Source: a virus. From it: a stretch of DNA of 36,103 bases. Positions 1-36,103 of this stretch are shown here, piece after piece; the first letter of the stretch is position 1, and every line of letters starts with the position of its first letter. A model generated the notes under the pieces. It had not been told where the DNA came from, ran no database searches, and worked only from the letters and a program-made list of their open reading frames with translations. The stretch is from positions 1-36,103 of the IMG/VR virus record IMGVR_UViG_3300020165_000067; one strand, given 5' to 3'. Both the position numbers and the translations under genes were made by a program.

Positions 1-325
1 CAGCCTTGCCTTTCAGAAGAAAAGAGTTGATGGTTTCCTCTTCAAAAATTGATTCGTCTTTTGCTAAGGATGTTAGATCTTTTGATAAATCTTTTACTAT
101 TGCAGCTTGATATTTTTTGTTCAGCTTAGTAACGTTGCTGATTAAAAGATTTAATTCCTTTTTTGTTAGTTGATCTAACGAATCCACTCCAAGCCTAGTA
201 GCAGCCTTTATTAAATCCGCTTCGAATTTTTTAGCTATTACCAGATAGTCTTTAGACTTACCCGCCTTGAATCGCTCAAGCATTACTTGGTGGCGTGTAG
301 CAATATCTGTGATGGATGTAGCCAT
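1..325 (-). CDS. Minor head / head morphogenesis protein, N-terminal part (runs off left edge)
   Basis: An open frame starts at ATG 325 (reading MATSITDIATRH) and continues without a stop to base 1, so only the first 108 residues are visible. The fragment is mostly helical and charged, with many Lys, Asp and Glu residues. I do not recognise it by motif. The call rests on position: a gene directly behind a DUF4055-type portal is usually a minor capsid or head morphogenesis protein. The gap to the portal stop is 49 bases. No Shine-Dalgarno precedes the start; the upstream bases include CCTAACAATTTTTTGA. Confidence 0.6.
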   Translation of the reverse strand, partial: MATSITDIATRHQVMLERFKAGKSKDYLVIAKKFEADLIKAATRLGVDSLDQLTKKELNLLISNVTKLNKKYQAAIVKDLSKDLTSLAKDESIFEEETINSFLLKGKA

Positions 326-374
326 TCAAAAAATTGTTAGGAAAAAGGACCAACATAAGGTGTAAGGTGATACT

Positions 375-1820
375 TCACTCTATTTCCTCGTTCTCGTCTT
401 GAACTTCCGTCTGATCTAATCCGTCTAATGCGCTCGCTTCAATAATGTCTCTTGCTTCATCATTTGGCAGTTCTGCAATGGAGGCTTTCTTGAGATTATC
501 TCTAAGCTCGTCCCATGTTAGAACATCATTTTGCCATAGTGAAAGTAGTGCTTGCTGCTGTTGTGGATCAAGTTTGTAAATATTGAAATCTGTATGCAAT
601 TCGAACTCAATTTCTCCATCTGTTCCAATGAACTGCATGCACCATTTAAGAGCCTTTCTGAAAGCCTCGGCTGTATTGTTAGCTGCTGATGCTAAAACGC
701 TTGTTTCTGAGGCATTTTCTAAACCCGCTTCCGTTGCAGTCCTTTGAACATTCCTTTGCTCTACTAGCTTTGCCCCTAACGCAACCATTTGTCTTTCCTT
801 TGTATCCATTGCCTCCTTTGGCATGGAGTTAGCAGAGGCTTGTATCAGACCCATAGAACCGCCCTCTGGCAGTGGAACGGCAGCCCTTGAGCCAAGATGA
901 ATTTGCCCTTGAAGAACGTCATCTACCCATGACTGATCTAAACCCGTCATGAATGGCGTAGGTTGTCCGACAATGTAACTTGCTTCCTCATAATCAGCGG
1001 AGTTACGATAGTGTGCGAGATTCAGAACTGATAGGTCATAGAGCGGAGGCAGATCTGGTTCTTCATCGTTATTCTCCCAGCCGATAAATTGAAATGGAAT
1101 TTCTGTTAGAACAACACCTTGTGCGCTTGTCGGAGTAAATTCCTCAACCAATCCATACGCTCCGCTGCCTTGTGCCGTGCTTCTCCTGTAAATCTGCACT
1201 TGATAGATTCCTTCTACCAATCTCAGAACACGGAATTGCTCAACAATTTCTTCTTTAAATCCATCATCACTATCTACATAGGTTTCTGAAAGCACAATTA
1301 ATGTTAGGCGGTTCTTTGCTCCTACCCTTTCGCTTCTCCAGTTAATAATTGAAGGCGCATCATAATGAAGAATGTTAGGACGAATTGAACCGTCTAACTG
1401 ATCTTGCCTTGTGGCTACTCCCTCTACTGTTGGATAATCTACAAATAGACCCGCCCTTCCGTTAGCTAAGACATGACCTAATACGCATTTACTTTGCTGA
1501 ACTAAAGAAACGCCCGAGCCGTCAGAATCTTCAATGATAGAATCTAACAATGGAGGAACTTCTAAAACTGGATCTTTTGAAAATACTTGCCCAACTAATC
1601 CAGACAAGGTTCTTGCTGTTACGTTGTAAAATACCGCTCTTGTTAGATATTGCTTGTAGCGAGTTTCATTTTCTGCGCTAACATCTGAAGGGTTAGGCTT
1701 GGGCAGATAAATGTCTTTCTTTTTCTTGACTTGCCTCTCTCCTTTAATGCAATCGTTTACTTGATCCCATGAGGGCTTTAATTCTTCGTAGAGCGGGTGC
1801 TGGTGGTCAACTTCTGGCAT
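375..1820 (-). CDS. Portal protein, DUF4055-like
   Basis: This 481-residue protein is the likely portal, the dodecameric ring at the capsid vertex through which DNA is packaged and ejected. It opens with a short basic N-terminus (HPLYEELKPSW, then a Lys-rich stretch and YLPKPNPSD), followed by a segment on conversion to a usable portal fold (RAVFYNVTARTLSGLVGQVF, about residues 62-81) that I associate with DUF4055 phage proteins. The length fits that family. It lies directly after the terminase large subunit (11-base gap) and before a probable minor head protein, the usual packaging order. The acidic C-terminus (EVQDENEEIE) is also common in portals. No Shine-Dalgarno is present; TACCTAACAACTAATACT precedes the ATG. 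Confidence 0.85.
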   Translation of the reverse strand: MPEVDHQHPLYEELKPSWDQVNDCIKGERQVKKKKDIYLPKPNPSDVSAENETRYKQYLTRAVFYNVTARTLSGLVGQVFSKDPVLEVPPLLDSIIEDSDGSGVSLVQQSKCVLGHVLANGRAGLFVDYPTVEGVATRQDQLDGSIRPNILHYDAPSIINWRSERVGAKNRLTLIVLSETYVDSDDGFKEEIVEQFRVLRLVEGIYQVQIYRRSTAQGSGAYGLVEEFTPTSAQGVVLTEIPFQFIGWENNDEEPDLPPLYDLSVLNLAHYRNSADYEEASYIVGQPTPFMTGLDQSWVDDVLQGQIHLGSRAAVPLPEGGSMGLIQASANSMPKEAMDTKERQMVALGAKLVEQRNVQRTATEAGLENASETSVLASAANNTAEAFRKALKWCMQFIGTDGEIEFELHTDFNIYKLDPQQQQALLSLWQNDVLTWDELRDNLKKASIAELPNDEARDIIEASALDGLDQTEVQDENEEIE

Positions 1821-1831
1821 AGTATTAGTTG

Positions 1832-3283
1832 TTAGGTAACGTGAGTTATCTTAATTTTTGTAGCTGATCTAACATTCCCGTGCAAGACTCTATAACGGAT
1901 TTCATCGTAAGCATGATCATCTGCACCCTTCAAGACATCCTCTGGATTGTTAGGGTCACGCCTCATTATAGGCAGAGTTGCTATTGTTGCCAAGCAATTA
2001 TTCATGTAGTAGATAGCAGCGCCCTCTCCATCAATAGCAGCTTTCATTCTGCTGCGGATAAGGTCAAGCCCTACAATCCTTGAACCCGCACTCTTGTTAG
2101 ACTTAAGCCAAGTTACTTTTTCGTCTGCCATTTTCTTAGCAATAGTATCAGCATTTTTTTCTATCACGTTAGAAATTTGGTTATCTGCAGCCCCAGCGTA
2201 AACCTTCCCATTAATCCAGCCCAATTCAAGCAACTGCTTTTCCATCTCAAGAATCCCCTTGGCAATCTCCTTTGCTGTTAGAGCAAGACCTTTGTTAGTC
2301 CCAACTTTTTCAGCACCATACCATTCAGCTATCCTTATCAGCGTTCCTTTAGGCGGGCAGAATGTAGTGCCGTCTTCAAGTTCCGCTTCTTCTCCGTTAG
2401 CTTCAGCCCACCAGCCTACAGAAAAAGGCGTGGAACTACCCCAGTCAAAAGAGCGATCTAACCGCCATGAGAAAGGAATCTTGAAGCGTTTTATTACGTG
2501 AACATCTGAGCGCCATAAATCATCTAATGCCCCTCCTGCTACAATGTTCCAATCTCCATTAAGCATCGCCTTAACTAAGTCTGGAGATCCAAGCCCTTCC
2601 AAGTTGCCAGAGTATTCTTCATAATCAAGAGTAGGATTGTCTGTTAGAAGTGCGGGAATGTATTGCCTCCGCATAGCTCCCTCTTTCTTTTCCATTTTAA
2701 CAATGCTTTTGTATGGCGCATTATCTACAAAAGTATTCTTAACCCATGTATGACCAACCCCGCCAGGATTTGAGCCACAAAGCACCCTTGGAAATAATCC
2801 CTCATACTTGTTAGGTATTGTTAGAGAACCAACTCGACACCTGCCTCTCAAGTATCTATAGATAGACTCGCTAAAGTGTGTTAGTTCATCAATCATCAAA
2901 ACATGAATCTCAGCACCTTGATATTTAAATTTGTCTTTTTCATGTTGGCAGTGACAAAGCCAAATCTTTGAGCCGTTCCAGAATTGCACTACATTTTTTG
3001 AAGCATTGTAGGTGCATAATCCCGCACCAATCCACTTACCTAACAGCGCATGGAAACCTCCCGCACCTTCCATGTGATTCTTGTAAAGGTCTTCAGAAAC
3101 CCTACGAAATAAATAAACCTGCAGCCCCGCTATTTCACAGCACCAATTTATTGCAGCAATCCGCATCAAGTGCGATTTACCGCCTCCCGCTGCTCCCCCG
3201 TAAAGGATTTCATTAGCCGTAGAAAAGAACGCCTCAGATTGCTTGTCATGCAAGCCTATGTTCAATTCGTGTTCATTAGACAT
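1832..3283 (-). CDS. terL: Terminase large subunit (packaging ATPase/nuclease)
   Basis: This 483-residue protein is the DNA-packaging motor. An N-terminal ATPase domain has a Walker A loop GGAAGGGKS at residues 29-37 and a Walker B VLMIDE at 128-133. The C-terminal RNase H-like nuclease half shows acidic motifs in FDWGSSTPF, AGAADNQI and the late DDHAYDE, which fit the three metal-binding sites that cut the concatemer. The length is normal. The start overlaps the end of the small subunit gene by eight bases, so the two are translationally coupled. A headful or cos mechanism cannot be told from this sequence alone. Confidence 0.96.
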   Translation of the reverse strand: MSNEHELNIGLHDKQSEAFFSTANEILYGGAAGGGKSHLMRIAAINWCCEIAGLQVYLFRRVSEDLYKNHMEGAGGFHALLGKWIGAGLCTYNASKNVVQFWNGSKIWLCHCQHEKDKFKYQGAEIHVLMIDELTHFSESIYRYLRGRCRVGSLTIPNKYEGLFPRVLCGSNPGGVGHTWVKNTFVDNAPYKSIVKMEKKEGAMRRQYIPALLTDNPTLDYEEYSGNLEGLGSPDLVKAMLNGDWNIVAGGALDDLWRSDVHVIKRFKIPFSWRLDRSFDWGSSTPFSVGWWAEANGEEAELEDGTTFCPPKGTLIRIAEWYGAEKVGTNKGLALTAKEIAKGILEMEKQLLELGWINGKVYAGAADNQISNVIEKNADTIAKKMADEKVTWLKSNKSAGSRIVGLDLIRSRMKAAIDGEGAAIYYMNNCLATIATLPIMRRDPNNPEDVLKGADDHAYDEIRYRVLHGNVRSATKIKITHVT

Positions 3284-3659
3284 CTGGTTTCTTTGCTATC
3301 AAATTAATAGTAGGCGTGATGTCCTTTAGTTGAATCTCTGACTCATTATGAGTTTTATCTTTCTGGTCTAACAATTGCTTACCCATCCAGATCATCATGG
3401 GAATGCTTCCAGCCCAGCAAGCGTCTAATTGTGCTTGCCTCAATCGCCCTTTAAGTCGGCTTCTTCCCTTTTTATAAGCCCGACAAAACTCGTCATCTTC
3501 CGCTATCCTTCGCTCCACTGTTCTTGTGGTGCAATCATGCCAGTCAGCAATGTCTTCATGCCTAAGACCAAGCCCTGCGAGTTTTTCGATGATCTCAAGG
3601 TCGAAGATGATTCTTGGTCTACCCGTTGTAGTTTTGTCGATTTGTGTTTCTTCGCTCAT
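3276..3659 (-). CDS. terS: Terminase small subunit
   Basis: This 127-residue protein should recognise phage DNA and load the large subunit. It has an N-terminal GRPR motif (residues 13-16), then a helix-turn-helix region in which LRHEDIADWHDCTTRTVERRI (about 32-52) reads as a classic HTH with a recognition helix around TTRTVERRI. The second half (RLRQAQLDACWAGSIPMMIW) matches the oligomerisation segment seen in many small terminases. It sits directly before terL, with overlapping stop and start. Its own start overlaps the stop of the folE-like gene (ATGA type), so packaging genes continue the DNA-modification operon. Confidence 0.88.
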   Translation of the reverse strand: MSEETQIDKTTTGRPRIIFDLEIIEKLAGLGLRHEDIADWHDCTTRTVERRIAEDDEFCRAYKKGRSRLKGRLRQAQLDACWAGSIPMMIWMGKQLLDQKDKTHNESEIQLKDITPTINLIAKKPDV

Positions 3660-4513
3660 TTTTGAATCATGGACATTAATTCTGCTCTTGCGCTTGCGTC
3701 TGTTTTGAATACTCCACGCAAAGCAGAGGTCATCATTGTTGAGTTTTGTTTCTCTACTCCACGGCAGACCATACAGAAGTGCTTTGCTTCAATTAAACAG
3801 GCAGCAGCATGGGGTTTTAACTCCTCCATCAATACGTCTGCTACTTGTGTTCCTATGCGTTCTTGGATTTGCAGCCGTCTTGTAAATACTTCAAGGATTC
3901 TGGCGAGTTTAGACACTCCAATAACATTCTTGTTAGGAATGTAGGCAATGTGCGCTTTGCCAAAGAACGGCTGAATGTGATGCTCACAATTTGAATAAAA
4001 TTCTATGTCTTTCAAGAGGACTACTTCATCACATCCCTCAGAATCGAATAATTTAATATGATCTCTTGGATCTTCCTTGTAACCTCCAAAGATTTTGCTC
4101 CAACTTTTTACTACTCGCTTTGGTGTTTCTAACAATCCTTCCCTGCTGATGTCCTCGCCTAAGTATTGGAGTTGCCTTACTACGCAATCCTCAACGCTTG
4201 CCTCTTGCCCTCCCTCCCAAGGAAAGACAATCCAAGGAAGGTTTGGCTCAATTGTTTTATCGTATGGCGCAAAGAAGTCTGCGCTTGCGTTTAATTGCGT
4301 GTAGCGTTCTTTGGTTGCTCCAGAATCAACTATGTCATCAACAATTAAGGATGCTTTTGTAACGTCATACTCAACTAAACCATATCCTTGTTTTTCTAAC
4401 AGATTTGCAATGTTCCAGCCTCCTTTTGGAATGCCATAGATTCTATGACCTTGCCCTAAGTTGCTTGGTATTCTTTTGATTATGTCGTTAATGTTTACGT
4501 GTTCTTTTTTCAT
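3656..4513 (-). CDS. folE: Phosphoribosyltransferase-like domain fused to GTP cyclohydrolase I
   Basis: A 285-residue two-domain protein. Residues 1 to about 95 form a short type I phosphoribosyltransferase-like domain with the PRPP-loop signature LIVDDIVDSGAT at 56-67. Residues from about 103 to the end are GTP cyclohydrolase I, which converts GTP to dihydroneopterin triphosphate, the first step towards 7-deazaguanines. The FolE part keeps its zinc ligands and active-site run: Cys176-Glu-His-His179, then VIGVSKLARILEVF and HFCMVCRGV with Cys247. FolE alone is around 200 residues, so the N-terminal domain is an addition. The likely role of the extra domain is salvage or supply of a purine nucleotide, but this is a guess. 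It follows queE by 12 bases. Confidence 0.92.
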   Translation of the reverse strand: MKKEHVNINDIIKRIPSNLGQGHRIYGIPKGGWNIANLLEKQGYGLVEYDVTKASLIVDDIVDSGATKERYTQLNASADFFAPYDKTIEPNLPWIVFPWEGGQEASVEDCVVRQLQYLGEDISREGLLETPKRVVKSWSKIFGGYKEDPRDHIKLFDSEGCDEVVLLKDIEFYSNCEHHIQPFFGKAHIAYIPNKNVIGVSKLARILEVFTRRLQIQERIGTQVADVLMEELKPHAAACLIEAKHFCMVCRGVEKQNSTMMTSALRGVFKTDASARAELMSMIQK

Positions 4514-4525
4514 GTTTGTAAATTG

Positions 4526-5269
4526 TTAGACTTTAAGAGCCATGTCCCAGATGACAAGTTGCAATCTTGGCGAGAAGTTGAAATTGTTATGCTTGCATAG
4601 ATCGGCTACCATTGCGGATTGCTCAGTGTGTTCTTTCCTGCTTCCGCAACAAGGCATTAGCCAAACTCTTGACTTAGCAATCAGTCCTTTGTCAATGAAC
4701 ATATCATAAATTTCTTTTATTTGTTCTTGCTCGCTTACCACAAACTTAAAGCAAGCCCCGTTTTCACTTAACCATTTGATTGCTTTTGGCTTGTATCTAA
4801 CCTTTTCTGGATCTCCATTGTTAGATAACTTAGGTGAAACAGTAAAAGACACCTTTTCGTTTTCCTCACCCCAGTAATCATCGTCTATTAAGATAGTTCC
4901 GTTGGTTTCAAAATCAACCCAAGGCATGAAACCAAAACGCTTCTCAAAAGTTATAAGCCAAGCCTTAAGCGCAATTCTTTGTAGCAATGGTTCTCCCCCT
5001 GTGATCTTTAAAATAGCCCCCCTTCTCAAATAAGCATCAAAAAGATTACGGGCAAAAAAATCATTCAATTCTTGGAATGTGAACTTGATTTTCTTTGACC
5101 ATGAAATGTAGGAGTCACAACCATGTGGTGAGTCCTCGGTGGCAAAACCCTTACAGGTTAGATTGCAGCTTGATAACCTCAAAAATACTGAAGGCTTTCC
5201 TATGTGTTCTCCTTCTCCTTCGATTGTGTAGAATGCTAAATCGTCACTTAATGTTAGATAGTCTTTCAT
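4526..5269 (-). CDS. queE: 7-carboxy-7-deazaguanine synthase (radical SAM)
   Basis: This 247-residue protein should rearrange carboxytetrahydropterin to 7-carboxy-7-deazaguanine with S-adenosylmethionine and a 4Fe-4S cluster. The N-terminal signature FYTIEGEGEHIGKPSVFLRL is typical of QueE. The cluster cysteines are 35, 39 and 51, giving CX3CX11C in place of the usual CX3CX2C; such expanded loops are known among QueE proteins. The SAM-binding ITGGEP lies at 89-94, and FVVSEQEQI and VWLMPCCGS follow as in other members. Its start overlaps the queD stop by four bases (ATGA), so the two are translationally coupled. Confidence 0.93.
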   Translation of the reverse strand: MKDYLTLSDDLAFYTIEGEGEHIGKPSVFLRLSSCNLTCKGFATEDSPHGCDSYISWSKKIKFTFQELNDFFARNLFDAYLRRGAILKITGGEPLLQRIALKAWLITFEKRFGFMPWVDFETNGTILIDDDYWGEENEKVSFTVSPKLSNNGDPEKVRYKPKAIKWLSENGACFKFVVSEQEQIKEIYDMFIDKGLIAKSRVWLMPCCGSRKEHTEQSAMVADLCKHNNFNFSPRLQLVIWDMALKV

Positions 5270-5709
5270 TTGTCTATTTCGTAAATTGCGCTATTCCCTT
5301 CATGCTCCCAAACTTCCACCTTAGAAACCCAAGCCCTTCCCCTCGTTCTATCCTCTACATGATTATTGGCAAGATTGAAGACCCACTTTGCGGTTGCCTC
5401 AATTCCCACTGCCTCTTCCATCACTCTCAACTGCAACAATCCCCTTTCTTCTAATCGTCTGAATGTTTCAATCTCTGGATCATCTGCAGCGCAGCAAAAT
5501 GTGTGGTCAAATTGATATTCTAACATGTATTTTAATCGCTTGCAGTCTCCAAAATCAAAGACCCAATTGTTCTTGTCTAATTTATCCGCAGTAAACCAGA
5601 TTTTGCTTAGAAGCCTGTAGCCATGAATGTATTTGCAATGACTATCAGCCCTCCATTGTCTAAATGTAGTTGACCCTAACGGAATTATTTTGGTTGAAAG
5701 ATATATCAT
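5266..5709 (-). CDS. queD: 6-carboxy-tetrahydropterin synthase-like protein (QueD family)
   Basis: A 147-residue protein of the QueD/6-pyruvoyltetrahydropterin synthase fold, expected to make 6-carboxy-tetrahydropterin from the FolE product. The core reads ADSHCKYIHGYR, with Cys25 at the catalytic position, His29 kept, and Tyr31 in place of the last His of the canonical HGH zinc motif. The first zinc histidine is also not obvious (FRQWRA where FxxxH is usual). WVFDFGD and QFDHTF match the later conserved motifs, and the C-terminal VEVWEHEGNSAIYE fits the family. I believe this HGY form is a recognised phage-type variant. It starts inside the stop of the QueC-like gene (ATGA). Confidence 0.88.
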   Translation of the reverse strand: MIYLSTKIIPLGSTTFRQWRADSHCKYIHGYRLLSKIWFTADKLDKNNWVFDFGDCKRLKYMLEYQFDHTFCCAADDPEIETFRRLEERGLLQLRVMEEAVGIEATAKWVFNLANNHVEDRTRGRAWVSKVEVWEHEGNSAIYEIDK

Positions 5710-6461
5710 TTTTTCTTTTTGTAATTCTCACTTGAATAATAGCCTTCTTGTTGGCATTTCTTTTTTATTTGCTTTTTGAAAAGTCCAATTAAGGGAGCAT
5801 TGATATAAACCCCGAGTAAATATTGATAAATTTTTAAATTGAACCAATTGCTGTCTTTGTATTTGTCGAAGAATGGAAGGAGGTTTCTCGTTCCTATTAT
5901 TACTTCATCATATCCTAATTGTGTTAGGGTTGAGATGAACATGTAATTTCTATTTTTTGCATCATGTCCCCATTGGCAATTTATCACATTTAATTTCTTG
6001 CCGTATTTCTCGCAAATTTTTTCAGCATAATGGTATTCTTTATTATGATACTCTTGCCCGTAATTAAAGTAATAGCAATCATAATTCTTTTCTATCATGA
6101 AGCAAGCAATACTGTCAGCACCTCCGCTTAAGAGTAATGCTTTCTTGCTGGATTTGTAGCGGTTAAAAAGAAACGGCTTCCACCGAAAAGAACTGCTGTG
6201 AAAGGGAACATCTAACAGAATATGTATTAAGAAAGCAAGGCTTGTGATTGGTGAAATAAAGAAAAGTGAGATGGGAGCATAAAGCGAGTGAGTAACATCA
6301 TAAAGCCGCTTGCCTTTAACGTCCCACTTATTGAATGGAGTCCTGCGAATCTCGTTTGCTATCAATGGTGCATCGGGCAGTATAGAACCCAGCAAGAAAA
6401 GCGGATCTTTGCTTATAGCATAACCAATTAGACCAACCGCTATGTGACCAAGAACATTCAT
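5706..6461 (-). CDS. queC: YdjM-like membrane domain fused to a QueC-like PP-loop domain
   Basis: A 251-residue protein with two parts. Residues 1-100 look like the YdjM/DUF457 family of membrane-bound metal-dependent hydrolases: His6, LLGSILPD at 23-30, THSL at 57-60, and His80 with Asp84 and His88 in HILLDVPFH, plus two or more hydrophobic helices. Residues 106-251 are a PP-loop ATPase like QueC, with SGGADS at 112-117, YYFNYGQEYHNKE and DEVIIGTRN. QueC normally ends with a zinc site of four cysteines after a TYSC-type motif; here the protein stops at that point (GYYSSENYKKKK), so the zinc site is missing. Its expected job is to turn carboxydeazaguanine into the amide or nitrile. The stop overlaps queD (ATGA). 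Confidence 0.8.
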   Translation of the reverse strand: MNVLGHIAVGLIGYAISKDPLFLLGSILPDAPLIANEIRRTPFNKWDVKGKRLYDVTHSLYAPISLFFISPITSLAFLIHILLDVPFHSSSFRWKPFLFNRYKSSKKALLLSGGADSIACFMIEKNYDCYYFNYGQEYHNKEYHYAEKICEKYGKKLNVINCQWGHDAKNRNYMFISTLTQLGYDEVIIGTRNLLPFFDKYKDSNWFNLKIYQYLLGVYINAPLIGLFKKQIKKKCQQEGYYSSENYKKKK

Positions 6462-6462
6462 G

Positions 6463-7197
6463 TTAGAGATTGCTTTCTGCGTAAGATTGAAACTTTACCC
6501 ATTCTTTAAAATTGTGGTCTATCAATCCGTTTTTATTTTTTACGTTCTTCTTAGGGTGAATGTTCTTCATTCCGTTTCCTGTAAATTTATATATCTTTCC
6601 GAATCTATGACCGTTATGCTGCCAAGTCGTGCTATCAACCGAATGAAAAGGAATTTCTTTAAGCGTTTTCATTACAGTATAACCTAAGCCGTGGACTTTT
6701 GTTCCTCGCTTCTTCGCATACTGAACTAACGCTTTTAATTTTTCTGGGTTGGTTCTTGTCCATTTACTATCGTGTCTTCCACTTGCGCCTATTGCTATGT
6801 AGTCGTAATTTTCAACCATCCATTTGTAGTAGTCAATGCCCAGAAAGATATGCCAAACAGGAATTGATTTCTTGTTAGTCATGGCTTCGATTGCTGTCCT
6901 TAATTTCTCCGTTTCTTTTGTTCCAATAACCGAATAGATGTCTAATTCAAAAAACAACTCTACATCATTATCATTTATAAACTTTGCATATTCTTCAGTG
7001 TATTGCTTCCAATTGATTTTTGTTTTTTTGTCCCCTATGAATGTGAAAGCCCCACTATCTAACATAAAGTTGTTTCTTAGAAGTAAATGAATGTCCTTCT
7101 TATGTTTCTTCATATATGCGAAACTTTCGAGAATGTTTGCTTTTTGTTCCAACCTTTTCAAGTTGTCGGGTGAAGTTCCCGCAAGGTAGATTTTCAT
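6463..7197 (-). CDS. dpdA: DpdA-like DNA 7-deazaguanine transglycosylase
   Basis: A 244-residue protein of the phage DpdA group, relatives of tRNA-guanine transglycosylase that swap guanine in DNA for a 7-deazaguanine base. Visible motifs are MLDSGAF (45-51), ELDIYSVIG (84-92), AIGASGRHDSKW, VHGLGYT (168-174) and SVDSTTW (186-192), with the acidic residues placed as in the TIM-barrel active site. I chose the ATG at 7197 (MKIYLAGT): it overlaps the ParB-like stop as ATGA, and MKIYLAGT is a natural N-terminus. A longer form starting at 7221 would overlap more. It begins the run dpdA-queC-queD-queE-folE. Confidence 0.88.
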   Translation of the reverse strand: MKIYLAGTSPDNLKRLEQKANILESFAYMKKHKKDIHLLLRNNFMLDSGAFTFIGDKKTKINWKQYTEEYAKFINDNDVELFFELDIYSVIGTKETEKLRTAIEAMTNKKSIPVWHIFLGIDYYKWMVENYDYIAIGASGRHDSKWTRTNPEKLKALVQYAKKRGTKVHGLGYTVMKTLKEIPFHSVDSTTWQHNGHRFGKIYKFTGNGMKNIHPKKNVKNKNGLIDHNFKEWVKFQSYAESNL

Positions 7198-7745
7198 TCC
7201 TTGAGTCCGAGAAGTTTCCAAACAGCATTTTCTGGAGTGCCAGCAATCTCTTTCAAGCCTTCAGTTACTTTCTTATGTTCTTCCTCGGTATATTCTAACA
7301 CAATTTTCGGCAAGGCATCTGCTGATTCTTTTTCCTCGTCATCAAAAAAGTCTGCTAAATCAACATCGTCAAGAATTCCTAATTCGTATTCTTCAAAACC
7401 CCATTCAATTAATTCTTCTTGCTCAAAATAATTAGCCAAAGAATCGAAGTCCCATTCTCCAGTATTCTTGTTTAATCTAACATTCAATTCTCGTTCTTCT
7501 TCAAGAGAGAGATTCACTTCAAAGGTTGGCACTTTTTCGTTTCCTAATGCCTTCCACACCTTGCAGCGTTGATGTCCTCCAACTATTACATTCTCTCTGG
7601 GTGCTTTCTTATTAACTATTACTGGATCAACAAAGCCAAACTTAGAAAGGCTTTTTTCGATTTCTTCAAATTGTTTGTCTCTTAATTGCCTCGGATTGTA
7701 TTCGGCAGGAATAAGATCATCAATTTTTCTTTCTACGATTTTCAT
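7194..7745 (-). CDS. ParB/Srx N-terminal domain protein
   Basis: A 183-residue protein. Residues 1-95 form a ParB/sulfiredoxin-like domain: a start of the IDDLIPAEYNPRQL type, then FGFVDPVIVN, and VIVGGHQRCKVWKALG as the nucleotide/phosphate-binding box. The middle (FEQEELIEWGFEEYELGILD) and the acidic C-terminal part resemble phage ParB-like proteins that sit beside DNA-modifying enzymes. It is likely to act with DpdA on DNA, perhaps as a specificity or nicking partner, but the sequence does not prove this. It overlaps dpdA by four bases and the small upstream gene by four bases, so all three are coupled. Confidence 0.85.
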   Translation of the reverse strand: MKIVERKIDDLIPAEYNPRQLRDKQFEEIEKSLSKFGFVDPVIVNKKAPRENVIVGGHQRCKVWKALGNEKVPTFEVNLSLEEERELNVRLNKNTGEWDFDSLANYFEQEELIEWGFEEYELGILDDVDLADFFDDEEKESADALPKIVLEYTEEEHKKVTEGLKEIAGTPENAVWKLLGLKE

Positions 7746-7933
7746 TTATTATTATTTTGATCTAACAAGAACCTTAATGTTTTAGGGTAGGACAAATTTA
7801 ATGTTGCTGCTAATGTTTTAAACCTAAGTGCCGTTTGCTCATCGGTAAGCATTGAAAGGGTAATTCTTACCTCGTCAATCCTCGGTCTTCCCGCTCCTTT
7901 TCTAACACCTCCGTGCTTTTTTTCAATCTTCAT
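7742..7933 (-). CDS. Small DNA-binding protein, ribbon-helix-helix-like
   Basis: A 63-residue basic protein. It begins MKIEKKHGGVRKGAGRPRIDE, where GAGRPR is an AT-hook-like motif common at the N-terminus of phage DNA-binding proteins. The rest (VRITLSMLTDEQTALRFKTL and a helix ending in LRFLLDQ) fits a strand followed by two helices, as in ribbon-helix-helix repressors. Its stop overlaps the start of the ParB-like gene (ATGA). It may regulate the modification operon that it leads. Confidence 0.6.
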   Translation of the reverse strand: MKIEKKHGGVRKGAGRPRIDEVRITLSMLTDEQTALRFKTLAATLNLSYPKTLRFLLDQNNNK

Positions 7934-8240
7934 TTTTTGATAGTAGTTTATTATTGTATTCTTCTATTTTGATTTGTTGCATGGCGATTGCTTTTTCTTT
8001 GTCGAACTCTACCATTCTGCCAGCGTAAATTAGTTTGCCGTCAATTAAGGCATGAATCATAAATTTATTATGCCCACTATGATAATGACACCCTTTGACT
8101 CCTGTCTTGTTTTGAGTATTCTTTATTGCTCTGTTTCTCTTTTTCGGTTGCTTCGCCATTAATTTTTCTGTAGCAGATTTTAATGCAGCGAGTTCCCTTG
8201 GTTGCCAATCGTTAAAAATACCGTTTTTTTCTAAGTCCAT
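7923..8240 (-). CDS. AP2-like DNA-binding domain protein
   Basis: A 105-residue basic protein. Its second half (TGVKGCHYHSGHNKFMIHAL, then DGKLIYAGRMVEFDKEKAIA and a helix) has the three-strand and one-helix pattern of an AP2 domain. In phages this domain usually sits behind an HNH nuclease; here only a helical, lysine-rich linker (KQPKKRNRAIKNTQNK) precedes it and no HNH motif is visible. It may be a remnant of a homing endonuclease or a small regulator. It overlaps the next gene by eleven bases. Confidence 0.6.
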   Translation of the reverse strand: MDLEKNGIFNDWQPRELAALKSATEKLMAKQPKKRNRAIKNTQNKTGVKGCHYHSGHNKFMIHALIDGKLIYAGRMVEFDKEKAIAMQQIKIEEYNNKLLSKNED

Positions 8241-8293
8241 ATGGTGCTTACTTTGTCTTGTAATTTGAAGCAGTCAAATATTAAATGCTTGTT

Positions 8294-8725
8294 TTATTCA
8301 AGAATTCCATTGTCTGACCATTTTGTGAGTTTTTTATCATTAATGGGATCAAATAAATGGTAGCCAATCGCCTCGTATACTGTTTCCTCGCCTGTGCCTG
8401 CCTCGTATGAGTTCCCGTAGGCACTTGGTTGGTATATAGACCCCAAAGCACACAAGGCAGCGTAGGTGTCGCTATACTGCCCTCCATGCAATTCTTCGAG
8501 TGCGTAATATGCTCCCACAATCAAATCTCCCATTGTAAACCCGTAATCTTCACCCAAATACCATTCTCGCTCAGTGATTTTATTTTGTTGTATTGAATAA
8601 CAAAGCGCAATCAATTCCCACATGAGATGAATTTCTTGACCTTTTTTTTCGAATACTTCTGACCCTTGGATCTTCCAAAATATTTTCTCATGCTCGCTTC
8701 TTTCCGCATCGGTTTTTCTTTTCAT
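8294..8725 (-). CDS. Unknown phage protein, 143 residues
   Basis: I do not recognise this protein. The N-terminus is charged and helical (MKRKTDAERSEHEKIFWKI). A region with several Tyr, Trp and Gly follows (WYLGEDYGFTMGDLIVGAYYALEELHGGQYSDTY is split here: WYLGEDYGF, then a helix rich in Ala and Leu). There is no signal peptide and no cysteine motif. It lies six bases after a 69-residue gene in the accessory region, just before the modification block. Two unrelated frames overlap it on the same strand, but this is the longest and has the expected spacing. Confidence 0.6.
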   Translation of the reverse strand: MKRKTDAERSEHEKIFWKIQGSEVFEKKGQEIHLMWELIALCYSIQQNKITEREWYLGEDYGFTMGDLIVGAYYALEELHGGQYSDTYAALCALGSIYQPSAYGNSYEAGTGEETVYEAIGYHLFDPINDKKLTKWSDNGILE

Positions 8726-8731
8726 CGTTTT

Positions 8732-8941
8732 TTAGTTTTGAATTATTGTGACCTTCCGCATCTGTGAATAGCGAATTGATACAGCAACGCCCTTCATGTC
8801 TGACTTGTTTGCTGGTTTGCCGTCATACGGATGCCCATACTGAGCAATCAAAAAATCCTTCCCAGAATTCCAATCGGCTAAGATTGCTTTTACGCTTTTG
8901 TAATCTCTCCCGTAAGCGGGAGTTAATGTAATTTGAGCCAT
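8732..8941 (-). CDS. Unknown small protein, 69 residues
   Basis: Not recognised. It starts MAQITLTPAYGRDYKS and contains FLIAQYGHPYDGKPANKSD and a basic C-terminal strand (IRYSQMRKVTIIQN). The alternation of short strands and one helix suggests a compact alpha/beta fold. The motif around YDGKPANKSDMKG recalls small phage proteins of unknown role. It is spaced six bases from each neighbour. Confidence 0.6.
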   Translation of the reverse strand: MAQITLTPAYGRDYKSVKAILADWNSGKDFLIAQYGHPYDGKPANKSDMKGVAVSIRYSQMRKVTIIQN

Positions 8942-8947
8942 GATTTC

Positions 8948-9148
8948 TTAATGTTGAATGCTTGCAATTGCTGAAGAATCGTCTTCTGCTATCAATTCCC
9001 ATTGCTGACGAGCAACCGAATGAAACAAAATCCTTGCGCTTCTTTTTCCTAATATCTCGAACCATGTTCCATTATCTTCCATGACTTTCCATTGCCCCCA
9101 TTCTGGATGAACTTTGGATTTAATATAACTGCCTTTTTTAATTTCCAT
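8948..9148 (-). CDS. Unknown small protein, 66 residues
   Basis: Not recognised. The first 50 residues form several short strands (GSYIKSKVHPEWGQWKVMED, then TWFEILGKRSARILF), possibly an SH3-like barrel. The ATG is preceded by AACACTACTAAAAAA, a version of the CACTACTAC start leader seen across this early region, which supports this start. Confidence 0.6.
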   Translation of the reverse strand: MEIKKGSYIKSKVHPEWGQWKVMEDNGTWFEILGKRSARILFHSVARQQWELIAEDDSSAIASIQH

Positions 9149-9171
9149 TTTTTTAGTAGTGTTAGTATTTT

Positions 9172-9309
9172 TTAATATCCACCGAGTAACTCGATTTTTA
9201 ACTCATTATGATGCCCTACAAATTTAACTCCGTATTTGGTTAATTCATAAATGCCTTCATAAAAATCTGCTGCGCTTGTGTAAATAATCACGTTGTTATT
9301 GCTTGTCAT
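9172..9309 (-). CDS. Unknown small protein, 45 residues
   Basis: A short open frame starting MTSNNNVIIYTSAADFYEGI and ending ELLGGY. It has a coding-like composition, fills what would otherwise be a gap of 185 bases, and is spaced 23 bases from the next gene. The leader contains AACACTAAAACAAACG before the ATG, a weaker form of the early start leader. No function can be assigned. Confidence 0.6.
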   Translation of the reverse strand: MTSNNNVIIYTSAADFYEGIYELTKYGVKFVGHHNELKIELLGGY

Positions 9310-9333
9310 TTTTTCGTTTGTTTTAGTGTTTTT

Positions 9334-9498
9334 TTAGTCTTCTTTGTAGTATCTGTAATATGATACAAAGTATTTTACTGATCTGTCTTTTTTCTGGTAT
9401 AGAGATCTCATCGCCTCCGCTGCATTTTTATCATAAGTCCAAAATACAGTTTCGCATTTATCGTCCCATCTTTTATTTAGATATATTTTAAGTTTCAT
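9334..9498 (-). CDS. Unknown small protein, 54 residues
   Basis: A basic, tyrosine-rich protein (MKLKIYLNKRWDDKCETV, ending YYRYYKED). I place the start at 9498. An earlier ATG at 9546 would translate a CCAACC repeat tract into an artificial Asn-Gln-Pro stretch and overlap the upstream gene's stop. In the other modules the same tract is untranslated leader. AATAAAAAC lies directly before the chosen ATG. Confidence 0.6.
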   Translation of the reverse strand: MKLKIYLNKRWDDKCETVFWTYDKNAAEAMRSLYQKKDRSVKYFVSYYRYYKED

Positions 9499-9508
9499 GT
9501 TTTTATTT

Positions 9509-9536
9509 GGTTGGTTGGTTGGTTGCGGTTGGTTGG
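9509..9536 (-). repeat. CCAACC leader repeat tract
   Basis: On the plus strand this is GGTT repeated, interrupted once by GGTTGC, with seven GG pairs. In transcripts of the minus strand it becomes a CAACCAACC leader. The same kind of tract follows each of the four promoter modules, but here no promoter sits next to it. The G-rich strand is the template strand and could form a two-layer G-quadruplex. Confidence 0.7.
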
Positions 9537-9716
9537 TTAGATGCAATCTATTGTTTTCAGATCGCTACCCCAATATTTGTAATCTGATTTGATAGCATCC
9601 TCGTTGCTGTAGGGTTTGAAGTATGTCAATTTGGTTTTTTCCTTGTCTTCCCAGAAACAAAGTGTGGTTTCATGTTCGTCTTTTTCAATGCTTACATATT
9701 TGCTATTAATTGTCAT
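9537..9716 (-). CDS. Unknown small protein, 59 residues
   Basis: An open frame reading MTINSKYVSIEKDEHETT to DCI. It is charged, with aromatic residues (FWED, YFKPY, YKYWG), and looks like a small soluble alpha/beta protein. It is the first gene behind promoter module A (9750-9804), with a 33-base leader that contains the CCAACC tract. Module position and clean frame support it as real. Confidence 0.65.
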   Translation of the reverse strand: MTINSKYVSIEKDEHETTLCFWEDKEKTKLTYFKPYSNEDAIKSDYKYWGSDLKTIDCI

Positions 9717-9728
9717 GATGTCGTGTTT

Positions 9729-9804
9729 GGTTGGTTGGTTGCGGTTGTTCCCGCTGATGGTTAAAACATAGCGATAACTTGAATTAATGCAACAAGATAA
9801 TCAT
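9729..9804 (-). promoter_or_regulatory. Early promoter module A with CCAACC leader
   Basis: Read on the minus strand: TGATTATC, TTGTTGCAT (9795-9787), 16 bases, TATGTTTT (9770-9763), 3 bases, CATCAGCGGG (9759-9750), then the CCAACC leader (9747-9729) and the start at 9716. The TTG and TAnnTTT boxes match the Bacteroidota sigma-70 type promoter. Three other copies have identical spacing (modules B, C, D). Transcription would begin near CATCAGCGGG. Confidence 0.75.
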
Positions 9805-9820
9805 CTTATTATGCAAGAAA

Positions 9821-9867
9821 CCCCGCAAACCTTTGATTTAACAAGGATTTGCGGGGCTGTTTTTTTT
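9821..9867. terminator. GC-rich hairpin with T-run, upstream of module A
   Basis: Stem CCCCGCAAA (9821-9829) pairs with TTTGCGGGG (9848-9856), with a further CCTT/AAGG pairing inside. Eight Ts follow on the plus strand (9860-9867); on the minus strand the stem is followed by TTTCTTG. It lies after the stop of the gene at 9944. It looks bidirectional, with the better U-tract facing plus-strand transcription. Confidence 0.65.
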
Positions 9868-9943
9868 CATCTACTACAATGAATGAACTGCTTTTAAGGT
9901 CAAATGACCTGCTTTGCGGTGATTGTTGCACCCATTCCCCGCA

Positions 9944-10216
9944 TCACTTCAAAATGCTTTCTATTTTCTCTCTTCCCGATTCGGTTATCTTAACCCTTAC
10001 AAGTCTCCTGTCTTCAAATGCATTGTAATTTGCGGATCTTGTCCTCAATGCAAATCTTTTCATTTCTAACACATCTATTGCATTTGTTAGATTTACTCTG
10101 CTCATAAAATCAGTGGTTAACTCCTTCATGGTTTGAGAATCGTTTTCAATTAATTGCTCCAAGATATAAATTTGCCTTGGGTTTAATCCGCATGTTATTA
10201 CTTTTTCTATTTTCAT
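9944..10216 (-). CDS. Winged-helix (MarR-like) regulator
   Basis: A 90-residue protein with a winged-helix pattern: helix NPRQIYILEQLIE, then SQTMKELTTDF as helix 2, VNLTNAIDVLEMKRFALRTR as the recognition helix running into the wing, and RRLVRVKITESGREKIESIL as the wing strand and last helix. This is the layout of MarR-like single-domain regulators. It likely binds DNA as a dimer. It is the last gene before the terminator at 9821-9867. Its start overlaps the stop of a 35-residue membrane protein. Confidence 0.7.
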   Translation of the reverse strand: MKIEKVITCGLNPRQIYILEQLIENDSQTMKELTTDFMSRVNLTNAIDVLEMKRFALRTRSANYNAFEDRRLVRVKITESGREKIESILK

Positions 10217-10320
10217 TGTTTTATTATTTCAATGGCTAAAACTCCCATAGCAAAACCCATTATCGAAAAAATCAAAATGATTGCCACGGTTTCTAACAAG
10301 AATCTATTAATCTCTTTCAT
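10213..10320 (-). CDS. Mini membrane protein, 35 residues
   Basis: This short frame begins MKEINRFLLETVAII and carries one hydrophobic helix of about 20 residues (AIILIFSIMGFAMGVLA) followed by IEIIKQ. Its ATG overlaps the stop of the upstream gene (TAATG) and its stop overlaps the start of the downstream gene (ATGA). Tight coupling on both sides supports it as real. The role is unknown; a small inner-membrane effector is possible. Confidence 0.6.
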   Translation of the reverse strand: MKEINRFLLETVAIILIFSIMGFAMGVLAIEIIKQ

Positions 10321-10712
10321 TAATCTACTTCTGGATTTGCCCACTGCATTGCTTCCGCAGAATCTTCTTGCTGCCGTGCTTTTATTTCAAACTCGACTTC
10401 TTTCTCCATGTCTTGCTTGAAAGAAACCATGTCGGCAATACTCAAGCCGTTCTGCTTTGCATACTGCAAATCTGATTCTGTTAATGATTTTCTTGCGTAA
10501 TGATTCTTAAGGAGCAAATTAACGTCCTTGTCTGCTTTCTCTAATATTTTTATTTGATTGTTTAATTTTTCTTTTAATTCTTTTAGCGTATAAAGATCAT
10601 CTTCTAAATAATAAGCAACGTGAGATAATGTGCTCGCTGTTGATACGCAAACACCTTGCAAGTGTCCCGAGCAAATAACGTATGGGTAAGCATATTCTTT
10701 TTCTGTGTCCAT
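10320..10712 (-). CDS. Unknown coiled-coil protein, 130 residues
   Basis: Not recognised. The first 35 residues (MDTEKEYAYPYVICSGHLQG) look like a small folded head. Residues 36-105 are strongly helical with heptad-like Leu spacing (LYTLKELKEKLNNQIKIL), suggesting a coiled coil. The tail is acidic. It is separated by two bases from the preceding gene. Confidence 0.6.
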   Translation of the reverse strand: MDTEKEYAYPYVICSGHLQGVCVSTASTLSHVAYYLEDDLYTLKELKEKLNNQIKILEKADKDVNLLLKNHYARKSLTESDLQYAKQNGLSIADMVSFKQDMEKEVEFEIKARQQEDSAEAMQWANPEVD

Positions 10713-10714
10713 TT

Positions 10715-11188
10715 CTATGCTCTCCTTGGTTTTTTTGTTTCGACAAACTCAACGTCATGCATGAAGCGGTCTAAATACCTCGCCTTTACCTCAAGCACTT
10801 TTGCCTTCACCATGTTTGTAGGGGTTGAAGAACTCCGTGAACCGTGTTGAGCGCCCATGAGAACGTCTTTTTGCAATTGATTGACAAGCTGAAGCATTGA
10901 GGGCGTGTCTCCCGTTTCTTCAATTGAACGCTTCGCCCATGCTAGGAACTTGATTGCTACGTCTAAATGCGCTGCCTTTTCGAATATTGCCTCTGACCAT
11001 TCAAGTTCATGCAAGGGGTCTACCGCATTGTTAAGATCTCCGCATCTGCCGAACTCTTGCTCTTGATAGGCAAGGGTAGTGAAGAAAGAATCCTGTTTCC
11101 TATTTTTGCCCGTGCTTGGCTTATGGTTTTTAAGATACCATTGCGAAAGTTCCACATGGAACTCGACTGCTGATTTTTGCTTTTTCAT
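10715..11188 (-). CDS. Unknown protein, 157 residues
   Basis: Not recognised. It is largely helical, with several Trp and charged residues (ELEWSEAIFEKAAHLDVAIK), then a Ser/Thr-rich basic linker (GSRSSSTPTN) and a second helix. The C-terminus is basic (KKPRRA). The ATG carries the leader AAAAACACTACAAAC, and a GC-rich hairpin sits 30 bases upstream at 11218-11243. Confidence 0.6.
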   Translation of the reverse strand: MKKQKSAVEFHVELSQWYLKNHKPSTGKNRKQDSFFTTLAYQEQEFGRCGDLNNAVDPLHELEWSEAIFEKAAHLDVAIKFLAWAKRSIEETGDTPSMLQLVNQLQKDVLMGAQHGSRSSSTPTNMVKAKVLEVKARYLDRFMHDVEFVETKKPRRA

Positions 11189-11217
11189 GTTTGTAGTGTT
11201 TTTATTTTTTGGTTAAT

Positions 11218-11243
11218 GCCCCCCTATAACGTTATAAGGGGGC
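11218..11243 (-). other. Leader hairpin (CCCCC/GGGGG type) before the 11188 gene
   Basis: An almost perfect palindrome: GCCCCC, a single extra C, then TATAACGTTATA and GGGGGC. On the minus strand it is followed not by a U-run but by ATTAACCAAAAAATAAA and the start leader. Three other early genes have a similar hairpin at the same place, so it looks like an mRNA element (stability, processing or attenuation) rather than a standard terminator. Confidence 0.65.
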
Positions 11244-11255
11244 TGAAATTGTTTA

Positions 11256-11768
11256 TTAAATGTCTGCGTTCAATTCGGCTTCCCATGCTGTAGCAAATGC
11301 CATTACCTCGGCAGGGACTCGCTTCATGGATGCGGGGGCTATGTCCTCGTCATAACATTGCACTACGGGGTTTGCCCCGCAATCCTCACAATAGTAAAAT
11401 GAACTGCCGTAGTTGCCACAAGGGGACTCGATGGTTAAATCATAATCTCCAGCTAACAAGCGCTCCGCTTCAATGTCCCAGCCATTTACTTGCTGAATCA
11501 TTGTATCAAATTTCTCGTATTCTTGAAGTTTGCAATTATCAATTAGGATTGCGTGGAACGGGTTGCAATGCTTGTGTGCTAAATTCCGCAAATCCGTTTG
11601 AACGTAGCCATGTTCTTTTTGGAACTGGATGTTTAATCTGGCGATTGCGCTTGCTTCGTCATCACGCATCCAATTTGCAAGTAGGAGATAATTTTCTGCA
11701 TGTGCATTTTCGCTTTCATTCTTTTTGTAACGATTGAGAACGGATTGATTGATTTCTTTGCTGGTCAT
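11256..11768 (-). CDS. Unknown protein with cysteine pair motif, 170 residues
   Basis: Not recognised. The N-terminal half is helical (MTSKEINQSVLNRYKKN, then LLLANWMRDDEASAIARLN). The C-terminal half contains YYCEDCGANPVVQC, a possible zinc ribbon. It is the first gene behind promoter module B, and its ATG directly follows the leader AAACACTACTACA. It is probably an early protein. Confidence 0.6.
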   Translation of the reverse strand: MTSKEINQSVLNRYKKNESENAHAENYLLLANWMRDDEASAIARLNIQFQKEHGYVQTDLRNLAHKHCNPFHAILIDNCKLQEYEKFDTMIQQVNGWDIEAERLLAGDYDLTIESPCGNYGSSFYYCEDCGANPVVQCYDEDIAPASMKRVPAEVMAFATAWEAELNADI

Positions 11769-11781
11769 TGTAGTAGTGTTT

Positions 11782-11860
11782 GGTTGGTTGGTTGGTTGCG
11801 GTGCTTCCCGCTGATGATTGAAATATGACCTTTATTTGATTTAATGCAACAAGATAATCA
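11782..11860 (-). promoter_or_regulatory. Early promoter module B with CCAACC leader
   Basis: Minus-strand order: TGATTATC, TTGTTGCAT (11852-11844), 16 bases, CATATTTC (11827-11820), 3 bases, CATCAGCGGG (11816-11807), CCAACC tract (11801-11782), start at 11768. The -7 box has C in place of the first T. The upstream side shares AATAAAGGATT with module C. A T8 run (11907-11914, plus strand) lies further upstream beside the stop of the next gene, but I see only a weak stem there. Confidence 0.75.
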
Positions 11861-11921
11861 TGTTGTTGTAGCCAATCCTTTATTCTATATGGGTTTGCGA
11901 AGGCTCTTTTTTTTGATTGAA

Positions 11922-12332
11922 TCAAATTTTTTTGATTAAATCCGCAACTTTTCGCCATTCTTCGGGGGTTGCAGTGATATTATACAGATCCCAAAAAGCC
12001 CCAACGGCTTTATTTATTCTTTCTTTCTTTGTGTTAGTTTCTGGTTTTATATTCTTTGGGAGATTATCTGTTAGATCCCATTCAATGACTGTGTTACCTG
12101 TTTCTCTGCAAGGTCTAACACCTCTCTCGTAAACAACTCCACATTCTGCCAATTCAGAAATTCTTTTCATGCAATCCCTCCCCCCGTCATGGTAGGGCAT
12201 TGCTTTTTGCAATTCACTAGCAGTGCAAGGAACAATATCCATTAAATATTCCATAGCTTGCAGTCTTCTTTTTGAGAGCAATTTGCTTTCTTTTATTTTA
12301 ACGTAGCAATCTATTGATGTTTGTCTTGCCAT
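11922..12332 (-). CDS. Winged-helix phage regulator
   Basis: A 136-residue protein. Residues about 22-85 form a winged helix: LLSKRRLQAMEYLMDIVPC as helix 1, TASELQKAM as helix 2, GGRDCMKRISELAECGVV as the recognition helix, and RGVRPCRETGNTVIEWDL as the wing. This pattern is common in phage proteins that change operon expression. The C-terminal helix (EEWRKVADLIKKI) may dimerise. It is the last gene before module B. Confidence 0.72.
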   Translation of the reverse strand: MARQTSIDCYVKIKESKLLSKRRLQAMEYLMDIVPCTASELQKAMPYHDGGRDCMKRISELAECGVVYERGVRPCRETGNTVIEWDLTDNLPKNIKPETNTKKERINKAVGAFWDLYNITATPEEWRKVADLIKKI

Positions 12333-12361
12333 TTTCTTTTGATGTTTTTAGTTATTTTGAT

Positions 12362-12535
12362 TTAACCTCTTAATTTTATTTCCACGATTTCCCCGTCTTC
12401 CGACTCGCTCACTCTTTGGGCAAAATTGCATGCTGCAAAAAAAGATCTAAAGGGCATGACATTCTCAAAAATTGATTTGTCAGTGTTTCCTTTAACTCCA
12501 ATTCTTATGTAGTAGTTTCTCATTGCGTATCTCAT
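12362..12535 (-). CDS. Unknown small protein, 57 residues
   Basis: An open frame with MRYAMRNYYIRIGVKGNTDK at the start and VEIKLRG at the end. The pattern is strand-helix-strand (FRSFFAACNFAQRV as the helix). The ATG is five bases after the upstream stop. A second ATG lies four codons in and could be the true start. Confidence 0.6.
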   Translation of the reverse strand: MRYAMRNYYIRIGVKGNTDKSIFENVMPFRSFFAACNFAQRVSESEDGEIVEIKLRG

Positions 12536-12539
12536 TCTG

Positions 12540-12815
12540 TTAGTCCTTTCGGGTTTTTACTGCCTCGTCAAATATTGCATCTAAGTTTGCTTCGAAAATT
12601 TCCCATGCTTCTTCTATCCTACTTGATACATCTTCTTTGAATTGCATTAAGATTGCCCCCCTTGTTATTTCTGGAATGTTACAACCAACCTCCAGCAAAA
12701 GCGTTTCAAAGCTCAAGGGCGTGATTAAATTCAAACTTCTTTCAAATGGGGATTTTAGATTGATGTTTTCCCAATCAATTCCCCCGCTTGAAATATCGGT
12801 TATTTTTTCGTTCAT
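12540..12815 (-). CDS. Unknown protein, 91 residues
   Basis: Not recognised. The start MNEKITDISSGGIDWENIN is acidic. A helical C-terminal half follows (VSSRIEEAWEIFEANLDAI). There are no cysteine or nucleotide-binding motifs. It lies three bases from the next upstream gene. Confidence 0.6.
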   Translation of the reverse strand: MNEKITDISSGGIDWENINLKSPFERSLNLITPLSFETLLLEVGCNIPEITRGAILMQFKEDVSSRIEEAWEIFEANLDAIFDEAVKTRKD

Positions 12816-12818
12816 TTT

Positions 12819-13001
12819 TTATTGTGGTAGGTATTGCAAACGATGAACAAAAAGAAGTATGTCTGCCTTGTTTGGATTGTGGTCTAATATGTAAATATTT
12901 AGCATGCTCGATAATGTGATGCCGTTATGCTCCATCCATGTTCTTACGTCTTGAATGTTGCCGTTTAAATAACTTTCTATTGCGTCTTCTATTAAATCCA
13001 T
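12819..13001 (-). CDS. Unknown small helical protein, 60 residues
   Basis: Not recognised. It is acidic at the N-terminus (MDLIEDAIESYLNGNIQDV) and helical throughout, with an aromatic and hydrophobic C-terminus (ILLFVHRLQYLPQ). It lies three bases from each neighbour, in a tight run of genes. Confidence 0.55.
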   Translation of the reverse strand: MDLIEDAIESYLNGNIQDVRTWMEHNGITLSSMLNIYILDHNPNKADILLFVHRLQYLPQ

Positions 13002-13004
13002 TGG

Positions 13005-13211
13005 TTAGTTCCTTTCATCGTTAAGTTGGTCAAAGTCACGCAATCCCGTTCTGCAATAAAGCACTGATTCTAAGGTTTCAATGTTGTAGCCATTAATTTT
13101 AGTAATAAGGATAAGTTCATCGCTGGTAGCAAATTCGCTCATTAATAATTCATCCCAAGCATTCTCAATTTCTGAGGATTCTTGGTTTACTGTTGGTGTT
13201 TGTTTTTTCAT
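13005..13211 (-). CDS. Unknown small acidic protein, 68 residues
   Basis: Not recognised. It begins MKKQTPTVNQESSEIENAWD and is acidic overall. Its ATG is directly preceded by AACACTACTACC, and a GCCCCC/GGGGGC hairpin lies 30 bases upstream (13241-13257), the signature layout for early genes here. Confidence 0.6.
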   Translation of the reverse strand: MKKQTPTVNQESSEIENAWDELLMSEFATSDELILITKINGYNIETLESVLYCRTGLRDFDQLNDERN

Positions 13212-13240
13212 GGTAGTAGTGTTTTTATTTTTTGGTTAAT

Positions 13241-13257
13241 GCCCCCTTGCTGGGGGC
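13241..13257 (-). other. Leader hairpin (GCCCCC/GGGGGC) before the 13211 gene
   Basis: Stem GCCCCC / GGGGGC with a five-base loop. On the minus strand it is followed by ATTAACCAAAAAATAAA and then the CACTACTAC leader. It has the same surroundings as the hairpins at 11218 and 14874, without a U-run. Confidence 0.65.
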
Positions 13258-13266
13258 TGAGATTGG

Positions 13267-13446
13267 TTATTTAGAATCTTGCGTGAAGTATTTCTTAAAG
13301 CGCTCGTTGTAAAGATCATGCTGGAGTGTCGATGCTGTATCGTAAGTATATGTCTTGCCGATTATCTCCTTTGCCTCTTTCCAGCACTCGCCATAGTTTA
13401 TGTGGAAGAATTCAGTTGATGTCATTTTTTTATCGTTTGGTTTCAT
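13267..13446 (-). CDS. Unknown small protein, 59 residues
   Basis: An open frame from ATG 13446 (MKPNDKKMTSTEFFHINYGE) to TAA 13267. It is rich in Lys, Tyr and Thr. The start overlaps the stop of the upstream gene (ATGA). The bases before the ATG read CCACTACTACC even though they also encode the C-terminal Pro-Leu-Leu-Pro of the neighbour. Keeping this leader inside a coding sequence is evidence that the start is real. Confidence 0.65.
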   Translation of the reverse strand: MKPNDKKMTSTEFFHINYGECWKEAKEIIGKTYTYDTASTLQHDLYNERFKKYFTQDSK

Positions 13447-13718
13447 GGTAGTAGTGGATTTTTGGTGAAAACACCGAAAATCTCTCCAATGTATTCAATG
13501 TTGGTATAGATGATGCAGCCGCTTTTAGACTCCTCAATCATCTCGTTAATTTCATGTTCCATGTCCTCAACCTCGTCAAGCTCGTTACCCTCGAACGTCC
13601 AGAGGTTTGAATGTTCCATTACCAGCATATTATCAACGGTTGAATTGTCCTCAATAATACCAGTCAAAAGTTGAATGTCTCTTACGTCTGATTCAATTGT
13701 GAGTTTGTATTTTTTCAT
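13443..13718 (-). CDS. Unknown acidic protein, 91 residues
   Basis: Not recognised. The pattern is strand-helix-strand: MKKYKLTIESDVRDIQLLTG, an acidic helix (ELDEVEDMEHEINEMIEE) and a strand (GCIIYTNIEYIGEIF). Its strong negative charge could mean a DNA mimic, but that is only a suggestion. The leader before the ATG is AACACTACTACAAAC. Confidence 0.6.
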   Translation of the reverse strand: MKKYKLTIESDVRDIQLLTGIIEDNSTVDNMLVMEHSNLWTFEGNELDEVEDMEHEINEMIEESKSGCIIYTNIEYIGEIFGVFTKNPLLP

Positions 13719-13756
13719 GTTTGTAGTAGTGTTGGTGTTGGTGGTTAAAGTTGCGG

Positions 13757-13891
13757 TTAGCTCAATCTTGCTCTGTCATTGATAAGGTCTTGGAGGTCGC
13801 CTCTAAGCATTTGCCGTGTGTCGCTGGAATCGGTCATTTGGATTTCCTCTTTGATTTGGCTAATGTGTAAGTTTATTTCTTCGATTGTCAT
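13757..13891 (-). CDS. Unknown small helical protein, 44 residues
   Basis: An open frame reading MTIEEINLHISQIKEEIQ to NDRARLS. It is entirely helical, with heptad-like spacing. It is the first gene behind promoter module C, and its ATG directly follows AAACACTACT. This position supports it as a real early protein. Confidence 0.62.
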   Translation of the reverse strand: MTIEEINLHISQIKEEIQMTDSSDTRQMLRGDLQDLINDRARLS

Positions 13892-13901
13892 AGTAGTGTT
13901 T

Positions 13902-13979
13902 GGTTTGGTTGCGGTTGCGGTTGCTCCCGCTGATGATCAAAAGGTAGCCATTGCTTGAATTAATGCAACAAGATAATCA
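13902..13979 (-). promoter_or_regulatory. Early promoter module C with CCAACC leader
   Basis: Minus-strand order: TGATTATC, TTGTTGCAT (13971-13963), 16 bases, TACCTTTT (13946-13939), 3 bases, CATCAGCGGG (13935-13926), then GCAACCGCAACCAAACC (to 13902) and the start at 13891. TACCTTTT is a clean TAnnTTT match. AATAAAGGATT lies just upstream, as in module B, and a T7 run (14025-14031, plus strand) precedes that. Confidence 0.78.
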
Positions 13980-14079
13980 TATGCATTTGCTAATCCTTTA
14001 TTTTATACGGCTTGGGGGAGGCTCTTTTTTTCACACGCTGCCCCCTCAACTTGTGAAATTTACACTTTCTTGCGGTTGG

Positions 14080-14394
14080 TTATAGGGCTAAGAGCGCCAT
14101 TGCTTCGCCATACACTTTCTTGTATTCATAAAAAGCAACGCCCTTAATGTTTATATATATGTAAACGGCTTGCTCCGCCGTGCTTACGTTAAAGTCAGCA
14201 CGGGTGGCTTCCGCTGTTCCCTTCTTTGTGTAGCGTTGCGCCCTCCACACCTTGAGCAATAATCTTATGCAATGACGTTTAACTAAATCGTTAGTGCCCT
14301 CAAGCGTATTACCTTTTGCCGTTTTTTCAGCATTTAAAATTGAGGCAAGATTGTTTGCAATTGTCCCCAGTTCGTATTCTTTTTCTGCGTTCAT
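14080..14394 (-). CDS. Unknown protein, 104 residues
   Basis: Not recognised. It starts MNAEKEYELGTIANNLASIL and is helical with basic clusters (VKRHCIRLLLKVWRAQRYTKK). The C-terminus is hydrophobic (EYKKVYGEAMALLAL). The start leader is AACACTACTAAA, and a GCCCTCC/GGAGGGC hairpin lies upstream at 14413-14430. Confidence 0.6.
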   Translation of the reverse strand: MNAEKEYELGTIANNLASILNAEKTAKGNTLEGTNDLVKRHCIRLLLKVWRAQRYTKKGTAEATRADFNVSTAEQAVYIYINIKGVAFYEYKKVYGEAMALLAL

Positions 14395-14412
14395 TTTAGT
14401 AGTGTTATGTTT

Positions 14413-14430
14413 GCCCTCCTTTCGGAGGGC
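14413..14430 (-). other. Leader hairpin (GCCCTCC/GGAGGGC) before the 14394 gene
   Basis: Stem GCCCTCC / GGAGGGC with a four-base TTTC loop, very stable. It sits 19 bases before the ATG and is followed on the minus strand by AAACATAACACTACT. The surroundings are as for the other early leader hairpins, again without a U-run. Confidence 0.65.
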
Positions 14431-14439
14431 TGTTAATAA

Positions 14440-14844
14440 TTAGACGGGGTTGCTTTCTGGGATCTCCTTCAGTGTGTCATAGATCGCAGTGACTGAATGG
14501 TCATCCTTTTTCCAGACGTGCCATTCCCTGCCCTGTCGCTCAATGTTATAGCCTTGCGCTTGGACTCGTTGCACAACCTTGCTCACTCGCTTCCGCTTTG
14601 GTTTTGCTGGAATGGTGAAGAAAGGTGACATGAAGCCGACTAACTCAAATTCGTGCAAATTGTCAAAGTGCGGAGCATGTTGCGGAGGTGTCAAATTCGT
14701 AACTACAATCTGACTGTGATAAGAAGTGCCGTAGGGGTGCAGTTCTTGGATTGTGTGTTCATCGTTTCCAATTCTAACAATGTCCCCGATCTTAAGATCT
14801 CTAACTTTAATGTATTGAATTAAACTGGTTTCTGGTTTTTTCAT
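14440..14844 (-). CDS. Unknown protein, 134 residues
   Basis: Not recognised. Residues about 12-70 contain DLKIGDIVRIGNDEHTIQEL, a beta-rich module. A basic linker (PAKPKRKRVSKVV) separates a second small domain (YNIERQGREWHVWKKD) of possible strand-helix form. The KRKR linker suggests nucleic-acid contact. Start leader: ACACTACTACC. Confidence 0.6.
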   Translation of the reverse strand: MKKPETSLIQYIKVRDLKIGDIVRIGNDEHTIQELHPYGTSYHSQIVVTNLTPPQHAPHFDNLHEFELVGFMSPFFTIPAKPKRKRVSKVVQRVQAQGYNIERQGREWHVWKKDDHSVTAIYDTLKEIPESNPV

Positions 14845-14873
14845 GGTAGTAGTGTTTTTATTTTTTGTTTGAT

Positions 14874-14892
14874 GCCCCCCTTTGCGGGGGGC
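14874..14892 (-). other. Leader hairpin (GCCCCCC/GGGGGGC) before the 14844 gene
   Basis: Stem GCCCCCC / GGGGGGC with a five-base loop (TTTGC on the plus strand). It is followed on the minus strand by ATCAAACAAAAAATAAA and the CACTACTAC leader. It matches the hairpins at 11218 and 13241 in position and flanking sequence. Confidence 0.67.
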
Positions 14893-14904
14893 TGAGATTG
14901 TTTT

Positions 14905-15210
14905 TTAATATCCTAATTCACGGAAAAGTTTTTCATCTCCCAATTGGATGTAGGCGTTTTCGGTTGCTACGATAAAATACATAGGAGCATTAAAGTTCGC
15001 TTCGTATTCATCAATTGAAATAAGATCCTTTTTTGATAGGCTGCCAAGAACCCCCTTCAATGATTGGATATCTATTTCTGTGCCTGCTGCAATGTCCTTT
15101 GCTTCAACATCGGAATAGAACGGCTCATTGTCGTAGTTATACCATCCTTCGTTTTTTAGCCAATTGAGGACTTTCGATTCTAACGCTGTTATTTTGATTT
15201 CGGTTTTCAT
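14905..15210 (-). CDS. Small winged-helix-like protein, 101 residues
   Basis: The start MKTEIKITALESKVLNWLKN forms helix 1 of a likely winged helix. VEAKDIAAGTEIDIQSLKGV then LGSLSKKDLISIDEYE give helix 2, the recognition helix and the wing. This order resembles small phage DNA-binding proteins. It is the first gene behind promoter module D and carries the ACACTACTACAAAC leader. Confidence 0.65.
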   Translation of the reverse strand: MKTEIKITALESKVLNWLKNEGWYNYDNEPFYSDVEAKDIAAGTEIDIQSLKGVLGSLSKKDLISIDEYEANFNAPMYFIVATENAYIQLGDEKLFRELGY

Positions 15211-15226
15211 GTTTGTAGTAGTGTTT

Positions 15227-15304
15227 GGTTTGGTTGCGGTTGCGGTTGCTCCCGCTGATGATTGAACAATAAGAAAAACTTGAATTAATGCAACAATAAA
15301 ATCA
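15227..15304 (-). promoter_or_regulatory. Early promoter module D with CCAACC leader
   Basis: Minus-strand order: TGATTTTA, TTGTTGCAT (15296-15288), 16 bases, TATTGTTC (15271-15264), 3 bases, CATCAGCGGG (15260-15251), then the GCAACC leader (15245-15227) and the start at 15210. The upstream TGATTATC of the other copies is changed to TGATTTTA. The spacing is identical to modules A-C. Confidence 0.75.
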
Positions 15305-15329
15305 TTAATTCTTCCTTCATCCCCCGAAA

Positions 15330-15357
15330 AGGTATATTTTATATACCTATTTTTTTT
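15330..15357. terminator. AT-rich perfect hairpin upstream of module D
   Basis: AGGTATAT (15330-15337), a TTT loop, and ATATACCT (15341-15348). On the plus strand a T8 run follows (15350-15357); on the minus strand the stem is followed by TTTTCGG. It lies just after the DnaA-like gene stop, so it may end replication-operon transcripts before module D restarts them. It could also be an operator. Confidence 0.5.
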
Positions 15358-15369
15358 CTCCAGCGTAAA

Positions 15370-15696
15370 TTATTTCACTGGAATTCTTTGCAATCTTAAA
15401 CGCAATTGCTCAACTGCCGTTTTAATTTGGGGGCTTTGATGAATGGCTTGCTCTATCTTCTGGGTTGCATAATAAACCGTACTGCTATCTCGGTTTCCAA
15501 AAGCCTTGCCTACTTTTATTGTGCTTAAACCTGTTAGCTCATAGGTTAAAAACATGGCAACCTGTCGAGCAAAAGCCAATGGTTGAGTTCTACCCTTATT
15601 TATCATTTCTTCTTCTCTAACATTCCATAATTTGGATGTCTCTTTGATTATGTTTTCTACTGTGACTTCGTTAGGAATAAATTTGCTGTAGTTCAT
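15370..15696 (-). CDS. Orphan DnaA domain IV-like DNA-binding protein
   Basis: A 108-residue protein made almost only of the DnaA C-terminal DNA-binding domain. It starts with a helix (VTVENIIKETSKLWNV), then PLAFARQVAMFLTYELTGLS and the DnaA signature VGKAFGNRDSSTVYYATQKI, in which RDSSTV corresponds to the RDHTTV box-contact loop. The AAA+ domain is absent. It could bind DnaA boxes to steer host initiation or phage origin use. I saw no cluster of classical DnaA boxes nearby. It overlaps the SNase gene by four bases and ends the replication operon. Confidence 0.85.
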   Translation of the reverse strand: MNYSKFIPNEVTVENIIKETSKLWNVREEEMINKGRTQPLAFARQVAMFLTYELTGLSTIKVGKAFGNRDSSTVYYATQKIEQAIHQSPQIKTAVEQLRLRLQRIPVK

Positions 15697-16034
15697 TTAA
15701 GATAATCTTCAGCCAATCCTTCATCAACCAAAAGCTGATTTACATTTACTCCTTCAACAATCAAAGTGCCAAGCCATCTACCATATTTCCCAGATTTGTC
15801 CAAATGGGATTCTAACAGAATTTCTTTATTCATTACTAATTCTTCAAGCCGTGCTTTTGCCACCAATCCATCTGCTCGTTCCTCGCCTCTCAATTCTGGC
15901 GTATCAATGCCATATAGCCTAATCTTTTGTTTAAGCATCCACATATTAAAACCAAGTGAAATATTTGCAGTTACTGTATCACCATCATATACTGATATTA
16001 TTTTTGCCTTGTATTTATAAAGTTGCGTTTTCAT
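15693..16034 (-). CDS. Thermonuclease-like (SNase) nuclease
   Basis: A 113-residue compact SNase domain. It keeps VYDGDTV (residues 15-21, the calcium-binding Asp), IRLYGIDTPELRG (the first catalytic Arg and an Asp) and KYGRWLGTLI (second Arg). The length matches a minimal single domain without signal peptide, so it would act inside the cell, probably on DNA during replication or host genome breakdown. It starts on the last base of the helicase gene stop (TAATG type) and overlaps the DnaA-like gene. Confidence 0.9.
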   Translation of the reverse strand: MKTQLYKYKAKIISVYDGDTVTANISLGFNMWMLKQKIRLYGIDTPELRGEERADGLVAKARLEELVMNKEILLESHLDKSGKYGRWLGTLIVEGVNVNQLLVDEGLAEDYLK

Positions 16035-17281
16035 TATTCAAATCTTTGCATAGCCCCGTTTAATTTCAATTCTAAAGTCTTGTTCCTTTCTCCGTTTCGA
16101 TTCTTGCAAACAAATATTGCTTCCGAGCCATCCAAAATCATTAGCAGAACGTCTGAGTCGTGAGCAATCGCCCTACTCTCCCTAACTTTGCCGTCATCAT
16201 TAAGTTGCGTTGCTGTCAACACTGGGCATTTATATTTTTTAGCCAATTGTTTCAATGTTCTGGTAACCTCGGCAACTTGCTCTTGTCTCGATTTGTCGTT
16301 TGAATTTGTTAGGGTAACTAACTGTATATAATCTACAACGATTAAGTCGATGCTTTTACCCGTGTCTTTGATTTGTTGAGATTTAGCAATGATGCTTTCC
16401 ATAGTTATAGAATCAGAATCGCAAATTGTTAAGCAATCAGATTTTACTACGTCCTCAATGTATGATCTCAACTTTATAAAATCATTTTTAACTAATGGCA
16501 TGATGCCATTTCCTAAAATTTTGTTCATTTCTAAGTTTTGCGTGTTCGCTGCTAATCTTGCGTGGACTCGGTTAGCTTCCGTTTCCAGTGAGAATAGCAA
16601 TACGTTCTTGCCCAATTTCAGAAAGTTACCCATTATCTGAAACATAAGAACCGTTTTGCCTCCGCTGGTTTGCGCTCCTATCACCCATAATTCATTTGAG
16701 CCAAGTCCTCCAGTAATTTGATCAATTTCGAAGATTCCGCTTGGCACTCCGCTTGTGGATTTTTGATTGTGGATTTGAATAAGTAAATCTGAAAACTCCT
16801 CAGCTCCTTGCTCTGCTGTTTTCCAACCGCTTTCTGATTCGAGAATTTTGTTTATCCCCTCGGTGATGTCTTTGGTTGCTTGGCAAATTTCATCTGGCGA
16901 TTGTCCTTCTTCTAAAAATCCCAAAGCATCATTTAAACTGATATGTGCAAATCTTGTTGCTTGCATTGTCTTCAGCGTTTTGAGGTGCTGAGTGGTAAGT
17001 TCCCAGCCACACCATTCTCCCCTTATGTTAGATATTCCATGACTCAACTCTTCCCCGTTTGCTTGTCCTTTGATCTCGTCAGAGAATTCAAGCATTTCTA
17101 TCTCATGCAATCGCCCGTCTTTAAATAATTTATTTGCTAAGTTCCAAATCAATTTTGGCAGGTAGTTGTGAAAATACTCAGAACTAATCCGTTCTGATTT
17201 CAATTTAGAAAGCGCCCTCTCTGGCTCATTCAATATTGCAGATGCTATGTAAATTTCGCTTATCCCATTAGTGTAGTTCAT
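16034..17281 (-). CDS. Replicative DNA helicase, DnaB-type
   Basis: A 415-residue helicase. Residues 1-100 form an N-terminal helical domain of DnaB type (AILNEPERALSKLKSE, then FHNYLPKLIWNLANKLF). The RecA-like domain has a Walker A GAQTSGGKT (202-210), Walker B LIVVDYIQL and the VLTATQLND box; LLFSLETEANRV is the usual H1a-type motif. It would unwind DNA at the phage fork as a hexamer. I place the start at ATG 17281 rather than a TTG at 17284, because the small upstream gene ends there (TGATG). The length is slightly short of bacterial DnaB. Confidence 0.92.
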   Translation of the reverse strand: MNYTNGISEIYIASAILNEPERALSKLKSERISSEYFHNYLPKLIWNLANKLFKDGRLHEIEMLEFSDEIKGQANGEELSHGISNIRGEWCGWELTTQHLKTLKTMQATRFAHISLNDALGFLEEGQSPDEICQATKDITEGINKILESESGWKTAEQGAEEFSDLLIQIHNQKSTSGVPSGIFEIDQITGGLGSNELWVIGAQTSGGKTVLMFQIMGNFLKLGKNVLLFSLETEANRVHARLAANTQNLEMNKILGNGIMPLVKNDFIKLRSYIEDVVKSDCLTICDSDSITMESIIAKSQQIKDTGKSIDLIVVDYIQLVTLTNSNDKSRQEQVAEVTRTLKQLAKKYKCPVLTATQLNDDGKVRESRAIAHDSDVLLMILDGSEAIFVCKNRNGERNKTLELKLNGAMQRFE

Positions 17282-17433
17282 CAAATCAATTTTAATTTGT
17301 TGTATTCAATCTTAATCAAAACAAGAGCCATTCTTAACTTCTGCATAAATTCTTCTGGTTGCGATTCTGTTAGGTCTTCCATTTCACGAAACAAATTGCT
17401 AATTTTTTCATGTGCTTTTTCTTTTTCGTTCAT
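17281..17433 (-). CDS. Unknown small helical protein, 50 residues
   Basis: A short open frame (MNEKEKAHEKISNLFREME to NKLKLI), fully helical and charged. Its start overlaps the stop of the helicase loader-like gene (ATGA), and its stop TGA overlaps the helicase ATG (TGATG). This double coupling fills the gap between the two replication genes exactly. It could be a helicase-associated adaptor. Confidence 0.65.
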   Translation of the reverse strand: MNEKEKAHEKISNLFREMEDLTESQPEEFMQKLRMALVLIKIEYNKLKLI

Positions 17434-18182
17434 AATTTTTTCATGTTCTTTTCTCTTTCCAATATCTTAATGTCTTGAAATGACACCATGCTTTTTTTGC
17501 TTGTGAATGGAAAAATGCCCGTCCACCCGTTTGCTATAGATTTTTCAATCATCAAAATTGCTATTGCTTCTTCGTGCTTGTGCAATTCGCCAAGAGTGAT
17601 TTCTGCCCCTCTTTCGGTTAATGGTTTCTTAATTGTTTTCCTATGTTTGCACCAATCGAGCCAAGCGTCTTTAAATTTATCACTTGAGAAGTGGGTTTCG
17701 TTTTTTTGTGAATAATTCACAAGCGAAGCAACATGGTTTTCTATTTGTTTTAATTCTTTTAATTCTTTTAATTCTTTGTTTGTATTCGCTGGCGTTTCGC
17801 TTGCGTTTCGTTTGCGTTTCGTTTGCGTTTCGTTTGCGTTTCGCCCGTCTTGATAATCGCCGTAGTTACAAACAGTTAAGTGTGTCGTTTTTTTGTTTGG
17901 TGTTAGAACAATCATTTGTTCATCTACCAACAATTTAAAAAACCTATTAACTTTCGATTTGTTCCAATTCCACCGCTTCGCCCATGTAACCATGCTCTTA
18001 ACCGACTGCCCCCTTTTTACATCAATCACATGCATTCCTATGTTCACCTTTTTGTCAGCATGGTTGACCTCCAGCAGTATATCAAGCCATGCTTGTAACT
18101 TGGTTGCATCATTCCAAATCCAGTGCCCCCTAAGCGATCTATGCAGTAATATGTAACCGCTCTTCTTGTTTTCCTCATTCAT
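17430..18182 (-). CDS. Phage replisome organiser / helicase loader-like protein
   Basis: A 250-residue protein. The N-terminal 110 residues are a winged-helix domain typical of phage replication initiators: GYILLHRSLRGHWIW, then DILLEVNHAD and SMVTWAKRWNWNKSKVNRFF followed by LVDEQMIVL. A low-complexity linker with KELKELKELK and basic NETQTKRKRN repeats follows, then a second helical domain (FKDAWLDWCKHRKTIKKPL) like those that contact the helicase. It is encoded directly upstream of the helicase genes. The linker DNA contains an out-of-frame 11-base tandem repeat and a 9-base in-frame repeat. Confidence 0.78.
   Translation of the reverse strand: MNEENKKSGYILLHRSLRGHWIWNDATKLQAWLDILLEVNHADKKVNIGMHVIDVKRGQSVKSMVTWAKRWNWNKSKVNRFFKLLVDEQMIVLTPNKKTTHLTVCNYGDYQDGRNANETQTKRKRNASETPANTNKELKELKELKQIENHVASLVNYSQKNETHFSSDKFKDAWLDWCKHRKTIKKPLTERGAEITLGELHKHEEAIAILMIEKSIANGWTGIFPFTSKKSMVSFQDIKILEREKNMKKL
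17752..17778. repeat. 9-base tandem repeat x3 (KEL repeats)
   Basis: AATTCTTTT repeated three times on the plus strand, the third ending in G. It encodes the Lys-Glu-Leu run in the linker of the helicase loader-like gene. The period is a multiple of three, so unit changes would keep the frame. Confidence 0.85.
17792..17846. repeat. 11-base tandem repeat x5 in a coding linker
   Basis: Five copies of GCGTTTCGTTT on the plus strand; the first has C at base 9 and the last three bases of the fifth differ. Eleven is not a multiple of three, so each copy is read in a new frame and gives a mixed basic linker (TKRKRNASET). Loss or gain of one unit would break the reading frame. Confidence 0.9.
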
Positions 18183-18257
18183 TCTTTGCCTTTATATGCA
18201 AAAAAATTAGCAGGTAAACAGGATTTTGGCTTTATTTTTAAGTTTGATTTATTCGTG

Positions 18258-18273
18258 GTATTTTATCAAATAC
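18258..18273. other. Small palindrome GTATTTTATCAAATAC in the 115-base gap
   Basis: GTATTT and AAATAC are perfectly inverted around TATC. It lies in the AT-rich gap between the metallophosphoesterase stop and the loader-like gene start. A hairpin or operator is possible. I see no promoter of the module type here. Confidence 0.4.
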
Positions 18274-18297
18274 TTCTTGACCTGTTTCGTGTAATTA

Positions 18298-19161
18298 CTA
18301 TGTGAATACTTGCTCACATTTCATTCCTCCCTTATACATGAAGAATCTCAAAAAGCACCCGCCTAACGGCTTTGGTGGTCGCTCGTTTAAGTTGTGAAAA
18401 TCGTAGCCGTCTGGATTGTATTCTTGCTTGTAAGTTGGCAATGCAATGTGAACTTGATCTTTCAAACTTCTTTGTCCTGTGTCGCTGATGATTTCTTGTA
18501 CTTGAGTCAATGCCCAGCGCTCATGAATGTGACCAGCCACAACAATATCAGCTTGAGGTAAATATGTTGATCTTCTGTTAGCTTTAATAGTGCCTTTTGT
18601 AACAGGACCACCACCACCAGCCCCGTGATGGTAAGCCATTTTTTTCGTGTGACTTCTGCCACTGTAAACGCCACGAAAGAAAACCCAACCACCTATCCCA
18701 CCCGTAACAATGTTAGAGCCTCCAAATCTCATCCGCTCACAAAATCTTTCTATTACATCTGTATCATTATTTCGGAGGTTAGAAATTTCATGGTTGCCTC
18801 TTGAAGCAAAACAAAAATTATCCTTATAGGGTAGCATGAATTCTGCTGCTTTATTTACCACTTGATCCAAGTAGTTATCTTCATCCAATTCTCGCCTCAT
18901 TCCGCTACGGCTTCTGCGTGGATCATAACGCCCTTGCATCAAGCAAAACAAATCGCCAAAAGCCATAATTGGAGCATCTCGTTTTACTGCCTCATCGAAA
19001 TCTCGCTTAAGCAAATTGAGGTCAGCATGTGCATTATCCCAGTGCCAATCTGAAGTAAGCAGGACGTATTGCTCCCAGCCATTTTCTATAGGTTTATTTG
19101 GCACATTCATTGTTAGAAGTGCGACATCATTCATCTTATTAATCTTCCAGTTCTTGCTCAT
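18298..19161 (-). CDS. Metallophosphoesterase (calcineurin-like)
   Basis: A 287-residue phosphoesterase. The five motifs of the fold are visible: SDWHWD (Asp38, His40), FGDLF (Asp70), RGNHE (Asn123, His124), YHHGAGG (about 177-183) and GHIHE (His211, His213). Two metal ions would be bound. Relatives include DNA repair nucleases (SbcD, Mre11), nucleotidases and other phosphatases, so the substrate is unknown. Location among replication genes suggests a DNA or nucleotide substrate. The tail after residue 240 is not recognised. Confidence 0.88.
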   Translation of the reverse strand: MSKNWKINKMNDVALLTMNVPNKPIENGWEQYVLLTSDWHWDNAHADLNLLKRDFDEAVKRDAPIMAFGDLFCLMQGRYDPRRSRSGMRRELDEDNYLDQVVNKAAEFMLPYKDNFCFASRGNHEISNLRNNDTDVIERFCERMRFGGSNIVTGGIGGWVFFRGVYSGRSHTKKMAYHHGAGGGGPVTKGTIKANRRSTYLPQADIVVAGHIHERWALTQVQEIISDTGQRSLKDQVHIALPTYKQEYNPDGYDFHNLNERPPKPLGGCFLRFFMYKGGMKCEQVFT

Positions 19162-19236
19162 AAATTAGTTTGTTTTTAAATTCTAAATTACGGCTTAAAA
19201 TCTGCTTGTGTATCAAATGTGATACAAATATTAAGA

Positions 19237-19584
19237 TCAAAATTCTACTTCATCTCTAACATCAATCAATCTAACCTCCCACTTCATCGCCTTGCCTCCC
19301 CTCTTCACTTTCAGCTTCCTCCAGCCGTGAATGTGAACTTTCCAACCAGCCCTTAAAATTTGCTCTAAGTTCTCACTATCTAACATCTTTTTCAATCTTG
19401 CAGAAACCCCAGAACCAGAAGTTGTTTGAACCGCTAAAGTCTCACCGTCTTTAATTGCTAAGACATCAATTATACCGAATAAATCATGCCTTCTTTTCGT
19501 AAAGCTGCACCATCGTTCTACAACTTGAGCCGTGTAGCCTTCATCTCTTAAAAGTTTAAGGGTTCTTTGTGTTGGGCTGCTCAT
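19237..19584 (-). CDS. PD-(D/E)XK-like nuclease/resolvase-type protein
   Basis: A 115-residue protein with a small nuclease-like core: HDLFGIIDVLAI gives the metal-binding Asp, and ETLAVQTTSG takes the place of the E-x-K strand, though the usual Lys is Gln. SGVSARLKKML and the C-terminal VHIHGWRK are typical of small phage proteins of this type. It may resolve recombination intermediates or be an inactive DNA-binding relative. It overlaps the exonuclease gene by four bases. Confidence 0.62.
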   Translation of the reverse strand: MSSPTQRTLKLLRDEGYTAQVVERWCSFTKRRHDLFGIIDVLAIKDGETLAVQTTSGSGVSARLKKMLDSENLEQILRAGWKVHIHGWRKLKVKRGGKAMKWEVRLIDVRDEVEF

Positions 19585-20288
19585 AAAATCCTCTCAGCAA
19601 TTCCTCTTTCCATTGCAACATCATTTGTTAGATATTTCAATGCTAGTTTTGTATCGGATTTTAGGACCTCATGAAAATTTTTGCCCTCAACTCCTTCAGA
19701 CTTTAAATCCGTCTTGCTCAAAATAACTCCGCATCCTTGGTCTTGTCCGAATAGCCCTAATTGCTTGCAAGCATTCTCAGAACTACAGTAGCTTGGGTAG
19801 CTGTCCCCAAACATGTAAATCTGTGAGAGGTCAACAAATTGATCCGTTAGATAGCCTCTTGTATTGACTACAGCATGAGGGACTAAAACGCCAAGTTTCC
19901 AGCTTCTAACAATAATATGCCTTGGATCAAAACATTCTTTATTGTTGCTCCCACTCCAATAGCACCAAGGATTGTGTGATGTCCTGTAGTAATTCCAGAA
20001 CATCTCCAGAATTTCCTTTTCTGGGATTTCACAGATAACGTGAACTTGCCTTGATCCTTCTTTGTTTAATCCAATAGCGCAAATGGTGCTTGTGTGAGGA
20101 TCTAAAGCCGCTTTATCTAACAAACTTTGCTTATACCCTTTTTCTGCACTTTCAAGTTTCGCAGCAATTTTTTCGGGGTCTTTTAAATTCCCGAGTTTTA
20201 CGTCATGCGGATTGAAGGGTTTAGCGTTTCGAAGAATTTCCTCATCTGAATAAGGAGCGGTTTCGATGTCAAAAATATTAGTTTCCAT
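19581..20288 (-). CDS. 3'-5' exonuclease, DnaQ/PolB-exonuclease-like
   Basis: A 235-residue RNase H-like exonuclease. FDIETAP at 6-12 gives the DxE of motif Exo I. WSGSNNKECFD (111-121) fits the N-x-x-x-F-D of Exo II. YLTND at 219-223 fits the Exo III Tyr-x-x-x-Asp. It resembles polymerase-linked proofreading domains, but no polymerase domain follows and no DNA polymerase is seen in this window. It may proofread for a host or external polymerase, or act in recombination. Its stop overlaps the resolvase-like gene start (ATGA type). Confidence 0.8.
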   Translation of the reverse strand: METNIFDIETAPYSDEEILRNAKPFNPHDVKLGNLKDPEKIAAKLESAEKGYKQSLLDKAALDPHTSTICAIGLNKEGSRQVHVICEIPEKEILEMFWNYYRTSHNPWCYWSGSNNKECFDPRHIIVRSWKLGVLVPHAVVNTRGYLTDQFVDLSQIYMFGDSYPSYCSSENACKQLGLFGQDQGCGVILSKTDLKSEGVEGKNFHEVLKSDTKLALKYLTNDVAMERGIAERIL

Positions 20289-20305
20289 GTTTCATTAAAA
20301 TAATA

Positions 20306-20356
20306 ACTCCCCGCTCTCATTGAACGAAAAAACGGGAGCGGGGAGTTTGTTTTTTG
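20306..20356. terminator. GC-rich hairpin between the SSB-like and exonuclease genes
   Basis: ACTCCCCGCTC (20306-20316) pairs with GAGCGGGGAGT (20336-20346) around a 19-base loop. The plus strand continues TTTGTTTTTTG; the minus strand continues TATTATTTTAATG. It lies in the 85-base gap after the SSB-like gene and probably reduces read-through into the exonuclease gene. Its better U-tract faces the plus strand. Confidence 0.55.
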
Positions 20357-20373
20357 TACACTACTACAAGAAA

Positions 20374-20982
20374 TTAAAATGGCATTTCGTCAAGTTCTTC
20401 AACTTCTGCTTCTTTTTTGTTAGGCTCATAATCTAACCCCTCGCTTGTTGGCACTGCCACCTTGTTAGCTATCCAATCTGGCAGCTTACTGAACGCCTCT
20501 GGATCATGGTTGTATGGATCATAGCTAATTAGGCTTGCTTCTGGCTCAAGCTTCTCTGTGCCTTCGTATGGCTCAACATCTGCAATATTAGCGTAGATCT
20601 TAGTCCCGTCTGCTGAGGTTTGGTGTTTGATTTTAAGCATGCAAGGAACTCCAAGCAATTTACTAATATCAAATCCTTGCAATTCCTCATGAGTAAACTC
20701 ACGATCTCTCCAACTTTCTAACAGTAAACGCAAGGATGCTTTAGGAGCTAATGAGCAAGTGAATGTTCTGCTAATTTGCGCTCTGCCTTCTTGTGTCTCT
20801 CCGTCTTTTGTCCACTCTCTAACAATAGAGGGGATTTCCCATGTCGTAATAACTTGATTTTTTACGCCATACGTAGTTTCTTGTTCTCCTATCCCTGCAA
20901 CTGTTACACAAATTGCTTCATGTCTTCCTTTTGGGATTGGCTCATAATCGTTAGTCTTGCTGCTATTTTCTTTTATTATCAT
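20374..20982 (-). CDS. SSB-like phage DNA-binding protein
   Basis: A 202-residue protein of a conserved phage type that I read as single-stranded DNA binding. The OB-fold-like core has IPKGRHEAICVTVAGIGEQE, TTWEIPSIV, ISRTFTCSL and a WRDREFTHEEL block, then LLGVPCMLKIKH. The C-terminus (EEAEVEELDEMPF is split here: EVEELDEMPF) is acidic and ends Pro-Phe, like the partner-binding tail of bacterial SSB. It begins the replication gene set. The assignment to SSB is an inference from the tail and fold. Confidence 0.62.
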   Translation of the reverse strand: MIIKENSSKTNDYEPIPKGRHEAICVTVAGIGEQETTYGVKNQVITTWEIPSIVREWTKDGETQEGRAQISRTFTCSLAPKASLRLLLESWRDREFTHEELQGFDISKLLGVPCMLKIKHQTSADGTKIYANIADVEPYEGTEKLEPEASLISYDPYNHDPEAFSKLPDWIANKVAVPTSEGLDYEPNKKEAEVEELDEMPF

Positions 20983-21039
20983 CGGTTTGTTTTTTTGTTG
21001 TTAATGCCTTTTAGCGTTTTGCTTTTTGGCTTTTTCGCT

Positions 21040-21339
21040 TCATTGCGATGCCCCAAGTTTTATATTACTTTCATGAAAAGATAAAGCTTCAAATAGCATT
21101 AAACAGAATAAAGCCATTACTGCCACTTTCTTTTTCACGTTTAATTCACCATACAAGGCATGTATCGCCTCATCTAAATCAGATATGATCTGAGGGTCGC
21201 TTTCAACTGTAATGAAAACAGGAAAAACTTCATCGTAAGAAGCAATCATAAAAACCTGCTTATCTAAGCAAATCTCAATCCCATGATGCTTAGGGTGCAT
21301 TGTTAATTCTGGATCATCTTGAGCCGTGCAACTGTACAT
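21040..21339 (-). CDS. Unknown protein with C-terminal hydrophobic helix, 99 residues
   Basis: Not recognised. The N-terminal two thirds are soluble (MYSCTAQDDPELTMHPKHHG) with acidic helices. Residues about 73-88 (VAVMALFCLMLFEALSF) are hydrophobic enough for a membrane segment. It stands between the lysis genes and the replication genes and could be a membrane-anchored lysis accessory. Confidence 0.55.
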   Translation of the reverse strand: MYSCTAQDDPELTMHPKHHGIEICLDKQVFMIASYDEVFPVFITVESDPQIISDLDEAIHALYGELNVKKKVAVMALFCLMLFEALSFHESNIKLGASQ

Positions 21340-21353
21340 GAAATTTTAGATTA

Positions 21354-21554
21354 TTAATATTTGACTTTTCTGTTAGGGATTTGCCTTCCTCCTTGAATCA
21401 ATTCAAAGTTTGTTATCGAATCAATGTATTTTTGCAAGGTAATTTCCTCATCTGTAACAAACTTGATTTTAGGTGAAACATAAGCAGAAGGCTTGTTCCA
21501 ATATTCTTGAAGCCTAACTTGCCTCTGCAATTCATCCTTGTTAGATCTCCCCAT
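21354..21554 (-). CDS. Unknown small basic protein, 66 residues
   Basis: Not recognised. It begins MGRSNKDELQRQVRLQEYWN and is rich in Lys, Arg and Gln, without a membrane segment. It lies 15 bases after the holin-like gene in the run from lysis to replication. Confidence 0.55.
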   Translation of the reverse strand: MGRSNKDELQRQVRLQEYWNKPSAYVSPKIKFVTDEEITLQKYIDSITNFELIQGGRQIPNRKVKY

Positions 21555-21569
21555 GAATCTAACTGTAAA

Positions 21570-21836
21570 CTAATTTCTTAATTCTGAAGCTAACCTATCA
21601 ATAGCATCTGAAAGCTTGGAAAAGGTTTGCTTATGTTCTTCTCTGTCTAACTTATGCTCTGCTCTATCTAACCGCCTTTCTTCTCTGTCTTTCTCAATAA
21701 TGTTAGCAATTAAATCCGCATGAGTCGTTTCCTTCTTTGCTTGCCAGTGTAGTATCAAAAGGATAACTCCAAAAAGTGAAAAAATAATTAGTCCGATTAG
21801 TCCCCCGTGTTTTGCCCATGTTGCCGCTTGTTCCAT
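21570..21836 (-). CDS. Holin-like or XhlA-like membrane protein
   Basis: An 88-residue protein. Residues about 12-31 (LIGLIIFSLFGVILLILHW) form one membrane helix. The rest is a charged helix with repeated DRAEHKLDREEHK heptads, likely a cytoplasmic or periplasmic coiled coil. This one-helix plus coiled-coil form resembles XhlA-type lysis proteins and some inner-membrane spanins. It is encoded two bases after the amidase, so a lysis role is likely. Confidence 0.62.
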   Translation of the reverse strand: MEQAATWAKHGGLIGLIIFSLFGVILLILHWQAKKETTHADLIANIIEKDREERRLDRAEHKLDREEHKQTFSKLSDAIDRLASELRN

Positions 21837-21837
21837 A

Positions 21838-22428
21838 TTAAATCATTCTTAGTTTTTTTTCTATAAGGGTCAATCTTTGTTCTATTGTTAGATTGGTGTT
21901 ACTCATGTAACTTTTAACAAGTGAAACGAACACTTTTTTTTCTAACAGATTTCCAGGACAACTCTTGTTAGTCTTGGGGTCATCTCTATGAAATTTGATT
22001 GTTTCATTGCTTGCTTCATTATTCATCCTTTGAAGAATTAAAGCAACTGTTTTAGCTGTTAACTCAATCACATTATGCCCCCTTCCAACATGGGGGCTTT
22101 CGAGATCGTAATTGCCTAACATCTCTATACTTAGAGAGTCTTTGTTAAAGCTAACAGCATGAACCCCTCGCCTATAAAGAGAACTTAAACCCCAGATTCT
22201 TTTTTCATCTGTAAACAAATGAGGTCCACTACTCCAGCCTAACTGTTTTTCGTAGTAATGCTGTAAGTTTTTAAGATGTCTTTCTTGCCATCCGTTAGGG
22301 CGGTTTTTTAGATTGGGGCTTGCTGTATGGTGAACAGTAACAGAATTAGCCCAAGATAAATTTACATCAGATAGGTAATCTTTAAATTCATCAATAGACC
22401 AGTTTTGACCTGTTAGCTCAAATCCCAT
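21838..22428 (-). CDS. N-acetylmuramoyl-L-alanine amidase (endolysin)
   Basis: A 196-residue zinc amidase of the Amidase_2/PGRP fold that cuts the bond between MurNAc and the stem peptide. Zinc ligands are visible: His33-His34 in VHHTA, His147 in FHRDD and Cys157 in SCPG. SGPHLFTDEKRIWGL and SIEMLGNYD are typical of phage endolysins. No signal peptide is present, so it depends on a holin for release. A short helical C-terminal tail (MSNTNLTIEQRLTLIEKKL) may oligomerise. It follows the lipoprotein gene with no gap. Confidence 0.92.
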   Translation of the reverse strand: MGFELTGQNWSIDEFKDYLSDVNLSWANSVTVHHTASPNLKNRPNGWQERHLKNLQHYYEKQLGWSSGPHLFTDEKRIWGLSSLYRRGVHAVSFNKDSLSIEMLGNYDLESPHVGRGHNVIELTAKTVALILQRMNNEASNETIKFHRDDPKTNKSCPGNLLEKKVFVSLVKSYMSNTNLTIEQRLTLIEKKLRMI

Positions 22429-22617
22429 TTACTTGTTAGATCTAAGATCAACTACCAATTCCACTCCCCCTTTAGCTGAATAAGAACCTTTGATTCCCTC
22501 GTCTTGAAAGCCAACACTAACAGGAGTTGTGCAAGCCCCTATTGCCAAGATTGCCAAAGCAATAAGCAGTAGGGATAAGTAGCTAATTACTGATCTGATT
22601 TTATCCATTGTTCTCAT
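22429..22617 (-). CDS. Small lipoprotein, possible outer-membrane spanin
   Basis: A 62-residue protein with an N-terminal hydrophobic helix ending in a lipobox (AIGAC; Cys at about residue 29). The mature part has only about 34 residues. A short lipoprotein directly before the amidase suggests an o-spanin (Rz1-like), but I see no matching inner-membrane spanin beyond the holin-like gene. The start at MRTMDK could be the second Met. Confidence 0.65.
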   Translation of the reverse strand: MRTMDKIRSVISYLSLLLIALAILAIGACTTPVSVGFQDEGIKGSYSAKGGVELVVDLRSNK

Positions 22618-22639
22618 AATTTTATTTTTGTTGTTAGAG

Positions 22640-23209
22640 TTATCTTCCTTTTTTAGTTACTTTGCAATACCATCCGTGAACATCAACTGTTAGATCATCT
22701 GCTGAACTAAGAATAAATTGCGCTGGTTTTGTGATAGTGTTTGCGTTTCTCATGTAGATTCCATTGTATCTAATAACCGCAACCGCCCCAGCTGTTTTAT
22801 GCTCTTGATTAACTACGAATGGAATAGTAAAAGGTGTCCCCCCTTGCCCTAACTCCATATCAATAGAAAAAGTTTGATTATTAACTGTAGTAGTTACCTC
22901 AAGATCTAACCGAATATCAATCATGTCTCCGATATTTAATTCAGTAAAAGCAAATCTGTTAGTTGCCGTGTTCCAAACATCAGTGACGGCTGTATCTGGT
23001 AAATTTTTGTAGGTTTCAACTCCCCCCCCGTTATTGTTTAATGCTATCGGAGTTCCTCCTGTTAGAGATTGCGGGGCTAGTGTATTTCTATAATCAAAAA
23101 TGCCAAAATCCCATAAGTCTGCTATTCCGATTATTGAAGATTCCATTTTCTGAACCCCCAAGACTGGAACTCCATTAGGAACGATAAATTTGTCTGCTGT
23201 TAGTGCCAT
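22640..23209 (-). CDS. Unknown beta-rich tail-associated protein, 189 residues
   Basis: Not recognised. The protein is beta-rich with many Asn, Thr and Gly residues (LTGGTPIALNNNGGGVET), ending in VDVHGWYCKVTKKGR. It has no signal peptide. It lies just behind the tail-tip J gene, the place where phages often put receptor-binding or tail-fibre proteins, so a virion surface role is plausible. Confidence 0.6.
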   Translation of the reverse strand: MALTADKFIVPNGVPVLGVQKMESSIIGIADLWDFGIFDYRNTLAPQSLTGGTPIALNNNGGGVETYKNLPDTAVTDVWNTATNRFAFTELNIGDMIDIRLDLEVTTTVNNQTFSIDMELGQGGTPFTIPFVVNQEHKTAGAVAVIRYNGIYMRNANTITKPAQFILSSADDLTVDVHGWYCKVTKKGR

Positions 23210-23213
23210 GTTT

Positions 23214-25907
23214 TTATTCTGTGTTTAAGGTTACTTGTTCTCCAAATTCGTCTTCATCTTTATCTATTAAAATGTTAGCTGTTGGAGATTCGCTATCTGT
23301 CAATTCTGTAGGTACATCCACCCGTCCAGATATAGTTGTTGCTTCTGAGGTGTTACCTCCGCTGATATTGGCAGAAACAGATATCATGACTTCCTCATCT
23401 AATATATCATGATCTGCTGGAACAATGAAGCTTGAACTGGTTGAAGTAAGATTGTTAGATATTTCTATAAATGTATCCCCGTCTAAAGAATACTCAACTA
23501 AGTAGCTTGTAGCTTCTGGGGCTGCATCCCAAGAAAAGCTAACTTGTCTTGTCAGATCGTTGTAGTCCGTTTGCTGTAGTCCAGTCACAGAGGGAGCAAC
23601 TATAACAGGCTCAAGCTCTTCATATTCTAATTCTGGGGGGTCTTCATTATCCTTTAAAAACCTACCAAAGTTTTCAACTACACATTCAATGCTCATCTTG
23701 TCATAGCTGTTAGAAACAACTTTGTTTATTTTGCACAAATATCCATCAGATTCTAAAGGTCCAAAAATGTAAATTGGCGGTTGATGTCTTTGATCATCTA
23801 AAGGAATTAGCAAAGGGTCAATTTGACCTAACGGATCTGCTAATTCAACTTGGTATTCCTCTCCTGCAACTGCCACCACCTCGAAAGGTCCATATGACTC
23901 ACCATTCTTTTTCCTAAAGATAATTGTGTGAGTTGAATTGATTGAGAAAACAGGAATTTCTGACAGAGTAAAGATGCGGTTATTGAATATAGAAACCAAA
24001 TATCCATCTTGCCCGTTTTCTGAAACATCAGTGCAAACTTTTATCATATCTCCATAGGTCAAAGCGACTCCAGAAAAATCAGTTTCAAATTTTATTTGCT
24101 GCCTGTTATAATACTCACTTGCCCAAAGATAATTGGCTAATCTTTTTGCGTGTTTTCTTCTGGTGACTCCCGAAAAATTTATTGTTTTAGGGTTTGAGGC
24201 GGTTTGAGTTCCTATGGTTGCCGTCACAGTTTGGTTTTTCCATGTTTTATGGTCTAAATACGTTGCTACCAATCCATCATTTAAGTCATTGTTCCAAATT
24301 CTTCTTGTTAGTTTTAAGCTTCCCTCAAGTATATTTTCTCTGTTAAAAATAGCTACTGGAATTGCGTTTGGCTCATCTCTAACAACACTTATTTTACCCC
24401 CTACCATTATTGGAGTACATCTGCAGACAAAGCAGCACATTTTGATAGCATCCCAAACTGTAGTAGTCTTGGTAAAAACCCAGTCAAAATTCTCATTTGC
24501 TTCTTTAGCTTGAGCTACTGCTACCCTAATTGCGGGAATATCCATAAGCTCTTGTTCTCGCCCTTCCATCCTACCTCCCCAATCGGCTCGCAAAATGCTA
24601 CACATAGCCCAAATTGGATTTCTTGCTTCATCTGGGGCAAATTCTGCAGCCCCTACCCAATTAGTAGAAAAGTCCGAAGTTAGCACTCTAACATTTCTGT
24701 TACATAAAACTGTTACCTTGTTAGATTGCGTGTTTTGAGCGGCTAAAGTTTCCATTGAGAACCAAGGAAAATCAAAATATGCCAATTTGGTATTGGGTGT
24801 TTTATCAGTGTTCCCTCTATAGCCTTTGCAAAGATCCCAATAAACTTTGTTAGATCCTTTACCATCTAAAATCGCATTATTTGTTCTTTTGGCTCTTATC
24901 TCCCATCTTGCTTTGTACGGGGCTTTTGCATATATCGTAAATCTTATGGGTTGTGCTGTTTGATAGGCTCTGTTGACTTCCCGAAGTAACATCCAGCTTC
25001 CTATAGGGGTAGAGTCATTATCAATCTCTCTTATTTGAAATTTAAACTTAACTGATACAGAGCGCATCTTGCCTTTTGAGTCCATTCTGTATCCTCCGTT
25101 TGGCAAGGAAATATCACAAGCGATTTTTTTAATCGTTGTGTTAGGCGGGTTGATTTTATAAGGTCCAGCAAATTCAGTGTAATCTTTTTGGTTAGGTGCT
25201 AACAACTCTAAGCCTTTCACCTGTCTGCAAAGGCTTATATTATTATACCCATGACGAGTAAGCCTTGAGTTTGGGCTGTTACCAAAATTCCCAAATGAAT
25301 CATATTTAACATTATCGTTATCATCAACTCTGGTATCATCTAACAGAAGAATTTCTTGCTCCCACCCTGCAGGGTAGGGCGGGTTTCCAGCATAATAAAA
25401 AACTCCATGCCCTAACGTAAATCTTTGGTAGAGATATTGTTTGTTGTTGTCGTACAATGTGAAGGGCTGCATTATGTAAGAAGGATACAACTTGTTTCTT
25501 CCATAAGCATCTTCTATGGGTTGATTCAATCTTGCTTGGTTTTTTTGCCCATCAATACTAAATACTGGATCTCCGCTTTCTGGCGTGTCTTGAGCTACGG
25601 GGGCTACAAGAAACAAAATCGCAACTACTAACAGAATCACAACAATAGCTAAGACGATTGAGACAGGATCTCCAATGTTTACGATGAAGCAAATTTTGTC
25701 TTCTTCTTCTATTTCAACCTCCCCCCATTCTTCTCTTAGTGGATGGAATCTATCTTCTCCACGCATCAAAACACAAATCCAAGGAGTTTCCTCCCATTTT
25801 CCTAGCATCTTGTTAGCACACTCTAACAGCGTTCCTTGTGCTTTGTAATTAATGCACCTAGTAGCGTGGGGATCTTGTGCGTCTTTCGTTATTGTTACTA
25901 AAGCCAT
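23214..25907 (-). CDS. Tail-tip protein J-like, with FN3 domain
   Basis: An 897-residue central tail-tip protein. Residues 1-80 form a small beta-grasp-like domain, then a hydrophobic helix (residues 82-103: PVSIVLAIVVILLVVAILFL) as in the gpI-fused forms of J. The middle has the typical phage-tail region with WAMCSILRADWGGR, TVWDAIKMCCF and GYRGNTDKTPN. The end (about 765-860) is a fibronectin type III domain (SFSWDAAPEATSYLVEYS). It should form the hub below the tape measure and carry receptor specificity. It overlaps the NlpC/P60 gene by ten bases. Confidence 0.88.
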   Translation of the reverse strand: MALVTITKDAQDPHATRCINYKAQGTLLECANKMLGKWEETPWICVLMRGEDRFHPLREEWGEVEIEEEDKICFIVNIGDPVSIVLAIVVILLVVAILFLVAPVAQDTPESGDPVFSIDGQKNQARLNQPIEDAYGRNKLYPSYIMQPFTLYDNNKQYLYQRFTLGHGVFYYAGNPPYPAGWEQEILLLDDTRVDDNDNVKYDSFGNFGNSPNSRLTRHGYNNISLCRQVKGLELLAPNQKDYTEFAGPYKINPPNTTIKKIACDISLPNGGYRMDSKGKMRSVSVKFKFQIREIDNDSTPIGSWMLLREVNRAYQTAQPIRFTIYAKAPYKARWEIRAKRTNNAILDGKGSNKVYWDLCKGYRGNTDKTPNTKLAYFDFPWFSMETLAAQNTQSNKVTVLCNRNVRVLTSDFSTNWVGAAEFAPDEARNPIWAMCSILRADWGGRMEGREQELMDIPAIRVAVAQAKEANENFDWVFTKTTTVWDAIKMCCFVCRCTPIMVGGKISVVRDEPNAIPVAIFNRENILEGSLKLTRRIWNNDLNDGLVATYLDHKTWKNQTVTATIGTQTASNPKTINFSGVTRRKHAKRLANYLWASEYYNRQQIKFETDFSGVALTYGDMIKVCTDVSENGQDGYLVSIFNNRIFTLSEIPVFSINSTHTIIFRKKNGESYGPFEVVAVAGEEYQVELADPLGQIDPLLIPLDDQRHQPPIYIFGPLESDGYLCKINKVVSNSYDKMSIECVVENFGRFLKDNEDPPELEYEELEPVIVAPSVTGLQQTDYNDLTRQVSFSWDAAPEATSYLVEYSLDGDTFIEISNNLTSTSSSFIVPADHDILDEEVMISVSANISGGNTSEATTISGRVDVPTELTDSESPTANILIDKDEDEFGEQVTLNTE

Positions 25908-26332
25908 TCTAAAAAAGTTCCTTTAATTGATCTTGTTAATTCTGCTCTTTTTAGTGGCTCGTAAACCACCCCAGATTTAGAAACGCAATGCAGAACGCTT
26001 TTTGTTTCTGGAAAATAAATCCCTGTGTGAATAGCTAAATCTCCACGCTTAAAAGAAACAACGCAAAAATCTTTCGGGTCTTTTACCTCCTTTAAATATT
26101 TGCCTTTGATTTCCTTTGTCGCAGCGTTTTTTGCTTTGTTAGTTGTTCTCGTTATATACTCAAAAGGCTTAGGCGTTTCTATTCCTAACTCCTTATAAAA
26201 ATACCAGACAAGCCCCCAGCAGTCAAAGCCATTACGATCTAACCCGCCCGACAAATACTTGCACCCGATAAGGCTAATTATTAAGGGCTTTGTAGTCTTG
26301 GATTGTGTAGAGTTTGTTTGGGTATTTTGCAT
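25898..26332 (-). CDS. NlpC/P60 tail peptidase (gpK-like)
   Basis: A 144-residue papain-like peptidase of NlpC/P60 type, which cleaves peptide bonds in peptidoglycan during DNA injection. FDCWGLVWYFY gives the catalytic Cys38, and AIHTGIY the His, with VLHC near the last residue of the triad. Its start overlaps the DUF1833 gene by about 59 bases; no better Met is present. It has no signal peptide, as expected for a virion-carried enzyme. Confidence 0.9.
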   Translation of the reverse strand: MQNTQTNSTQSKTTKPLIISLIGCKYLSGGLDRNGFDCWGLVWYFYKELGIETPKPFEYITRTTNKAKNAATKEIKGKYLKEVKDPKDFCVVSFKRGDLAIHTGIYFPETKSVLHCVSKSGVVYEPLKRAELTRSIKGTFLEWL

Positions 26333-26819
26333 TAATTAAAGATCTGTATGTTGCTCTTGCATTTACTTGAAAGGGAGTAATTTGAACACTTAAAATTTCA
26401 ACTGTTAGAGGGGGGTCGTTTTGGACTACTGGAAGCCCTTGGAAGTGAGTATCTGGATTATAACCTAAGTCATTTTCTCCCACATAAATTCTGTAAACTA
26501 AAGTTATTGGTGCTGTGCTTTCTACTGGAACGCTTTTTAGAAACTTAGAAGCTTTCCCATCTATGTTAGGAAAGGCAATATTAACAAAACTAACTCCTTC
26601 ACTGTTAGATTGTGGCAGAGAAAGACTGAAAGAACCCGCTTCAAAAATTATCTTTTCTCCCCCTGCACTTCCAGCCCAAGCGAATAAATCTTCTCTGTCA
26701 TTTACTATATTTACAGATCCCCCGCTTGGATGATAAACGCTAACAGTTTCCAAAATTGGAATGTCTCTGTGATTTAATGCCCCAACTTCTTTTAATGCTT
26801 CGCTAATGCTTGTGTTCAT
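26274..26819 (-). CDS. DUF1833-like minor tail protein
   Basis: A 181-residue tail protein. The order strand-rich domain, FAGSSLSLP-type motif (EAGSFSLSLPQSNSEGVSF is the visible form) and VEILSVQIT, then the LINAKYPNKLYTI end, fits phage DUF1833 proteins found between distal tail and tail-tip genes. Position between the distal tail protein and NlpC supports this. It is not an enzyme. The N-terminus (MNTSISEALKEVG) is helical. Confidence 0.75.
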   Translation of the reverse strand: MNTSISEALKEVGALNHRDIPILETVSVYHPSGGSVNIVNDREDLFAWAGSAGGEKIIFEAGSFSLSLPQSNSEGVSFVNIAFPNIDGKASKFLKSVPVESTAPITLVYRIYVGENDLGYNPDTHFQGLPVVQNDPPLTVEILSVQITPFQVNARATYRSLINAKYPNKLYTIQDYKALNN

Positions 26820-26834
26820 TTGTTAGATAGTTAA

Positions 26835-28547
26835 TTAAAATGCAATCCAAATAAAGTTATTTTCTTTTGCTCTTTCTTCTACATAAGCAGTATCTTGCTC
26901 CCCCTCTTGGCTTGTAGTGCCTCCCGTTGCAGAACCCGCATTTAGATCACTTGTTACAGTATAGGTATTAGAAGTTACAGCACTAACAGTATGCAGCTTA
27001 TCATAAGCAGAAACGGAAGATCCTGCAATTACTGTATAATCTCCAATGCTTAAACCATGCGATACTGCAGTCGTTACTGTGAAATCTGTTAGGGTGCTTG
27101 TTATTGAGGTTACTACAATATCAATTCTATTTCTTGCGGGGAATAAAGCCCCAGATTGCCAGCATGGGTTTCCTTGAATTTTAATTGCATTAGCTCCAAA
27201 TACCAAAGTCGAATCTCCATATAAATTATCAACTACTGCTTTTAATGCGCCTATGTTTAAGGCACAATTTTGCCAATCATTTTCTCCTCTAAATGGAAAC
27301 GGGCTATTTCCAAGAATGTTTATTGTTGTTAGAGAGCTATTATTTTCAAGATCTAAATTTCCTCTGCCCTCATCAACTCCAACACTTGGGCAGCCATTTA
27401 TGGTGATAGTTGTTAGACTTGCACAACCAGATATTTCTAAGTCTGGATCTGCGCTAGTAGGAAACTCGGAATAAAAATCATATTCGCTTAAATCCAATGT
27501 TGCTAGAGCGTCATTGTTTTGTATCCTGCTTCTTGCAACCCTGCATTTTGCAAGGTTAGGTGAGGGATTAGTTACCCAACTAACAAGATTTACGTTGTTA
27601 GAAATTTCTAAAGCCATTTGAGTCTGTAATTGAGGGATAATTTGCGAGTCATCTTCTAAATCAAACACAAGGTTTTTCAGATTTGTCACTGAAGACATTC
27701 TTATCTTTTCAAAATTACTTCTTATCGGGTAAGTAAAAGTTCCGTTAGGCTCTGGCATTTGATAATTAGGAACTTGAACAAAATCTATGTTTCTCCAATA
27801 ATGCTTCGGTAAATTGGCTTTTGGTTTCCACTCGTAAAGAAGATAGGCAGCAAAAAATGCTATTTGATCTAACACTTGTGACTCTTTTGGTGTTGGATCT
27901 GAGTTTGATATATTAGCGTAAGCATTGACAACAAAAATTTCTTGTTGTGGTGTTTCTGGGAGCGTTTTAGTTCCGCTATCTCCGTTAGTTGTTAGTAAGG
28001 TCGTGCCGTCCCAATACTGGTAAGCTAAAGGGACAGTATTATTTACTGTCCTTATTGCTGTTTTTAGCCTTGTGGCAGAAGAAAAGCCCGTGTTATTTAC
28101 ATACTTTAAAACAATAGTATCTAATTCACCTGCTATTGTTAGATCTCCTACATCAATCAAGTTTCCTAACTCTAACTCGTTAATAGTTTCTACTTCTTTA
28201 AACTCTATTTTTGCTTGAACAGCTACAGATCCGATGCTCCTATACTTGTAGCTAAAATCAGAAACAAATTTAACTTGGCATTGTGTTAGAACTTGTGCGC
28301 CTCCCACTGGCAAATCAATGAAAAACCAATCATTTCCATTTCTTAGATAGTGCTTCCAAACTCCTTTAAAGATTTGGAATTGTTCTTTTAAAAATGAAAA
28401 ATTTACAGTGCCTTCTTCTAAAGGTGTTGACCATCTTTGCCGTTGTACAGTCCTTCCAGACTCCATTTTTTTGCGGAGGTTCTGGCTCTTGTTAGTTACG
28501 CTTAAAGTAGCGGGATTAGGCAAGTTTGTATCATTCCAATCTATCAT
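26835..28547 (-). CDS. Distal tail protein with leucine-rich-repeat-like insertion
   Basis: A 570-residue protein. Residues 1-130 look like a distal tail domain of the kind seen in other siphophages (TVQRQRWSTPLEEGTVNFSF, then RNGNDWFFIDLPVGGAQ). Residues about 275-430 show irregular leucine-rich repeats (LEISGCASLTTITINGC, NLDLENNSSLTTINILGN). The end (about 465-560) is a small beta domain with repeated Thr/Ser and Val, possibly carbohydrate binding. The insertion makes it far longer than usual for this gene position. It may present a host-contact surface. Confidence 0.72.
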   Translation of the reverse strand: MIDWNDTNLPNPATLSVTNKSQNLRKKMESGRTVQRQRWSTPLEEGTVNFSFLKEQFQIFKGVWKHYLRNGNDWFFIDLPVGGAQVLTQCQVKFVSDFSYKYRSIGSVAVQAKIEFKEVETINELELGNLIDVGDLTIAGELDTIVLKYVNNTGFSSATRLKTAIRTVNNTVPLAYQYWDGTTLLTTNGDSGTKTLPETPQQEIFVVNAYANISNSDPTPKESQVLDQIAFFAAYLLYEWKPKANLPKHYWRNIDFVQVPNYQMPEPNGTFTYPIRSNFEKIRMSSVTNLKNLVFDLEDDSQIIPQLQTQMALEISNNVNLVSWVTNPSPNLAKCRVARSRIQNNDALATLDLSEYDFYSEFPTSADPDLEISGCASLTTITINGCPSVGVDEGRGNLDLENNSSLTTINILGNSPFPFRGENDWQNCALNIGALKAVVDNLYGDSTLVFGANAIKIQGNPCWQSGALFPARNRIDIVVTSITSTLTDFTVTTAVSHGLSIGDYTVIAGSSVSAYDKLHTVSAVTSNTYTVTSDLNAGSATGGTTSQEGEQDTAYVEERAKENNFIWIAF

Positions 28548-28551
28548 ATTA

Positions 28552-31500
28552 TTATCGTCTATTTAATCCGTAGTTAGTTTCTAGTGCTGGAACAAAATCA
28601 CCACCCCCCTCTCTGGCTTCATTTGTTAGTTCTATCTTGGCTTGCTCTACTGCTTGCGCAACAATTATCTTAAAGTTGCCGTCATCGTCTTGCTCTACTT
28701 CTCCCTCTAACTGAACAGGTGCATTGTTTACAATAGTTACATTCCCGCCTCTTGATCCTCCCGCTATTGGATTGTTAGCTTGTGCAAAAAGGTTAGATTG
28801 CTGAGTTTTGTTTAGAACCATTTCCCCGCTATTTAGTCTGGCGTTTATCTGATCTCCCCCGTAAGAAGCACCGCTTACAATACCTCCTTGCTGGTATGCA
28901 GGAGGCTGCTGAGAGCGTATCTGTGCCACTTGAGCCAATCCGTAAGCAATATTACCCGCTGCAGCTATAAAGTTGTAGGGATAAGGAACAGTAGCCATCG
29001 CTTTTGCTGCGCTTTGATATGTGCTTATTGTGGCTTCTACTATCGCAAATGCTTGCGCTGTTTTAAATCCCTTTTTGCCAAATGCTCCAGCTAATGCACT
29101 CATGCCTCCAAAGAAGTCTTTTGTCGCATCAAGTTTTTGATTCAAAGAATCACGTTCTGCTTTAAGCCTTTGTTCGATTGCGTCATCTTCTATTTTTTTT
29201 ATTAAATCCGTTCTCTGCTGATAAGTTAGATTTGTAGCTTCGTTAATAATCTTTCTCTTGTCTTCTTCGTGCCTTGCAATTCTTTGCAAATCCGATTCAT
29301 AATATTGTTCTAACTGTTCAGCTTCTTGGTCAATGCCTTCCTGTAAATCAATAGCCTTGTTAGTTGCGCCTTGTCTCTCTTCATCTGGCTTTATGTCTTC
29401 TGCAAATTGATCTCCCGCTCTTTGTATAAATTGCGCTTCTTCTTCTGGCTCAAATTTTGCTTTTTTAATTTCGGTTACTGTTCTCGTATATTCTATGGAA
29501 GCCCTTTCTTGCTTTGTTGCCAGATTTTCTCTTATAACTTCTCTTGCTGATTGAGCAGCACTTTTCCCCTTTTCAGCGTTTTGATCTCTTAATGCTTGAA
29601 GCTGATTTTCGTAAAGATTTAAAAGCCATTGCTGATCTGCATTTAGCGTTTTGCCTGTGGCAAGAAAATCATCAAAAACTGTTAGCTTATCTTCAAGAAT
29701 TTTTATGTTCTTGTCGGTTTCCTCGCCAAACATTGCAGCAAGTTTTATTTCCGCTCCTGCAATATCTAACGCTTTTTGTCCTATATCAATAAGCTCTTGG
29801 TTTGATTCAGCTATAAGACCGAATACAGTTGCGAATGTTTTCCCGAAAGATTGAACTCTACCTTCTACTTCACCAAAAGTTTGTTTTAATTTTGCAGCTT
29901 CCGCTCTCCATTGTTCTGTTGTAATTTTGTTGCTTGTAAGCAACTCATTTAATCTTGCAAGTTTTACAATTATTTTAAATTGTTCTTCTGCAATTTGACC
30001 TCCAGCACCTCCGATTCTCATGTAAACCCCAAGTTGCTTTTCTAACTCTTTGGTCGTTTCAAGTTCCGCAGCTACTCGATTTCGTGAGGCTGTTAGGTTT
30101 GCAAGATTAGCCAAGCCTTTTTTGTATTCTGATAAAGTAATCTTTCCTCGGTTAAGATTATCAGCCATGACTTTCAAAGATTGCGAAACCCTTTTTATGT
30201 CATCATCTAACTGTTGTAGATTCTCTTCGCCTCCGTAGTCGCTTGCTATTTTTCTTTGCTTGGCTAACTCTTTTTCAACCTCTAACACCTTCTCTGCAAC
30301 TTTTAATAGTGAGCCAGATCTTAAAGCCCTTTTCTCTGCTGAGTCTGCTAAACTTTTTTCATACTTGGCAATATCAACCGCTCCATCCTCTAACTTTTTA
30401 CCAAAGTTTTCAACTTGTTGCTCTGCATTTTGCCCTAAGAAAATCCATCTTCCTATGATAGCGGGAAATTCGTTTAATGCTATAAAGTATGCTCTGAAAA
30501 TTTCTGGATCTGCTAACACATCAGCAAAGTCTGCAATAGAACCAGAAAGCCCTTCGTTAGCCCCTGTAGCTTGGTTAGCATTTTCTGCCATGATTAAAAA
30601 CGAATTGCCAAGTTTTTTTAATGATGTGCCAAGCGTTTCTCCTGCTATTTTCGAGGCTTCTGCAGTATCTCCAGAGGCTTCCCCTATCGCTTCAATAGCC
30701 TTCTTTGTTTCCTCTAACTTCGCTCCTGTTATGGATGCGGTTAGACTATAAGCCTCAATAGATCTCAAAGCCTTCACAAGCACTTCGTCACTACCACCAG
30801 CCGCTAACCTAACTTTCTCTAACGCTCCCGCTAATCCTTCTTGCTCAATTAAAGCTCTGCCACCCTCAACGCCTAACTTCTCATAGATTGCAGCCATCGT
30901 TTCGGATGGATTCAAAAGTGCAACAATGGCAGCTTTAACTTGTGTGAAACTCTCTGCTGTTTTAACTCCCTGCTTTGTCGTGGCTGCAGTGATGCCTAAC
31001 AATTCTTCTAAACTAACTCCTGCCGTGTTAGCTGTGGCTGAAGCCCTAGCAAGACTCCTAGCAAGTAAAGGTATGGTTGTCTTGCCTAACTTTACAGTTC
31101 TGAATAATTGGTCACTAACTTGCGTTGCGTTATCGGCAGACTTGCCATAACTATTCAGTGCTGTTGTTAGAAGATCTGTAGCAGATCCAATATCTGCCAA
31201 GCCACCTTGCGCTAATTGCGCTGCAACTTTAACAAATTTATCAACCTCTGCAGTAGGAACACCCGCTGAGATTGCTTGGTAAAAACCTTCTGCTGCTTCT
31301 GTAGCATCAACTCCAAGTGCTTGAGCGATCCCTAACGCTTTCAATCGAAGCGAATCCATTTCTTTAGCACTAGCCCCTGCAATAGTTTGCACCTCCTTCA
31401 TGGCGGTATTAAACTTTAGCCACTCTCTTGTTGTTTTTACAACTGTAGCTCCCACTGCAGTTACTCCTACTGCCAATGCTCCAAAGGCAATTCTTGATGC

Positions 31501-31629
31501 TGTAGCTCCCGCCGCTATTTTTTTAGTAACAGAAGATCCAGCATTACCCAAGGAGTTGAGTTTGGTTCTGGCTTGAGTAATTCCAGTTGAATCAACTGTT
31601 AGTCTTAATCTTGCTACGTCTTCAATCAT
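28552..31629 (-). CDS. Tape measure protein
   Basis: A 1025-residue tape measure that sets tail length and forms a channel for DNA. The N-terminus (VARLRLTVDSTGITQARTKL) and FNTAMKEVQTIAGASAKEMD, then AEGFYQAISAGV, match the TP901-type phage tail core. A long alpha-helical, Gln/Lys/Glu-rich middle follows, with hydrophobic stretches near residues 40-62 (SRIAFGALAVGVTAVGATVV) and 855-905. The C-terminal QPPAYQQGGIVSGASYGGDQ is typical of phage tape measures. Its ATG sits inside the stop of the chaperone frameshift extension. Confidence 0.95.
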   Translation of the reverse strand: MIEDVARLRLTVDSTGITQARTKLNSLGNAGSSVTKKIAAGATASRIAFGALAVGVTAVGATVVKTTREWLKFNTAMKEVQTIAGASAKEMDSLRLKALGIAQALGVDATEAAEGFYQAISAGVPTAEVDKFVKVAAQLAQGGLADIGSATDLLTTALNSYGKSADNATQVSDQLFRTVKLGKTTIPLLARSLARASATANTAGVSLEELLGITAATTKQGVKTAESFTQVKAAIVALLNPSETMAAIYEKLGVEGGRALIEQEGLAGALEKVRLAAGGSDEVLVKALRSIEAYSLTASITGAKLEETKKAIEAIGEASGDTAEASKIAGETLGTSLKKLGNSFLIMAENANQATGANEGLSGSIADFADVLADPEIFRAYFIALNEFPAIIGRWIFLGQNAEQQVENFGKKLEDGAVDIAKYEKSLADSAEKRALRSGSLLKVAEKVLEVEKELAKQRKIASDYGGEENLQQLDDDIKRVSQSLKVMADNLNRGKITLSEYKKGLANLANLTASRNRVAAELETTKELEKQLGVYMRIGGAGGQIAEEQFKIIVKLARLNELLTSNKITTEQWRAEAAKLKQTFGEVEGRVQSFGKTFATVFGLIAESNQELIDIGQKALDIAGAEIKLAAMFGEETDKNIKILEDKLTVFDDFLATGKTLNADQQWLLNLYENQLQALRDQNAEKGKSAAQSAREVIRENLATKQERASIEYTRTVTEIKKAKFEPEEEAQFIQRAGDQFAEDIKPDEERQGATNKAIDLQEGIDQEAEQLEQYYESDLQRIARHEEDKRKIINEATNLTYQQRTDLIKKIEDDAIEQRLKAERDSLNQKLDATKDFFGGMSALAGAFGKKGFKTAQAFAIVEATISTYQSAAKAMATVPYPYNFIAAAGNIAYGLAQVAQIRSQQPPAYQQGGIVSGASYGGDQINARLNSGEMVLNKTQQSNLFAQANNPIAGGSRGGNVTIVNNAPVQLEGEVEQDDDGNFKIIVAQAVEQAKIELTNEAREGGGDFVPALETNYGLNRR

Positions 31630-32340
31630 GGAGGCTATTCAGTTGTATTTGGTCTATAAGTCTAATTGCTTTAATGTCAAAATCGCTTAGTTCAATTCCT
31701 GTTAGGCTTGACCAGCAATCAATTTCTTTAAAATCAATAGGCTTATCTGTTTTTAATTCTTGGTAATATTCTAAGACGTATAAAAGATGATCTGGTAACG
31801 GTTTTAATTCTTCTAATTCTTTTGGCTTAACTCCTGTTGTTTTCCAAACTTGTTTTAAGTGCTGGATTTGAGAAGTTTTGCTTCCTTCTGGTCTTTTTTG
31901 GAGCTTGAATTGTTCTCTTGCAAAATTCTCGATTCTTCCAAGCTCCTTTTGATAAAATTTTTCCTTCTGGCTGATGCCACATCAATTTCTTGCGCTAAAA
32001 TTGGAGCGTCTTTTAATACCTTAATAATGTTAGAGTTTGTACACTTGTAAGGTGTGCCGTCATCATTTTTAAAACTCCAAGAGACTACAACTGAAGCAAG
32101 CAAAGCTAATGTTATTTTGTCGGCTTCTATAACGGAATCTAAATTCTCATCCGCTTCAGCCAACTCATGAATTTCTAACAGCTTCTTTCTAAATTTCGAT
32201 TGGGCTTTTTTAAAAGAAACAGAATCTGTGCTTTTAATTTTAATCCAATGTTCTGTTTCGTTTCCCTCAACATCTGTTAGTGGAATCTTAACTCCTTCTT
32301 CTGATAATTTCGCTGTGGCGAATCCTTCTAGGTCTTTCAT
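31622..32340 (-). CDS. Tail assembly chaperone, frameshifted long form (gpGT-like)
   Basis: Zero-frame translation starts at ATG 32340 and runs to the A6 tract at 31899-31894. A -1 slip there leads into a frame open to TGA 31624-31622, adding about 90 residues (RPEGSKTSQIQ to QLNSLHD) to the first 149. The extension is rich in Leu, Lys and Asp, and its composition is coding-like. Its stop overlaps the tape measure start (ATGATTGA), as in many siphophages. The long form should bind the tape measure and the tail tube subunit during assembly. Confidence 0.85.
31855..32340 (-). CDS. Tail assembly chaperone, short form (gpG-like)
   Basis: A 161-residue protein starting MKDLEGFATAKLSEEGVKI and ending in a charged tail (QKEAKLLKSST). 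It has the size and acidic/helical character of gpG-type tail chaperones and sits between the tail tube gene and the tape measure gene, the invariant position for these. It is the main product when no frameshift occurs. A short hairpin and an A-rich leader lie before its start at 32340. Confidence 0.86.
   Translation of the reverse strand: MKDLEGFATAKLSEEGVKIPLTDVEGNETEHWIKIKSTDSVSFKKAQSKFRKKLLEIHELAEADENLDSVIEADKITLALLASVVVSWSFKNDDGTPYKCTNSNIIKVLKDAPILAQEIDVASARRKNFIKRSLEESRILQENNSSSKKDQKEAKLLKSST
31893..31899 (-). other. Probable -1 programmed frameshift site
   Basis: Coding-strand bases TCC AAA AAA GAC, with six As. After the tract the -1 frame stays open for 90 codons, while the zero frame ends after 13 more codons. 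The heptamer CAAAAAA does not match the perfect X-XXY-YYZ pattern, because the first codon position is C, so slipping would need a mismatch in the P site. A-run slippage of this type is known for tail chaperones. Confidence 0.72.
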
Positions 32341-32412
32341 TTTTTTTTTAATTAGTGTGCGTTGCTTTTCGCTAAAGGATGCGCACCCCCCTTTGCATGA
32401 GGCAGAAAAGAA

Positions 32413-33354
32413 TTAAACTGCCGAGCGATCTATTTGGATGTTAGACAATACTGTTGTATCATCAACAAGTGCTTGGAATGGCACTGCAAGGGTTATTGCC
32501 CCTGCTCCACTCACATCGGGATTAGCTCCTCCTGTATAAGTGACGCGAGGGATCAGAAATTCATACTTGTTAGTTCCATCGTTAAGTTCAAATTCAATGC
32601 TTGATTCTGTCTCATTGATAAACTTCTCAACCTGTTCAGCGTTCTCAAAATACATGGTTGCAGATCCTGTTAGCGTAGAACGTCCAATAGTTGGGTATTC
32701 GGTTAGATCAGATCCAACTACGTTTCGAGCCTCAAGACCATTTTCCAGAGTTAAGGTTAGTTCCGTAATGATGGAGATAAGAGTGCCGTCAACTTTAACA
32801 GATCCAGTGAATCCATTAAAAGGACAGTTTGCGCTTGTTGTCCCCAGAACTGATCCTGCTGGTTCTGTCTCATTTACTGACATATTCTGCCCGATAGTGC
32901 CGAAAGAGCCTGTAAGCGTCCCTACGGGTGCTACAGTGAGGTTCAGCGTGTTATACTCTACCCCCGTGTAAATATAGTAGGGTTTATCGGCAGCAAGTTG
33001 GTCTGAGAAATGGCGCATAAGCGTGAAACTCCTGCGAGTAACTCCACCTAACAAGCGATCAATTCCTACCCCGCCTCCGTCTACATCCCAAGTGCCTAAC
33101 AGAACAGCTTCTAGCTCTTCGTCATAAGATCCATAGGAAATTTCAAAACCAATATCTCCAGCTACGGCTTTTACTCCGTGCTTGGCACATTTGATCTGGC
33201 GGTCTTCTCTTAGCTCTTCGCTAACAGTAATATCTTTCGACATTCCAAGACTAACAGCCGTATGGCGTAGTTTTTTGAATGAAGGAGTTGCGGGAGTTAC
33301 CCCGTAAGTTGATTCCTCTACAGAGTAGAGGGCATGGCGTGAAGCATCTGACAT
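32413..33354 (-). CDS. Major tail tube protein
   Basis: A 313-residue tail tube subunit. The start MSDASRHALYSVEESTYGVT is typical of phage tail tube proteins, followed by TPSFKKLRHTAVSLGM and FEISYGSYDEELEAVLLGTW. The fold is expected to be mostly beta. The length includes the usual core plus a longer C-terminal region (STLTGSATMYFENAEQVEKF). It lies after the tail terminator and before the chaperone, the usual order. It would polymerise into the tail tube. Confidence 0.9.
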   Translation of the reverse strand: MSDASRHALYSVEESTYGVTPATPSFKKLRHTAVSLGMSKDITVSEELREDRQIKCAKHGVKAVAGDIGFEISYGSYDEELEAVLLGTWDVDGGGVGIDRLLGGVTRRSFTLMRHFSDQLAADKPYYIYTGVEYNTLNLTVAPVGTLTGSFGTIGQNMSVNETEPAGSVLGTTSANCPFNGFTGSVKVDGTLISIITELTLTLENGLEARNVVGSDLTEYPTIGRSTLTGSATMYFENAEQVEKFINETESSIEFELNDGTNKYEFLIPRVTYTGGANPDVSGAGAITLAVPFQALVDDTTVLSNIQIDRSAV

Positions 33355-33374
33355 AATATTTTTGTGTTTGGTGT

Positions 33375-33800
33375 TTAGTTAATTGTGCGTGTTAAGCGAG
33401 AATACCAGATCACCGACACAGGCACTCTAAAAAAGTTGTTAGCTATAAATCCATCAGTTCGCCCGCAATTGCGTATGCAAACTTCTTGCCCACTATAACT
33501 GAAACGCCTACCTGCTGTAAAGTAACTTCTGAGTTTGTCTGCGATATCTAACGCTTCTTTCTCTCCTTTACCGATAGGCACATAAATATCTAACTGAAGT
33601 ATTCCCTCAAGTTCATCTTCTCCACCATCTCCAAGAGTAGCAACATCTGGAACGTCTGGCATATATGTTAGACCAATCCAAACCTTGTTCTGATCTGGTT
33701 CTTTTGGGCTGTTTTCTGTTATCACAGTATAGTCCCAACTTTCTGCTGTTGATAAATCAAAAAACGCTTTAACAAGGGAGGATCTAACTAATGAACTCAT
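33375..33800 (-). CDS. Tail terminator-like protein (DUF4128-like)
   Basis: A 141-residue protein that should cap the tail tube and join it to the neck. The start with a helix (LVRSSLVKAFFDL), an early strand block with TENSPKEPDQNKVWIGLTY, then LQLDIYVPIGKGEKEALDIA and RVPVSVIWYS at the end fits the phage tail terminator fold. It lies between the gp10-like gene and the tail tube gene. Confidence 0.75.
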   Translation of the reverse strand: MSSLVRSSLVKAFFDLSTAESWDYTVITENSPKEPDQNKVWIGLTYMPDVPDVATLGDGGEDELEGILQLDIYVPIGKGEKEALDIADKLRSYFTAGRRFSYSGQEVCIRNCGRTDGFIANNFFRVPVSVIWYSRLTRTIN

Positions 33801-33812
33801 GATTCTTAAAAT

Positions 33813-34241
33813 TTATTTTGCTTGTGCTGCTAACTTGCGAATACGCTTCTTAATTCTAAGGGCGTTTTTCCTAACCATTCCTTTCGATGCCTTTCTGCTA
33901 AATCCGTCTGAAGTTACTTTTTCTGTAGGTCCATTCCATCCTCCATACTCTGCCACTTTAGCATAGGCTAAGTTGTTAGTCATGTGTACTGCATCACCAA
34001 ATTTGCCAAGATTGTTTGCAATTTTTGCTTTAGCTGCTGATCCTGTTTTATCTTCTCGACTCAGTTTTGAGTTTTTTGGTTTGCCTACTGAAGTTTGCCA
34101 GTTGCCCCTAAGCAATCCAGTGTCAGCAGGAGTATCATTTATAACGGCAGAAAAAAGGTCGATTATCACGCCTCTCCTAATTCGATCAACCTCTTTGACT
34201 GATCTGTTAGTGAAGTTAATTATGTCAGATTCGAAACTCAT
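33813..34241 (-). CDS. HK97 gp10-like tail completion protein
   Basis: A 142-residue basic protein with the hallmark TPADTGLLRGNWQTS (about 38-52) of HK97 gp10-like/neck proteins, followed by VHMTNNLAYAKVAEYGGW. The C-terminus is strongly basic (KRIRKLAAQAK). It should be a head-tail joining or tail completion protein. The start overlaps the stop of a 31-residue membrane protein (ATGA). Confidence 0.85.
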   Translation of the reverse strand: MSFESDIINFTNRSVKEVDRIRRGVIIDLFSAVINDTPADTGLLRGNWQTSVGKPKNSKLSREDKTGSAAKAKIANNLGKFGDAVHMTNNLAYAKVAEYGGWNGPTEKVTSDGFSRKASKGMVRKNALRIKKRIRKLAAQAK

Positions 34242-34333
34242 TTTTGTGATATTGCGTAAAGCAAAAAATAAATAACAATTAGGGCTGCACTAAACCAAAT
34301 TAAAAATTTATCGTTGTCTTTTTCTAAACTCAT
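34238..34333 (-). CDS. Mini membrane protein, 31 residues
   Basis: This short frame (MSLEKDNDKFLIWFSAALI to ISQK) has one hydrophobic helix. Its stop overlaps the start of the gp10-like gene (ATGA), and its ATG lies four bases after the stop of the DUF1353-like gene. Both positions suggest a translated gene rather than chance. Its function is unknown. Confidence 0.55.
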   Translation of the reverse strand: MSLEKDNDKFLIWFSAALIVIYFLLYAISQK

Positions 34334-34337
34334 AAGC

Positions 34338-34775
34338 TCATTGATTAAGAAGTTCATTATGTTTTTTAGATTTGTTTTTATAGACGAAATAGCCACCAAC
34401 TTTCAAACCTAACATTATTTTTTTTCTACTCCACCATCCTACAGGACACCAGTGATTTGTCATTGCTCTTAATAAAACATTATCCGCTTTTTGTTTCCCA
34501 TCTTTTCCAAAGAGTTGAGAAGTATAGAGGTAGTCATGTATTACAGCACTTCCGTTAGCGTTTTGAATTTTGCTGACTATTGATCTAACAATTTTGGGTA
34601 TGCTGTAAAGATCTGTGATAAATCCCTTGGGAACTTTTATTGTTCCACATTCATCATCTTGGTAGATATAATCTCTAAGCAACTGCCACTTACCATCACC
34701 AATTTCCCTCAAGTCCAAAGGGAGAGGAAAAAAATCATTAGTATGATCTGTTAGGTGCTGTTTGTGGCTGTGCAT
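34338..34775 (-). CDS. DUF1353-like protein
   Basis: A 145-residue protein with KVPKGFITDLYSIPKIV and AVIHDYLYTSQLFG, the core motifs of DUF1353 phage proteins, which are common near tail or lysis genes. An Asp, a His and a Tyr-rich stretch may bind metal or be structural. The C-terminus is basic (KNKSKKHNELLNQ). The role is unknown even in relatives. Confidence 0.8.
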   Translation of the reverse strand: MHSHKQHLTDHTNDFFPLPLDLREIGDGKWQLLRDYIYQDDECGTIKVPKGFITDLYSIPKIVRSIVSKIQNANGSAVIHDYLYTSQLFGKDGKQKADNVLLRAMTNHWCPVGWWSRKKIMLGLKVGGYFVYKNKSKKHNELLNQ

Positions 34776-35075
34776 TTAGTTGAATGTCGCTGCTAACTTT
34801 AGATAGTCATCTACCTTTTCTTGACTCCATCCAAGAGATGAAACCGCCCCAAGGAATAAAGGATGGTTGCTTGTAAAAGTTGCTGCATGATTCCATCCGT
34901 CAATCATATTCTGATCTCCGCTTGCTTCCACCAAAGAATCAACCGCTTGCCTATCTTCTGGCACTGTATTTAGAGCTTGTTTGATTTGATAGTTTGTTAC
35001 GATTTTAGGCACTGCATTAATTAGTGCCTCATGCTCTTGGGTTTGCCTTGCCAATAATTCTTGTGCTGTTTCCAT
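34776..35075 (-). CDS. Unknown acidic protein, 99 residues
   Basis: Not recognised with certainty. It is fully helical and acidic (METAQELLARQTQEHEAL), with PLFLGAVSSLGWSQEKVDDY near its end. Its position between the GT25-like gene and the DUF1353-like gene suggests a virion or fibre accessory protein. It has no membrane segment. Confidence 0.6.
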   Translation of the reverse strand: METAQELLARQTQEHEALINAVPKIVTNYQIKQALNTVPEDRQAVDSLVEASGDQNMIDGWNHAATFTSNHPLFLGAVSSLGWSQEKVDDYLKLAATFN

Positions 35076-35078
35076 AAT

Positions 35079-35636
35079 TTATTTTGTTAGGAGTTTCGTT
35101 TTAATTTTTTTGCCGTGCGGAATGTCTGAGTTTTCTTCATCGTTAGATTCAAAAATATTTAGATAGCCTACCCCGTTTTTACTTAGCCAAATATCATAAG
35201 GCTCTAACATGAATGGATCTTTTAATTCTCTGAGTTGAGCTAAGTTTGGTAGCGTTTGCAGCAAGTAATCAAAAGTTGATTTGTGATAATAAACCGCATG
35301 ACTGCCTACAATGTTAGTAAATCTTTCGTTATGTAATTCTTCGCTGCCCTCTGTAAAATCGCCTCCTAAAAATGTCAAAGGGAAGGGAAACTTTTTTGGC
35401 AGTTCAGATTTTATGTCTGCATCATCTTCTAAAACAAGAACCTCATTTAATCCTTGTTGCTTTGCTAACTCTACTGCTTGCCTATGTCCTAACATACAGC
35501 CTAAATTTCCAAGACTCCAATCAATTCCAACTACGCCTGTTAGCCTCTCTTGAATTAGAAACTCATACTCGAAAGGTAGGTGAAATCTATCTCTCCTATC
35601 TTGCCTTTCTTTTAAGCTAATTACGTAAGTTTTCAT
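35079..35636 (-). CDS. GT25-like glycosyltransferase
   Basis: A 185-residue enzyme of the LPS/GT25 glycosyltransferase type, which transfers a sugar from a nucleotide donor. Motifs: YVISLKERQDRR at the start, LGCMLGHRQAVELA, VLVLEDDADI (the metal-binding DxD-like acidic run) and GSHAVYYHKSTFDYLL. The length is on the short side for GT25. It may glycosylate a tail fibre or alter host surface sugars. It overlaps the fibre-like gene by one base. Confidence 0.82.
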   Translation of the reverse strand: MKTYVISLKERQDRRDRFHLPFEYEFLIQERLTGVVGIDWSLGNLGCMLGHRQAVELAKQQGLNEVLVLEDDADIKSELPKKFPFPLTFLGGDFTEGSEELHNERFTNIVGSHAVYYHKSTFDYLLQTLPNLAQLRELKDPFMLEPYDIWLSKNGVGYLNIFESNDEENSDIPHGKKIKTKLLTK

Positions 35637-36103
35637 TAAGGCATTTCCATAATCATTCCTTGAACTCTAACATCTATTGTTCCAGTTGGAGTTCCAAGGT
35701 AGCTTATTGTTGGTGTGAAAGTTGCAGTTGATGGTGCTGTAATATACCCTTCGATTTCTGAAAACCCTGCGTATGGTGAAAAGAATGAAGCATGATGCCT
35801 TGATGCTGATTGCTCATACCAGCTTCCCCCGTATTGTGTCGTGCCAGACCCGTAACTACCACCAGTAGTACTTATACCTTCATCATTCCAATGCGTTCCA
35901 ACTAACCCCTCCTTTATCCCTGCTGTATTAGCCCAAGGGGTATGTGATAAATATATATACTCGACATCATTGCCTATTGAAGTTTCAGAAAGCACAAACA
36001 CCTTAATATAGTAGGTAGTTCCGCTTGTCATTTGATAGCTTAATCCTGTAACAGAAGTAATAACATCAGCAGAAGTTGGCTTGGTAATGGTAAAAGAATT
36101 GTC
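35636..36103 (-). CDS. Tail fibre-like beta protein, C-terminal part (runs off right edge)
   Basis: The frame is open to the window edge, so the gene is cut at its 5' end; 155 residues are visible. The Met at 36031 is internal, preceded in frame by 24 codons (DNSFTITKPTSADVI and on). SYQMTSGTTYYIKVFVL resembles an FN3 strand pair. The rest is Gly/Ser/Thr-rich (STTGGSYGSGTTQYGGSW) with a beta end. It is probably a fibre or surface protein, and the likely start lies beyond the edge. Confidence 0.65.
   Translation of the reverse strand, partial: DNSFTITKPTSADVITSVTGLSYQMTSGTTYYIKVFVLSETSIGNDVEYIYLSHTPWANTAGIKEGLVGTHWNDEGISTTGGSYGSGTTQYGGSWYEQSASRHHASFFSPYAGFSEIEGYITAPSTATFTPTISYLGTPTGTIDVRVQGMIMEMP

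Follow-up and report, generated by a model that had tools for sequence, protein, structure and literature searches.

A probable -1 ribosomal frameshift at a conserved A_AAU_UUU heptamer and covarying stem in the tail assembly chaperone genes of an IMG/VR virus, and its homologues in other phages

The stretch of viral DNA analysed here, called the window, comprises positions 1-36,103 of IMG/VR record IMGVR_UViG_3300020165_000067 (36,103 nt) and carries on its minus strand two overlapping reading frames that, judging from sequence comparison, very probably give rise to a gpG/gpGT tail assembly chaperone pair through programmed -1 ribosomal frameshifting. An earlier note on this DNA had proposed such a pair, for which the comparison adds support, but it had placed the slip on a non-standard run of six A residues (A6) with one mismatch. 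The evidence points instead, with high confidence, to a canonical heptamer, A_AAT_TTT, and a covarying stem, both upstream of that run. A misplaced recoding site is thus corrected, and comparison among relatives is seen to settle sites of this kind.

The longer of the two parts, G, is a gpG-like open reading frame (ORF) at 31855-32340 on the minus strand (161 aa, 18.0 kDa), taken here as the zero frame, which matches phrog_313 'Tail assembly chaperone' (E 1.4e-17) and gave no Pfam match at E <= 0.1. The T part is in the -1 frame (31622-31981, minus strand), matches PF23812 Phage_TAC_18 (E 1.7e-14; 54.1 bits against a cut-off of 27) and phrog_4966 (E 1.8e-14), and has no ATG, GTG or TTG anywhere in its frame. 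The two overlap over 31981-31855 and sit between the gene for the tail tube protein upstream (32413-33354, minus strand; PF18906 Phage_tube_2, E 2e-46) and that for the tape measure protein downstream (28552-31629, minus strand; PHROG tape measure families, best E 2.1e-39, and PF10145, E 1.2e-30). The -1 frame had been described as open from A6; it is indeed stop-free down to 31622, but it opens at 31981, 82 nt upstream of A6, and the count of about 90 residues from A6 to the T stop, itself correct, becomes 110 when made from the heptamer, with the residues after the slip coded by 31954-31625. The T stop had also been said to overlap the tape measure ATG (31629-31627); the TGA (31624-31622) lies two bases past it, the two ORFs overlapping by 8 nt. 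Two further genes lie upstream of the tail genes, at 34338-35636: one resembles glycosyltransferase family 25 (PF01755, E 5.3e-9), and the other encodes a DUF1353 protein.

Across the overlap the zero frame runs AGA AGG AAA AAT TTT ATC, and the codons AAA AAT TTT hold the heptamer (31954-31960, minus strand), with 54 nt between it and A6. That A6 (31899-31894) is read TCC AAA AAA GAC and does not make a full X_XXY_YYZ pattern was rightly observed, but the overlap does contain such a pattern, which had been overlooked: A_AAT_TTT at 31960-31954 is the sole one in phase within 31981-31855, and the only other in-phase heptamer of G, GGGAAAC at 32266-32260, falls outside the overlap. A heptamer by its mere presence is weak evidence, and it is conservation that decides. 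In 40 ORFs of the window, 74 out of 9702 codon positions carry a zero-frame X_XXY_YYZ pattern, which gives any heptamer a 27% chance of appearing in the 41-codon overlap (1.7% for AAATTTT); a heptamer that is conserved and accompanied by a covarying stem is not expected in this way.

Relatives were collected by scanning viral contigs for matches to the tail tube protein and to G and T, and the hits were collapsed to 12 distinct two-part overlaps including the window (L037, with no T match, was left out); T lies at -1 in all 12. The close set holds nine sequences, the G of the eight relatives being 59-77% identical to that of the window, and the three far IMG/VR overlaps (G 29-31% identical) have A_AAA_AAG nearby. 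AAATTTT is identical and in the same place in all nine close sequences and stands at the same aligned place in four far relatives (L111, L124, L126 and L138). The slip codons are Asn AAT and Phe TTT in every close sequence, while elsewhere in the same G genes AAC and AAT are used 22 and 18 times and TTT and TTC 30 and 13 times. Of 43 columns in which the residue never varies although synonymous codons are available, seven show a single codon in all nine sequences, namely the two heptamer codons and five others elsewhere in G, so that codon identity alone does not single out the heptamer site. When viral contigs were scanned with the heptamer and stem as one pattern, 18 stretches were returned, all on contigs already known, and among contigs of sequenced genomes none of 25 pattern matches was confirmed as a relative. 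No Shine-Dalgarno stimulator is conserved among the relatives in the 30 nt upstream of the heptamer, as judged by eye on the alignment; such a stimulator is optional in -1 signals, found in some cases and not a defining requirement.

Heptamers of the class H_HH.U_UU.Y, A_AAU_UUU included, are among the most efficient in E. coli, according to PMC4066793, and the slippage rules of E. coli may not hold in the host of the window's phage. A literature search, limited in subscription journals, found neither AAATTTT nor AAAUUUU for any tail chaperone, and its sole match for AAATTTT was within a Wolbachia hydrolase. A_AAU_UUU would thus be a heptamer not found reported for this chaperone family, the kind of signal itself being known, and is added to those seen in it.

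The heptamer is followed by a 7-nt spacer, ATCAAAA (31947-31953, minus strand), and then by a stem in which the 5' arm GGAGCTTGGA (31937-31946) forms 10 bp with the 3' arm TTCAAGCTCC (31900-31909), both on the minus strand; A6 starts at the base directly after it. In the gap-free alignment of the nine close sequences, on which the stem counts were taken, 97.8% of 90 cells (10 pairs in nine sequences, related by descent and so not independent) are paired, and pairing falls to 13-54% when the partner is slid out of register. At three of the ten pairs both sides have changed, twice from GC to AU and once from UA to CG, and RNAalifold independently recovered the same ten; the covariation score was reached by one of 500 shuffles and the number of pairs changed on both sides by 23 of 500. 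For the window's own stretch the folding energy is -14.7 kcal/mol, whereas shuffles give -7.8 (z -2.71; three of 200 as stable), and a helix of 9-11 bp at the expected place in every close sequence was matched by 0-3 of 300 shuffles each. Some of the complementarity is a consequence of Glu-Leu and Lys-Leu codons in the T frame. A search for a pseudoknot between the loop and downstream bases, with a threshold of 5 bp or more in seven or more of the nine close sequences, found none that is conserved.

The pattern of divergence in the same alignment shows where the second frame comes under constraint. At zero-frame codon positions 1, 2 and 3, divergence is 0.29, 0.17 and 0.57 upstream of the heptamer, 0.25, 0.34 and 0.31 from the heptamer to the end of the stem, and 0.27, 0.50 and 0.35 beyond the stem; the third-position drop from 0.57 to 0.31 past the heptamer means that the -1 frame is already constrained between the heptamer and A6. 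Seven sequences have both frames open over that stretch, and of the 21 pairs that they form, 16 have the -1 peptide better conserved and three are ties. A tblastn search with the -1 ORF against 50,697 phage records matched 110 of them, and the match starts fall, among the matches listed, at residues 1-24 of that ORF, ahead of A6, which corresponds to about residue 28.

On this basis, the majority of ribosomes would terminate at the end of G and release gpG (161 aa). The stem, 7 nt further on, would stall a minority while AAU is occupied by tRNA-Asn and UUU by tRNA-Phe; the two tRNAs would then re-pair one base upstream, with AAA and with UUU, and reading would continue in the -1 frame. The predicted gpGT would then be a protein of 129 + 110 = 239 aa (27.4 kDa), with RRKNF joined to YQKELGR at the junction and YQKELGRIENFAREQFK as its -1 stretch. 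By analogy with lambda, binding of the tape measure protein may fall to gpG, and recruitment of the tail tube protein to the T domain.

Three other accounts of the two frames were weighed against this one. Slippage at A6 (31894-31899, minus strand), where a single tRNA would slip on A_AAA with the other site mismatched, has in its favour that the run is in phase for an A_AAA tetramer slip, lies inside the overlap and is retained in four of the nine close sequences (window included). It is missing from the other five, and in two of the set (L013 and L034) the zero frame ends about 30 nt past the heptamer, ahead of the A6 position, while the T-frame protein is conserved upstream of it. The stem, moreover, lies upstream of A6 and would already be unwound when a ribosome reached the run, and of six tetramers active in E. 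coli A_AAA is the weakest, a strong stimulator notwithstanding (PMC4066793); A6 was rejected as the slip site, and slippage there is very improbable. The split could also stem from faulty assembly or sequencing, or from slippage during transcription on the A-run that the overlap does contain, and this is the least credible of the three, close to negligible, given that the two-frame layout recurs in all 12 IMG/VR overlaps (window included) and in all 20 phage records read in detail, and that A6 is shorter than the A-runs of more than seven quoted for transcriptional slippage in PMC3711429.

Independent initiation of T at an internal non-standard start, for example at ATC 31933 behind AAAAGGAGC, gains some colour from a Shine-Dalgarno-like AGGAG 9 nt ahead of that codon. 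The T frame lacks a standard start, however, neither AGGAG nor ATC 31933 is retained across all relatives, and a Shine-Dalgarno-like core within 22 nt upstream is found for only five of 52 ORFs of the window (main ORFs, 375-36031; GC 38.9%), on which grounds this account was rejected, and it must be reckoned even more improbable than a slip at A6.

The scarcity of such cores hints at a host not reliant on Shine-Dalgarno sequences, such as a member of the Bacteroidota. Elsewhere in the window, over 9154-15224, the motif ACACTACTA occurs nine times in the window against 0.18 expected, eight of the nine on the coding strand and several directly ahead of start codons; it is a possible promoter or translation leader of small genes. 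A cluster at 3656-7745 holds genes for GTP cyclohydrolase I, QueE and QueD together with QueC-like, queuine tRNA-ribosyltransferase-like and ParB/methyltransferase-like genes, and would represent a 7-deazaguanine pathway, perhaps for DNA modification. A link between queuosine-type genes and slippage on AAU was considered and set aside: in a weak count over fragmentary records, QueE appeared in one of 11 records of relatives with the same signal, and none was found in a record of 42 kb.

A wider view of the family came from a T profile scan, in which the best 80 of 99 confirmed relatives reduced to 53 distinct loci; T is at -1 in 27 of these and at +1 in 26. In all 26 of the latter the zero frame has AAC or AAT and then TTT, and the next codon is CGN in 24 and either TGC or CAA in the remaining two; the zero-frame stop comes 2-6 codons past the slip column, and in 20 the T frame opens exactly at that column, which is mostly near locus position 2498 (L083, L091, L097, L104 and L129 are among these loci). 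L177 and L178 show the +1 placement in addition to the 26. Limnohabitans phage DC31 and Curvibacter phage P26059A both have AAC TTT CGA. Some of the -1 relatives (L085, L086, L088, L089, L094 and L078) have no full heptamer and show only a T-run at the homologous place, reading GCT TTT ATG or CTT TTT ATG. The +1 homologues apparently slip on UUU_C at the Asn-Phe junction, and the shift is taken as +1 and not -2 from that UUU_C and by analogy with influenza PA-X, whose shift on UCC_UUU_CGU was proven by mass spectrometry (PMC3498833).

The distribution of the two directions was followed on a quick tree of 75 fused proteins (the 53 loci, 17 of the 20 phage records, DC31, P26059A and the three far IMG/VR loci), with 47 rows at -1 and 28 at +1, the latter sharing their Asn-Phe junction with the -1 sites. 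On this tree the direction has to change twice, both changes being forced by starred branches, and the -1 lineage of L138 groups with L104 and P26059A, which are +1; between L138 and L104, identity is 72% for G and 51% for T. The same result came from a careful tree of 36 rows (support 100/99), with none of 200 bootstrap trees having a single change, and holding all +1 rows together is rejected (p-AU 0.011, in a test picked once the first tree had been seen and on data that include long branches). L138 and L139 come from two metagenomes, and their sequences are identical over the compared region. It is thus probable, with some room for doubt, that the Asn-Phe fusion point is fixed while the predicted direction varies, being -1 on A_AAU_UUU in the clade of the window, +1 on AAY_UUU_C in a large clade including DC31 and P26059A, and again -1 on A_AAU_UUU in L138/L139. 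If so, selection would act on making the fusion and on its amount, not on the slipping mechanism, and the change of direction offers a natural experiment on whether junction and dose or the mechanism is held. A change of direction within one chaperone family was not found in a limited literature search, and a word search for 'frameshift' gave no mention in PMC12195039 and PMC5964084.

A +1 shift between tail chaperones has been proposed for the HF1-group haloviruses, on TTT-CGC (PMC7230728). The motif and the gene position are the same as in the +1 homologues described above; these haloviruses infect archaea, and the window itself is -1. Nearer to the window are the isolated phages, 20 of whose 110 matched records were read in detail. 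T is at -1 to a G ORF in every one, and the overlap holds TTTTTTC in 15 and GGGAAAC or GGGAAAG in two, with no heptamer found at the homologous place in the remaining three (Serbin, CRP-6 and CA8). A helix of 6-9 bp begins 5-10 nt past TTTTTTC in 11 of the 15, matched by fewer than 10% of shuffles in nine, and no helix beginning in that interval was found in the other four. PaMx11, PaMx74, Mallos, R7M, Vid5 and DMU1, the last annotated in its record as having a gpG/gpGT frameshift pair, resemble the window in a homologous T, a -1 shift, the same slip place and often a helix after it; the isolated phages differ in having T_TTT_TTC or G_GGA_AAR where the window has A_AAT_TTT. The conserved -1 frameshift of tail chaperones in long-tailed phages is summarised in PMC5009743. 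With the lambda gpG/gpGT pair the window shares the order tail tube, G, T and tape measure, a long G ORF, a -1 T frame without a start and a slippery site in the overlap. The conservation of this -1 frameshift among long-tailed phages was reportedly described by Xu, Hendrix and Duda in 2004. The heptamer of lambda is G_GGA_AAG, whereas that of the window is A_AAU_UUU, and the window is also unlike lambda in that its T part is a Phage_TAC_18 protein.
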